A DNA stretch of 39,918 nucleotides from a virus: positions 1-39,918 of IMG/VR virus record IMGVR_UViG_3300031669_000089; one strand, 5' to 3'. Made by a program: the position numbers and the translations under genes. A model generated the notes under the pieces. It was not told the DNA's origin. It saw only the letters and a list, made by a program, of their open reading frames with translations, and made no database searches. Positions 1 to 39,918 of the stretch are shown here, one piece after another (the first letter of the stretch is position 1; every line of letters begins with the position of its first letter).

Positions 1-44
1 CGAACTCTTCGCCCTCCCGCTCCTCTCCCTCGCCGTACTTGGGA
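1..44. repeat. terminal direct repeat, copy 1 (identical to 39875-39918)
   Basis: The first 44 bases are identical to the last 44 bases of the window. Removing one copy gives a circle of 39,874 bp in which a gene on the minus strand reads through the joint. The short length fits an assembly overlap of a circular or circularly permuted genome better than a true packaged terminal repeat, but the sequence alone cannot exclude the latter. Confidence 0.97.
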
Positions 45-460
45 CCGCGCGTACCGTCGGAGTATTCGAGGGCTACGTCAACGGCAGTAGAATTTTCGAG
101 GTGCAAGGTCTGGCGCGGCTCGGGGCGGCGGGCGCGGTCTGGTAGAAACTCTCGAACAATTGCGTCGGTCTCTGCGACGCTAAGCCACATCGGCCCGTAA
201 GCCAATTGTCCCTTATCGTCATAGCCGACTTCCATCATGCCGATCTCGTGTTGCGCGGCATTCCGGGGGAGGATGTGCAGGTGGTGTGAAAACTCGAGAA
301 GCGCCCGCTCTGCCGCCTCGGCGAGACGGGCGGTGACGTAGGCGTCGATGGAGGCGATGGCTTTATCAGCAGCCTCACCATATTCATCCGGCTCCTCGGC
401 GGCGTCCCATAGCTGGATGATGATGCCTGCGAGTTCTTTCGCGGTCTTCGGTTCACTCAT
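1..460 (-). CDS. N-terminal part of a junction-spanning hypothetical protein (242 aa in total)
   Basis: An open frame starts at the ATG at 460 (MSEPKTAKELAG...), eight bases after an AAGGAG ribosome site, and stays open to base 1. Continued on the circle at 39874 it goes on in frame to a stop at 39606, so the whole gene is 729 nt, 242 codons plus stop. The N-terminal half is acidic and helical-looking, with an Ala/Glu-rich stretch around residues 30-60. The C-terminal part lies at 39606-39918. I do not recognise a family. It follows the 478-885 gene by 17 bases and precedes the 39309-39566 gene in the same transcription direction. Confidence 0.85.
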   Translation of the reverse strand, partial: MSEPKTAKELAGIIIQLWDAAEEPDEYGEAADKAIASIDAYVTARLAEAAERALLEFSHHLHILPRNAAQHEIGMMEVGYDDKGQLAYGPMWLSVAETDAIVREFLPDRARRPEPRQTLHLENSTAVDVALEYSDGTRGPKYGEGEEREGEEF

Positions 461-477
461 GCTACTTGCTCCTTTGC

Positions 478-885
478 TCATTTGATCTTTCCTTCGGCTA
501 CTGCTTGCTTGCGGGCCGCTATCCCTCGCGCAAAAATCTGGCTCCAATCGAGGCGCATAAGATCGCCTGATCCTAATTGCGGCTCAGGGGCGGGCAATGC
601 CTTCGCGGCATATTCGAGTTCGCGGCCATGGCGGGCTTCGGCTTCCAGCCTCGTGCTTGTCTCCTCAGCCAGCTCTTGCATCTTTGCAACGTCTGGCGGG
701 TAGCCGTTGACCTGTCCCATGCGCGAAGGAACCTTGTCGAGACACACACGCTTGAGCATGGCGAGGTATTCGGGGGTGCGTTCAGTGAGGTAGTCGCGGA
801 TGTCGGACTTCATGCCCTCGGGCCAAGGGCCATAATAACCAATTGCCCATTTCCCGAAGTCACTCGCGCTCATGCCGTCAGCCAC
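478..885 (-). CDS. hypothetical protein, 135 aa
   Basis: A GTG at 885 lies six bases after a strong GAGGAGGA ribosome site and is the preferred start. An in-frame ATG at 873 would instead give an exact ATGA overlap with the stop of the replication gene and is a fair alternative. The protein contains an aromatic stretch near the N-terminus (KWAIGYYGPWPEGM) followed by a helical, charged C-terminal half ending in KQAVAEGKIK. It lies immediately downstream of the replication initiator, where a helicase loader or partner would be placed in other phages, but no motif supports that role. Function unknown. Confidence 0.75.
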   Translation of the reverse strand: MADGMSASDFGKWAIGYYGPWPEGMKSDIRDYLTERTPEYLAMLKRVCLDKVPSRMGQVNGYPPDVAKMQELAEETSTRLEAEARHGRELEYAAKALPAPEPQLGSGDLMRLDWSQIFARGIAARKQAVAEGKIK

Positions 886-1838
886 GATACGTCCTCCTCG
901 GCGGCGCGCTTCATGGCCTTCGCCCAAAGGTCTTCAAAAATGGCGAGCATCTTCGACGGGGTGAAGCCAGCGTAGAAATCTTTCCCGGTCTCGTGCAGCG
1001 TCCAGAATGTCTCGACACAGAATCGGGCAGCCTCAGCTGGTTCGAGGTTGGCAGCGGCAGCCTTGCGCCGAATCGCGGAGGCCAACTTTACCAGGTTCGC
1101 GTTTTCTTTCGCCGGGCTGGCATACTCGGGCACCTTTGTTCGGAAGGATTCAGCGAGGGCATCGCGGAGGGGATCGCGTTCCTTCGGGGGCTTGGCCTGG
1201 CGGGAAGAGGGGTTCGAGGAAGAGTCTCCCGGCTCAAAGACCTGCACCACTTCGAAGTGGGGGGCGGCGGAAGCCGCATTCTTAATATTCTTTTCTCTTA
1301 TGTTTCCGTTTCCGTTTCCGTTTCCGTTTCCGTTTCCGTTTGTGGGTATGTCACGCGTGACAATAGGCTCTTTTGGTAATTGTCCCGCGTTCGGAACGCG
1401 TGACAATGCCAGTTTATTGGCATTGTCACGCGTTACTTCTCCGTTTGTCCCGTGTTCCTTTCTCCATTTTTCCTTTCTCGCCTTAGCCTCTTCTCGACGC
1501 TCTTCGACATATCCAGAGCGCTGGCGAATGCCGTTTGATTCCAATTTCCCCGAACCGAAAGCCACTTTTTCAAACAGCCCAACCTCAACGCAGGTCATGA
1601 TAATCGCTCGAAATTGGTCAAGGGGAAGGTGGCATCGGCCAGCGAGAGCGAGAAGGGTGGCCTGTGAATTCATGTCGGGCGACGTACCGGAATGGTAAAT
1701 TATTTCAAGTAGTTTAAGGTATGCGCCATACCCGGCAATTCCGTGAACCGCTTCAATTGCTTCGATTTTTAGGTCAGACGACAGGGCGGTATCGTGGGGA
1801 AAAAACGCAAGCCCCACCTTTCTTGGTCGCCCGCTCAT
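870..1838 (-). CDS. replication initiator-like protein (DUF4373/Lin1244-like N-terminal domain), 322 aa
   Basis: Residues about 8-95 match the pattern of the DUF4373 (Lin1244/Lin1753) domain: a PHDTALSSDLKIE start, then IEAVHGIAGYGAYLKLLE. This winged-helix-like domain is found in phage replication proteins of the DnaD type. A basic region (residues 110-130) follows, then a low-complexity Asn-Gly linker (about 166-179), and a helical C-terminal domain (about 225-322) that may contact the host helicase or its loader. The DNA for the linker carries five iteron-like sites, as the lambda O gene carries its origin. The start overlaps the previous gene by ATGA. The role as initiator is inferred from domain and context. 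Confidence 0.8.
   Translation of the reverse strand: MSGRPRKVGLAFFPHDTALSSDLKIEAIEAVHGIAGYGAYLKLLEIIYHSGTSPDMNSQATLLALAGRCHLPLDQFRAIIMTCVEVGLFEKVAFGSGKLESNGIRQRSGYVEERREEAKARKEKWRKEHGTNGEVTRDNANKLALSRVPNAGQLPKEPIVTRDIPTNGNGNGNGNGNGNIREKNIKNAASAAPHFEVVQVFEPGDSSSNPSSRQAKPPKERDPLRDALAESFRTKVPEYASPAKENANLVKLASAIRRKAAAANLEPAEAARFCVETFWTLHETGKDFYAGFTPSKMLAIFEDLWAKAMKRAAEEDVSWLTA
1302..1341. repeat. hexanucleotide repeat (GTTTCC)n coding for Asn-Gly
   Basis: About six and a half copies of GTTTCC on the plus strand encode alternating Gly and Asn in the linker of the replication protein. Copy number can change by slippage in steps of two residues without a frameshift, giving a linker of variable length. 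It lies right beside the iteron cluster at 1349-1434. Confidence 0.9.
1349..1434. other. candidate replication origin: five iteron-like sites (TTGTCACGCGTT)
   Basis: Five copies of a core close to TTGTCACGCGTT lie within 86 bases inside the replication gene. The 14-bp sequence at 1349-1362 is a perfect palindrome and so holds two opposed copies. A third copy with one mismatch is at 1380-1391, an inverted copy at 1395-1406, and a fifth at 1423-1434. The fourth and fifth form 17-bp perfect inverted arms (1395-1411 and 1418-1434) around a 6-nt loop. The arrangement and place, between the two domains of the initiator, mirror lambdoid origins. Origin function is inference. Confidence 0.65.
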
Positions 1839-2017
1839 GGAATGATCTCTCGCGAAAGGACCATCATTTCCCGTGCTACGAGTTCAACCTGTTCGGGCGT
1901 CAGTTTAATAATGGGGTCGGGGTTCCATTCATCATTTTTGAAATCGTATCCACCATCCTGTTTGAGAACTATCTCACCAGACTCGGATACATAGACTTCG
2001 ATTTGATTCATCTTCAT
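1835..2017 (-). CDS. small hypothetical protein, 60 aa
   Basis: An acidic 60-residue protein (MKMNQIEVYVSESGE...) ending in a helical segment with EQVELVAREMMVLSREI. The ATG at 2017 lies six bases after GGGAG, and the stop overlaps the ATG of the replication gene by ATGA, so translation is probably coupled. It is the first gene after the promoter-leader cassette at 2045-2209. I do not recognise the family; small proteins in this place can be cofactors of the replication gene, which is only a positional guess. Confidence 0.75.
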   Translation of the reverse strand: MKMNQIEVYVSESGEIVLKQDGGYDFKNDEWNPDPIIKLTPEQVELVAREMMVLSREIIP

Positions 2018-2331
2018 TTCACGCTCCCACGCTTCACGGCGTTGGAAAGGAAAAGGCGTTTACGAGACCCCCGGCATGGGTTCGGCAGGGTGGAAGCCCC
2101 GCCTGGTCTCGTAAACGCCTCTTCGATTATGCCTCTTCCAAGGCCCGATGTCAAAGGGATGCCGCCCCTCGACATTCGGGAGTGTATCACATTATCGCAG
2201 TTAGTACAACCCCTTCGCACAATTCTCCCTCGTTTTCTTCGAGCACAGCGCATAGCCTCAATCCTTGCGGCCACCGCGTCGAGAGTCGCGGAGACTTCCT
2301 CGGCGGTGGCGTCGTTAATCGTCAAGCTCAC
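2014..2331 (-). CDS. doubtful ORF over the leader region, up to 105 aa
   Basis: A GTG at 2331 opens a frame whose first 27 residues look protein-like (SLTINDATAEEVSATLD) and which ends with an ATGA overlap with the 2017 start. Against it: no good ribosome site, poor GC at third positions after residue 27, and the frame runs through two promoters and a 16-bp inverted repeat. It may be a chance frame, or a real N-terminal part with a degraded end. A Cys-x2-Cys pair lies near residue 45. Confidence 0.25.
   Translation of the reverse strand: MSLTINDATAEEVSATLDAVAARIEAMRCARRKRGRIVRRGCTNCDNVIHSRMSRGGIPLTSGLGRGIIEEAFTRPGGASTLPNPCRGSRKRLFLSNAVKRGSVK
2045..2120 (-). terminator. leader hairpin with U-rich tail (terminator or attenuator)
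   Basis: Perfect 16-bp inverted arms, AGGCGTTTACGAGACC at 2054-2069 and its complement at 2105-2120, enclose a 35-nt loop. On the minus-strand RNA the stem is followed by UUUUCCUUUCC. The arm at 2120 is about where RNA from the promoter at 2126-2154 would start, so the whole transcript could be one 75-nt hairpin. Same plan as the element at 32133-32183. Confidence 0.6.
2126..2154 (-). promoter_or_regulatory. sigma70-type promoter (TTGACA-17-CATAAT)
   Basis: On the minus strand TTGACA (2149-2154) and CATAAT (2126-2131) are separated by exactly 17 bases. The predicted start near 2119-2120 coincides with the first base of the 16-bp inverted repeat, so the RNA would begin directly with a stem. 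Confidence 0.7.
2148..2175 (-). other. first hairpin of the upstream leader
   Basis: ATGTC (2148-2152) pairs with GACAT (2171-2175), with inner AGGG/CCCT pairing. RNA from the promoter at 2181-2209 would start about at this stem. It resembles in position and inner G/C run the hairpin 32194-32220. Confidence 0.45.
2181..2209 (-). promoter_or_regulatory. promoter (TTGTAC-17-TACACT) shared in sequence with 32236-32264
   Basis: TTGTAC (2204-2209) and TACACT (2181-2186) on the minus strand are 17 bases apart, with TGA before the -10. The -10 region read on the plus strand, GGGAGTGTATCACAT, matches GGAAGTGTATCATAT of the promoter at 32.2 kb in 13 of 15 bases. The two promoters are therefore probably read by the same regulator or polymerase form. 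Confidence 0.65.
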
Positions 2332-2506
2332 CGTCCCAGCCGGGATCGTTTCTGTCAAACTCGTCTTCGTCCACCTGGGCAGGACTAAAAATCGCCTGAC
2401 CCTTTTCGTTCCGGCCTGTCGATTTTTCTCCCTTGATGACATGGAATCCCAACTCTTTCCATTCGTCATAAGTCATCGAATCCCCAGGAGCGCGATTGGT
2501 CTTCAT
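2315..2506 (-). CDS. small protein with HVIKGEKS motif, 63 aa
   Basis: The segment WKELGFHVIKGEKSTG, then QAIFSPAQV, resembles a motif found in ArdC-like antirestriction N-domains and in small phage proteins (W..G..V.KGEKS..G.AVF). The length is far below that of ArdC, so only the motif is shared. The C-terminus is very acidic (DEDEFDRNDPGWDGELDD). The start overlaps the HNH-like gene by ATGA. Possibly a DNA-mimic or ssDNA-binding accessory protein; this is a guess. Confidence 0.7.
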   Translation of the reverse strand: MKTNRAPGDSMTYDEWKELGFHVIKGEKSTGRNEKGQAIFSPAQVDEDEFDRNDPGWDGELDD

Positions 2507-2838
2507 GCTTCTTTCTCCTTGACCGCCAGGATGCGGTCTACCAGCTCTTCCCGAGCCTGCGGGTCACCTCCGATGAGGACCGCGTCATTGCAGCGCAGCC
2601 CGCACACGGGGGCGAGATTGAGGCGATGGTGGATAATCTCAGCGCCGTACTTTTTGAGATTTGCCACCGTTGCGGGTATCCTGTGTGCGAGTTGCGCAGT
2701 TCCATACCGATTCACGGGCATGCGGCAGACTTCGCAGCGGTAGAGTGCGGCAGCGAAAATAGCTTCGCGCTCGGCTTCGCGGTCCAGGGCGGCGCGGCAG
2801 ATGCCGTCATGCTTGATGCGCGGGGCGGGGTGAATCAT
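2503..2838 (-). CDS. HNH-like zinc-binding protein (possible endonuclease or Ref-like), 111 aa
   Basis: Residues about 35-95 carry CEVCRMPV, AHRIPA, IIHHRLNLAPVCGLRCND: two Cys pairs around a His-His...Asn core, the layout of an HNH beta-beta-alpha metal fold with structural zinc. The central His-His replaces the usual D-H pair, so nuclease activity is likely but not certain. Start and stop overlap neighbours by ATGA. It sits at the end of the recombination block, far from the terminase. Confidence 0.75.
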   Translation of the reverse strand: MIHPAPRIKHDGICRAALDREAEREAIFAAALYRCEVCRMPVNRYGTAQLAHRIPATVANLKKYGAEIIHHRLNLAPVCGLRCNDAVLIGGDPQAREELVDRILAVKEKEA

Positions 2839-3296
2839 GCGAGGAGGTCCTCTAGTGCATATTCAATCTCGATGGGGCGTACCCCTCCCTTAATGATCCA
2901 TTCTTTCAGTTTGTCATAATGCTGAATGCTTCCGAGTTCCGCGATCGTTCCCCTGAAAAGACAGACGATGCCCTGAAACACGGCATATTTTTTGATTGGA
3001 TCGACGATTCCGCTATCTTTCAGGGTGGCGCTTATCGCTTTCGTGGCGAGATACCACGGCAGAAAATCATGTGGATGAACCGGAATCAGGTTGATCGGCT
3101 TTCCGTTGTCGATCACCCAGTAACCCGCGAAATAGTTCGACGGGTTGCGCTCTATTGATCCAAGTATTTCGTTGATGTGGTGCGCGTCTTGGATGGAATA
3201 AACCACGTCTATATCGCTGTTTTCTCGTGCCGTCCCGAATGCCTGCGAGCCCGTGATGAATCCATACTCTAGCAATCTGTCAACCAATTCGCTCAT
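2835..3296 (-). CDS. nucleotidyltransferase-fold protein, 153 aa
   Basis: The N-terminal GSQAFGTARENSDIDV (about residues 16-31) is the G-S...D-x-D signature of the Pol-beta/MNT superfamily, which binds Mg-NTP through the two aspartates. A later strand reads GKPINLIPV, where a third carboxylate is usual in active enzymes, and FLPWYLATKAI resembles the tail motif of phage members. The missing third Asp leaves activity open. The ATG at 3296 follows GGGAGGGAGG and is better than the upstream ATG at 3326. Substrate unknown; phage relatives are uncharacterised. Confidence 0.8.
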   Translation of the reverse strand: MSELVDRLLEYGFITGSQAFGTARENSDIDVVYSIQDAHHINEILGSIERNPSNYFAGYWVIDNGKPINLIPVHPHDFLPWYLATKAISATLKDSGIVDPIKKYAVFQGIVCLFRGTIAELGSIQHYDKLKEWIIKGGVRPIEIEYALEDLLA

Positions 3297-3306
3297 CCTC
3301 CCTCCC

Positions 3307-3537
3307 TCACTTCTTGTCCGGGGCAAGCATCGTCAAGAACTCGTCAAGGATGAGCTTGTCCACCTGCGTCAACTCGCTCGCGATCTGCGCGAATTGTAGT
3401 TGCCCCTGGTAAACGCTCGGGTAGTGCTCCATTTCCGAGGCGAGGCCGTGGAAAAATGCGACTTGCTCGGTGCTGTCCATGTTGGCGAACTGCGCTCCGA
3501 GAAGTGCCATGTCGATGGTAACGGTTTGTATTTTCAT
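3307..3537 (-). CDS. small phage protein, 76 aa
   Basis: A conserved-looking helical protein (NMDSTEQVAFFHGLASEMEHY) between the nucleotidyltransferase and the recombination-associated gene. ATG at 3537 overlaps the previous stop by ATGA. The pattern of acidic residue plus QVAFFxGLA recurs in small phage proteins of recombination regions, by memory; no function is known. Confidence 0.75.
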   Translation of the reverse strand: MKIQTVTIDMALLGAQFANMDSTEQVAFFHGLASEMEHYPSVYQGQLQFAQIASELTQVDKLILDEFLTMLAPDKK

Positions 3538-4016
3538 TTTCCCTCCATACCTTCAAGGATTGCCATAAACTTCTTCGTATTGACCCCGACCTGTTGCATC
3601 TCCGCAATCAGCCGGTCGAGCGTGTCGCACCGCTCGCGCTTCGTGTAGTCACTCCACGATTTCAGCCGCCCCCGGACGAGGTGCTTCAAGTCGGGATCGG
3701 CGCGGACGGCGGTGGGGATGTCCTCGTAGGTGGGGGCGTCCTTGATGACGGGCTTCCCGCCATCGATCTCCGCGTAGACGAACGCCTCGAAGCCTGCTCC
3801 GAGATGGCGCTTGATCTGATTGCGAAAATCCTCGAAGTTGGCCGCATGGTAGCTATGCGCCCCCGATCTCCAATATTCGGAGACGAGGGCATGAAAGGCT
3901 TTGTTCTGCGCCGTGGTGCCCGAGGCCGCATCCTCAAGAGCATAGCGGCGCCCGACGATAGGCTCGTCCTTGGAGTCGGTGAGATATTCGCCGGGCGCTA
4001 CTATGGTGACGATCAT
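3534..4016 (-). CDS. recombination-associated phage protein (NinB-like position), 160 aa
   Basis: Starts at ATG 4016 (MIVTIVAPGEYLTD), just after the SSB gene; a longer frame upstream is only a shadow of SSB. Features are NKAFHALVSEYWRSGAHSY and a C-terminal SWSDYTKRERCDTLDRLI, a helical Lys/Arg-rich block. In many phages a gene of this size next to Erf and SSB encodes a NinB-type or similar recombination helper that binds ssDNA. I infer this role from place and general composition, not from a secure motif. Confidence 0.7.
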   Translation of the reverse strand: MIVTIVAPGEYLTDSKDEPIVGRRYALEDAASGTTAQNKAFHALVSEYWRSGAHSYHAANFEDFRNQIKRHLGAGFEAFVYAEIDGGKPVIKDAPTYEDIPTAVRADPDLKHLVRGRLKSWSDYTKRERCDTLDRLIAEMQQVGVNTKKFMAILEGMEGK

Positions 4017-4023
4017 GCTGGTC

Positions 4024-4485
4024 TCAGAACGAAATGTCGTCGGTGAAGTCGTCGCCCGGGACGGTCTGGGGCGCAGGCTGGCGGGCCGCCGGTGCGTTCG
4101 CGGGGGCTCGGGCGGGTCGGTTGTCGCCGGAGCCTTGCCTCGCCTCGCCTTGGCTGTCCTTGGAGCCCAGGAGCTGCACATCGTTGGCGTTGATGCGCAC
4201 CTTCGAATGCTTCATCCCGTCCTTCTCCCAGGTGTCAATTCGAGCGGAGCCGGAGACGGCGACCTGCTTCCCCTTGGTGAGGAACTGGCTCACGGATTCC
4301 CCCCGCTTGCCCCAGAGGTCCACGTCCCAAAACGACGGCTCCTCGATCCATTCGCCGCCTTTCTTGACGCGGGAGTCGGTCGCCACGGCGAAGGAGCAAA
4401 TAGGATCGCCCCCGGCCGTGTATTTGACTTCGGCGTCGCGGGTGAGGCGGCCGACAAGGGTGATGACTGCGAGGCTCTGGCTCAT
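4024..4485 (-). CDS. ssb: single-stranded DNA-binding protein, 153 aa
   Basis: An OB-fold SSB: VITLVGRLTRDAEVKYT at the N-terminus, FWDVDLWGKRGE in the middle and KQVAVSGSARIDTWEKDG. The length (153 aa) and the Pro/Ala/Gln-rich linker are typical of bacterial SSB, and the C-terminal DDFTDDISF is the acidic tip that recruits partner proteins. The stop is eight bases before the next gene; the start overlaps erf by ATGA. It coats ssDNA during phage replication and annealing. Confidence 0.96.
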   Translation of the reverse strand: MSQSLAVITLVGRLTRDAEVKYTAGGDPICSFAVATDSRVKKGGEWIEEPSFWDVDLWGKRGESVSQFLTKGKQVAVSGSARIDTWEKDGMKHSKVRINANDVQLLGSKDSQGEARQGSGDNRPARAPANAPAARQPAPQTVPGDDFTDDISF

Positions 4486-5231
4486 GCTTCCATCCTTTCA
4501 TTTTGCGGCGCGAGGGTGGCGGGGCGGGGCGTTGGCTTCCCGGCCAGCTCCCAGGCGGCTCGAAGTGCTTCGAGCTTGCCGCGATATTCTCGGACAAGGC
4601 TTGCGAGGAACTCGGCGTCCTCTTCGCTTATCTTGGTGATCGTCGCCCGAGCGTTGCGGGCGGCGGTCTTCTCCACGTCGGAGAACGCGGCGACAGCCCC
4701 GATCGAGGCGGTCATGATCTGGCCCAGCACGGTGTCCATGCCGTGCATCTCGTCGGCGAGGGCGGGCACGGGAGGCGGGGCGGAAGGGCGCTGAGGTTCT
4801 CCGCGCGGTGCGACCTCATGCTTGTCGGCGTCGGGGTCGAAACTCTCTTCCACGGGTATGGATAGGATTTGCAGAATGGCGTATTTGTGTGCAACGGCCA
4901 TCGCTTTATTACTCGCCTTATCGCCGGCGTCCATTCCTTCGCCCACTACCACGGCGGAGACAAAGGAGCCATCCTCGGCGAAAAAGTCGTACTTGATGCG
5001 CAGGATGCGGTATATGAGCGCTCCGCCGCTCTTCGTCGTTCGCTCCTCGCTTCGCTCCTCGACCACCGTGGGCACCGAAAAAACCTTGTGCTTGACGAAC
5101 AGCGGGTGGACCGCGAGGTACACGTCATCGATCCCCCGGTATTGGAACCCCTGTTGCTGATTGCGCTTGTCCTTTGTGATCGCGGGCACTTCCCCCATGA
5201 TCGCGGAAAGCGCTTCGTGGATCATCGCCAT
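4482..5231 (-). CDS. erf: Erf-family single-strand annealing protein, 249 aa
   Basis: The core QYRGIDDVYLAVHPLF, followed about 65 residues later by VGEGMDAGDKASNKAMAVA and HKYAILQILSIP, is diagnostic of the ERF (essential recombination function) family of phage P22, which anneals complementary strands for genome circularisation and repair. A Pro-rich linker (about residues 145-165) leads to a helical C-terminal region. ATG 5231 lies five bases after GGAGG. The pairing with SSB makes a complete annealing module, although no exonuclease gene is evident next to it. Confidence 0.92.
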   Translation of the reverse strand: MAMIHEALSAIMGEVPAITKDKRNQQQGFQYRGIDDVYLAVHPLFVKHKVFSVPTVVEERSEERTTKSGGALIYRILRIKYDFFAEDGSFVSAVVVGEGMDAGDKASNKAMAVAHKYAILQILSIPVEESFDPDADKHEVAPRGEPQRPSAPPPVPALADEMHGMDTVLGQIMTASIGAVAAFSDVEKTAARNARATITKISEEDAEFLASLVREYRGKLEALRAAWELAGKPTPRPATLAPQNERMEA

Positions 5232-5241
5232 TGCTTCCTCC

Positions 5242-5601
5242 TTATCTCTCGACGTAGTTTCCGGACTCATCCAATACCGGCCCGCGCAAGTCCTTGCCCG
5301 CGTGTACCGCATTGATTCGATCCAGCCTTGCGCGCTCCGTGGCGTTTTCGTACTCGCAAATCGATCCGTCGCTCATTACCATTGTCCCGACCGCAAATCG
5401 CATGTGGCGGCGCTCATCGTCGAGGCGCACTTGCTCGGCCCAGTAGGGTTGATTCATGGCCATGGCCCGCGCAAGGATTAGCTCAGTTGCTTCCTTTTGC
5501 CCCGCAATGCACGAGGGGCAGCCATGGTACTGGCCATGCGGCTCGTAGGGCGCGAGGCATACCGGGCAGTAGTAGCGGAGCTCGGGGCCGGGGGCTTTCA
5601 T
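5242..5601 (-). CDS. zinc-ribbon protein, 119 aa
   Basis: An N-terminal CPVC...CPSC pair (residues about 12-31) forms a zinc ribbon, followed by an acidic helical region. The ATG at 5601 overlaps the stop of the preceding small gene by ATGA. It lies directly upstream of erf. Function unknown; a nucleic-acid-binding or adaptor role is possible. Confidence 0.8.
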   Translation of the reverse strand: MKAPGPELRYYCPVCLAPYEPHGQYHGCPSCIAGQKEATELILARAMAMNQPYWAEQVRLDDERRHMRFAVGTMVMSDGSICEYENATERARLDRINAVHAGKDLRGPVLDESGNYVER

Positions 5602-5759
5602 GGCTCATCCTTTGCGCGATCGCATTTCAGGCAAGGGTGTTTTTCCATGTATGCGATAGTCTCGCGGTTCGCAGCACGGCCAAACGTTGTGAAAATCTCG
5701 ACATGGCCACAACTACAGGTAATTGTGACGTGATAGGGACGATCAGTTTTTAGTTTCAT
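5598..5759 (-). CDS. small zinc-finger protein, 53 aa
   Basis: A 53-codon gene with CSCGHVEIFTTFG and HPCLKCDRAK: two Cys pairs at residues about 15-17 and 43-46 that would bind one zinc. ATG 5759 and the stop at 5598 both overlap neighbours by ATGA, which together with the cysteine spacing supports a real gene although it is short. It resembles the neighbouring zinc-ribbon protein only in metal site. Confidence 0.75.
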   Translation of the reverse strand: MKLKTDRPYHVTITCSCGHVEIFTTFGRAANRETIAYMEKHPCLKCDRAKDEP

Positions 5760-5932
5760 GGCTCCGGCCCCCACATTCGGTAGTCGTCCTCGAAATCACC
5801 GAAACCAGGGTCTGGGTCTTGCTCCGGGAAGCCAAGACCTAGTTCGCATACCGACACCTGGCAGCGATAGCACGGATCGCGGGCGATGAGTGCGCCCTGG
5901 TCTCGCGAGAGCATGGCGATGGGGACGCTCAT
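5756..5932 (-). CDS. small acidic hypothetical protein, 58 aa
   Basis: A 58-codon ORF (MSVPIAMLSRDQ...) with CYRCQVSVC (three cysteines) near residue 22-29 and an acidic tail rich in Asp, Pro and Phe. Both ends overlap neighbours by ATGA. The cysteines may form half of a metal site. No family recognised. Confidence 0.65.
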   Translation of the reverse strand: MSVPIAMLSRDQGALIARDPCYRCQVSVCELGLGFPEQDPDPGFGDFEDDYRMWGPEP

Positions 5933-6207
5933 GCGTGGGGGCCGGCTTTGGCGATTGCGGCATCTATTTTGTCTAGGGTTGGCCCACTTACCCTACCCCC
6001 CGTCTTATTCCAGTCGTTCAAAAAGTCCTTCAGCGCCTCGTACATATCGGGAGCGGCACGGATGAGATAAGCATTCCCTGTCAGGAAACTGTTGTTTAGT
6101 ATGCCTTCATCTCCAATAACCTTCCCATCATCGGCGCTTACAATATCAAGCCATCCCTCGGGGTTTGAATCATCTATCTCCCACGGCCCCGGCGTATGCT
6201 CGCTCAT
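5929..6207 (-). CDS. conserved phage protein of the HTPGPW type, 92 aa
   Basis: Starts MSEHTPGPWEIDD and contains NAYLIRAAPDMYEALKD. This is a very common phage protein pattern (HTPGPW ... NA.LI.AAPDLL.AL) found in early/accessory regions; no biochemical role is known to me. ATG 6207 overlaps the upstream stop by ATGA; the longer frame to 6234 lacks a ribosome site. Confidence 0.85.
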   Translation of the reverse strand: MSEHTPGPWEIDDSNPEGWLDIVSADDGKVIGDEGILNNSFLTGNAYLIRAAPDMYEALKDFLNDWNKTGGRVSGPTLDKIDAAIAKAGPHA

Positions 6208-6467
6208 GCTGCCTCCACCGGCTCGCGGGTCCACTCGGCGGCAATGACGCGCTCGGTGATCGTGGCGATGTCTTCGGCGTCCACTTCACGGAGCCGGCCG
6301 TTGTGGCAATTGGCCAACTCCCACACAACGACCTCACCGATGGCCTGGTCGAGCGTGAGGGCGCGGCGGCCATACATGAGGTCCCACATTTTCGAGGCCC
6401 CGGCTCGGCTGTTGATGTAGGCCCGGACGGTGGCTATGTGGGTCGCGAGTTTATATTCGGGCATCAT
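6204..6467 (-). CDS. hypothetical protein, 87 aa
   Basis: Helical protein (MMPEYKLATHIATVRAY...) with IATITERVIAAEW near the C-terminus. ATG 6467 overlaps the upstream stop by ATGA; a second ATG follows directly. No family recognised. Part of the continuous accessory operon. Confidence 0.7.
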   Translation of the reverse strand: MMPEYKLATHIATVRAYINSRAGASKMWDLMYGRRALTLDQAIGEVVVWELANCHNGRLREVDAEDIATITERVIAAEWTREPVEAA

Positions 6468-6643
6468 GAGGAGGCCTCAGTATCCATCCCGGCAGCGGTC
6501 GCAATGGCTTCACAGATGTCGTCAGCGGTAGGCTTAAACCATGGGCGCGTCGGCAGTGCTCCCGGTTTTTCAGGGAAGCGGGTTGTGAGCAACTCGGCAA
6601 GGCTGGCGTAGGCGATGGCTTCGGGGATGGCTATAATGTCCAT
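6464..6643 (-). CDS. small hypothetical protein, 59 aa
   Basis: Starts at ATG 6643 (MDIIAIPEAIAYASLAE). The start lies 13 bases inside the pentapeptide gene. The segment KPTADDICEAIATAAG suggests an amphipathic helix. No family recognised; the longer frame from 6691 is a shadow of the pentapeptide gene. Confidence 0.65.
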   Translation of the reverse strand: MDIIAIPEAIAYASLAELLTTRFPEKPGALPTRPWFKPTADDICEAIATAAGMDTEASS

Positions 6644-7251
6644 GCCTCGGCCTCGGCGCGGGTGATGAAAAAATGAATGCCGTGCGAGCATTCTTCCCAG
6701 CGGTCCTCATCCCAGGAGTCGGGGTGCACGGTCTCACCGACGCGATACACGGTTGCGGGGTCATGACTGGAAATGCCCTCGTTAGCCCCGAATATTTCCA
6801 AAACCTCAGCCCATTCGGCTCGGCACTTGCGGCTCGAGGAGCTGGACCGACGCGCCACCTCTGGAATGCGGAGTTTTATGATGCAAGTACTTCCGTCCTC
6901 GGTTCTCGCCTTCTTCCATGCGATTATCGATCCCTCGCACGGAGTCACCGTCATAGCCTCGGCTAAATCGGTATTCTTCGCGCCCCGGAGGTTCGCATCC
7001 TGGAGGTTCGCACCCTGGAGGTACGCGCCCTGGAGGTTCGCACCCTGGAGGTCCGCGCTCCGGAGGTCTGCATCCTGGAGGTACGCGCCCCGGAGGTCTG
7101 CGCCCTGGAGGTCTGCGCCCCGGAGGTACGCGCCCCAGAGGTCTGCGCCCTGGAGGTTCGCACCCTGGAGGTCTGCGCGCTTTCCACCATCTACGCCAGT
7201 CGACCACATTTTGTGAAGCCTTAATATCTCGGCCAAATCCTTACCATCCAT
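6631..7251 (-). CDS. pentapeptide-repeat protein with C-terminal DUF5758-like domain, 206 aa
   Basis: About thirteen tandem A(D/N)LxG pentapeptides (residues about 24-92, such as ADLQGANLQGADL) build a right-handed quadrilateral beta-helix. The C-terminal part with ECSHGIHFFITRAEAEAW matches the DUF5758 domain that often follows such repeats. ATG 7251 lies five bases after AAGGAGG; the ATGs at 7275-7278 lack one. Transcribed from its own promoter (7305-7332). Some pentapeptide proteins mimic DNA and bind gyrase; this activity is not shown here. The 15-bp repeats at 6985-7175 allow copy-number change. Confidence 0.9.
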   Translation of the reverse strand: MDGKDLAEILRLHKMWSTGVDGGKRADLQGANLQGADLWGAYLRGADLQGADLRGAYLQDADLRSADLQGANLQGAYLQGANLQDANLRGAKNTDLAEAMTVTPCEGSIIAWKKARTEDGSTCIIKLRIPEVARRSSSSSRKCRAEWAEVLEIFGANEGISSHDPATVYRVGETVHPDSWDEDRWEECSHGIHFFITRAEAEAWTL

Positions 7252-7304
7252 CCCGTCCTCCTTGGCTTTGGGCATCATTCACCATCTTTTTCTCTACAGC
7301 CCAA

Positions 7305-7332
7305 AGTATATACCGTTGTCTTTTGTTGTCAA
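7305..7332 (-). promoter_or_regulatory. sigma70 promoter for the leftward accessory/recombination operon
   Basis: On the minus strand TTGACA (7327-7332) and TATACT (7305-7310) are 16 bases apart. The start near 7298 leaves about 45 nt of leader to the pentapeptide gene. Two GTTGTC repeats (7315-7320 and 7325-7330, ten bases apart) lie in the spacer and overlap the -35. Confidence 0.8.
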
Positions 7333-7400
7333 ACACTATTTGCAATAATTCGACTTGGTTTGACACCAATTGACTTTAGCGATATATTCTTGTCAGACAA
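7315..7400. promoter_or_regulatory. candidate operators of the RHH regulator (TTGTC half-sites)
   Basis: TTGTC occurs as direct repeats at 7316-7320 and 7326-7330, one helical turn apart, within the leftward promoter, and as the palindrome TTGTCAGACAA at 7390-7400 over the start of the rightward promoter. RHH proteins bind short half-sites in direct or inverted pairs, so the product of 7431-7592 could repress both. Binding is inference. Confidence 0.55.
7360..7388 (+). promoter_or_regulatory. sigma70 promoter for the plus-strand RHH gene (TTGACA-17-TATATT)
   Basis: TTGACA at 7360-7365 and TATATT at 7383-7388 with exactly 17 bases between. The predicted start near 7395 is in the TTGTCAGACAA palindrome, as expected for autorepression. 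Confidence 0.85.
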
Positions 7401-7430
7401 CGCTCTACCACGTAAAATGGGGGAATGAAG

Positions 7431-7592
7431 ATGCAAACCGGCTTTCGGCTTGAAGACGAATTGATCGCGAAAATCGATCAAATGGCGGCCAAAGAGCGCA
7501 GGAAGCGCACCGCGATGGTGGAAATCCTGCTTTACGAGGCGGCCCTGGCCCGCGACCCCAAGTGGAAGCCGAAGGACTTTTCCCCCGAATAG
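7431..7592 (+). CDS. ribbon-helix-helix (Arc/CopG-like) regulator, 53 aa
   Basis: The protein begins MQTGFRLEDELIAKIDQMA, a beta strand plus helix with the D-E-L-I-A-K-I-D pattern of RHH dimers, then RKRTAMVEILLYEAAL as second helix. ATG 7431 is six bases after GGGGGA; the ATG at 7425 abuts that site and is less likely. It is the only plus-strand gene in this region, faces the pentapeptide operon across a divergent promoter pair, and its stop is three bases from the converging 7595 gene. Probably an autorepressor that also controls the leftward operon. Confidence 0.85.
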   Translation: MQTGFRLEDELIAKIDQMAAKERRKRTAMVEILLYEAALARDPKWKPKDFSPE

Positions 7593-7594
7593 CC

Positions 7595-7756
7595 TCACTT
7601 CCCCACCCCGTGCAGCGGGCACCCCGCGTCGATCCAGTACAGGGGCGTCCCGTCGTCGGCCCTGTAGCCGCTGCCCTCCCCATTGGCGTTGTCCATGCGA
7701 GGGCAGCTACACCCAAGGGCGATAGCTTCGGGCGAGCTGGGGGCGGGCGGTGTCAC
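7595..7756 (-). CDS. small Cys-rich phage protein, 53 aa
   Basis: GTG 7756 overlaps the previous stop as GTGA. The protein has LGCSCPRMDNANGEGSG and YWIDAGCPLH, a pattern I know from small phage proteins (GC.CP..DN..G...W....CPLH) that probably bind zinc through three Cys and a His. A longer frame to 7957 is a shadow. It ends three bases before the converging RHH gene. Confidence 0.75.
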   Translation of the reverse strand: MTPPAPSSPEAIALGCSCPRMDNANGEGSGYRADDGTPLYWIDAGCPLHGVGK

Positions 7757-7962
7757 TTGTTGCCTCGCTGGGCGTAAAAGATCAGCCACAGGGGCGACCA
7801 CGGACCGGGGAACAGGGCTCGCTCGAAGCGAGTCCGACCCATCCAGTACCATTGCAGCCCGAAGCTCATCTCCCATGACCACGGACCGAACACACCGCGC
7901 CGGTCTGGCCCGCAGAGAAATCCACGGGTTCCGTCGCCGAGGGTGAAGCGCTGACAACTCAC
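7753..7962 (-). CDS. small Trp/Phe-rich hypothetical protein, 69 aa
   Basis: GTG 7962 overlaps the stop of the DUF4406-like gene as GTGA. The sequence SCQRFTLGDGTRGFLCG followed by many aromatic residues (PWSWEMSFGLQWYWM) resembles short phage proteins beginning with a F-x-L-x-D-G-x-R-G-F segment. No function known. Stop overlaps the next gene as GTGA. Confidence 0.7.
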   Translation of the reverse strand: MSCQRFTLGDGTRGFLCGPDRRGVFGPWSWEMSFGLQWYWMGRTRFERALFPGPWSPLWLIFYAQRGNK

Positions 7963-8297
7963 GCGTACACCCCCTCTAGCTCATCCTCGGTGATTTCAAT
8001 TAGAGGTATCCCCGCCTCGGTCGCGCGCCGCCACTCGTCGCAGGTGCCACGACTTGATACCCAGTCGGGCAGGAGGTACACCACGTCGGCGTCGAGGAGT
8101 AGCGGGCGCGTTGCGAGCATGGCCAGCATCCACACGAGGGCCGGGCAGCGCCCATACTGCGCGACGATTTCCCGCGTATAGTCGAGGGGCACGATGGGCA
8201 TGTAGCCCCGCGAGGCGACGAGGCGGCGGGCGGCTTCGAAGCGCGCTCGGTTGTTGTCCAGCATGCCAGAGATGGGGCCAGCGATGTAGGCGGTCAT
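7959..8297 (-). CDS. DUF4406-like nucleoside 2-deoxyribosyltransferase-fold protein, 112 aa
   Basis: YIAGPISGMLDNNRARFEAA at the N-terminus, then PIVPLDYT, and DADVVYLLPDWVSSRG followed by EWRRATEAGIPLIEI. This is the DUF4406 layout, a relative of nucleoside 2-deoxyribosyltransferases. In those enzymes a Glu attacks the nucleoside; here the acidic DEW segment would fill that place. Phage copies may act in nucleotide salvage or hydrolysis of modified nucleotides; that is inference. Overlaps both neighbours by four bases. Confidence 0.88.
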   Translation of the reverse strand: MTAYIAGPISGMLDNNRARFEAARRLVASRGYMPIVPLDYTREIVAQYGRCPALVWMLAMLATRPLLLDADVVYLLPDWVSSRGTCDEWRRATEAGIPLIEITEDELEGVYA

Positions 8298-8947
8298 GCG
8301 GCCCCCCGATGTTTCGCAGCACTCGCGCGGTTGAATTTTACCCCGTTCATTCGCCGAGCCTCACGGCTTCGATTGTGGTAGTCGTCGAGGGAGGCGGGGG
8401 CCATGAAGCAATATCGGTCAATCCGCGTTACCTCAAGGCGACCCTCGGCGATGGCCATGTGCAGGCCTGAGGGCGATCCCATCTGGTAATGCTCGCGCAT
8501 GTAGACCACGGCCTCGGCTATCGTGAGCGTTCCGGCGGGCCGTCGGCGCTCGATGCCCTCGCGAATGCTCGCGGCTAAACTGTAAGTTGAGCGCTGATCT
8601 TGCGGCTTGGCGAGCGACTTGCGCACTCGGGCGATGAGTCCCCGGCGCTTGTTGACGGTGGCCTTCTCGGCGCGCATGCGAAGCGAGTATTCGTGTCGCG
8701 CGGCCCGCTCCTTCGCGACGACGATCTTCCGAGCGTCGGCGGCGGCACGAGACGCGGCGGCCCTGGCCTGGCGGCGTAGCTCGGCGGCTTCCATGATCGC
8801 AGCCCGGCGGGCCTCGGCTCGGGCGCATGCCTCATCATCTCGCTCATCGTGATCGGCAGCGCGAAGGGTGGCTCCGCACTTGGGCGAGGTTATGCGGAGC
8901 CAAGACGGCGCGTTGTGGCCCTCGTCGTGGCATGGGGCGATTGTCAT
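8294..8947 (-). CDS. hypothetical protein with coiled-coil and DNA-binding-like C-terminus, 217 aa
   Basis: ATG 8947 follows AAAGGA and overlaps the upstream stop by ATGA. The first 35 residues have His/Cys residues (CHDEGH, SPKCGATL) that could bind metal. A long Ala/Arg/Glu helix (about 40-100) is followed by TLTIAEAVVYMREHYQ and GLHMAIAEGRLEVTRIDRYCF, which looks like an excisionase/MerR-type winged helix. It might be a DNA-binding structural or regulatory protein. Family not recognised. Confidence 0.75.
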   Translation of the reverse strand: MTIAPCHDEGHNAPSWLRITSPKCGATLRAADHDERDDEACARAEARRAAIMEAAELRRQARAAASRAAADARKIVVAKERAARHEYSLRMRAEKATVNKRRGLIARVRKSLAKPQDQRSTYSLAASIREGIERRRPAGTLTIAEAVVYMREHYQMGSPSGLHMAIAEGRLEVTRIDRYCFMAPASLDDYHNRSREARRMNGVKFNRASAAKHRGAA

Positions 8948-9114
8948 GGTGTTCCTTTCGTGAGGCGATGGATTGTCTCCTCGGCTTTGAGCGCCTGGTT
9001 GACGGCTATCTCGTATTCCTCCGCTAGCGCAAGGGCGGCCAGGTGAATAGCGCCCTGCGGGCAACGGCGGGCGAGCGTGCGGACGCGGGAGATGAGTTCT
9101 TGCGATCGGGTCAT
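8944..9114 (-). CDS. small helical hypothetical protein, 56 aa
   Basis: Starts at ATG 9114 (MTRSQELISRVRTLARRCPQ) by ATGA overlap with the lysozyme-like gene; the longer frame to 9228 is a shadow. Two amphipathic helices are likely. No family recognised. Confidence 0.7.
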   Translation of the reverse strand: MTRSQELISRVRTLARRCPQGAIHLAALALAEEYEIAVNQALKAEETIHRLTKGTP

Positions 9115-9554
9115 TTCCCTAACATCCTGACGCGCGATACATACCATCCCGTCGCCCCGTCGCGGAGTGCGCCCCATAGCCCCTGACGGTGGGCAGCAAT
9201 GGCGATCAGCTCGCGCGTCGCGGCCCACGTGCTCGGGTCAATGCAGCCCTCGGCCATTTGCAGCGCGCGGAGGTTGGCCTGAAATAACCCGTCAGTTATG
9301 CGGATCGCGTCGCGAAGGTTGTAGGGGTCGAAGTCGCCCCACCAGTACGCGCGCTCGGCATGATACCGGCGATTGAGTTGCGCGGCACCTTCGGACAGCC
9401 CGTCGTCGCCCACGACATGCGGCCGGCCCGAGGATTCCGTGAGCACGATGCCGCGCAAGATCGGGGCCGGGGTCGCATAGCCCGAGAAGATCGAGGGGGC
9501 GGGCTCGGCGGCGAGCGGGGCTGTGAGGAGGAGGGCGAGGAGGAGGCGGATCAT
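9111..9554 (-). CDS. secreted lytic-transglycosylase-like protein, 147 aa
   Basis: The N-terminus MIRLLLALLLTAPLAAEPAPS is a typical Sec signal peptide with an AxA-like site. The mature part has IVLTESSGRPHVVGDDGLSE and GAAQLNRRYH, where Glu near residue 40 would be the catalytic acid of a soluble-lytic-transglycosylase/lysozyme fold (E-S-x-G ... S-x-G...Q-x-N). It lies in the early block rather than with the lysis genes, so it may help DNA entry or be a moron-type periplasmic protein instead of the main endolysin. Start and stop overlap neighbours by ATGA. Confidence 0.75.
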   Translation of the reverse strand: MIRLLLALLLTAPLAAEPAPSIFSGYATPAPILRGIVLTESSGRPHVVGDDGLSEGAAQLNRRYHAERAYWWGDFDPYNLRDAIRITDGLFQANLRALQMAEGCIDPSTWAATRELIAIAAHRQGLWGALRDGATGWYVSRVRMLGK

Positions 9555-9829
9555 GGCTTGAGGGCCTTCGTCGTTTCGAGGGCGGAGCGAGCGCGGTCAA
9601 CGTCACGCTTGGCGTTTACTAATGCCCCCTCGGCTTGTTGAACCATGAAAGCCTTTGCTTCTTCCCGTGTCGCGAAAATAAACAGCGGCTCCTTTAGCCT
9701 TCGGCTCTGCATGGGCCGATTATGCCAGTCCGTCGTTTCCACGATGATTGTCTTCTCAGTCTCGCTGACAATTTTTATCTTGAACGGGGCCTTGGCCCAT
9801 CTGTCCACTTCCCAACAATCACCGATCAT
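9551..9829 (-). CDS. hypothetical protein, 92 aa
   Basis: ATG 9829 overlaps the previous stop by ATGA. The first half looks like a small beta domain (KIKIVSETEKTIIVETTDW, EPLFIFATREEA) followed by a charged coiled-coil helix (ALVNAKRDVDRARSALE). No family recognised. Confidence 0.7.
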   Translation of the reverse strand: MIGDCWEVDRWAKAPFKIKIVSETEKTIIVETTDWHNRPMQSRRLKEPLFIFATREEAKAFMVQQAEGALVNAKRDVDRARSALETTKALKP

Positions 9830-10047
9830 CGCCCGCCTCCCTCGTACCGTGTCGCGGCGTGGCTCTCGTCGTCCCACGGGTCCGCGTCCACGATGTGCTC
9901 CCTAACGAAGCGGCCCAGCCGCGAGCGTAGCGTCTCGACAAGACGGGCTGCGAGAATCACGTCATACGGGCCACCCGTCTGCATGGTGCCCATGGGCAGC
10001 GGAACCATGTGGTACTCGCGGCCATCGTGCGTCACTGTTTGTTTCAC
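9826..10047 (-). CDS. hypothetical protein, 73 aa
   Basis: GTG 10047 lies six bases after AGGGGG. The product begins MKQTVTHDGREYHMVPLPMG. It is the first gene after the 290-base noncoding stretch that holds the structured RNA. No family recognised. Confidence 0.75.
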   Translation of the reverse strand: MKQTVTHDGREYHMVPLPMGTMQTGGPYDVILAARLVETLRSRLGRFVREHIVDADPWDDESHAATRYEGGGR

Positions 10048-10067
10048 GTGGAACCCCCTAATTAAAC

Positions 10068-10167
10068 CGAAGGGCCGTGGGCCGCTGTGCGCATCCTGCG
10101 GTTACAGGCCATCCTTGGCTTGCGGCCACGTCGGTAGTTATCCGGCGTCTGGACGTCTGGCCCTTCG
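10068..10167 (-). ncRNA. candidate structured RNA domain closed by CGAAGGGCC/GGCCCTTCG
   Basis: CGAAGGGCC at 10068-10076 and GGCCCTTCG at 10159-10167 are perfect 9-bp inverted arms that close an exactly 100-nt domain. Inside are further short self-complementary pieces such as CGG-ATAACTA-CCG. No convincing ORF crosses the gap 10048-10338. In the RNA it follows the tRNA-like element after six bases. Structure is by eye. Confidence 0.45.
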
Positions 10168-10173
10168 ATAGAC

Positions 10174-10269
10174 GGAGAGGGCGGATTCGAACCGCCTCGG
10201 ATGCCTCATCGGGCGTCACCAACTGCCCGAAGCCGCCTGAACCGTATCCACGTTCAAGCGATCCTCTCC
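10174..10269 (-). ncRNA. tRNA-like element, 96 nt (not a canonical tRNA)
   Basis: On the minus strand GGAGAG at the 5' end pairs with CTCTCC at the 3' end. Next to the 3' side is a perfect T-arm, GGCGG-TTCGAAT-CCGCC. Two more hairpins follow the cloverleaf order: TGAAC-loop-GTTCA (D-like) and TCGGGC-10 nt-GCCCGA (anticodon-like). The length of 96 nt is near class II tRNAs, but the anticodon loop is 10 nt, U8 and the D-loop pattern are absent and no CCA follows. It is either a decayed tRNA or a tRNA mimic. Confidence 0.4.
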
Positions 10270-10307
10270 CCGAAGGCCCGCCCCGTTCACGCCGGGCGGC
10301 GAAGGCG

Positions 10308-10328
10308 CGCGAGGTGGTTGGCCTCGCG
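10308..10328 (-). other. 7-bp stem-loop upstream of the tRNA-like element
   Basis: CGCGAGG and CCTCGCG enclose a 7-nt loop. It lies just downstream of the 10339-10683 gene and before the tRNA-like fold, with a UUCG-type tetraloop (CCTTCGGG, near 10269-10276) between them. It may be an RNA processing or 5' stability element for the structured RNA. Confidence 0.4.
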
Positions 10329-10338
10329 GGAGATGGGA

Positions 10339-10683
10339 TCACCCCCTTTCAGGGCTGAGCCGTTTTGCAGCGCGCTCCTGCGCGTATTTGCGATTGATCT
10401 GTGCCCGCGCGACGCGGAAGGCGCGGTTGTCCTTGCGCGTCCGGGCCTGCGCCTCGCGGTCGTGGATGTATGCGGCGACCCGGCGCGTCCAGCCCTTCGT
10501 GGTGTGCTTGTACCAGCGGCCCACAGCGTCGGCGTAGCGCTTGCGGAGGCGAGGGAAGATGCGCGCGGCCAGCTTGCGCCACCACTTCGAGTAAACGAAC
10601 GCCTCGCCCTGCTTCCAGAGCCCTTGCTTGACGGCCTCGGCGTGGACGACGGCACGGCAGCGCTTGGCCTGCTTGCCGTTCAT
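10339..10683 (-). CDS. very basic hypothetical protein, 114 aa
   Basis: ATG 10683 overlaps the previous stop by ATGA. The protein is rich in Arg, Lys and Trp (SKWWRKLAARIFPRLRKRY, HTTKGWTRRVAAYIH), with helical parts; it would bind nucleic acid. It lies just upstream of the structured RNA region. No family recognised. Confidence 0.7.
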   Translation of the reverse strand: MNGKQAKRCRAVVHAEAVKQGLWKQGEAFVYSKWWRKLAARIFPRLRKRYADAVGRWYKHTTKGWTRRVAAYIHDREAQARTRKDNRAFRVARAQINRKYAQERAAKRLSPERG

Positions 10684-10862
10684 GACCATCCCTTCGCGTA
10701 GTGCTTCCGCTGGTTCGCGCGGTGCGGTCCCGACACGTTGTAGAACGCCTGCCGTCCGTTCGAGACGCGGTCCGACACGATGGGGCTGGCATGTGTGTGG
10801 AACGCTCGCCCGATAATTGCTAAGGTGGCCGCGACGATGGCGAAGATGCCGCGAGATTTCAT
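10680..10862 (-). CDS. small protein with N-terminal hydrophobic segment, 60 aa
   Basis: MKSRGIFAIVAATLAIIGRAF is one short transmembrane or signal segment, followed by a basic, His-containing tail. Start and stop overlap neighbours by ATGA. Could be a membrane-anchored accessory peptide. No family recognised. Confidence 0.65.
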   Translation of the reverse strand: MKSRGIFAIVAATLAIIGRAFHTHASPIVSDRVSNGRQAFYNVSGPHRANQRKHYAKGWS

Positions 10863-11197
10863 GCAATCCTCCTTTTAGCTTTGTCCAATTCGCGCACCAC
10901 GTCTTCAATGGATCGCGCGACAAAAGCAACCCCGCCCCTCTTGGCGATCTCAGCCAGGAAATAAAGTTGATCGAGCGACGCCTTGCCCTTCTCGGTCTTG
11001 CATTCGATGGCAAGCCAGCGCCCGTCGTCGAGGATGCCGATGATGTCGGAGATGCCCTTCTTGCCGAAACGAAGGAAGCGATCCTTACCGTTCGGTACTT
11101 TGATGACGGTAGCACCCGTGTTCATTCTCCATGCGAATATCCCTCGCAATTGGAGGTATTCGAGGATCGCGGCGACGACGGCACCTTCTGGCGTCAT
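10859..11197 (-). CDS. VRR-NUC domain nuclease, 112 aa
   Basis: A stand-alone VRR-NUC domain: MTPEGAVVAAILEYLQLRG, WRMNTGATVIKV, then GISDIIGILDDGRWLAIECK with the metal-binding G-x-S-D and (E/Q)-x-K of the PD-(D/E)XK fold, and a C-terminal GGVAFVARSIEDV. Phage proteins of this length resolve branched DNA or act as Holliday-junction-type nucleases. ATG 11197 overlaps the upstream stop by ATGA; a longer frame upstream is a shadow of the Ala-rich gene. Confidence 0.92.
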   Translation of the reverse strand: MTPEGAVVAAILEYLQLRGIFAWRMNTGATVIKVPNGKDRFLRFGKKGISDIIGILDDGRWLAIECKTEKGKASLDQLYFLAEIAKRGGVAFVARSIEDVVRELDKAKRRIA

Positions 11198-11916
11198 GCG
11201 CGGACCTCGGCTGCCGTTATAGCGGCCTCTATCATCTCGGTTAGTTTCTTGTTTTTTTCGTCCAAGGCTGCGTCCCTGGCTGCGGCCCAGGCTGCGTCCC
11301 AGGCTGTGGCCCAGGCTGCGTCCCTGGCTGTGGCCCTGGCTGCGCAGGCTGCGTTCCAGGCTGCGGCCCTGGCTGCGGCCCTGGCTGCGTCCCTGGCTGC
11401 GGCCCAGGCTGCGTCCCTGGCTGCGTTCCAGGCTGCGGCCCAGGCTGAGGCCCAGGCTGCGTCCCTGGCTGCGTTCCAGGCTGCGGCCCAGGCTGCGGCA
11501 CTGGCTGTGGCACTGGCTGCGGCACTGGCTGCGTCCCGAAGAGATTCGTCTCCGGTGTCCAGATATCGGCGCACCACGTCGGGCATGCCCCACAGATGGG
11601 CAACGGAGAGGGCCGACCATCGGGCAAAAGCCCGCAACACGTCTGACACATCTATGCCGCCTCGCAAGTAGGTGCGCTCCGTGGCAGCTTGTTTGTCGTG
11701 ATCCTCGTGCTCTACGATAGTCCCGCCGAGTTCCACCTCCCACACGATGGGCCCCGGCGCGTATTTAACCGCATCAAGAATGTTCACCGAGGCGTGTAGT
11801 CCGTGTTCGCACGGAATGGGTGTGCCGTCAACGGTATGGGTGGTACCAAGGGCTATCTCGCGATTGTCGTTATAGCGGAGACGTTTTTCGGCAATTGAGA
11901 AAAACCATGCTTTCAT
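11194..11916 (-). CDS. DUF7666-like domain fused to an Ala/Trp/Arg tetrapeptide-repeat tail, 240 aa
   Basis: Residues 1-105 (MKAWFFSIAEKRLRYNDN, HTVDGTPIPCEHGLHAS, YAPGPIVWEVELGG) match a widespread phage domain (DUF7666). From about residue 125 a repeat of four residues, A-A-(W/R)-(N/D/A), runs for about 90 residues, then a charged helix. Period four with Trp and Arg in turn gives a long helix with aromatic and charged faces. ATG 11916 is preferred because it overlaps the previous stop by ATGA. Function unknown. Confidence 0.8.
   Translation of the reverse strand: MKAWFFSIAEKRLRYNDNREIALGTTHTVDGTPIPCEHGLHASVNILDAVKYAPGPIVWEVELGGTIVEHEDHDKQAATERTYLRGGIDVSDVLRAFARWSALSVAHLWGMPDVVRRYLDTGDESLRDAASAAASATASAAAWAAAWNAARDAAWASAWAAAWNAARDAAWAAARDAARAAARAAAWNAACAARATARDAAWATAWDAAWAAARDAALDEKNKKLTEMIEAAITAAEVRA
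11265..11535. repeat. degenerate 12-bp tandem repeat (GCTGCGNCCCNG)
   Basis: About 22 imperfect 12-bp units on the plus strand, such as GCTGCGTCCCTG and GCTGCGGCCCAG, encode the tetrapeptides of the Ala/Trp-rich tail. One 12-bp unit equals four residues, so gain or loss of units keeps the frame. Confidence 0.9.
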
Positions 11917-12026
11917 CGCATCGCCCATCCTTTAACCATGAGCCCGATGCGGATGATGGCGGCCAGCTTCGAGCGCTCGCCAAAGTCTTTGATAGCGACG
12001 CCCAGGCGGTAGATGAGGCCGGTCAT
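11913..12026 (-). CDS. small phage protein, 37 aa
   Basis: MTGLIYRLGVAIKDFGERSK... is a 37-residue basic amphipathic peptide. Both ends overlap neighbours by ATGA, and the YRLGVAIKDFGE segment with a second LIIRxGL-like half resembles a class of tiny phage proteins. Coding status rests on this context. Confidence 0.6.
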   Translation of the reverse strand: MTGLIYRLGVAIKDFGERSKLAAIIRIGLMVKGWAMR

Positions 12027-12232
12027 AGATGGCCCCCGAAAACGCTCCCGATACCAAATGGGTCTTCTGTGCTCTTGCGAGCGAGCGTTTCAGCGGCGGT
12101 GGCCTTAGCGCGCCAGCGGTCGCGGTCGGCGGTCATCGTGGCAAGGTCGCGGCGCAGCTTGTCGATCTCGGCGATTTCGATGCGCATCGAATGGCCGCAC
12201 TTCGAGCACAGAACGGTACAGCCAGCACTCAT
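12023..12232 (-). CDS. zinc-motif plus coiled-coil small protein, 69 aa
   Basis: CTVLCSKCGH at the N-terminus holds a Cys-x2-Cys, followed by a coiled coil (IAEIDKLRRDLATMTADRDR). ATG 12232 overlaps the upstream stop by ATGA. No family recognised. Confidence 0.75.
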   Translation of the reverse strand: MSAGCTVLCSKCGHSMRIEIAEIDKLRRDLATMTADRDRWRAKATAAETLARKSTEDPFGIGSVFGGHL

Positions 12233-12747
12233 GATACGGCCTGCGCTTGATAGACGACGATGGCGGCGGCGACTTCATCCCAGGATATCCATTGGCGGAG
12301 TAGGTTAGCCTGCCAAGCGCGGGCCTTGGCCCAAGAGGCGGGCTCGGCGGTCTCGGCGGCGTAGGCGGAGGCGGCGTAGGCGGAAGCGGGGGCGATGTCG
12401 GCGGCGGCGGCGTAGGCGGCGGCGGCGGCCGTCTGCCTCTCCGCTTCGGTCGCCTCGCCCCTTGCGAATCGCTCGGTCACTTCGATGGCCGTTCGGCTCC
12501 GCTCGTCGGTCAGTAGATACCACAACGTCCGGCCATCAGCAAGCGGGGTGCCTCGGACACAGGCGCAGGCATAAAGGCGGTATTTGCGGTCATCGGCGTA
12601 ACCGATTTCCCACAACGCCCAGATCATCCAGTCGGCTCGCGGACAGGTCGCCCATGCGTCCTTGAGGCTCGGCACGGTCTTCGCCCACTCCCTCGCCTTA
12701 TCGCAAGCCCCGAGTCTCTTGAGTAGTAGCGCGTCTTTCCGGTTCAC
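12229..12747 (-). CDS. Imm5-like / conserved phage Ala-rich protein, 172 aa
   Basis: LLLKRLGACDKAREWAKTV, AWATCPRADWMIWALW and YRLYACACVRGTPL follow the pattern C..A..W...W..C.R.DWM.W that I associate with the putative immunity family Imm5 and its many phage relatives. An Ala/Tyr-rich stretch (about residues 105-135, such as AAAAAYAAAADIA) follows. Immune function has not been shown for phage copies. ATG 12747 overlaps the upstream stop by ATGA. Confidence 0.75.
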   Translation of the reverse strand: MNRKDALLLKRLGACDKAREWAKTVPSLKDAWATCPRADWMIWALWEIGYADDRKYRLYACACVRGTPLADGRTLWYLLTDERSRTAIEVTERFARGEATEAERQTAAAAAYAAAADIAPASAYAASAYAAETAEPASWAKARAWQANLLRQWISWDEVAAAIVVYQAQAVS

Positions 12748-13394
12748 GATACGGCCTCATGCGTCCATGCCTTGACCTGGCGGACGACATGCGCTCGCCA
12801 GTTTTCGAGCTGCCACGTCAGGACGACGGCTTGCGGGTGGCAGACGCCGAACCGATCGGGATTCTGCCGGAGGGCGAGGTACCCCTGATCGATGGCGGCT
12901 TGCGTCGGGAGGTCTTCGCGGGTGAGATAGCCGCGCGCCCGAAGGTAGGGGAAAACCTCCAACTTCGGGTGCAGGCCGAAGTGCTTCGCAGCGTCAGTTA
13001 TCGACATGGCCGTCTCGCACTTGGCGATGGCCTCGGCGCTCTCGATTTTCGGCTGTGCGTCGGCCAGCTCGCGGCGCAGGCGATCCGCCTCGTCCTTATG
13101 GTAGGCAATGACGCGGAGAGTCATTTCGGCGATTTCGAGCGGAGTGGTAGCTTGTGACACCTCGCGAACGTTCGCGAGGTCGTTCCTCCCGCTCCTCTCA
13201 ATTCGGCGCTTAATCTCGGTCGCCTCAGCTTCGGAAATAGAGGCCGCCTTTCCGTTTTCGACCTTTGCAACGTTGCAAAGGTCTATCCGTATAGCATTCA
13301 GGTGCCGACTGACCGTAGAATGGTCCACACCCAAAGCCTCGGCGACTTCCTTGACCGTCATGCGACGGTCGCCCGGAAATGAAAGATCGTTCAC
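12744..13394 (-). CDS. phage antirepressor-like protein (HTH plus KilAC/ANT domain), 216 aa
   Basis: GTG 13394 overlaps the stop of the RHH gene as GTGA. Residues about 12-35 (MTVKEVAEALGVDHSTVSRH) are a helix-turn-helix; the centre is a charged coiled coil; the C-terminal 85 residues (AMSITDAAKHFGLHP, VFPYLRARGYLTRE, AIDQGYLALRQ) match the KilAC/ANT domain of phage antirepressors. Such proteins counter repressors or bind DNA in lytic onset. It is second in the operon from the promoter at 13574-13602. Confidence 0.88.
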   Translation of the reverse strand: MNDLSFPGDRRMTVKEVAEALGVDHSTVSRHLNAIRIDLCNVAKVENGKAASISEAEATEIKRRIERSGRNDLANVREVSQATTPLEIAEMTLRVIAYHKDEADRLRRELADAQPKIESAEAIAKCETAMSITDAAKHFGLHPKLEVFPYLRARGYLTREDLPTQAAIDQGYLALRQNPDRFGVCHPQAVVLTWQLENWRAHVVRQVKAWTHEAVS

Positions 13395-13567
13395 GGCTTG
13401 GCCTCCTCGCGCTTGTGCGCCCTCGAATCCAGCGCAAGCCGGACTAGGTATCGGACCTCGTCGGAAAATGTGCGTTGGTCTTTGGTTGCGGCTGTTTCGA
13501 CGCGAGCGAGTAAATCGACAGGCCACCGGATACCTATGGGTGCACCGTGTGCTTTTCGTTTGACCAT
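13391..13567 (-). CDS. ribbon-helix-helix regulator, probably from a leaderless mRNA, 58 aa
   Basis: MVKRKAHGAPIGIRWPVDLL and then DQRTFSDEVRYLVRLAL give the strand-helix-helix order of Arc/CopG proteins. No ribosome site precedes either ATG. The -10 of the promoter ends at 13574, so RNA would begin at about 13567-13568, at the A of this ATG. The ATG at 13573 would lie upstream of the RNA start and is rejected. Likely represses its own promoter through the TGTG sites around it. First gene of the operon with the antirepressor. Confidence 0.78.
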   Translation of the reverse strand: MVKRKAHGAPIGIRWPVDLLARVETAATKDQRTFSDEVRYLVRLALDSRAHKREEAKP

Positions 13568-13573
13568 GGGCAT

Positions 13574-13602
13574 ATTGTGGCACCATGTGCACGTTGTGTC
13601 AA
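13574..13602 (-). promoter_or_regulatory. promoter of the RHH-antirepressor operon (TTGACA-17-CACAAT) with operators
   Basis: TTGACA (13597-13602) and CACAAT (13574-13579) on the minus strand, 17 bases apart. On the plus strand the same stretch reads TTGTGGCACC, ATGTGCACG, TTGTGTC: three TGTG half-sites spaced nine to ten bases, as RHH operators are. A further ATTGTGCATG lies at 13638-13647. Confidence 0.72.
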
Positions 13603-13799
13603 GCTGAGAATTTGCGATTTTTGGGGTTACGTGTTACATTGTGCATGGGACAGGTTTAGGGATTCCAGGGCTCAAAACATGACGCGGCGCTACGTTTTGA
13701 CACGCAATCTACCATTATAGGCGCATGGGCGACACGGCCCGTCGCTCGATTCGCGCAACGGGTTACGCGGAAAAATCGTCAAAATAAGTGCAAAATCCC
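13603..13799. other. noncoding switch region
   Basis: About 200 bases without an ORF between the leftward and rightward operons. It is poorer in GC than the genes. It holds one more TGTG-type site (13638-13647), an imperfect inverted repeat CAAAAC...GTTTTG (around 13673-13700), and TTGACA at 13698-13703, which has no -10 at proper distance on the plus strand. Nothing else is seen. Confidence 0.5.
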
Positions 13800-13828
13800 T
13801 TGCTAACCTAATCAGCTTGGGATATACT
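13800..13828 (+). promoter_or_regulatory. sigma70 promoter of the plus-strand operon (TTGCTA-17-TATACT)
   Basis: TTGCTA at 13800-13805 and TATACT at 13823-13828 with 17 bases between. The start near 13835 gives a 25-nt leader holding GAGGAG before the ATG at 13860. Confidence 0.8.
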
Positions 13829-13859
13829 TCATATTATCAAGAGGTTGAGGAGCGACAAG

Positions 13860-14228
13860 ATGAGCAAGCAGATTAGCGGTTACGAGTACCCCTTCGGCGG
13901 CTACTACAACGAGACGGTGGTCATATTCGCGGACGGGACCAAGGCCAATGTGTGCGTACAGTACGCCTCGGTCCATCCCTTTGGCCGCCACGCCGACGAT
14001 TGCGAGCAGATCACCAAGATGGGCGGTCGCTGCACCTGCGGCAAGCTCGACGATATCGATATCCCCGCCCTTCTTGCGGACGCCAAAGTCAACGGCAAGT
14101 TCGGCGAGGCCCCCAAACCCGAGCCAACGGATGCCGACTATGCCGAGGCTGCCCGAGTAGAGGCCGAGTACCAGGTCCACGTTAAGGCCGTCGACGATAT
14201 GATGACCCTCGGCGGGCATACCTACTGA
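13860..14228 (+). CDS. hypothetical protein, 122 aa (first gene of the plus operon)
   Basis: ATG 13860 lies eight bases after GAGGAG. An N-terminal beta-rich part (YPFGGYYNETVVIFADGTKA) is followed by HADDCEQITKMGGRCTCG with three Cys and a His that may bind metal, then an acidic helical tail. No family recognised. It is expressed from the promoter at 13800 and separated from the next gene by a strong hairpin. Confidence 0.8.
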   Translation: MSKQISGYEYPFGGYYNETVVIFADGTKANVCVQYASVHPFGRHADDCEQITKMGGRCTCGKLDDIDIPALLADAKVNGKFGEAPKPEPTDADYAEAARVEAEYQVHVKAVDDMMTLGGHTY

Positions 14229-14234
14229 GATCAC

Positions 14235-14253
14235 GGCGGGGCTGAGCCCCGCC
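14235..14253 (+). other. intergenic hairpin (GGCGGGGC-TGA-GCCCCGCC)
   Basis: A perfect 8-bp GC stem with a 3-nt loop lies between the first two genes of the plus operon. No U-run follows, so it is not a normal terminator. It may block exonucleases, be cut by RNase III or lower downstream expression. Confidence 0.6.
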
Positions 14254-14273
14254 TATACCACAAGGAGGACGAG

Positions 14274-14762
14274 ATGAGACATGGCAGACTGACGAGGGAC
14301 GAGGCTATCGCGGTTGTGGGCGAGGAGGCAATCAGCAAGCTCGAGGGGACCAATTGTGAGCCCACGAGCCGTCTACAGACGGACGGCGACGACTCCGTGG
14401 AGTGGAGCGCCTACATCCGCACTCCCGACAAATCCGGCGAGCGGGTCACGGTTGAGGCCTACTACTACCTGACGCCCGAGCAGATGGCGGCCATGGCCGA
14501 GCAGAGCGGAGACGGATCGGCGGTCGACTGGGTGATAGAGGGCTACGAGATCGAGGGCATGAGCCATGACGCGGTCAAGGAGTTCCTCTCCCGGATCGGG
14601 GCCAAGGGCGGCGCGGCCAAGACCCCCGCCAAGATTGCGGCCAGCGCGGCCAACGGGGCCAAGGGCGGGCGGCCCCGGCTCGTCCGCAAAAATCCATCGG
14701 AGGTCGTCGGCCTCCCAGAATCCGCACTCGACGAGACCCGCCAGGCATGGATTCCGGCATGA
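14274..14762 (+). CDS. hypothetical protein with basic AKGG/KGGRPR tail, 162 aa
   Basis: ATG 14274 follows AAGGAGG. The N-terminal 105 residues contain an Ala/Glu-rich helix and a beta part (YIRTPDKSGERVTVEAYYYL). The tail AKGGAAKTPAKIAASAANG then AKGGRPR repeats a K-G-G motif as in many small phage DNA-binding proteins. Function unknown; regulatory role possible since it is in a separate operon opposite the antirepressor. Confidence 0.78.
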   Translation: MRHGRLTRDEAIAVVGEEAISKLEGTNCEPTSRLQTDGDDSVEWSAYIRTPDKSGERVTVEAYYYLTPEQMAAMAEQSGDGSAVDWVIEGYEIEGMSHDAVKEFLSRIGAKGGAAKTPAKIAASAANGAKGGRPRLVRKNPSEVVGLPESALDETRQAWIPA

Positions 14763-15004
14763 CGGCGAGTGAAGTCATCGAGGACAACCGGGCATTTTTT
14801 GACGCGGTTGTCCTTCGGGCGGCGGCGGCCGTCAAGGGCGGCGCTCCCGTCGAAGTGGCCATCGAAAAGGCCATGCGAGACGAATTGAACTTCGAAGCCG
14901 AAATGGCGCAACACGAGACCAAAAAGGCGAAGGTCGGCATGAAGCATCTGGCGGCCACGGTCTACCGCGAAATTATCGTGAGCACGGCATTCGCAGCCGA
15001 CTAG
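14759..15004 (+). CDS. hypothetical protein, 81 aa
   Basis: ATG 14759 overlaps the previous stop by ATGA. A helical, charged protein (MTASEVIEDNRAFFDAVVLR..., AIEKAMRDELNFEAEMAQHE). Last gene of the plus operon, ended by the terminator at 15008-15036. No family recognised. Confidence 0.78.
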   Translation: MTASEVIEDNRAFFDAVVLRAAAAVKGGAPVEVAIEKAMRDELNFEAEMAQHETKKAKVGMKHLAATVYREIIVSTAFAAD

Positions 15005-15007
15005 GAC

Positions 15008-15036
15008 AAGCCCCGCACCTCGCGGGGCTTTGCTTT
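15008..15036 (+). terminator. intrinsic terminator of the plus operon
   Basis: AAGCCCCGC and GCGGGGCTT form a perfect 9-bp stem with a 5-nt loop, followed by TGCTTTGCT. It lies four bases after the last gene of the operon. Confidence 0.88.
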
Positions 15037-15110
15037 GCTCCCCCGGCGTCCTGAGCGCCTGGCCCCCGGCCCCTCGCGGGTCACACATGCCTGAGCGGGG
15101 GAACCGGTGA

Positions 15111-15566
15111 TCACCGGCCCACGAGGGCCAGCACCGCAAGAATCGAAGCGGCGACGGTCGCACCGCGCCATATCCACAATTCGGCGTTACGGCGCTTGGC
15201 CTCCCCCCGGGCTGATTGTAGCGATTGATCGGAGGCTTGCAGCGACGCCTCGGATTGCGCGAGCGAGGAGGACAAGTCGGTCATTTGCATCTGAGACGCG
15301 GCCAGCGCTTGCGAGAGCTGCTTCAATTGATCCCGCGCCGTCGCGAGCGAGGCCCTGAGCTGTTGCGAGTTGGCTTGCGAGTCGGTCGCCGCTTGCTCTA
15401 GCTGCGTCAATAGACTGTCGAGCTGATCCCAACTCGATTCGGGCGGCGTCGAGGTCGCGGCCGAGGCTCCCGGCGGGGAATCGGTCGAGGGCGAGGGCAA
15501 CGCCTGCGCCGAGAGCGAAAGCGAGGCCGAGAGCGCCAAGCATGCGAGCAATCTTCGCCACATCAT
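15111..15566 (-). CDS. spanin-like protein (signal peptide, coiled coil, C-terminal TM), 151 aa
   Basis: Residues 1-22 (MMWRRLLACLALSASLSLSA) are a signal peptide with a Cys that might allow lipidation. The centre is a long Gln/Ser/Ala coiled coil (QLDSLLTQLEQAATDSQAN and on). The C-terminus WRGATVAASILAVLALVGR is a transmembrane helix. Outer signal plus periplasmic coiled coil plus C-terminal TM is the plan of a unimolecular spanin. ATG 15566 overlaps the holin-like gene by ATGA. The last codons lie in the palindrome CCGGTGATCACCGG (15103-15116). Confidence 0.75.
   Translation of the reverse strand: MMWRRLLACLALSASLSLSAQALPSPSTDSPPGASAATSTPPESSWDQLDSLLTQLEQAATDSQANSQQLRASLATARDQLKQLSQALAASQMQMTDLSSSLAQSEASLQASDQSLQSARGEAKRRNAELWIWRGATVAASILAVLALVGR
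15187..15561 (-). CDS. nested ORF in a second frame of the spanin-like gene, 124 aa
   Basis: GTG 15561 is only five bases inside the 15566 start, in another frame, and better spaced (five bases) from the shared AAGGGGGG. The product has one N-terminal TM helix (MLGALGLAFALGAGVALAL), then a coiled-coil-like periplasmic part (DLDAARIELGSARQSIDAAR). That is inner-membrane spanin topology, as in Rz/Rz1 overlaps. It may be a true embedded partner or a frame kept open by the Ala/Gln codon pattern of the host gene. Confidence 0.4.
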   Translation of the reverse strand: MAKIARMLGALGLAFALGAGVALALDRFPAGSLGRDLDAARIELGSARQSIDAARASGDRLASQLATAQGLARDGAGSIEAALASAGRVSDANDRLVLLARAIRGVAASLRSIATISPGGGQAP

Positions 15567-15808
15567 CCCCCCTTGTTTTCCGCCTGGGCCTGCCAGGCTT
15601 TGGCCCCGAGCGCGAGCCCAATTAGGCTCGGTCCCCCGGCGACGAGTGACACCGATACGGGTATCAGCTCATAGCGGTCGAGGGCAAGCATGGCGAAGGC
15701 CAGCATGATTCCGGCCCCGATCATCGCCCCGCCCCATCGGCGCGCGTCCTGAACCCCGAGGCGCATCATGGACACGACGCCCTCGGATTCCTCGATATCG
15801 CGAATCAT
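15563..15808 (-). CDS. holin-like membrane protein, 81 aa
   Basis: Two predicted TM helices, WGGAMIGAGIMLAFAMLAL and IPVSVSLVAGGPSLIGLAL, with a charged N-terminus and a short polar tail. Size and two-helix layout fit a class II holin. The start overlaps the lysin-like gene by TGATG and the stop overlaps the spanin-like gene by ATGA, a classic lysis cassette order. Confidence 0.72.
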   Translation of the reverse strand: MIRDIEESEGVVSMMRLGVQDARRWGGAMIGAGIMLAFAMLALDRYELIPVSVSLVAGGPSLIGLALGAKAWQAQAENKGG

Positions 15809-16275
15809 CAGACGCCCGTCCTCTCATAGAGCCGGAGCGATTCGACATGTCCCTCTCGCACAGTCCGCGAGCCTCCACCGATTGGATCAAATAGTACAAT
15901 CCCCGTGCCGCTTCCTACGACGAAATGGGTAAACTTCGTGTTTGGGTTGTACCATGCCGCGATGCTGTACTTCCCGCTCGCCTCGGGCGCATCCGGTTTG
16001 AAATGGCCATCGATATATCGAAGCGGAAGTCCGAGAAGTTCACAGAGGGCGTTCGGGTGGACGATGTCGAGTTGTGCCGCGTCGTCGAAGTCGCCGTCAT
16101 GGTTCAGATCGCCCGATATCGCACCCTCGTCGATGGCGTCTTGCCATAAGGCGTTTAGTTCCTTCGCGCCCCACGTGTGCCCCATGTATTTTTCACGGTA
16201 GAAAGCGAGGGACATAAAGTAGCACCCGTAATGCTGAATGCGCGGGTCCATGGCGGGGTCGGTCTGGTAGATCAT
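15808..16275 (-). CDS. cysteine-peptidase-like protein, probable endolysin, 155 aa
   Basis: MDPRIQHYGCYFMSLAFYR has the Q..x..G-C-Y context of C39/papain-like peptidases; THFVVGSGTGIVLFDPIGGG gives a His and an Asp-Pro at the spacing of the catalytic His and Asp/Asn. A DLNHDGDFDD segment (about residue 60) looks like an EF-hand-type calcium loop or dockerin piece. Between two holin-like genes, so a peptidoglycan peptidase or amidase is the best guess. ATG 16275 overlaps the previous stop by ATGA; the GTG at 16284 is less likely. Confidence 0.72.
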   Translation of the reverse strand: MIYQTDPAMDPRIQHYGCYFMSLAFYREKYMGHTWGAKELNALWQDAIDEGAISGDLNHDGDFDDAAQLDIVHPNALCELLGLPLRYIDGHFKPDAPEASGKYSIAAWYNPNTKFTHFVVGSGTGIVLFDPIGGGSRTVREGHVESLRLYERTGV

Positions 16276-16508
16276 GACGCGCACCCCTTGACCTTGTGTG
16301 TCGTCTCAATTGCAACGATGCGCTGTCCGTGATCGTCGAGCGTCTCGTCATGCGCGTCGAGTTTTTTGGTCATCCCGTTCAGCGCGGCGGTGTTGTTTTC
16401 GATGACCACCTTGAGCGGGGCGAGGATTACCTTGATCGCCCACGCTATGCCCGTGCCCGCGATGCCGAGGCCCCCGATGATTGCCATGATCGTTTCTGCT
16501 GTTGTCAT
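16272..16508 (-). CDS. holin/hemolysin-like protein (N-terminal TM, coiled coil), 78 aa
   Basis: One TM helix (IMAIIGGLGIAGTGIAWAIKVIL) followed by a coiled coil (LNGMTKKLDAHDETLDDHGQ). This is the reverse order of XhlA but a common phage holin-accessory form. ATG 16508 follows GGAGGGAAG, directly downstream of the conserved hairpin at 16519-16537. First gene of the lysis cassette. Confidence 0.75.
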   Translation of the reverse strand: MTTAETIMAIIGGLGIAGTGIAWAIKVILAPLKVVIENNTAALNGMTKKLDAHDETLDDHGQRIVAIETTHKVKGCAS

Positions 16509-16518
16509 GCTTCCCTCC

Positions 16519-16537
16519 GTCCGTCGTCACGACGGTC
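16519..16537 (-). other. intergenic CCGTC-GTGAC-GACGG hairpin, copy 1
   Basis: Read on the minus strand: GACCGTCGTGACGACGGAC, 5-bp stem and 5-nt loop, next to the ribosome site of the 16508 gene. Upstream (16545-16560) is AACTAA-TTG-TTAGTT, a second small palindrome. One of at least seven copies in the late region. Confidence 0.8.
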
Positions 16538-16588
16538 GATAAACTAACAATTAGTTGGTTAGTGTTCTTGAGAATGGCTCCTTAGATA

Positions 16589-19500
16589 TCAGTTATAGGG
16601 GTACTTCCACGGGATAGATAGGGCGAAGGCAAATCTATAGCAACGAAGGGACTTATTATTATTATCGATAAATGCCACATCAGTACCATTAAGTGCAGCG
16701 AGAGCAGAATATCCTGTACCAGATATTATTGAACTGCCAGCAGATGCCACCTGCTGCCAAGTAGACCCATTGAACCTATAGCAACGAAGTTCATCGTTCA
16801 TCCAGTCAATAAACGCCACATCGGTACCATTAAGCGAGGTTAGAGCGGGCGCTCCTGTACTAGAAATGGTTAAACTAGAACCTATCAAAGACCAAGTAGA
16901 CCCATTGAAACGGTAGCAACGAAGGGACTGATTATTCTCATCGATAAATGCCACATCAGTAGCGTTAAGTGCAGCGAGAGCAGGAAATCCTGTACTAGAA
17001 ATGGTTAAACTAGAACCTATCAAAGACCAAGTAGACCCATTGAAACGGTAACAACTGAGTCCGTTATTGGTGGAACCCACAAACGCCACATCAGTAGCGT
17101 TAAGTGCAGCGAGAGCAGGAAATCCTGTACTAGAAATGGTTAAACTAGAACCTATCAAAGACCAAGTAGACCCATTGAAACGGTAACAACTGAGTCCGTT
17201 ATTGGTGGAATCCACAAACGCCACATCAGTAGCGTTAAGTGCAGCGAGAGCAGAATATCCTGTACCAGAAATGGTTAAACTAGAACCTATCAAAGACCAA
17301 GTAGACCCATTGAAACGGTAGCAACTAAGGGACTTATTATTCTCATCGATAAATGCTACATCAGTAGCGTTAAGTGCGGTTAGAGCGGTCACTCCTGTAC
17401 CAGAAATGGTTAATCCAGTGCCTACCTGTTGTCCTCCACCCCACTGCACCCCGCCACCTTGACTTCCCTCAAAAGACATGCCAGCGACTTTACATGCGCC
17501 GCTGGCCCCGATAAAAAACCCAGACTTAGTCCCATCAACAACCGCGCCAGTTTCGTCATATCGATCACCCCCACGCATCGATCCACCAGTGATGATTTTA
17601 AGATACTTCGTAAACGTCCGATACGCAATCATTTCAATAAGCGTCGTACCTTCAGCGACAGTGATCGGTGGCGCAAAGCATGTTAGCCGGAAAAGGTCTT
17701 CCAGTGCGGCGCTCCGCATTTCGGCGGTCACCCCCGTCTGCGTCCATGCCGATCCGTTCCATAGATACACACCTATGGGCGTCACGGCTCCGGCGTAATT
17801 GACCATCCACTGCCCAGCTGTCGGGGTGATAGAGCCCACGGAGGACGTGGTGCTGTTGGCGGTAATGACTCCGGCAATGAAGGTAGGGGCGGTGATCGAA
17901 TAGCCCGCAAAGGCGGCGGTGCCTGTGGCCGCAAGTTGACCGATGCCAAGATATTTTGGCGCGTTTGTCGGGATGAGTGCAGCGGCTGTAGCATTGGCGG
18001 AAGCAATCGCGGCAGCCTGCGCAGCGGCAGCGGCGGCCGCTCCTATCGTGGTAGCCTGGGCGGCCTGGCGGGCGACGGTCTGGCTCTGAGCCTTGAGCCC
18101 CCACGTCTGCGCGAAATTGTGTTCAACTGGCAAGGTAATATTCGAATTGAATGCGGGGATGGTGCCTGTATCGGCGGTGAAGATGCCCGCGCCGTAGTCC
18201 TGTAGGTGCACCGTAATCGCATAATCGTCGCCCGGCTCTAGCCCGACAACGATGGCCGGAATCGTCCCGCCCTCGGTGCCCTCGCCGTAGTGGTACAGGT
18301 CTTCGATAGCCGGGATGTCGGCGGCAGCTATCGGCGTCGCGAAGCTGGCAACGTAGGTGGATGTGGCCACGGTCACGAGGGGGGCGAAGAGAACGCGGCC
18401 ATCGGAGCAACGCTGGTACGCGATGCTGTAGCTCTTGCCAGCCTCCATCGTGATGATCTCGTCGGAGACGAACGCCGTGGCGTTGCCCGAGCCGTCGAGC
18501 GTGACGGTCTTGACGCGGCCTCCGATGATCCCAAACTCGGGCACGTCATGGCCGAAGCGCACAAGGTCGCCGTATTGCAATGACAGCGCCTGGAAGTCCT
18601 GCTTGACGCTGTAGACCTCAGGTCGCAGGGTGAGCGCGGCGAGCGTGCATCGAACTTCGCGGAATACCTCGTCGGCGTCGGTCTTACCCCAGCGATCCAC
18701 TTGCTCTAGCTTCGTGGCGAGCTTGTAAGTAGTAATACCTTGGTATATCGTACTCGTAGTCTTTGGCGGGTCGGTGATAAGGTCGAAGGCTGAATGGAGA
18801 TTTCCGTCATTGTACACGTCATAGATATACCCATCAGCTAGTACGATCCTTTGATCGGCCTGATACCCTGCGGCAGCGTTGACGAAGCCTACTCGATAAC
18901 CATGCGGGATGTCGGGGAAATCTTTCGTCGCTTGGAAGTCGGCAGTATTGCGCGGATTGATGAGCGCAACGGGCGTCGTCCGCTCAGAGTCGAGGACAAG
19001 GCTATTGATACTCCCTCTTTTGATAGGCACGGCGCGGGCAGTGGCGAGAACCTTCGCAATTGCTTCTTTCCTCGCCATAGCCTTATCGATGACGGCATTG
19101 CAGGTGAGCGGCTTCGTCGCGGCTCTTCCGGCCACGTAGTTGTAGAGCGCTTCGTAGGCTGGATAGTCGATGTTCGCGTCAACGTAGGGCTGGGGATTAG
19201 GACCTACGCCCAGGCCGTCGCCCGTCGCGTCTCCGCGAAGCAGGTACATGGCGATTGCGGCGGGGTTGCTCGTCGCGGCTACCGTCGTCCACTGCGCTCG
19301 GCCCGTGCCCGTTCCCGAGTAGATCGGGATCTTCGCGGTCGCGATGCACGAGACCTTGCCAATATTTCCGTTTAGATAGTCGCTGGCCTTCGCTCGGATC
19401 GAGAGGCGCACGCACTTCGCTGAGATCCCGGGTCGGAGCGGCGAGGCGGCCATTGTCGAGCGGAGAGCCGTCCAGTGCACCGAGTCGCGCACGGTCGTGT

Positions 19501-20380
19501 CAGTCGAGTCGGCGGTGACGCGGTAGACGCGCACGTCGTATTTCCCGGCGATGAGAGCGCCCGATGCGTAGGAGTAGCGGGCGGTTGTCCCGACGAAGGC
19601 GGATTTCGAATCATTGACTAGGGCAAGTGGTGATGACCAGTTTCCTCCCGCTGCCTGATATTCCGCCTTGTAATTAACGGCCGTCGAGAGCGCGGCCGTG
19701 CCCTTGGCGATGCCGTTCGGAAACTCGAAGTCAACTTCTATTTTCGTGCATCCGGCTGGCGTCGTCTGGTAGAGATACGTCGGAGTACCTCCGGGGCTCT
19801 TCATTTCCTCATCGAATTGAACTTCGGTTACGCGCTTCGGATAGTACGTCATGTCGGTAGAGTCGAAACGAAGTTCGGCTTGGACACCATCGAAACCGAC
19901 GCCGTCAATTGTGAGTGAGCCCATTGCTCCCGAGCTATTCGAGGCGAGGAGGTTTTCACCGATGCGCAATTCGCGGACTTCGAGCGGGCCATATCCTATT
20001 AGATAGGACAAGTGCAAATATTGGTCTGCCCCGTCGGTGCCCGCGATCTCGGTGTAGGGGCGGCCGATGAGCGGCGGCGTGATGTAGTGCGTGCCCAGGA
20101 TGAGGGGCGGTGTGCCATCTTTGTTCAGGGAGTTGGAGGAGCCGCGAAGTCCGGATTTACTCGTAAAGGAAGTGCTTGTCCCCCCAACTCTCCCATCCAT
20201 AACATCATCAGCCGCACCATATCCCGCCCTGTATCCAGCGTTGAAGCCTGCAATTGGATTATGCCCACCAACGCCATATCCAATAGCGGTAACGGTTGCA
20301 TATGCCAATCCAATGGCTGTTTTCGCAAGTTCTTGGATGCCTCCGACTAGGGCATCCCATGGATTCGACCAGCCAGCCAT
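16589..20380 (-). CDS. tail tip / host-specificity protein with repeat receptor-binding domain, 1263 aa
   Basis: The largest gene. The N-terminus (GWSNPWDALVGGIQELAK, ILGTHYITPPLIGRPYTEI) and a middle with TTYKLATKLEQVDRWGKTD and fibronectin-like EPGDDYAITVHLQDYGAGI fit J-like central tail tip proteins that follow the tape measure. An Ala-rich coil (about residues 760-790) leads to a distal part. The last 280 residues are six 45-residue repeats, (A)LNATDVAFIDENN, CYRFNGSTW, SLIGSSLTIS, with the look of beta-propeller blades, probably binding the host surface. Start overlaps the 20380-20853 gene by TGATG. Confidence 0.85.
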   Translation of the reverse strand: MAGWSNPWDALVGGIQELAKTAIGLAYATVTAIGYGVGGHNPIAGFNAGYRAGYGAADDVMDGRVGGTSTSFTSKSGLRGSSNSLNKDGTPPLILGTHYITPPLIGRPYTEIAGTDGADQYLHLSYLIGYGPLEVRELRIGENLLASNSSGAMGSLTIDGVGFDGVQAELRFDSTDMTYYPKRVTEVQFDEEMKSPGGTPTYLYQTTPAGCTKIEVDFEFPNGIAKGTAALSTAVNYKAEYQAAGGNWSSPLALVNDSKSAFVGTTARYSYASGALIAGKYDVRVYRVTADSTDTTVRDSVHWTALRSTMAASPLRPGISAKCVRLSIRAKASDYLNGNIGKVSCIATAKIPIYSGTGTGRAQWTTVAATSNPAAIAMYLLRGDATGDGLGVGPNPQPYVDANIDYPAYEALYNYVAGRAATKPLTCNAVIDKAMARKEAIAKVLATARAVPIKRGSINSLVLDSERTTPVALINPRNTADFQATKDFPDIPHGYRVGFVNAAAGYQADQRIVLADGYIYDVYNDGNLHSAFDLITDPPKTTSTIYQGITTYKLATKLEQVDRWGKTDADEVFREVRCTLAALTLRPEVYSVKQDFQALSLQYGDLVRFGHDVPEFGIIGGRVKTVTLDGSGNATAFVSDEIITMEAGKSYSIAYQRCSDGRVLFAPLVTVATSTYVASFATPIAAADIPAIEDLYHYGEGTEGGTIPAIVVGLEPGDDYAITVHLQDYGAGIFTADTGTIPAFNSNITLPVEHNFAQTWGLKAQSQTVARQAAQATTIGAAAAAAAQAAAIASANATAAALIPTNAPKYLGIGQLAATGTAAFAGYSITAPTFIAGVITANSTTSSVGSITPTAGQWMVNYAGAVTPIGVYLWNGSAWTQTGVTAEMRSAALEDLFRLTCFAPPITVAEGTTLIEMIAYRTFTKYLKIITGGSMRGGDRYDETGAVVDGTKSGFFIGASGACKVAGMSFEGSQGGGVQWGGGQQVGTGLTISGTGVTALTALNATDVAFIDENNKSLSCYRFNGSTWSLIGSSLTISGTGYSALAALNATDVAFVDSTNNGLSCYRFNGSTWSLIGSSLTISSTGFPALAALNATDVAFVGSTNNGLSCYRFNGSTWSLIGSSLTISSTGFPALAALNATDVAFIDENNQSLRCYRFNGSTWSLIGSSLTISSTGAPALTSLNGTDVAFIDWMNDELRCYRFNGSTWQQVASAGSSIISGTGYSALAALNGTDVAFIDNNNKSLRCYRFAFALSIPWKYPYN
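16607..17420. repeat. six 135-bp tandem repeats in the tip-protein gene
   Basis: The marker GTAGACCCATTGA recurs at 16761, 16896, 17031, 17166 and 17301, exactly 135 bases apart. The copies around 17031 and 17166 differ at only a few bases. The segment is clearly poorer in GC than the rest. Differences between units cluster in two short patches (DENNKS, DSTNNG, DWMNDE; GYS, GFP, GAP). Confidence 0.93.
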
Positions 20381-20853
20381 CAGAACGCCCCCGGATTGTT
20401 CACCGGCGATAGCGTGTCACCGGGCATCATAATATCCATCGGGTCTTCATCGACGAGTTGGCCCGAAGCGTGAAGGTCGGTGTACGCAAGCGGTTTCCAC
20501 TGGAACGTTCCGAAGCTCACGCCGTCATCGGGGGCGCTCGCAAGGGCCAGCACGATGTTGACCATGAGCGGGCCATTGATCGGCGAGGCGGTGCGGAGAT
20601 TCGTAATAGTTGATAGGTCTACCGCGTCGATGTCGAGGCTCGCGATTCCTTGGTTCCCGTTTTGCTCGGGCGGCAGTATGAGTAGCGAGCCCAGCGCAGT
20701 GTACACCTGTCCAAGGCGCGTCTGGTTCACCGTGTCATTGACGAGGTAGGTCGTCGTGATGTCGGGGTGCGTTATGGTTAAAAACGCGAGGAGCACGTCA
20801 TTCGCTTGTGGTGCGAGAGCCTTCGCGATCCATGCGGCGGGTAGGGTAATCAT
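20380..20853 (-). CDS. DUF1833-like tail protein, 157 aa
   Basis: FLTITHPDITTTYLVNDTVNQ, LLILPPEQNGNQGIASLDID and PLMVNIVLALASAPDD fit the DUF1833 family of phage tail proteins found just before the tip protein in siphoviruses. Probably part of the distal tail. Start overlaps the previous gene by ATGA, stop overlaps the tip gene by TGATG. Confidence 0.8.
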   Translation of the reverse strand: MITLPAAWIAKALAPQANDVLLAFLTITHPDITTTYLVNDTVNQTRLGQVYTALGSLLILPPEQNGNQGIASLDIDAVDLSTITNLRTASPINGPLMVNIVLALASAPDDGVSFGTFQWKPLAYTDLHASGQLVDEDPMDIMMPGDTLSPVNNPGAF

Positions 20854-21701
20854 GGGACCACCTCAAGGGAGAACATCGCGCGGGACCCTAGCCCCTCGAT
20901 TGGGTACTGCGGCCGTTGGCCCTGTTTGAAGCGCACTGTCAATGTCTCGCCCGTGTCGGGTGTCGTCCAGTAGAACGGATTGACGCCACCGAGCGAAAGA
21001 TAGAATTGTTCGAGTATTTGTTTTTGTGCGGTGTCGAGGTGATACTGCACGTTGATGAGGCGCGGAGCGGAGGTCGAGCGCAGTCGGATCTTTGCGGGGC
21101 CGGTGGCCATGTCGGAGCGGATGATATTGTCGCGCAGGCTGTCATCGTAGCCATCAGATAGGGGGAACTCGGGCAGGGCCTTGTAGAGCGTCGATGTCTG
21201 GGCGATGCGCGCAATCTCGGAATCGCCTAGTACGACGTTGTAGCGCTGAACCTCGTCTATGGTTCCATTCGCGGCGGCGTTCGTCTCCCATGCGTTATCG
21301 GCGGGGGCGAGGCCGGTGGACGGCGCAAGAGTAGCGGATGGGGCTAACCCTGTGAGTGCGAGGATGAGGCGATTCGCGACTAGGTTCCCGATTCGCGTAA
21401 CTGGGTACGCTTCAAGGTTGGACGCAACGGCGAACGTCCCGCGCCTCGTGCCTCCCGCGAATATCCCAAGTGTAGTACCCGAGAGCGTCGCGGCCACGGC
21501 CAGCCATGTATTATCAACTACGAAGAATCCCGTCGATAGGAAACTAGCCGGTGCCATCGTGCTATCGATGATCGCGCCAAGATAGCCCGACGGGTTGATA
21601 ACGAGATGGCACCGCTCCGAAAAGAGCGTCGGGAATGAGGCAAGCACTCGATAGTGCCCATTGGCTGCGCCGTTGTAGGCAAGTGTAATCGTCTGCGGCA
21701 T
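20850..21701 (-). CDS. minor tail protein with C-terminal half of a LamG-like domain, 283 aa
   Basis: Residues 1-160 look like the middle and end of a LamG/concanavalin fold (WLAVAATLSGTTLGIFAGG, GTIDEVQRYNVVLGDSEIA) without its first strands. These first strands occur alone in the gene at 22567-22794. The rest (FPLSDGYDDSLRDNIIRSDM, GPAKIRLRSTSAPRLI, YWTTPDTGETLTVRF) is a minor tail domain common before DUF1833 genes. Preceded by the hairpin 21711-21728. Confidence 0.78.
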   Translation of the reverse strand: MPQTITLAYNGAANGHYRVLASFPTLFSERCHLVINPSGYLGAIIDSTMAPASFLSTGFFVVDNTWLAVAATLSGTTLGIFAGGTRRGTFAVASNLEAYPVTRIGNLVANRLILALTGLAPSATLAPSTGLAPADNAWETNAAANGTIDEVQRYNVVLGDSEIARIAQTSTLYKALPEFPLSDGYDDSLRDNIIRSDMATGPAKIRLRSTSAPRLINVQYHLDTAQKQILEQFYLSLGGVNPFYWTTPDTGETLTVRFKQGQRPQYPIEGLGSRAMFSLEVVP

Positions 21702-21710
21702 CGGTCCTCC

Positions 21711-21728
21711 GTCCGTCTCACGACGGTC
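21711..21728 (-). other. intergenic CCGTC-GTGA-GACGG hairpin, copy 2
   Basis: Minus strand GACCGTCGTGAGACGGAC, followed by GGAGGACCG and the ATG at 21701. Preceded by CCAATTGATTC, nearly as before the hairpin at 27138-27156 (CCAATTGATAC). Confidence 0.8.
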
Positions 21729-21742
21729 GAATCAATTGGCTA

Positions 21743-22087
21743 TTAGTTTTGAGCGATAACAGTCTTTGCCGCCGTGATCGCAGCGCGTGCGGCCTTGCGT
21801 TGATCGAGCACGCTTTGAAGCACTGCCTCGCCCGTCTCGGCGGAATAGGCGAAATGCCAATCAGTCGAAGTGAGGATCGCCTGATTCGTGGCGATGGTCT
21901 GTTGCGCGAGCGCTTCGGGAGTCGGAGGCGGCGGCACGGGCTCAGGGACAAGGGCTTCGGGGTGGGCGGCGAGGTAGGCTTTGACTTCGGCGTATTCCGT
22001 AGGGTTGTCTGCCTCTGTGAGGATTATCCCGATCCCCCCTCGTTCATCAAATCTGATAAGTGCATTCCCGGACTGTCGTATTCTCAT
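21743..22087 (-). CDS. tail-fibre-assembly-like protein, 114 aa
   Basis: MRIRQSGNALIRFDERGG followed by a Pro-rich linker (VPEPVPPPPTPEAL) and a helical ILTSTDWHFAYSAETGE segment. The motif TDW near the C-terminal third and the place after a fibre-type gene recall tail fibre assembly chaperones (S-D-W-T). Part of the two-gene cassette between hairpins 2 and 3. Starts one base after the previous stop. Confidence 0.6.
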   Translation of the reverse strand: MRIRQSGNALIRFDERGGIGIILTEADNPTEYAEVKAYLAAHPEALVPEPVPPPPTPEALAQQTIATNQAILTSTDWHFAYSAETGEAVLQSVLDQRKAARAAITAAKTVIAQN

Positions 22088-22088
22088 G

Positions 22089-22538
22089 TCATACCTCGCT
22101 AAAATATTCGAGCTTATAATATAGGTTTGCCACCCCGCCTGATGTCTGCGTGGTTCCTATGTTTCCAGCCACACCGCTCGCTTGTATGGTGAGGTTTGTC
22201 GCTGTCTTGAGCATCGTGACAACAGCCGCACCCCCGGCAGAAGAATAGGTTACAAGAGCCACGGCATGATAGGTATCGATTCCCGCCGCATCAGCATAAC
22301 AATGTACCAAATAGATGTTGTCGCCAGAGCAAGTGAAGAATGCCCATTCCGCTGAGTCGGCCCTTGACACAGGGCCTCCCTTTATCCCCTTCGGCGCAGG
22401 CGGATATCCCCCATTGCCCGTGTACTTATCCGCCGACATCTCGAGCGCGAAGTTCTTCAACGAGTTCAGATTCGCTGCGCTAATCGGGACCGTAGCGCTC
22501 CCGTCTACGAATGTCCCAGGATTATTATATGCACTCAT
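22089..22538 (-). CDS. probable tail fibre / adsorption protein, 149 aa
   Basis: Begins MSAYNNPGTFVDGSATVPIS, a start seen in short fibre N-termini that insert in the tail, followed by GNGGYPPAPKGIKGG and a beta-rich Gly/Ala/Thr part. The downstream chaperone-like gene supports a fibre role. Composition is less GC-rich than its neighbours. Preceded by hairpin 3. Confidence 0.6.
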   Translation of the reverse strand: MSAYNNPGTFVDGSATVPISAANLNSLKNFALEMSADKYTGNGGYPPAPKGIKGGPVSRADSAEWAFFTCSGDNIYLVHCYADAAGIDTYHAVALVTYSSAGGAAVVTMLKTATNLTIQASGVAGNIGTTQTSGGVANLYYKLEYFSEV

Positions 22539-22549
22539 CTATTCCCCCT

Positions 22550-22568
22550 GTCCGCTATCACGGCGATC
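22550..22568 (-). other. intergenic hairpin, copy 3 (diverged)
   Basis: Minus strand GATCGCCGTGATAGCGGAC: UCGC pairs with GCGG through one wobble pair, loop CGUGAUA. It overlaps the stop codon of the 22567-22794 gene and precedes AGGGGGAATAG and ATG 22538. The loop GTGA is kept although the stem changed. Confidence 0.65.
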
Positions 22569-22794
22569 AAATATCCATCGCGTCGGTAGCAGCGGTGAAA
22601 CTGCGCCCGCGTCCCGAAATACCCACAGTATCAGCCGTACCAGTTAGTACAGCAGTATCGCCCAAGCCCGAAGTATCTGCCCCCGGAGTGGCGGCATTGT
22701 CGAAAGACCAATAGCCCGTAAGCCCTGGGCGCCGGATGATATACCCCACGCCCAGGACCAGGTCGGTCGTGGTCGGGAAACTCGGGTAACTCAC
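22567..22794 (-). CDS. short protein with the N-terminal strands of a LamG-like domain, 75 aa
   Basis: RPGLTGYWSFDNAATPGADT and GRSFTAATDAMDI are the first two strands of a LamG/concanavalin domain (G.WSFD....D.SG), then the protein ends at a stop inside hairpin 3. The complementary rest is in 20850-21701. It may be a real short protein paired with the other chain, or the 5' remnant of a gene split by insertion of 21743-22538. Start overlaps the tape measure stop by ATGA. Confidence 0.65.
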   Translation of the reverse strand: MSYPSFPTTTDLVLGVGYIIRRPGLTGYWSFDNAATPGADTSGLGDTAVLTGTADTVGISGRGRSFTAATDAMDI

Positions 22795-25154
22795 GACGAC
22801 ACCCTCCTCGCGCTCTGCGATGCCCGCGCAATCTCGCCTCGCGCAATGCGGCGGAACGCAACTTCGACCGACCGCGCGCCCGAGGAATCCACGGTCTCAC
22901 TTTGCGTTGCCTCGTAGCCCGACGGCGGGGCGATGTTGACGTTGACCGTCGCGCTTCCCGGCACGTTGAGGCCGTCTGCGTAACCCCGTGCTACATGGTT
23001 CGGGATGATCTGCGATCCTGTCGGCACGCGCATGAGTTCCGGCCCACGCTCGCCCACCCAGGACCATCCACCCATGGCGTAGTTCGTCCCGCTGGCATAT
23101 CCTGACAATGCTGACGACTTGCGGGCCTGCTGGTTGAACGCTTCGGTCTGCTGGTAGTACGCGGTGAGTGCGGCGAGGTCGGCGGCGGATGATCCCGTGG
23201 AGGTGCCGGAGGTGGAGTTCGATGCGCTCATGTAGCCGCCGAGTATTTCCATGCCACCACCAGCGAGGAATAGCGGGATACCTATTTCAAACTGTCCCGC
23301 CATCATTGCGGTGAGCCCCGCATTCATCATCAGCGCCCCGCTTTGCGACGCGGCTTGCGAGACGATGCTTTGCATGGACTGAGCCATGGAGTCGGCACCG
23401 CTTGCCCCGGCAGCCAGGGCTTTCCCAATGCTGTCGAAGGTGGATACGATGGAGGATTCACCGACGGCGAGCATGGACGCCTTGAGCCTATCCATAGCCT
23501 GAGCTTGCGCATCAACAGCCAGCGGATTGCTTGGCCCATTCTTGACCGGGTTAGTCGTATCGATTGCCCCGCCCCAATGATTGTATGGGACATTTCCCCA
23601 CGAGGCGTTCGAAACAATTGGTTCCTGACCTGGTTGCGCTGTAGGAATACCGCTCATGTAGTCGAAGCGATTTTGGTACGTATTGGACGGATTAGCATTG
23701 CCCGTAAGCGACGCATAAAAAGCCGAAAGCGTCGTGCGTGTCGTTGGACCATACAGTCCTTTTTGCGCGAGGGTGAGCATCGTTTTTTGAACATCGCTCG
23801 CGGCTCCCGAATACACGCCAAGGAAATCCTTTGAGGTGTCGTGAGCAACTTTTAGTTGCGCCTGAACTTCGAAGTTCACGCGGGCCATGTAATCGGCGAG
23901 AGACTCTGAGCCTGTCGAAGCCTTGAACCCGGCAGACCATACCTGATCGCTCGTTAGCGCTGGCGCGTCATAGCCCGAAGGCCCAAGACTGCTTCCTCCG
24001 CCATGTTCCCCCGTGTTCCACTGCTGGTCTTTTAGGACCTGCTCGGCAGCTTTCAGCCGGGCTTCGAGGACTTGCACCATCGCTTGCGCTTCGAAGCCTC
24101 GATTGTAAACGGGGCTCCATCCTGATTGCTCTTCCCCTGTACCTGGATTTATCCATGTCCCCTGATGAAAAAGGTCGTAAGCCCATCCGCCCGTCGGGCC
24201 TTGGCCTGTCTGAGCGGCTATCGCTTTCTGTTGAGCTATTTGCGATTTCAGATCGGCGACAATGCCTTGCCCGTCACCCCGACCAGTTGTTATGTATTTG
24301 AGTTGGGTATGGGTGTTGATGATGTCGCCTAGCTTGGCATTCCAATAGTCAAGTTCCCGATTGATCGCGGGAATCATCGTCGTGCCGATGTCGGACAGAA
24401 TGGCCTTCACACTGTCCTGAGCATTGGCGAACTTTCCGGCAGTCGTGGCCGAAATCTTGTTGAGCATCCCGTCGAACTGGCCGCCCGCTTGCGTCACTCG
24501 GAAGAATGCCTCCTCGACCTCGGCGGACGAAATCTTGCCTTGCTCCATGCGCTTTCGAAGCTCAAGCATGGACTCGCCTGTTCGTTTGGATATATCAAGA
24601 AGCGGGTTGAATCCAACACTGATCATCTGCAAGAGGTCTTGGCCCATGAGCCTCCCGGCCGATGACATTTGTCCATAGGCCAGCGATAGGCGCGACAGGC
24701 GATCATTGTCACCCATGGAAATATCGCCTAGCATCTTCATGGTTGGGAGAATCTTTTCCGTTTCAATTCCATAGGATCGGAGAAGCGTTGCAGATTGGTT
24801 GACGCCCTCGAAAGACAGGACGGTCTTTTGGGCGAAGGTGAAGAGCTTGTCGAACATCTGCGAGCCCTTGTTCATGTCGCCAACAAGGACACCCCACGCC
24901 ATTCGTGATTTTTCGAAGGACACGGCTAGGACTACGGATTCCTTAACAGTGTCCTTAATAAATGAGACAACCTTTTGTCCGGCCTGAACGACAAGTCCGA
25001 ATCCGGTATTGAGCCCGGCGATCTGCATGGCGAGCTTGCCGAAAGACATTTCCGCCTGCCCGCCCGCCTGGTCGATGCGCTGCAATCCGGCGATGGTTTG
25101 CTCGGCATTCGTGAGGCGCGCGTTCAGCTCGAGCGTTGTAACTTCGGTCGCCAT
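22791..25154 (-). CDS. tail tape measure protein, 787 aa
   Basis: The N-terminal 330 residues match the tape-measure domain: LNARLTNAEQTIAGLQRIDQ, SFEKSRMAWGVLVGDM, FGVLV-like, DRLSRLSLAYGQMSSAGRL, GQDLLQMISVGFNPLLDISK, GKISSAEVEEAFFRVTQAGG. Hydrophobic helices follow around residues 590-680 (SGALMMNAGLTAMMAGQFEI), as expected for a protein that enters the membrane at DNA ejection. Using 0.15 nm per residue the tail would be near 120 nm. Preceded by hairpin 4 and the frameshifted chaperone pair. Confidence 0.93.
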   Translation of the reverse strand: MATEVTTLELNARLTNAEQTIAGLQRIDQAGGQAEMSFGKLAMQIAGLNTGFGLVVQAGQKVVSFIKDTVKESVVLAVSFEKSRMAWGVLVGDMNKGSQMFDKLFTFAQKTVLSFEGVNQSATLLRSYGIETEKILPTMKMLGDISMGDNDRLSRLSLAYGQMSSAGRLMGQDLLQMISVGFNPLLDISKRTGESMLELRKRMEQGKISSAEVEEAFFRVTQAGGQFDGMLNKISATTAGKFANAQDSVKAILSDIGTTMIPAINRELDYWNAKLGDIINTHTQLKYITTGRGDGQGIVADLKSQIAQQKAIAAQTGQGPTGGWAYDLFHQGTWINPGTGEEQSGWSPVYNRGFEAQAMVQVLEARLKAAEQVLKDQQWNTGEHGGGSSLGPSGYDAPALTSDQVWSAGFKASTGSESLADYMARVNFEVQAQLKVAHDTSKDFLGVYSGAASDVQKTMLTLAQKGLYGPTTRTTLSAFYASLTGNANPSNTYQNRFDYMSGIPTAQPGQEPIVSNASWGNVPYNHWGGAIDTTNPVKNGPSNPLAVDAQAQAMDRLKASMLAVGESSIVSTFDSIGKALAAGASGADSMAQSMQSIVSQAASQSGALMMNAGLTAMMAGQFEIGIPLFLAGGGMEILGGYMSASNSTSGTSTGSSAADLAALTAYYQQTEAFNQQARKSSALSGYASGTNYAMGGWSWVGERGPELMRVPTGSQIIPNHVARGYADGLNVPGSATVNVNIAPPSGYEATQSETVDSSGARSVEVAFRRIARGEIARASQSARRVSS

Positions 25155-25166
25155 ATTCCCCTCACT

Positions 25167-25181
25167 GCGTCATCACGACGC
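25167..25181 (-). other. intergenic hairpin, copy 4 (compensatory stem change)
   Basis: Minus strand GCGTC-GTGAT-GACGC, three bases after the stop of the frameshift product and just before AGTGAGGGG and ATG 25154. Compared with CCGTC...GACGG both the first and last stem bases changed together, so pairing is kept; this supports an RNA or cruciform structure. Confidence 0.75.
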
Positions 25182-25184
25182 TGC

Positions 25185-25909
25185 CTAGTCCTGTAGCGCC
25201 TCGCGGAGCGCACCGTCCATCGCCATAATTGCTTCGAACTCGAAGGCGTCGAGCGGAACGCCTGTCACCGCCTGGTATTGCGCGAGGTCGTGCCATGTGA
25301 CCCGCACGCCCCCGAAGCCCTCGCTGCCACCGCTACGAACGTCCCAGAAGAGCCGCCACAGATAGGCGAAGCCCTCGGGTATCGGTTTACCGTCGAGCGC
25401 CTTGTCGTGCGGCAGCCCGGAGCGCTCTAGGGCCTCTAGGTTCTGCCGAACCGTCCCCGACTTCGGGTGCTTCGGATCGGCAGGCTTTTCGAGGACCGCC
25501 CATGCCTTGACCGCCTCCGTCAGCTCCCGGAGGCAGTCATGAAAAAATTGGCGCGGTCGGTGAAGAAGTTCGACGCGAGGGACATAATCTCGGGATACCG
25601 CCGATAGAATGCCTCGCCATTCTCGGGCTTGAAGTCGAAGGTCTTCCCGTCCTCTTCGAGCCCGTAGGATGATTTCGTCGCGGCGACGAGGCGCTCATAA
25701 AGCTGCGCTTCGGCATCATCGACGGTGAGGGCTGATTTTCGCTCGCGGTTTCGGACGGCTATCTCCTTTTCCTTCGCGCGATAGACGGCGGAGTCAGCCC
25801 CGTACATGACGAGCCCGGCTTCCTCCTCCGTCGCTGTCTTGGCCTGGAGAATGAGCTTCATGCCCTTGTCGGCATTCGTGATCGAATCGAACTTCTTCTT
25901 CAAATCCAT
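25185..25909 (-). CDS. tail assembly chaperone, -1 frameshift product (gpGT-like), 241 aa
   Basis: Translation starts at 25909 and shifts -1 at the slippery TTTTTTC (25541-25547 on the plus strand as GAAAAAA). The second frame, with no start of its own, reads HDCLRELTEAVKAW, YLWRLFWDVRSGG and FEFEAIMAMDGALREALQD, the pattern of C-terminal chaperone parts next to tape measure genes, and stops at 25185. The count 725+1 nt gives 242 whole codons. Both products usually bind the tape measure during tail assembly. Confidence 0.85.
25520..25909 (-). CDS. tail assembly chaperone, unshifted product (gpG-like), 129 aa
   Basis: ATG 25909 follows AAAGGAG at nine bases. MDLKKKFDSITNADKG and a helical, charged body with EAFYRRYPEIMSLASNFF. 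The frame ends 21 bases after the slip site (MTASGS stop). Place between tail tube and tape measure and the slippery site define it as the G-type chaperone. The longer frame to 26002 is a shadow of the tube gene. Confidence 0.88.
   Translation of the reverse strand: MDLKKKFDSITNADKGMKLILQAKTATEEEAGLVMYGADSAVYRAKEKEIAVRNRERKSALTVDDAEAQLYERLVAATKSSYGLEEDGKTFDFKPENGEAFYRRYPEIMSLASNFFTDRANFFMTASGS
25541..25547 (-). promoter_or_regulatory. programmed -1 frameshift site TTTTTTC
   Basis: In the zero frame the codons are AAT TTT TTC ATG; T-TTT-TTC fits X-XXY-YYZ exactly, and both tRNAs can re-pair after a slip. The frame reached continues for 120 codons. Confidence 0.85.
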
Positions 25910-25923
25910 TGCAATTGTCTCCT

Positions 25924-27126
25924 TTACGCGAGTTTGGAAATCTTCATGTTGACGACACCGGCAGCGAGGGTGCCCGCCGTGGTGTCCTTCTCGGCAGTCC
26001 ACGAGAACGTATGCAGGCGCTTGTTTTCTTGGATGTCGTCGGTGGGCATGTCGAGGCGGATGTTCGGGATGTCGATTACATAGCCCGAGGTCTGGGCGGC
26101 ATTGAGCATCTGGACCCTCAGTGCTATGTGCGTGTTGTTGAAAGCCTTGGTGAGCATTGCGCCCGAAGTGAAGGCGAGCGTCATCGAACCCGTGAGCGTC
26201 GATCTGCCGAGAAGGATGTCGTAGGCTACGGTCTGGAATGCCCCGATGAAATCCTCCATACCGTTGGCGAGCTGCAAGCTCAGCGCGGTGACGACCGCCG
26301 AGGGCACGCCGTCGATGTAGAGGAACGATAGAGCGTTGTAGGCGACGAATGGTTCGGAGGTCGTCGCGGCAACGTCGGAACCTGTGCGGTACTTGACGGC
26401 GGCCGGAGCGGGAAGGCTAAAGGCAATCCCATCGAAAGACCCCGTAACCACACCGCCCTGTTGAATCGCCAGCGACATCTGGTTTACCTCGAAGCCGATG
26501 GCACGCTGGAACACGTTGACATCGGCCTGCGCGTCTTCCACGGAAAGCGACTTCTCCACGATGCCCGCAACGATGTAGGACATTTTCGTTACGGAGATCC
26601 CGGTCTGCGCGGAAGCGGCGGCGAGGCGCGAAGTGCCGTCAGCATTGACCGCTTCGGCAAGGGTGATAGTCCCCGTTGCCTGAGTCGTCACTCGGAAATA
26701 CCCATTGTTGTAGACATAGGCTCCCGTGAAACCCGAGACCTTGATCCAGTCGCCTACCGCGAGGCCGGTACCGATTGCGGTTGCGGCCATCGTGTTTGTG
26801 GTCCCGGCAACGACCGTCACCGATTGCCCGGTAACAGGCGTCCCCGCAGCCACCCACGGGTTGCACATGACCGATTCGATCCAATCCTCGTGAGTTCCAA
26901 AGGACAGTTCAAAGGGGAAAGTACCCTTCGCGTGCTTCGCTCCGAGAATACCAGGGGCGACAGATCGATCAGCCCGAAGTTCGGCCGACTGGAAACTCTG
27001 CGCTTCGTTGTATAGCCGAGCCCCTGCCAGGAACCGATCGGTGGAATACGCCGTCCCGGGATCGGTATTGATAACCGCTTCCTTGACGTGATAAATCTGA
27101 TGCTGTGCACCACTAGCTATAGCCAT
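25924..27126 (-). CDS. major tail (tube) protein, 400 aa
   Basis: FPFELSFGTHEDWIESVMCN, VEKSLSVEDAQADVNVFQR, GFEVNQMSLAIQQGG and NKRLHTFSWTAEKD fit the phage tail tube protein fold: a tube core with an inserted Ig-like part (about residues 95-160, TVVAGTTNTMAATAIG...). It lies upstream of the chaperone pair as in lambda (V-G-T-H order). ATG 27126 follows AGGGGGAC, after hairpin 5. Confidence 0.9.
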   Translation of the reverse strand: MAIASGAQHQIYHVKEAVINTDPGTAYSTDRFLAGARLYNEAQSFQSAELRADRSVAPGILGAKHAKGTFPFELSFGTHEDWIESVMCNPWVAAGTPVTGQSVTVVAGTTNTMAATAIGTGLAVGDWIKVSGFTGAYVYNNGYFRVTTQATGTITLAEAVNADGTSRLAAASAQTGISVTKMSYIVAGIVEKSLSVEDAQADVNVFQRAIGFEVNQMSLAIQQGGVVTGSFDGIAFSLPAPAAVKYRTGSDVAATTSEPFVAYNALSFLYIDGVPSAVVTALSLQLANGMEDFIGAFQTVAYDILLGRSTLTGSMTLAFTSGAMLTKAFNNTHIALRVQMLNAAQTSGYVIDIPNIRLDMPTDDIQENKRLHTFSWTAEKDTTAGTLAAGVVNMKISKLA

Positions 27127-27137
27127 TTCGTCCCCCT

Positions 27138-27156
27138 ATCCGTCGTCGCGACGGTC
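27138..27156 (-). other. intergenic CCGTC-GCGAC-GACGG hairpin, copy 5
   Basis: Minus strand GACCGTCGCGACGACGGA, between the tail terminator-like stop and the tube gene ribosome site. The spacer before it begins with CCAATTGATAC, close to copy 2. Confidence 0.8.
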
Positions 27157-27168
27157 AAGAAATCAGTA

Positions 27169-27606
27169 TCAATTGGGCACGTCGGCCCAGCCTTGTACGA
27201 CGACCGCTATCTTGAGCCACTTCGGGTCGGAGTCGTCGGTCGCTTGTCGATAGGATTTTTCGCACGTCACGGTCTGAGCGTTGCGCACGAATGCAATTCC
27301 CCGCTTGTAGGCCGCCATGATGCGCTCGGCCTCGGTTGCGGTCGTGTCCTCGCCCTTATTGGCGGGGTCGAAAATGTCAACCTGGAAAATGAACACAGTG
27401 CGATTTGCGGCGACTGATCCGATACCAGCAGCGCGCGGAATACCGGGAATGAACGTCGGTCGATACCATCGAGTCGTCCTGGTTGTCTGGTTGAAGGCCC
27501 TTCCCTTCCACGCAACGTCAGCCGAGGCAATAGCGAGCCCCCCGCCAACGAGTGGCGCGGTCAACACGGATTCGAGGGCCTGGCGAACGTCTTCAAGGTT
27601 ACTCAC
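27169..27606 (-). CDS. tail terminator-like protein (DUF4128-like), 145 aa
   Basis: MSNLEDVRQALESVLTAPL, then TRWYRPTFIPGIPRAAG, NRTVFIFQVDIFDPANKG and EAERIMAAYKRG fit the DUF4128/gpU-like tail completion family that caps the tail tube. Correct place between the neck protein and tube. It overlaps the upstream gene by eight bases. Confidence 0.78.
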   Translation of the reverse strand: MSNLEDVRQALESVLTAPLVGGGLAIASADVAWKGRAFNQTTRTTRWYRPTFIPGIPRAAGIGSVAANRTVFIFQVDIFDPANKGEDTTATEAERIMAAYKRGIAFVRNAQTVTCEKSYRQATDDSDPKWLKIAVVVQGWADVPN

Positions 27607-28102
27607 CGGCTGCCCCGATGTCCCAGTTTCCGCCCATGCTCAAGGGTGATCGTGCGCCCCCAAAGGTTCCGCCCTGGGACTCTGCGGCGGCGTCCTGAGC
27701 GATGCCCCCGATCTCGGCCATGGTAATCTTGATCATGCCGTTCGGGGCTTGCTTCGAGTGCCCGTCTTCGAGGGGCTTGATGTAAGGCCGGTTGTTCGAC
27801 ATGGTGATAGCCCGGCCCGTGAGCGGGTGCCAGTTGGTCACCGCGTCCTGAGCCTCCGCGACAGCATTCGCCCCAGACGGGTCGGCCCCGGTCGCTCCCC
27901 GGAGCCCGAGTTTCCGGGTGAACCATCCCATAACGCCGGAGCTGCACTGCCATCCGCCGCGCGCGGCTCCCGTATCGACCGGGGTCCTCATGATGACGCG
28001 GCTGAAGGCGGTAAACACGATCTTGCGCGCCACGAGGTCCAGATTCCCTTGGGCCTTCGCAATGAGCATCCCGAGCGGAATGCTCCATGTCGCGCCGTTC
28101 AC
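27599..28102 (-). CDS. HK97 gp10-like neck / tail-completion protein, 167 aa
   Basis: FSRVIMRTPVDTGAARGGWQ and TMSNNRPYIKPLEDGHSKQA give the R-T-P-V-D-T-G-x-A-R...N...Y...E-x-G-x-S pattern typical of gp10-type neck proteins. Last 20 residues are Gly/Ser rich. ATG 28102 overlaps the previous stop by ATGA. Confidence 0.85.
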   Translation of the reverse strand: MNGATWSIPLGMLIAKAQGNLDLVARKIVFTAFSRVIMRTPVDTGAARGGWQCSSGVMGWFTRKLGLRGATGADPSGANAVAEAQDAVTNWHPLTGRAITMSNNRPYIKPLEDGHSKQAPNGMIKITMAEIGGIAQDAAAESQGGTFGGARSPLSMGGNWDIGAAGE

Positions 28103-28677
28103 GATGACACCCTCACGGTGTACGTAATGTCCACGCCCCCGGGCGACAGCGGGTCACCGTCGCGGATGACGAGGTTCGCGTCGGGTTCAAGCGACAGGAT
28201 AAGTTTGTCATTTACCTGCGGCTTCGTCGGCGAGGCGATCAAGTAGAACCTCGTCCCGGTGGCGATGAGCGATCCGGGGATGAGGGAGGCTTCGTAGAGC
28301 ACTTTGGAGTTGGACGATTCCTTGAAAGCCGAGCAAGCCACGTCCCGCGTCGCGCTTGCCGACACGCCCGCCGCATCCGTCACGTTGACGAGCCCCGCAG
28401 CCGTCGCGCACGTCAGCACGAGTGCCGCCACGGTCGAGGCGACGAAGCCCGCGTTATTGCCCGCGTCGAGGAAGCCCGTAAAAACTACCGTGTCGCCCGC
28501 GATAAAGCCGTCCGTGATCCACGAGCCCGAGGAGCGCGTGAAGGTCTTGCCTGTCGCGTCTACCGTGATCGTCAGGCCGGGGTCGTAGCCAAGGGAGACG
28601 ACGCGGCGAAGGGTGGCGGGCTGGCCGAACTCGGTGATGAGGGCGGCGGCGTCGGCGGCAAGGGCGGCGTAGTCCAT
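28099..28677 (-). CDS. structural protein of the head-tail connector region, 192 aa
   Basis: ATG 28677 overlaps the connector stop by TGATG. N-terminus DYAALAADAAALITEFGQPAT, with ITEFGQPATLRR as in head closure proteins, then an inserted beta domain (DAGNNAGFVASTVAALVLTC) and a C-terminal FYLIASPTKPQVNDKLIL with RDGD. Probably the head-closure (stopper) protein with an added Ig-like domain. The longer upstream frame is a shadow. Confidence 0.75.
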   Translation of the reverse strand: MDYAALAADAAALITEFGQPATLRRVVSLGYDPGLTITVDATGKTFTRSSGSWITDGFIAGDTVVFTGFLDAGNNAGFVASTVAALVLTCATAAGLVNVTDAAGVSASATRDVACSAFKESSNSKVLYEASLIPGSLIATGTRFYLIASPTKPQVNDKLILSLEPDANLVIRDGDPLSPGGVDITYTVRVSS

Positions 28678-29177
28678 CACGTCCTCACCAGAGACACGTT
28701 GCCCCCACCTCGCACGATGCGGGCGAGAGGCTGGCGGATTGCGGGATAGGCGATGATCCCCGCGCCCGAGTTGCCGTCCCACGACTTCGAGATTGCCCCG
28801 ACGCCGAGAGTCTTTAGGCCGCGTTCGAACTTGAGAGACAGCGCGCCCGGGGTGGCAAGTTCCACGAGGGCGGCCTCGCAGGTCGCGGCGACAATCTGCG
28901 GCGGGAGAAGGAGGAGCGGGTACCCGTCGCGGTCCCATGCGTAGGCACGCGGCCAGTCGAGGGATTGCGTGTAGAGGAGTCGCTTCCCGGGCCACCGATC
29001 CCCGTAGATCGAGTCAAGCGCCGCTGTCCCCCGGATGAGGGCAGCGGTGCGGAGGGGATCGGTCGATGCAGCCCATGCGGCGTTACCATGGTCGGCATGG
29101 TAGGCCAGGGCATCAGCGAGCGAAACGTAAGAGTTCGCGCCCGTGATGCCCTGGCCAGTTTCGACGGAGAGGGCCAC
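28677..29177 (-). CDS. head-tail connector, DnaT-like family, 166 aa
   Basis: GQGITGANSYVSLADALAYH, AALIRGTAALDSIYGDRWPG and SLDWPRAYAW follow the phage family annotated as putative DnaT-like ssDNA-binding (a misnomer: these sit at the connector ring position). Starts four bases after the 29181 stop. Adaptor role is inferred from order after the coat genes. Confidence 0.85.
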   Translation of the reverse strand: MALSVETGQGITGANSYVSLADALAYHADHGNAAWAASTDPLRTAALIRGTAALDSIYGDRWPGKRLLYTQSLDWPRAYAWDRDGYPLLLLPPQIVAATCEAALVELATPGALSLKFERGLKTLGVGAISKSWDGNSGAGIIAYPAIRQPLARIVRGGGNVSLVRT

Positions 29178-29180
29178 GGC

Positions 29181-30152
29181 CTACGCCGTCGTCGCAATTC
29201 CGCCGCCAGCCGAAGCCGCAGCGGTGGGCATGGTGGTATACACGACGGTGGACGGACCCCATGCGGTGAAGTTGACGAGATCGGACTTGCCCCGGACGAG
29301 TACCTTGTCGTTCGCGCCGGTCTGGATGAAGACAGCAGCGGGCGTGGTCACGGAAGTGATCGCGTTGAAAAGGCAGTCCTCAAAGACCGTCCCACGTCCT
29401 CCCGTGGTCGTGTCGAGATCAACGGCAGCATGAGCGGTTCCGGCCGAGACGTAGGAAAGGAACTCGCAGCGCTTGAACCTAGTACGCGCCACTGCGCCAT
29501 AGAGCCAGAGGTCACAGTCGGCGTGGTTGCCATGCGCGAAAGTGTCGGAACCGATGACGCAATCCTCGAAGGTGTTCTCCTCGCCAGCGGCGACCTTGAG
29601 CGCGTATTTCGTTGCGACTGAGGCAGAGCCGACTGCCCCTGCGAAATGCACGTTCTTGAAGTGGTTGCGGTGGCCTGAGACAATCACGTCGCCCACGGCT
29701 GCCGCGTTCGTGCCCTCATTGATGAACATGAGATTTTCGAAGCGGTTATTGCTACCGGAAATAGTGATAAGCGAAGCGAGGTTGACCACTGACGCGGTAT
29801 TTGCCACGCGCGCTCGATTGAACATCTGGTTGCCCGAAGAGATGCCCACTACGGTTATGGCGCTTTTACTCCACGCAAGGGCCGCCGAGAGGAAGGAGGA
29901 GGTATAGGTGCCATCGGAGCCGTAGGAGAACACGCAGATGCCGTCTCCGACGAGATCGGTACAGGCATCATAGGCGCTCTTGAGGCCCGCAAAGGCGCTG
30001 CCGGGCGAAAGTCCATCGTTTGCGGCGAGTCCGTCAACGGGATCGACGAAGTACCACGTTCCTCGGATGGGCGGGAGCGAACCAAGGATTAGGTCGAGAT
30101 CCTTGGAGCTTCCCTTATAGTTGCCGTAGCCGTCAGTTTTGGTCTTAGCCAT
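29181..30152 (-). CDS. right-handed beta-helix protein, probable head fibre or decoration, 323 aa
   Basis: GTWYFVDPVDGLAANDGLSP begins like pectate-lyase-fold proteins (F-V-D...D-G...G). Repeated Asn/Phe turns (SGSNNRFENLMFINEG, GHRNHFKNVHFAG, EENTFEDCVIG, RTRFKRCEFL, GRGTVFEDCLFN) are rungs of a beta helix. Located directly after the coat gene, so a capsid-bound fibre or decoration is likely; binding sugar or host surface is possible. Start has a GGGGAGGGC ribosome site. Confidence 0.82.
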   Translation of the reverse strand: MAKTKTDGYGNYKGSSKDLDLILGSLPPIRGTWYFVDPVDGLAANDGLSPGSAFAGLKSAYDACTDLVGDGICVFSYGSDGTYTSSFLSAALAWSKSAITVVGISSGNQMFNRARVANTASVVNLASLITISGSNNRFENLMFINEGTNAAAVGDVIVSGHRNHFKNVHFAGAVGSASVATKYALKVAAGEENTFEDCVIGSDTFAHGNHADCDLWLYGAVARTRFKRCEFLSYVSAGTAHAAVDLDTTTGGRGTVFEDCLFNAITSVTTPAAVFIQTGANDKVLVRGKSDLVNFTAWGPSTVVYTTMPTAAASAGGGIATTA

Positions 30153-30167
30153 TTTGTTGCCCTCCCC

Positions 30168-31325
30168 TTACTCGGCCAGGATGGCCACGAATTCCGGCTT
30201 GACCGTCTTCCAGCCCCACACGCAGCAGACCTCGTACTTGACTCGCCTGTGCTCGTTGTACTTGCGGACCTCGAAAGAAAGGCCGGTCAGGGGATCGGTG
30301 ATCATGGTCGAATCGACGGCAGAGTCGCCGCCGTCGGGCATAGCTGGCGCGCGGGTGCAAAGGTGAATGGCATTGCGCGCGAAAGCCATGTTGGGGGTGT
30401 AGGAGGTCGCGATGAGCGGCGTGATCGCGTCGGTCGCTCCGGTATGGACAACGCGAGAGCCGGGGGCATTGAGCGTCAGCGAGGTGCCCGCTCCGGTGCC
30501 GACGAGCTGCGACACATAGACGTTGTTCACATCGTTCGCAATCTTGAGGAGATCCCCCGCCTTGATGGACGCGGCAACCGCCCCGGTCGTGGTCATGGCG
30601 GTGTCCCCTAGGGCGATGTCGGTACAGACCGCGTTAGCATAGGTGCCGTTCGTGTGCGCGGAAATCTGCGCGGACTCGTGGATATCGAACTCCATGAGTC
30701 GGGCAATCGCGCCGTTGCGGAGAAGGTCGGCGCTTCCGGCCTCGTTGACCTTGAAAAGGAACTCAGCAGAGCGGAGAAGCGCACCTGCCGAGGAACCGAG
30801 GACAAGCTGAAGCTCTTCGCCCTGCGCACCGTTGTCCATCAGGATACGGCGAAGCTGGGCAAGAGAGGAAAGCTTGTCGGTGGAGTCGAAGAGGTAAAGA
30901 CCCGTGCTCTTGACCGCGCGGGAGGCATAGATGTACTGAGTCGCGAGGTCGGCCTCGATGGCATCCACGAGGGCACGGATCGCCTTAGCGAACCGGTCGC
31001 GCATGATGTTCGCACCCACCCCGGAATTGGCGAGGCCCTTAGCCTCTTCGCCGTTGATCTGGATCGGAGCGTAGTAGTCCTTGGAAAGCGTCATGTCCGC
31101 GTAGGAAATAGTCGCCTCACCGTTCTCGACGGGATAGAGGCTCGCGGAGCCAGCGGCGAGGGTGATGTCGGGAACGATGGGATAGCGGATCGTCTCGCCA
31201 ACAGCCGCGCGGGCGACGCTGGAATTCTTGTAGACGGCGGGAATGAATCCGACCATCTTCTTGGCGACAATATCCATCGCCTCGTAAATGGTGGGTATCA
31301 GCCCGGTAAGGGTGTTGTCAGCCAT
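30168..31325 (-). CDS. major capsid protein, P22 coat-like, 385 aa
   Basis: TLTGLIPTIYEAMDIVAKKM, YPIVPDITLAAG, YYAPIQINGEEAKGL, GANIMRDRFAKAIRALVDAI and FARNAIHLCTRAPAMPDGGD follow the P22 gp5-type coat family (HK97 fold with an insertion domain). Length 385 is usual. Scaffold gene precedes it and the hairpin copy 6 lies between them. ATG 31325 follows AGGAGAAG. Confidence 0.93.
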   Translation of the reverse strand: MADNTLTGLIPTIYEAMDIVAKKMVGFIPAVYKNSSVARAAVGETIRYPIVPDITLAAGSASLYPVENGEATISYADMTLSKDYYAPIQINGEEAKGLANSGVGANIMRDRFAKAIRALVDAIEADLATQYIYASRAVKSTGLYLFDSTDKLSSLAQLRRILMDNGAQGEELQLVLGSSAGALLRSAEFLFKVNEAGSADLLRNGAIARLMEFDIHESAQISAHTNGTYANAVCTDIALGDTAMTTTGAVAASIKAGDLLKIANDVNNVYVSQLVGTGAGTSLTLNAPGSRVVHTGATDAITPLIATSYTPNMAFARNAIHLCTRAPAMPDGGDSAVDSTMITDPLTGLSFEVRKYNEHRRVKYEVCCVWGWKTVKPEFVAILAE

Positions 31326-31336
31326 GGTCTTCTCCT

Positions 31337-31354
31337 GTCCGTCTCCCGACGGTC
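31337..31354 (-). other. intergenic CCGTC-GGGA-GACGG hairpin, copy 6
   Basis: Minus strand GACCGTCGGGAGACGGAC, with a GNRA-type GGGA loop, before the coat gene. Twelve bases separate it from the scaffold stop. Confidence 0.8.
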
Positions 31355-31366
31355 ACGTGATCTTGT

Positions 31367-32032
31367 CTAGTCGGTCAGCTTGACTCCCTCTTTAGAAGCC
31401 GTCATTTTGGCCGATGCGTCGAGCGCTTCAAACGCCGCGCGGGTCATCGTCTTCGGGCCGAGGTTTCCGCCCCCGCCGCCCTGCGATCCGCCCCCGGATG
31501 ATCCGGGTACGGTCACAACCTTTTTCCCCTCGTCGCTCGCGAGGAACGCTTTCACGTGGTCCCCGAGCGCCACGCGGGATTCCTTCCCGTCTTTTGTGAC
31601 AAGCGCGAAAGCCTCGCCCTTGTCGTCGTCCACCTGGATCGAGTCCCGGAGAAACGCGTGCGCCATCTTGAGGTACACAGGGTCAGTAACCCCGCCCTCG
31701 GCAAGCGCCTTCGTCAGCCCTTCGTCGCGCACGAGCTTGTGCGTCCGCTCGCGATACTGCGCAGCGGTTTCGCTTGCCTGCTTCGCGATGTCTTCGGACT
31801 TCTTCAAGGCGCGCGCGCTTTCCGCGTTGACCTTGCGCAGCTCATCGTTTTCCTTTTCGAGCTTGGCGAAATCCTCGGGCTTAATGCCGTCCTTCTCCCG
31901 GACGGTCTGCTTGAGCGTCCGAATGTCGGCAGCGTAACCGTCCAACTGCTCGTCGAGCTTGTCGAAAACCTTCTCGGCCTCGGCCAGCTTTTCAGGCACG
32001 ATGAACGCCTTGAGCGAATCCCTGAAACTCAT
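31367..32032 (-). CDS. scaffolding protein, 221 aa
   Basis: ATG 32032 lies five bases after GGAGG; the GTG at 32038 is within that site. Highly charged coiled coil (FDKLDEQLDGYAADIRTLKQ, DFAKLEKENDELRKVNAESA), then KLVRDEGLTKALAEGGV and a Gly/Ser-rich linker and basic tail. This is the plan of siphoviral scaffolds, placed directly before the coat gene. It follows the leader and terminator-like element at 32133-32183. Confidence 0.88.
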   Translation of the reverse strand: MSFRDSLKAFIVPEKLAEAEKVFDKLDEQLDGYAADIRTLKQTVREKDGIKPEDFAKLEKENDELRKVNAESARALKKSEDIAKQASETAAQYRERTHKLVRDEGLTKALAEGGVTDPVYLKMAHAFLRDSIQVDDDKGEAFALVTKDGKESRVALGDHVKAFLASDEGKKVVTVPGSSGGGSQGGGGGNLGPKTMTRAAFEALDASAKMTASKEGVKLTD

Positions 32033-32111
32033 AGTCACCTCCGGGCAGCAGCCCTAGCGGTTTCGTCCGGCTGGACGGGATAGCCCTGGCAAGCTGCCGG
32101 GCGATTGTCTG

Positions 32112-32129
32112 GCCTGTCTCGCGACGGTC
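32112..32129 (-). other. hairpin, copy 7 (CCGTC-GCGA-GACAG)
   Basis: Minus strand GACCGTCGCGAGACAGG: stem of five with one G-U pair. Unlike the others it is 80 bases upstream of the next start, directly after the terminator-like hairpin. Confidence 0.65.
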
Positions 32130-32132
32130 AGG

Positions 32133-32183
32133 AAAACAAAAAGGCGCACCCACCGCCCGGCTTCCCGGATGGTTGATGCGCCT
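32133..32183 (-). terminator. terminator-like hairpin at the end of the 32.2 kb leader
   Basis: On the minus strand AGGCGCA (32177-32183 read as complement) and TGCGCCT (32042-32048 offset arms at 32142-32148) close a loop with an inner CCGG-GAAG-CCGG stem, followed by UUUUUGUUUU. It would end RNA from the promoter at 32236-32264 after about 97 nt, before the scaffold and coat genes. Confidence 0.7.
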
Positions 32184-32193
32184 CTCTTTCGAG

Positions 32194-32220
32194 CGTAGCG
32201 TTTCGGGGTTTCCCCCTACG
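32194..32220 (-). other. 5' leader hairpin of the 32.2 kb transcript
   Basis: CGTAG and CTACG enclose GGGG-AAA-CCCC. It lies between the promoter and the terminator-like hairpin. Its place and the following linker TCGAAAGAGAGGCG match the leader at 2.1 kb, where TCGAAGAGGCG follows the -10 CATAAT and leads into the 16-bp stem. Confidence 0.6.
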
Positions 32221-32228
32221 ATCTGTCT

Positions 32229-32285
32229 ACCCGGAAGTGTATCATATCTTCCGGGTATTTGCAACTACTTTGCAATTAGTTGCAA
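32229..32285. promoter_or_regulatory. operator: 9-bp inverted repeat over the -10 and phased TTGCAA sites
   Basis: ACCCGGAAG (32229-32237) and CTTCCGGGT (32248-32256) are perfect inverted arms ten bases apart, spanning the -10. TTGCAA, itself a palindrome, occurs at 32059-offset positions 32259-32264, 32270-32275 and 32280-32285, spaced eleven and ten bases, the first being the -35. Such phasing on one DNA face suggests cooperative binding of a regulator. Confidence 0.6.
32236..32264 (-). promoter_or_regulatory. promoter before the scaffold-coat genes (TTGCAA-17-TACACT)
   Basis: TTGCAA (32259-32264) and TACACT (32236-32241) on the minus strand, 17 bases apart, with TGA before the -10. The -10 region is nearly identical to that at 2181-2209. 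RNA would start near 32229. Confidence 0.68.
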
Positions 32286-32437
32286 ATGGGGAGCGCCTTG
32301 GTTCGTTGAACCTCCACCGACACGGCCCGGCCCTCGCGGGAAACGTGGATCGTCACCCGACCATCGGAGCGAGCGGCGCGAATCTCTTCGATGAGCTTCG
32401 CGGCCTCATCGAGTGCTTGCTTGTCGAGGAGGGTCAC
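32276..32437 (-). CDS. small hypothetical protein, 53 aa
   Basis: GTG 32437 overlaps the stop of the minor head gene as GTGA. The product (MTLLDKQALDEAAKLIEEIR, then RVTIHVSREGRAVSVEV) has one helix and two strands. The stop lies within the TTGCAA array of the promoter region. No family recognised; last gene of the upstream head segment. Confidence 0.72.
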   Translation of the reverse strand: MTLLDKQALDEAAKLIEEIRAARSDGRVTIHVSREGRAVSVEVQRTKALPICN

Positions 32438-33513
32438 GGATGGAACCTCCCGGCCAGGTCTTTGATCGGCACGATTTCGCCCCCTTTCACCATGTCCTCT
32501 AGCTTCACGCCCTGCTTGTAGAGTGCCGCCCGGCCCGGCCCGAGCATTTCTTCGAGGCGCTTCGGGTCGGCCTTGCGTACCATGTCAGTCCACGTATCGA
32601 ACTCGGCGACCTGGCCGTCCATGCTTGCACGCGTGCCGGGCGGGATCTCGGCGGCGTCGAAGCCCAGCTCTTGCCAGGACTTGAGGACGGGCACATAGAC
32701 GCCCCGGCAGTCGGGATGCACGGGTAGCGAGGGCCGCATGTCGTCGGGCGCGTAGACATGGCCGTCGTCGGTTCCGCAAATGAGGCACGTCCTTAAATCG
32801 AGGGTTTCCACGCGCTGATAGCCTTTGATGATGTCCTGATTTTGCCCGTAGAACACATCGCGCGCCTGGTTCCCCACGTGCATCACGGCGGTGCGGGCGA
32901 GCGTCTCGGCCTGTCGCGTGTTCATGTCCCAGGCTCCGCCCTTGTAGACGCCCGGCTGGTAGCGCCTCACGCCGTCCGCCTCGGTCTTCCACGATGCGCG
33001 CTTGACGACCTCGCCCCTGAGCCGTCGCGTCATCTGCCCCACGGTGTCGCCTTCGAGCATGCCCGCCTGGATCGCGGCATAGGCGTCAGTGCGCGCGTTG
33101 ATTCCCAGGCCCTCGAACATTTGCGCCAGGGTCGATCCGCCGATGTTCGTCGGCAGGTTGACCACGGCGGATAAAAGAGAGGGCGCAGGAATCGACAGGG
33201 TGAGACCCATCGCAATTTGCTTTGTCTCCGCTGCGATCCATGCGCCCTCGTCATTCGCTAGTTTTGTGAGGTCTGGCGCAACCTCGTCGTAAGCCTTCGC
33301 CTGCGCCGCGTGGTAGATGGCGTCGATTTCGGCGGCTATCTCGGCGAGCCAGTCCTTCGTCCATGCCCCGCCCGTCTCCGCGATGCGCCCGAGGACTTCG
33401 CGGTGTGCTGCATCGAGGATCGGGATGATGCGGCGCAGCTCGTCGCGCGAGAACGCGTCAAGGTAGGCGTCGCGGGCGAACAGGGCTTGTAGGAGAAGCG
33501 TCGAGGCGTTCAC
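32434..33513 (-). CDS. minor head protein, SPP1 gp7 / Mu F-like, 359 aa
   Basis: GTG 33513 overlaps the previous stop as GTGA; a longer frame to 33576 is less likely. The C-terminal third has ARTAVMHVGNQARDVFYGQN, YQRVETLDLRTCLICGTDDG and HPDCRGVYVPV, the conserved R-T...R...LD.RTC..C...DG....HP.CR pattern of the gp7/F head morphogenesis family with its Cys/His metal site. Follows the portal by four small genes; packaged with portal and used in head assembly. Confidence 0.92.
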   Translation of the reverse strand: MNASTLLLQALFARDAYLDAFSRDELRRIIPILDAAHREVLGRIAETGGAWTKDWLAEIAAEIDAIYHAAQAKAYDEVAPDLTKLANDEGAWIAAETKQIAMGLTLSIPAPSLLSAVVNLPTNIGGSTLAQMFEGLGINARTDAYAAIQAGMLEGDTVGQMTRRLRGEVVKRASWKTEADGVRRYQPGVYKGGAWDMNTRQAETLARTAVMHVGNQARDVFYGQNQDIIKGYQRVETLDLRTCLICGTDDGHVYAPDDMRPSLPVHPDCRGVYVPVLKSWQELGFDAAEIPPGTRASMDGQVAEFDTWTDMVRKADPKRLEEMLGPGRAALYKQGVKLEDMVKGGEIVPIKDLAGRFHP

Positions 33514-33746
33514 CCTTGCGACCTCATAAGTTCGCGCGCCTTGTCGATTGCGGGCTTCATATGCTTGTCGAGCCATGCCTGTATCAGGTCAATGGGATAA
33601 TCTTCCCCGGCCGGGAGCGCTTCCCATGCGGCTACGAATGCCTTTAGCACATCGCGATTATTGATGTATGCCTCGTATAGATTGACCGTGACAATCGCGT
33701 CCCGCTTCCGAGCGTCGAGGATGTCGCGCATAAATTGATCCGTCAT
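33510..33746 (-). CDS. small helical protein, 78 aa
   Basis: MTDQFMRDILDARKRDAIVT and LKAFVAAWEALPAGEDYPID. Start and stop overlap neighbours (ATGA, GTGA). One of four small genes between portal and minor head protein; no family recognised. Confidence 0.72.
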   Translation of the reverse strand: MTDQFMRDILDARKRDAIVTVNLYEAYINNRDVLKAFVAAWEALPAGEDYPIDLIQAWLDKHMKPAIDKARELMRSQG

Positions 33747-33940
33747 CGCTTCCCTTCGTTGGCCGCTAGGTCATCCAACCATTTTCCCCGCTCTTCGGCT
33801 GTCATAGATGCCACCTTGTCGCGCTCTAGCTTGTTGTGCGAGAGCCAATCCCATAAGTCATTCAGGGCAGACTTGACTTCGTTCCAATCCTCGCCCCCAA
33901 TGGCTTCTTCGAGTTTGTCCGCCACGTCCTTTAGATTCAT
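33743..33940 (-). CDS. small acidic helical protein, 65 aa
   Basis: MNLKDVADKLEEAIGGEDWN, then DLWDWLSHNKLERDK and MTAEERGKWLDDL. All-helical and acidic. Overlaps both neighbours by ATGA. No family recognised. Confidence 0.7.
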   Translation of the reverse strand: MNLKDVADKLEEAIGGEDWNEVKSALNDLWDWLSHNKLERDKVASMTAEERGKWLDDLAANEGKR

Positions 33941-34167
33941 CCCGCCCCCTGCCCCGCCATCGCGGGCTTGGCTTCAAGCCTTACATGCCCGAATATGGCC
34001 CGATGTATCAACTCAAACGGCCACGCCCACCACGGGACGAAGTATTCAACGCAAGCAGGCATCCCCTGCCCGTCAAGCTGAATGCCTGCCTTGCATTCCC
34101 GCGTCTTGAGCCACCATCGGCGCAAGGGCGCAGGCAGAGCCGTCTTCGTCACATATTCGTCGTTCAT
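33937..34167 (-). CDS. small Trp-rich protein, 76 aa
   Basis: MNDEYVTKTALPAPLRRWWL and CVEYFVPWWAWPFELIHRAI. The aromatic, amphipathic centre may touch a membrane. Overlaps both neighbours by ATGA. No family recognised. Confidence 0.68.
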   Translation of the reverse strand: MNDEYVTKTALPAPLRRWWLKTRECKAGIQLDGQGMPACVEYFVPWWAWPFELIHRAIFGHVRLEAKPAMAGQGAG

Positions 34168-34376
34168 GCCACCACCCCCACGCCCTGCTTGCCCCTAGCG
34201 GCGTCTAGTTGCTCGCGCAGATGATCCACGAGCACGTCACCGATGCGTTGCGCTATCGGTTCGTAAGCCCGTCCTGCTAGGCGAAGTTTGATCGAGGACC
34301 ACAGACTGAGCCCCGTATCGATATTTAGGGTCACTGACACTAATCCAATTGATTCCTTTCTCGAAAATCTAGCCAT
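34164..34376 (-). CDS. small protein, 70 aa
   Basis: MARFSRKESIGLVSVTLNID then SSIKLRLAGRAYEPIAQRIG. One strand region plus helices. Overlaps the portal 3' end by eight bases. No family recognised. Confidence 0.68.
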   Translation of the reverse strand: MARFSRKESIGLVSVTLNIDTGLSLWSSIKLRLAGRAYEPIAQRIGDVLVDHLREQLDAARGKQGVGVVA

Positions 34377-35865
34377 TGGTTTTCCCCCTCGTGGCCACGA
34401 TCGCGGCGGTCTGCGCGAGCTGCGCGGCGGCTTGGTCCGCCTTCTTCGCGTCGCGGACTTGCGTCTCCGCGTCCGTCTCGGCCTTGTGGTCGTCGAATGT
34501 CTTGTCGTCGCGGATGACCTCGCCCGCCTGTAGCGCTTCGAAAAGCTCCGTCTCGGACAGCGCCCCGGCCTGCCATGCGGACACCGTTGCGGTCAGGTCC
34601 TGGAAGCTCATGGCGACGGGCTGATAGTCGGTGTTGAGCCTGTATGATATTTCGCTCGTCTCATCGCCCGCCCATTTCGCCATAAGCTTGAGCGCGTTTT
34701 CGATGCCCTTGGACACGGCGTTGGCGAGGGAGGCGAGGACGCTGTTCTCCCCTGCGCGATGGATGGCGGCGGTCTCGGCGGTCTCGGCGGCCTTCTTGTC
34801 GGCGGCCAGGATGCGCGCGCCAAGGATGGCCATGTCGTCTTTTTTGTCGGCGAGGGCGGTCTTGAGCGCTTCGAGGCCCGAACCCTGGAACTCGAGGAAC
34901 TTCGCATCGGAGCCCTGCGACATGTGGATTCCCGAGGTTGCGCCGATCTTCACCATCGCGACAGTCTCGCCGGTCTCGGTCACGAAGTCGCCGATAAACA
35001 CGGGGGTCGGCGTCCCGATCCAGAAAAGCCCGTTCTCATAGTCGGCTGAATTATGGTAGTGATGGACGTTGACGCTCGCTATGTCGGACAGCGGGGCCTT
35101 GCTGCATTCGGGGCTGGTGTCGCGCGGGCCGATGAAGACGAAAGGAATGGCCGTCTCAGGCTTGCCCCGGAAGTACGGGACAAAGCGGTCGGTCTCGATC
35201 CATTCGATCTTGCCCGTTGCCGCGTCTTTCTTCTCGCGGAAAAGCACGACCTCGTAAAGCCCCGCCTCGTTTAGCCTGAGCTGTCGGATCTGTTTGACCT
35301 CAATCTGCGTGTAGGGGTCTTTCGGGTCGGGCTCCATCACGCACTCGGACAGGCGCACCTCGGTAAGCACGGTGCGATTGTTGACGCGGCCCGTCGCCCA
35401 GTTGAACACGTCCTCCGCTTCCCAGTACGTCGCATAGGGGCGCATCCCCAGGGCGTCCGCCTGCGCTGCCGTGGTGGGCTGGCCGTCCGTGCGCGGGTAC
35501 TCCACGAGGATGCCGCCATGAGGCGCTTGCAGGGTGCAGTCGACCACGCGGGCAGCGAACTCGTCGAGCGATGTCCCGGCCATGTCGATGTCGTCTTCGT
35601 AGGCTTCGAGGACGGGGGGCAACTTTGCTTGCGGGTCTTTGCGGAAGATCATCCCGAGGAGGCCGTCCCGCGTGCGACTCGTCGCGGGGAAGAACGCGGC
35701 GCGCTGGAGATAGGCTTTGTAGCCCGCTTCGTCCTGGCCGGGCAGGCGCGGTAGATACGTTTCGCCTCCCGCCTTCACTTCGCGCTCGCCCTCGACAACG
35801 TCCTCGTTGCACTCCCATTCTGGGGCGTACTCGTCGTATTCGTGGTGGTGGCTGTCTATGGGCAT
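34369..35865 (-). CDS. portal protein (DUF4055-like), 498 aa
   Basis: YLPRLPGQDEAGYKAYLQRA, FPATSRTRDGLLGMIFRKDP, LDEFAARVVDCTLQAPHGGI, PYATYWEAEDVFNWATGRVN, AIPFVFIGPRDTSPECSKAP and LASVNVHHYHNSADYENGLF-type motifs fit the DUF4055 family, a phage portal group. A long Ala/Glu helix (about residues 380-498) is the portal crown. It follows the large terminase by nine bases. Forms the dodecameric DNA entry ring. Confidence 0.9.
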   Translation of the reverse strand: MPIDSHHHEYDEYAPEWECNEDVVEGEREVKAGGETYLPRLPGQDEAGYKAYLQRAAFFPATSRTRDGLLGMIFRKDPQAKLPPVLEAYEDDIDMAGTSLDEFAARVVDCTLQAPHGGILVEYPRTDGQPTTAAQADALGMRPYATYWEAEDVFNWATGRVNNRTVLTEVRLSECVMEPDPKDPYTQIEVKQIRQLRLNEAGLYEVVLFREKKDAATGKIEWIETDRFVPYFRGKPETAIPFVFIGPRDTSPECSKAPLSDIASVNVHHYHNSADYENGLFWIGTPTPVFIGDFVTETGETVAMVKIGATSGIHMSQGSDAKFLEFQGSGLEALKTALADKKDDMAILGARILAADKKAAETAETAAIHRAGENSVLASLANAVSKGIENALKLMAKWAGDETSEISYRLNTDYQPVAMSFQDLTATVSAWQAGALSETELFEALQAGEVIRDDKTFDDHKAETDAETQVRDAKKADQAAAQLAQTAAIVATRGKTNG

Positions 35866-35874
35866 GGCTGGCTC

Positions 35875-37128
35875 CTAAGCAAAGCTGATAGCGACGCGGC
35901 GGGCGGTCTGCACGCCTATGAGGTCTTCGCAGCCGTAGCGAGCCGCGTCGATTGAGTGGTTGTCCTTGTCGGGGTACTTGCTTATCACGTCGCCCGCCCT
36001 CGAAACCTCAAGGGCGTAATTGACAAACTCTTTCGCGGCGAGTGGGGCGCGGGTCGGATCGATAACGATTTTCTCAAGATCGGCAAGCCACTTCGTCCCG
36101 TTCTCGACGCTACCCTGCCCCTTTGTGGCCCCGACGACACGCAGCCCGAAATCGTTCCGCAGTTCGTCAATGCTCTTGGGCTCCGAAGAATCCGCGCGGG
36201 TATTCTCGCGCCTTTCGTCCTGCCCGAGTTTCGAGGCAAAGATGCGGTTGGAAACACCGATGCCTGAGATCTCGCGGAAAAAGTAGAGCGTGCGCTTCTT
36301 GGCGTCGTAGTGCATTCGCTCGAAAGCGAGCGGGTCCACGGCATAGCCAAAATCAAGGCCCTGCCGTATGCGGTCGAAAGCATTAACCTCGGCGTCAGTG
36401 ATCGCGCGAATCTCAAGATTATTGAACACCTCAAGCCCAGTACCGACTTCCTCGCCGAGGTATTCATGGCGATAGGCGATCTCATTTGTTTTCTGTAGGT
36501 GCTCGGCGTCTTTCAGGAACCGCTCTCCGAGCCAATCGGGACTGACGCTCCTAAAGTCCGAGGTATGCACGATACGGCCCGGCTTCGGGATCTTCGTTTC
36601 CTGATTGACCCATGACCGCGCGGAGCGGGGCGGGTTGTAGGAAAACATGGCGACCCGCTTTCGATTGTCGCCACGGAACAAGGATTGCAGGATGTTGCGA
36701 ATCTCCTCCATTCCGCCGAATTGGTCGATTTCCTCGAACCATGCGTACTTGATATACCCTCGGGCAAGTTTGATGGACTTCATCTTGATCGGGTCATCAG
36801 CACCACGGAAAAGGATCATCTGCCCAGTTGGGGTGTAGATCGCCTGCATGGGCGACACCATGAAGCGGAACAGGTGGTCAATCTCTAACTCATTCGCGGC
36901 CCATTGCATTTGCCCGAATACCGAATCACGAAGCTCATTGTCATAGCGTCGCCCGATCAGGGCATGGGCGTCTTTGTCGCGGAGTAGCCCGAGAAGAATC
37001 TGGATGCTGAAAAAGCTGGACTTCGTGGAGCCGCGTCCACCCTTGCACCATACCTCGTCACCCTCATCGTCCTTCATAGCATTGTGAAGGTCGTAGAATG
37101 ACGGAGCGATGGCTTCGGCGAGTCTCAC
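35875..37128 (-). CDS. terL: terminase large subunit (PBSX/Terminase_3 type), 417 aa
   Basis: Walker A GGRGSTKSS (about residues 31-39), Walker B with YIKYAWFEEIDQF (about 124-136), coupling SYNPP, nuclease Asp in GLDFGYAVDPLAF, and a late DKDNHSIDAARYG acidic site. Length and motif order fit Terminase_3/Terminase_6C packaging motors of headful type. GTG 37128 overlaps the previous stop as GTGA. Confidence 0.96.
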   Translation of the reverse strand: MRLAEAIAPSFYDLHNAMKDDEGDEVWCKGGRGSTKSSFFSIQILLGLLRDKDAHALIGRRYDNELRDSVFGQMQWAANELEIDHLFRFMVSPMQAIYTPTGQMILFRGADDPIKMKSIKLARGYIKYAWFEEIDQFGGMEEIRNILQSLFRGDNRKRVAMFSYNPPRSARSWVNQETKIPKPGRIVHTSDFRSVSPDWLGERFLKDAEHLQKTNEIAYRHEYLGEEVGTGLEVFNNLEIRAITDAEVNAFDRIRQGLDFGYAVDPLAFERMHYDAKKRTLYFFREISGIGVSNRIFASKLGQDERRENTRADSSEPKSIDELRNDFGLRVVGATKGQGSVENGTKWLADLEKIVIDPTRAPLAAKEFVNYALEVSRAGDVISKYPDKDNHSIDAARYGCEDLIGVQTARRVAISFA

Positions 37129-37478
37129 GGCTTGACCTTCGGGATGTCGTCGATAAGTGTGACGGTCCCAGAGTGGTCTATCTGGGACTTGCTCCCCTCA
37201 GTCGCCTCGCGTATCTCCTTCATGAGCGACACCGCGCCCGGCCCGCCGGATATCAGCACTTGCTTAACGACACGATTAACCAGCTTCTCGCCGGTGATCT
37301 TCTCGGCAATCCCGTCGATCTTGATGTCGAACCGCTCGGCCAGAAACGCGGCGTAAATCTGCGACATGAGTTTGCGCTTGCGCTTCGATTCGACTGAGGC
37401 TTTCCCGCCTTCGCGCCCGATTTTCGTTGCTTCTTCTGTGGTTAGCTTGCGGGGGCGAAGGTTTTTTGGATTAGCCAT
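37125..37478 (-). CDS. candidate terminase small subunit, 117 aa
   Basis: Starts at ATG 37478 (MANPKNLRPRKLTTEEATKI). GREGGKASVESKRKRKLMSQ is a basic motif known from small terminase-like or KGG-type phage proteins; the rest is helical (ITGEKLVNRVVKQVLISGG). It stands directly before the large terminase, so it is the best candidate for DNA recognition in packaging. Confidence 0.68.
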   Translation of the reverse strand: MANPKNLRPRKLTTEEATKIGREGGKASVESKRKRKLMSQIYAAFLAERFDIKIDGIAEKITGEKLVNRVVKQVLISGGPGAVSLMKEIREATEGSKSQIDHSGTVTLIDDIPKVKP

Positions 37479-37788
37479 TGCTGGCCTCATTCAGCGCCGG
37501 GGTCGGAATTGAACCGCCTTCTCCAGCCTGGATGGGCGTGAGGTTTTCGGGTTTCCCGCGTCTAGGCTCGATCTCACGCTTGCCTCGCTTCTTCAAGCCG
37601 CCCTGGAAGTCCTCGATGGCGTCCAGGGGCAGCCGGTCAGCGGCAGAGCACGCGATCTTGATCTCAGGAACGTCCATCCCACAACCCCACGCGGCCCAAT
37701 GCAAAGGACCTCCGACTGTAACCTCAGCCTGACGTGCGTCGAGCTTTCCGCGAGCCTGCGGATTGGTGGAAGTGTACTCTCTTTTCAT
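37471..37788 (-). CDS. hypothetical protein, 105 aa
   Basis: ATG 37788 overlaps the Lar-like stop by ATGA. MKREYTSTNPQARGKLDARQ, AACSAADRLPLDAIEDFQGG-type centre (ACSAADRLPLDAIEDFQG), then a basic LKKRGKREIEPRRGKPENL tail. The last 20 residues are Pro/Gly/Ala rich. No family secure. Confidence 0.7.
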   Translation of the reverse strand: MKREYTSTNPQARGKLDARQAEVTVGGPLHWAAWGCGMDVPEIKIACSAADRLPLDAIEDFQGGLKKRGKREIEPRRGKPENLTPIQAGEGGSIPTPALNEASNG

Positions 37789-37961
37789 AATTGCGTCAAG
37801 GATGCGCGCGCGTTCCACGCCTTGAGCGCCAGATCGAGACTTACCCACCATGCCGTTTTGGGCTTCGCCGGGCAATCCTCGTTGATACACTTGATGGTTT
37901 TGCCAGTCCACGTCGGTTGCTCCCCGCAAAACGGACAGGGCAATGCGTCAGTAGCCCTCAT
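37785..37961 (-). CDS. Lar-like zinc-finger protein, 58 aa
   Basis: ATG 37961 overlaps the methyltransferase stop by ATGA. LPCPFCGEQPTW and INEDCPAKPKTAWW, ending in LALKAWNARA, match the Lar/restriction-alleviation type of small phage proteins (LKPCPFCG ... W.N..A...WN.R). In lambdoid phages Lar modifies type I restriction; next to a methyltransferase an anti-restriction role is plausible. Confidence 0.85.
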   Translation of the reverse strand: MRATDALPCPFCGEQPTWTGKTIKCINEDCPAKPKTAWWVSLDLALKAWNARASLTQL

Positions 37962-38905
37962 CCCTCCCATCCTTTCTGCTGGCGGGCTATCTGCCCGAAG
38001 ATCATTTCCGCTATTTGCGGCACGATGGAATTGCCGAGACATTTAAGTCGGTCCACCCGAGCGGATACCCCATGAGCCACTCGACCCACGTTGGGTTCAG
38101 CTGCCCACCAGCTACGGTTTGCAGATTCGGGCCGCCCGTCCCGTGTTCTCCTGCACCGTTTCCGCTCGATTTCGTCGGCGTCGGCCATCGCACTATCGCA
38201 TCCGTCAGCGTCGTCCCCGAATGCCGACCGCTCGCCGTCGAGTAGCCCGCGCTCCCGCTCGCCTTCGCATCGCCTCTGGTTGGCGTCGGGAACATCCTGA
38301 CCTTGTCTTGTAGTGTTATCTGGCGCTTCGTTGCTATCCGGTGTTCCAAGTCCCTTCCCGCGTGCGTCCGGTCGTCCGTCGTTGGCGTAGGCCACAATCC
38401 AGAGCCTTTCCCGTCGGTGGGGCGCTCCGACATCGGAGGCGCGTATATCCTGCCACTCCGCATCGTACCCGAGCGCGGCAAGGCTCCCGAGTACGGAATC
38501 AAGTCCCCGAAAAGCGAGAGCGCCGACGTTTTCCATGATCGCGTATCGGGGTCGAAGCTCGCCAATAATTCGGGCGTACTCGTACCAGAGCCCGGAGCGC
38601 TCCCCCGCCAGCCCAGCGCCTTTACCAGCGACGGAAATATCTTGGCAGGGGAAACCGCCCGCGATGATCCATTCGCCTCGGGGCAGGTCGGCGCCTTTGA
38701 TGGCTCGGATATCTCCGAGCGGGACGGCGTCGGGGAATCGCAGTTGATAGACTCGGATTGCATAGGGGTCAACCTCCGAAAAATAGTGCGCATCGAATCG
38801 CATCCCGGCCCACTCCGCACCGAGGGCAAAGCCGCCGATGCCCGCGAAGAGGTCAAGGAAGTTAATGCTCCTCCCCCTTCGTCTCCACGGGGCGGGCGGA
38901 GTCAT
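37958..38905 (-). CDS. dcm: C5-cytosine DNA methyltransferase, 315 aa
   Basis: Motif I LDLFAGIGGF (about residue 17), motif IV GGFPCQDISVAG with the catalytic Cys (about 83-94), motif VI MENV, motif VIII APHRRERLW, and motifs IX-X ending VDRLKCLGNSIVPQIAEMI. The target-recognition part (about 180-270) is short and rich in Asp/Arg/Gly. No cognate nuclease is visible, so it is probably an orphan that guards phage DNA. ATG 38905 overlaps the previous gene by 44 bases. Confidence 0.95.
   Translation of the reverse strand: MTPPAPWRRRGRSINFLDLFAGIGGFALGAEWAGMRFDAHYFSEVDPYAIRVYQLRFPDAVPLGDIRAIKGADLPRGEWIIAGGFPCQDISVAGKGAGLAGERSGLWYEYARIIGELRPRYAIMENVGALAFRGLDSVLGSLAALGYDAEWQDIRASDVGAPHRRERLWIVAYANDGRPDARGKGLGTPDSNEAPDNTTRQGQDVPDANQRRCEGERERGLLDGERSAFGDDADGCDSAMADADEIERKRCRRTRDGRPESANRSWWAAEPNVGRVAHGVSARVDRLKCLGNSIVPQIAEMIFGQIARQQKGWEG
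38011..38856 (-). CDS. overlapping ORF within the methyltransferase gene, 281 codons
   Basis: In another frame of the same strand an uninterrupted ORF covers almost the whole methyltransferase gene. Its product has RSWKTSALSLFGDLIPYSGA, SGTMRSGRIY, repeated WPTPT/FPTPT and a C-terminal LNPTWVEWLMGYPLGWTDL. I recall similar motif sets (SW+TS, PTPT, LNPxWVEWLMG) in phage proteins annotated beside methyltransferases. The first codon is TTG without a ribosome site, so its expression is uncertain. Confidence 0.35.
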   Translation of the reverse strand: MTSSRASAALPSVRSGPGCDSMRTIFRRLTPMQSESINCDSPTPSRSEISEPSKAPTCPEANGSSRAVSPAKIFPSLVKALGWRGSAPGSGTSTPELLASFDPDTRSWKTSALSLFGDLIPYSGALPRSGTMRSGRIYAPPMSERPTDGKGSGLWPTPTTDDRTHAGRDLEHRIATKRQITLQDKVRMFPTPTRGDAKASGSAGYSTASGRHSGTTLTDAIVRWPTPTKSSGNGAGEHGTGGPNLQTVAGGQLNPTWVEWLMGYPLGWTDLNVSAIPSCRK

Positions 38906-39083
38906 CTACCTGCAAAATAAAAGCGTTGGCACAATCCCGAAACCGTCTGGCATAGGCAAGAGCGTAGGTCGCCGAGGAAATATTTGCATATCGCTTTGCG
39001 CTGCTCTCGATCAAGGTGCGACCGGGATCTCCGGCCCAAGTCGCAAGAAATACCCCCGGTTCAATCTCGACGATGTATTTCAT
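38862..39083 (-). CDS. conserved phage protein, 73 aa
   Basis: MKYIVEIEPGVFLATWAGDP, GRTLIESSAKRYANIS and ALAYARRFRDCANAFI follow a common phage pattern (Y.VEI..GV.LA...GDPGRT) of unknown role. ATG 39083 follows AGGGGGAGAGGG; upstream is a half copy of the late hairpin (GACCGTCGGGAG, 39099-39110). A Gly-Ala-coding frame from the repeat is open into this gene but has no start. Confidence 0.82.
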   Translation of the reverse strand: MKYIVEIEPGVFLATWAGDPGRTLIESSAKRYANISSATYALAYARRFRDCANAFILQVDDSARPVETKGEEH

Positions 39084-39120
39084 GCCCTCTCCCCCTTGCT
39101 CCCGACGGTCTGGCTTGTAA

Positions 39121-39312
39121 TCATATGCTCCGGCTCCGGCTCCATCTCCCGCTCCCGCTCCGGCTCCAGCTCCGGTTCCAGCCCCGGCTCCAGCTCCGGC
39201 TCCAGCCCCATCTCCCGCTCCGGCTCCGGCTCCAGCCCCATCTCCCGCTCCGGCTCCGGCTCCCGCTCCGGCTCCCGCTCAGGCTCCCGATAAGCATCAT
39301 TCCCGCTGTCAT
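39121..39312 (-). CDS. repetitive Ser/Arg/Gly/Trp protein, 63 aa (doubtful)
   Basis: ATG 39312 overlaps the previous stop by ATGA, as in most gene pairs here. After MTAGMMLIGSLSG the sequence is a repeat of S-R-S-G with Trp (SGRWGWSRSRSGRWGWSRS). The same repeat is open in all three frames, so coding is not proved; a true product would be a small RS-type basic protein. Confidence 0.4.
   Translation of the reverse strand: MTAGMMLIGSLSGSRSGSRSRSGRWGWSRSRSGRWGWSRSWSRGWNRSWSRSGSGRWSRSRSI
39127..39290. repeat. hexanucleotide repeat (GGCTCC/CGGAGC variants)
   Basis: About 27 units of six bases, mostly CCGGCT and CCGCTC types on the plus strand, with a larger 48-base repeat (CATCTCCCGCTCCGG...) at 39208 and 39238 regions. 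Frame-preserving for slippage by units. Confidence 0.9.
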
Positions 39313-39566
39313 TTAAGCCTCGTAGGGACTTCCCTGATGATCGTGATGTCCACTACTGCCGCGAGCATTACTACTACGGCCTCGGGATAGGGTTCGACCT
39401 CGCTGTACTCACCCGTGGCGAGCGCCGTCGAGAATCGCCCTGTGTCGGGAATCCAAGCGGCCCTCTCAAGCTTGAGCCATTTCTTTGTCTCCTCGACAAC
39501 GTTGCCGGTATAGTAGTTCGTGACGGTGCGGATCAGTACGTTTTTGCCCTTCATTCCCATGTCCAT
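39309..39566 (-). CDS. conserved phage protein, 85 aa
   Basis: ATG 39566 lies five bases after GGAGGAACTT; the TTG at 39578 is before it. GKNVLIRTVTNYYTGNVVEE, AAWIPDTGRFSTALATGEY and EVEPYPE follow a very common phage family (VLIRTVT.Y.TG ... L..AAWI.DTGRF ... EVEPYP) of unknown role, often near head genes. Confidence 0.88.
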   Translation of the reverse strand: MDMGMKGKNVLIRTVTNYYTGNVVEETKKWLKLERAAWIPDTGRFSTALATGEYSEVEPYPEAVVVMLAAVVDITIIREVPTRLK

Positions 39567-39605
39567 AAGTTCCTCCAATTAGTTGCTATCCACGCCATGC
39601 GTAGA

Positions 39606-39918
39606 CTATTCATGTGTCTCGACGCTCTGGCGGGAGAGGGCGTCCCTGGCTTTGGAAAGATCATCTCGCCGCCTGTCCAGGTCGCGCGTATTGCGCTCGG
39701 TAGTGCCTTCTAGGTATGCGTCACGTTGGATGCAATCGCTGGCCTCATCGATCATGTTTTCAAGCGCATCCCGCAGCGCCTCCACCTCCCCCGCAGTCTG
39801 GCGCGGCTCTATCCCGTAGCCCGTCAGTGTTCGCAGGCGCTTGACCTCAGATGCGAGCACCGCCAGCGCCTCGCCGAACTCTTCGCCCTCCCGCTCCTCT
39901 CCCTCGCCGTACTTGGGA
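39606..39918 (-). CDS. C-terminal part of the junction-spanning protein
   Basis: This frame is open to the right edge and is the continuation of the 1-460 gene; across the joint it reads ...EEREGEEFGEALAVLASEVKRL. The tail is a coiled coil (EVEALRDALENMIDEASD, DRRRDDLSKARDALSRQ) ending at TAG 39606. An ATG at 39860 would give only an 84-residue fragment and is not the start. The last 44 bases duplicate 1-44. Confidence 0.85.
   Translation of the reverse strand, partial: PKYGEGEEREGEEFGEALAVLASEVKRLRTLTGYGIEPRQTAGEVEALRDALENMIDEASDCIQRDAYLEGTTERNTRDLDRRRDDLSKARDALSRQSVETHE
39875..39918. repeat. terminal direct repeat, copy 2
   Basis: Identical to bases 1-44; marks the point where the circular sequence was cut. 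Confidence 0.97.

Follow-up and report, generated by a model that had tools for sequence, protein, structure and literature searches.

The late genes of the tailed phage analysed here, which has a P22-type coat protein and late genes on the - strand, raise the question of why one short hairpin should recur directly before them. The initial annotation of the window (the whole 39,918-base virus record) had described such a repeat and offered RNase processing, a site for a translation regulator, or linkers for gene exchange as possible roles. The repeat is confirmed: six copies, five good and one weaker, lie directly before an SD sequence and start codon on the - strand (Table 1). The coarse pattern CCGTC-N3..7-GACGG has seven matches in the window against 0.57 expected, a number reached in 0 of 100 shuffles; three of the seven (13355, 14369, and 18492) are intragenic and are not the element. 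The compensatory stem change at 25167 (GCGTC/GACGC) is real, and the outer pair there has also flipped from G-C to C-G. The copy at 22550, said to keep its stem, holds four pairs (one of them G-U) but has a mismatch next to the loop. Those at 32112 and 39099 are present but degenerate (one broken pair, GACAG for GACGG, in the first; loss of the 3' arm in the second), and the covariance model reports neither up to E=5. No U-run follows any copy, the stem of the six copies leading instead into an SD sequence and start codon, in keeping with the view that these are not terminators.

Table 1. Hairpin copies and hairpin-led genes of the window
Feature	Position	Strand	Details
Hairpin before major capsid gene	31337..31354, stem 31339-31352	-	CCGTC-GGGA-GACGG, outer pair G-C, SD AGGAG flush after; 36.9 bits
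Hairpin before tail tube gene	27138..27156, stem 27140-27154	-	CCGTC-GCGAC-GACGG, outer pair G-U; 34.9 bits
Hairpin before tape measure gene	25165..25183, stem 25167-25181	-	GCGTC-GTGAT-GACGC, outer pair C-G, two compensated pairs; 27.6 bits
Weaker hairpin before 149-aa late gene	22550..22568, stem 22552-22566	-	TCGCC-GTGAT-AGCGG, mismatch beside loop; 23.4 bits
Hairpin before virion structural gene	21711..21728, stem 21713-21726	-	CCGTC-GTGA-GACGG; 37.3 bits
Hairpin before 78-aa gene adjoining fibre gene	16519..16537, stem 16521-16535	-	CCGTC-GTGAC-GACGG; 36.1 bits
Degenerate copy	32112..32129	-	CCGTC-GCGA-GACAG, without SD or start codon right after
Half copy before 73-aa gene	39095..39110	-	GA-CCGTC-GGGA, 3' arm missing
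Major capsid (coat) protein gene, hairpin-led	30168..31325	-	phrog_283, 3.1e-79
Tail tube/major tail gene, hairpin-led	25924..27126	-	phrog_290, 7.4e-50
Tape measure gene, hairpin-led	22791..25154	-	phrog_9959 and others
Virion structural gene, hairpin-led	20850..21701	-	phrog_384, 2.3e-18
149-aa late gene, led by weaker hairpin	22089..22538	-	without PHROG match
78-aa protein gene, likely membrane segment, hairpin-led	16272..16508	-	without PHROG match; relatives in G007, G029

On the mRNA (- strand) the element has the form G-A-(5-bp stem, usually CCGUC/GACGG)-GNGA(N) loop-A-C-AGGAG-AUG. It is a small hairpin whose loop, of GNRA type, has 4 or 5 nt (GNGA with or without one further base); an A is left unpaired on the 5' side, and the SD usually lies flush, with zero gap, against the single outer pair. 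The strict loop, the conserved A, and the outer pair abutting the SD go beyond what had first been described. The consensus is GACCGTC-GNGA(N)-GACGGACAGGAG; the coat-gene copy in the window reads, on the coding strand, GUGA-CCGUC-GGGA-GACGG-ACAGGAGAAGACC-AUG. A U-A outer pair combined with a CTGTC/GACAG stem defines a sub-type, CTACTGTC-GNGA-GACAGAAGGAG, in two phages (L176 18643-18677; L177 1428-1462; L178 9097-9131), and tandem arrays place two or three GNRA hairpins before a single start codon (L012 84-175; L159 10497-10574; L164 near 2001). Pairing past the outer pair is not conserved. The stability of single-leader folds is unremarkable, and because some leaders show competing folds, the folding energies neither support nor rule out the structure. 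A switch in which an upstream U-rich stretch masks the SD was rejected: columns 10/30, 9/31, and 8/32 pair in just 29, 26, and 17 of 46 rows, so this pairing is not conserved.

Together, pattern scans and a covariance model recovered about 60 copies; the phage or prophage contigs that carry them number about 35 and belong to at least four unrelated lineages. The exact pattern with one free loop position matches 33 stretches in viral contigs, mostly with an SD and start codon after them. A relaxed structural scan of the carrier contigs found other stems in the same place (TCGCC/GGCGA, ACGTC/GACGT, CTGCT/AGCAG, CCGGC/GCCGG, and GCGTC/GACGC), and the covariance model found repeated copies in many carriers, with a maximum of six per phage. 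By shared genes the carriers fall into at least four groups: contractile-tailed phages (G007, G008, G010, and G012), those with a phrog_212 capsid (G011, G019, and G028), those with a phrog_10 capsid (G003, G005, and G015), and that of the window (G000 and G029).

In bacterial genomes the exact pattern matches 64 stretches; 59 of these lack an SD and start and are attributed to chance, and of the five that have both, three examined closely adjoin phage integrase, terminase, or capsid genes. One prophage carrier lies within a bacterial contig (record titled Deltaproteobacteria) between NADH dehydrogenase and glycine cleavage genes, and a second (record titled Desulfarculales) adjoins CoA-transferase and PTS genes; other carriers are in records titled Spirochaetales and Spirochaetaceae. 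A general host leader was also considered and rejected, the element being rare in the bacterial genomes sampled: the model matches in just 1 of 297 and 5 of 296 genomes from the phyla of two carriers, with the starting genome counted in each; just some of the further hits there have the full element, and the strict filters may lose weak copies.

Among cultured phages, a convincing hairpin copy is absent from eight whose coat or portal proteins are related, megablast with the window's late region gave no match, and short blastn matches are chance-like (the one in Arthrobacter phage Urla sits within its capsid gene). Single-protein searches of viral contigs with the window's coat and portal proteins gave no relatives. 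Above the gathering score, Rfam recognizes no family in the window and tRNAs alone in six carriers. No description of the hairpin was found in the openly licensed literature; it is probably a translation-control element, apparently undescribed so far, that is shared by many unrelated and mostly uncultured phages.

Comparison of the copies identifies the element as a cis-acting RNA structure selected at the RNA level. Inner-stem covariation in the relaxed scan is partly circular because that scan required five pairs. When two stem pairs were left free, 13 stretches (12 distinct) were recovered and 13 of 13 pair at both positions, the first of which has A-T, C-G, or T-A and the second T-A or C-G; the stems covary across carriers, and the earlier claim that pairing is under selection stands. 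With the loop left free (3-8 nt), 14 stretches were found: all 13 before starts have GNGA or GNGAN, and the remaining one, whose loop differs, is not followed by a start. The outer pair, unused in the choice of rows, pairs in 46 of 46 (42 GC, 2 CG, and 2 GU); leaving it free in the scan gained U-A members before starts, and L236 is an additional member with C-G. The A beside it is kept while the pair swaps among G-C, U-A, and C-G.

Strand and position are similarly constrained. Sense copies with the A and outer pair number 57 and antisense copies zero, the GNRA loop being read on the mRNA strand only. In 39 of 59 copies no gap separates the SD from the hairpin, and most have 9-14 nt between hairpin and start codon. 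Of the hairpins that combine a GNRA loop with the A and outer pair, 56 stand at ribosome sites and 31 do not, versus 19 and 481 for other loops; these counts include the seed copies, which at about one per contig are too few to explain the difference.

Hairpin-led genes include major capsid genes of six PHROG families (283, 10, 212, 371, 1357, and 247), major tail or tube genes of families 290, 158, and 4699, and genes for tail sheath (165), fibres, DNA ejection proteins, endolysin, GroES, terminase subunits, and excisionases. Across 30 carrier contigs, a hairpin leads 8 of 13 capsid genes versus 42 of 767 other genes (p=1.6e-7), and 6 of 9 major tail genes versus 44 of 771 others (p=3.7e-6), figures that are approximate because genes were called by a simple script and classified by phmmer; three chance-looking copies of the 59 scanned (G011_22269, G013_740, and G022_11539) were left out of the test. 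The remaining 5 of the 13 capsid genes have no copy. In the window, the coat, tube, tape measure, and virion structural (phrog_384) assignments hold, but the genes labelled lysis (78 aa) and fibre (149 aa) have no PHROG match; the portal, terminase, head morphogenesis, and neck genes are without a hairpin copy. In three prophages (L158 2639-2675; L161 13483-13519; L162 5727-5762) the gene that follows the hairpin is not a virion gene but a small excisionase-like one close to the integrase.

Our preferred reading, to which we give an even chance, is that the element is a cis-acting, start-associated hairpin that boosts the translation of virion genes with high-copy products, with a host component as its partner. 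A GNRA loop with an unpaired A and an outer pair, set close to the SD, would be expected of a structure that is recognized by the ribosome during initiation or by a factor present where initiation takes place. Given that the carriers are unrelated phages with different hosts and no common phage gene, the simplest partner would be a host component widespread among bacteria, above all the ribosome. That capsid and major tail genes are preferred points to a positive effect. From these patterns we infer the positive effect, the action at initiation, and a host-component partner across bacterial groups.

After transcription the leader would fold into the 5-bp stem, GNRA-type loop, unpaired A, and outer pair, with the SD beginning at the outer pair or within a very short distance of it. 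In the initiation complex the hairpin would sit on the side where mRNA leaves the 30S subunit, beside the SD/anti-SD helix and perhaps stacked on it. There its loop and unpaired A could contact the ribosome or some other factor of wide conservation; the SD would stay open, and initiation on high-copy virion genes would rise. A bolder version, possible but clearly less probable, is a portable phage RNA module, acquired by unrelated lineages in different host phyla without a phage-encoded partner, in which the GNRA hairpin docks on the 30S subunit beside the SD/anti-SD helix and prioritizes virion mRNAs. Counting against an enhancer, some hairpin-led genes are not high-copy (excisionases, terminase subunits, and a methyltransferase-like gene in G018), and 5 of the 13 capsid genes in carriers lack the hairpin.

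Conservation of the loop, A, and outer pair could equally be accounted for by a dedicated regulator, and the chief rival, possible although clearly less probable, is a translational operator: a trans-acting protein of phage or host would bind the hairpin and repress or activate initiation at the adjacent SD, timing a set of genes. The strict loop, unpaired A, and outer pair resemble a protein site, some leaders (L012 and L159) have two or three tandem hairpins, and timed expression would suit the excisionase genes of prophages. However, comparison of shared genes found no protein family common to all carriers, although a shared phage gene could be missed because carriers are often fragmentary contigs. 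Phage-encoded CsrA was found in 0 of 18 carriers while controls matched, a result that concerns phage-borne and not host CsrA; phage-encoded bS21 was likewise found in 0 of 18, and a search for the Com zinc-finger family matched 0 of 18 carriers and none of its controls. Any regulator would also have had to spread alongside a motif shared by unrelated phages in different hosts. Of the roles first suggested for the repeat, one at the level of translation fits best.

An effect on mRNA processing or stability is unlikely. A nuclease such as RNase E would cut in an upstream A/U-rich stretch, leaving the hairpin to cap the 5' end and prolong the life of late mRNAs. The hairpins do divide genes within long operons, and in the 15 nt upstream of them the A/T content exceeds that at matched control positions (57% vs 46%, p=1.5e-7). 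Stabilizing 5' hairpins, however, require no fixed loop, unpaired A, or zero SD spacing, and processing by RNase III, as first proposed, is improbable for a stem of 5-6 bp. Two further explanations have very little to recommend them. Many inverted-repeat copies at gene borders, common to several phages, could suggest a repeated DNA site (an operator, promoter part, or recombination linker), but the change between 4- and 5-nt loops, the covarying stems, the confinement of GNRA to the mRNA strand, and a position set by the SD and not by promoter spacing contradict this, including the gene-exchange linkers of the initial annotation. Equally remote is a plain structural insulator, in which any stable small hairpin would suffice and shared sequence would reflect ancestry: C-G-closed GNRA hairpins are stable, but stems change while loop, A, and outer pair stay, and hairpins with other loops show no enrichment at this position.

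We place the element among start-associated translation-site RNA elements, of which the nearest described are the start-associated sequences (SAS) and extended SAS (ESAS) found in mycobacteriophages of Cluster K and the comparable sequences of Microbacterium phages in clusters EF and EG. Cluster K SAS follow a 13-bp consensus, GGGATAGGAGCCC, and lie at the ribosome sites of non-structural genes only, about half of them with imperfect 17-bp inverted repeats (4-13 bp spacers) upstream (PMC3203893); SAS/ESAS occur in Cluster EF and inverted repeats in Cluster EG Microbacterium phages (PMC7302621). Like SAS/ESAS, the present hairpin is repeated within a genome, lies at the ribosome sites of some but not all genes and in the same orientation as the gene, and includes an AGGAG core. 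That core is all it has in common with the SAS consensus, however, and in place of 17-bp inverted repeats it has a 5-bp stem, one outer pair, and a 4-5 nt GNRA-type loop; it prefers capsid and major tail genes and crosses unrelated lineages, whereas SAS are confined to narrow phage clusters.

Leader hairpins of phage mRNAs that act on translation of the next gene, as is predicted here, include that of mom in phage Mu, on which Com acts (PMC6483171), and the gene 43 operator of phage T4, where gp43 acts on its own mRNA (PMC3014915). Each of these has one target and a known phage protein, in contrast to the many genes per phage, GNRA loop, and lack of any phage-encoded partner found for the present element. 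The boxB hairpin of lambdoid nut sites also has a 5-bp stem and a GNRA-like loop, but it works with boxA in early leaders and on transcription, whereas every copy here is fused to an SD and has no conserved upstream block. The coat-protein operators of ssRNA phages are short hairpins with a 5'-side unpaired A at a ribosome site; here the carriers are DNA phages with many copies, the loop is of the GNRA kind, and a different base lies opposite the unpaired A. One ssRNA phage, Esthiorhiza.4_18 (L105 1838-1862), has a match between its coat and replicase genes, GACCGTC-GTAA-GACGGACAG (GUAA loop, 34.7 bits), that is nearly identical to the DNA-phage element yet has no start codon right after it; coincidence is possible.

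As a compact RNA signal, the element singles out the major capsid and major tail genes of unrelated phages. If it does boost initiation, it would show how phages prioritize virion mRNAs on the host ribosome, provide a small portable expression part and an aid for finding late genes and related phages in metagenomes, and offer a testable RNA model for the long-unexplained start-associated repeats of other phages.

The window has several other features. A 12-bp repeat array (39104-39311) codes for a Glu-Pro-rich protein, and the half hairpin copy lies at its edge within a small overlapping frame. The tail fibre gene (1263-aa) ends in at least six tandem 135-bp (45-aa) repeats with internally shuffled segments (16638-17431), an end that looks like a variable host-recognition part. 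A DNA cytosine methyltransferase-like gene (phrog_363; 37958-38905) is located upstream of the terminase genes, and the early region encodes a pentapeptide-repeat-like protein (ADLQGANLQGADL...; 6631-7251).
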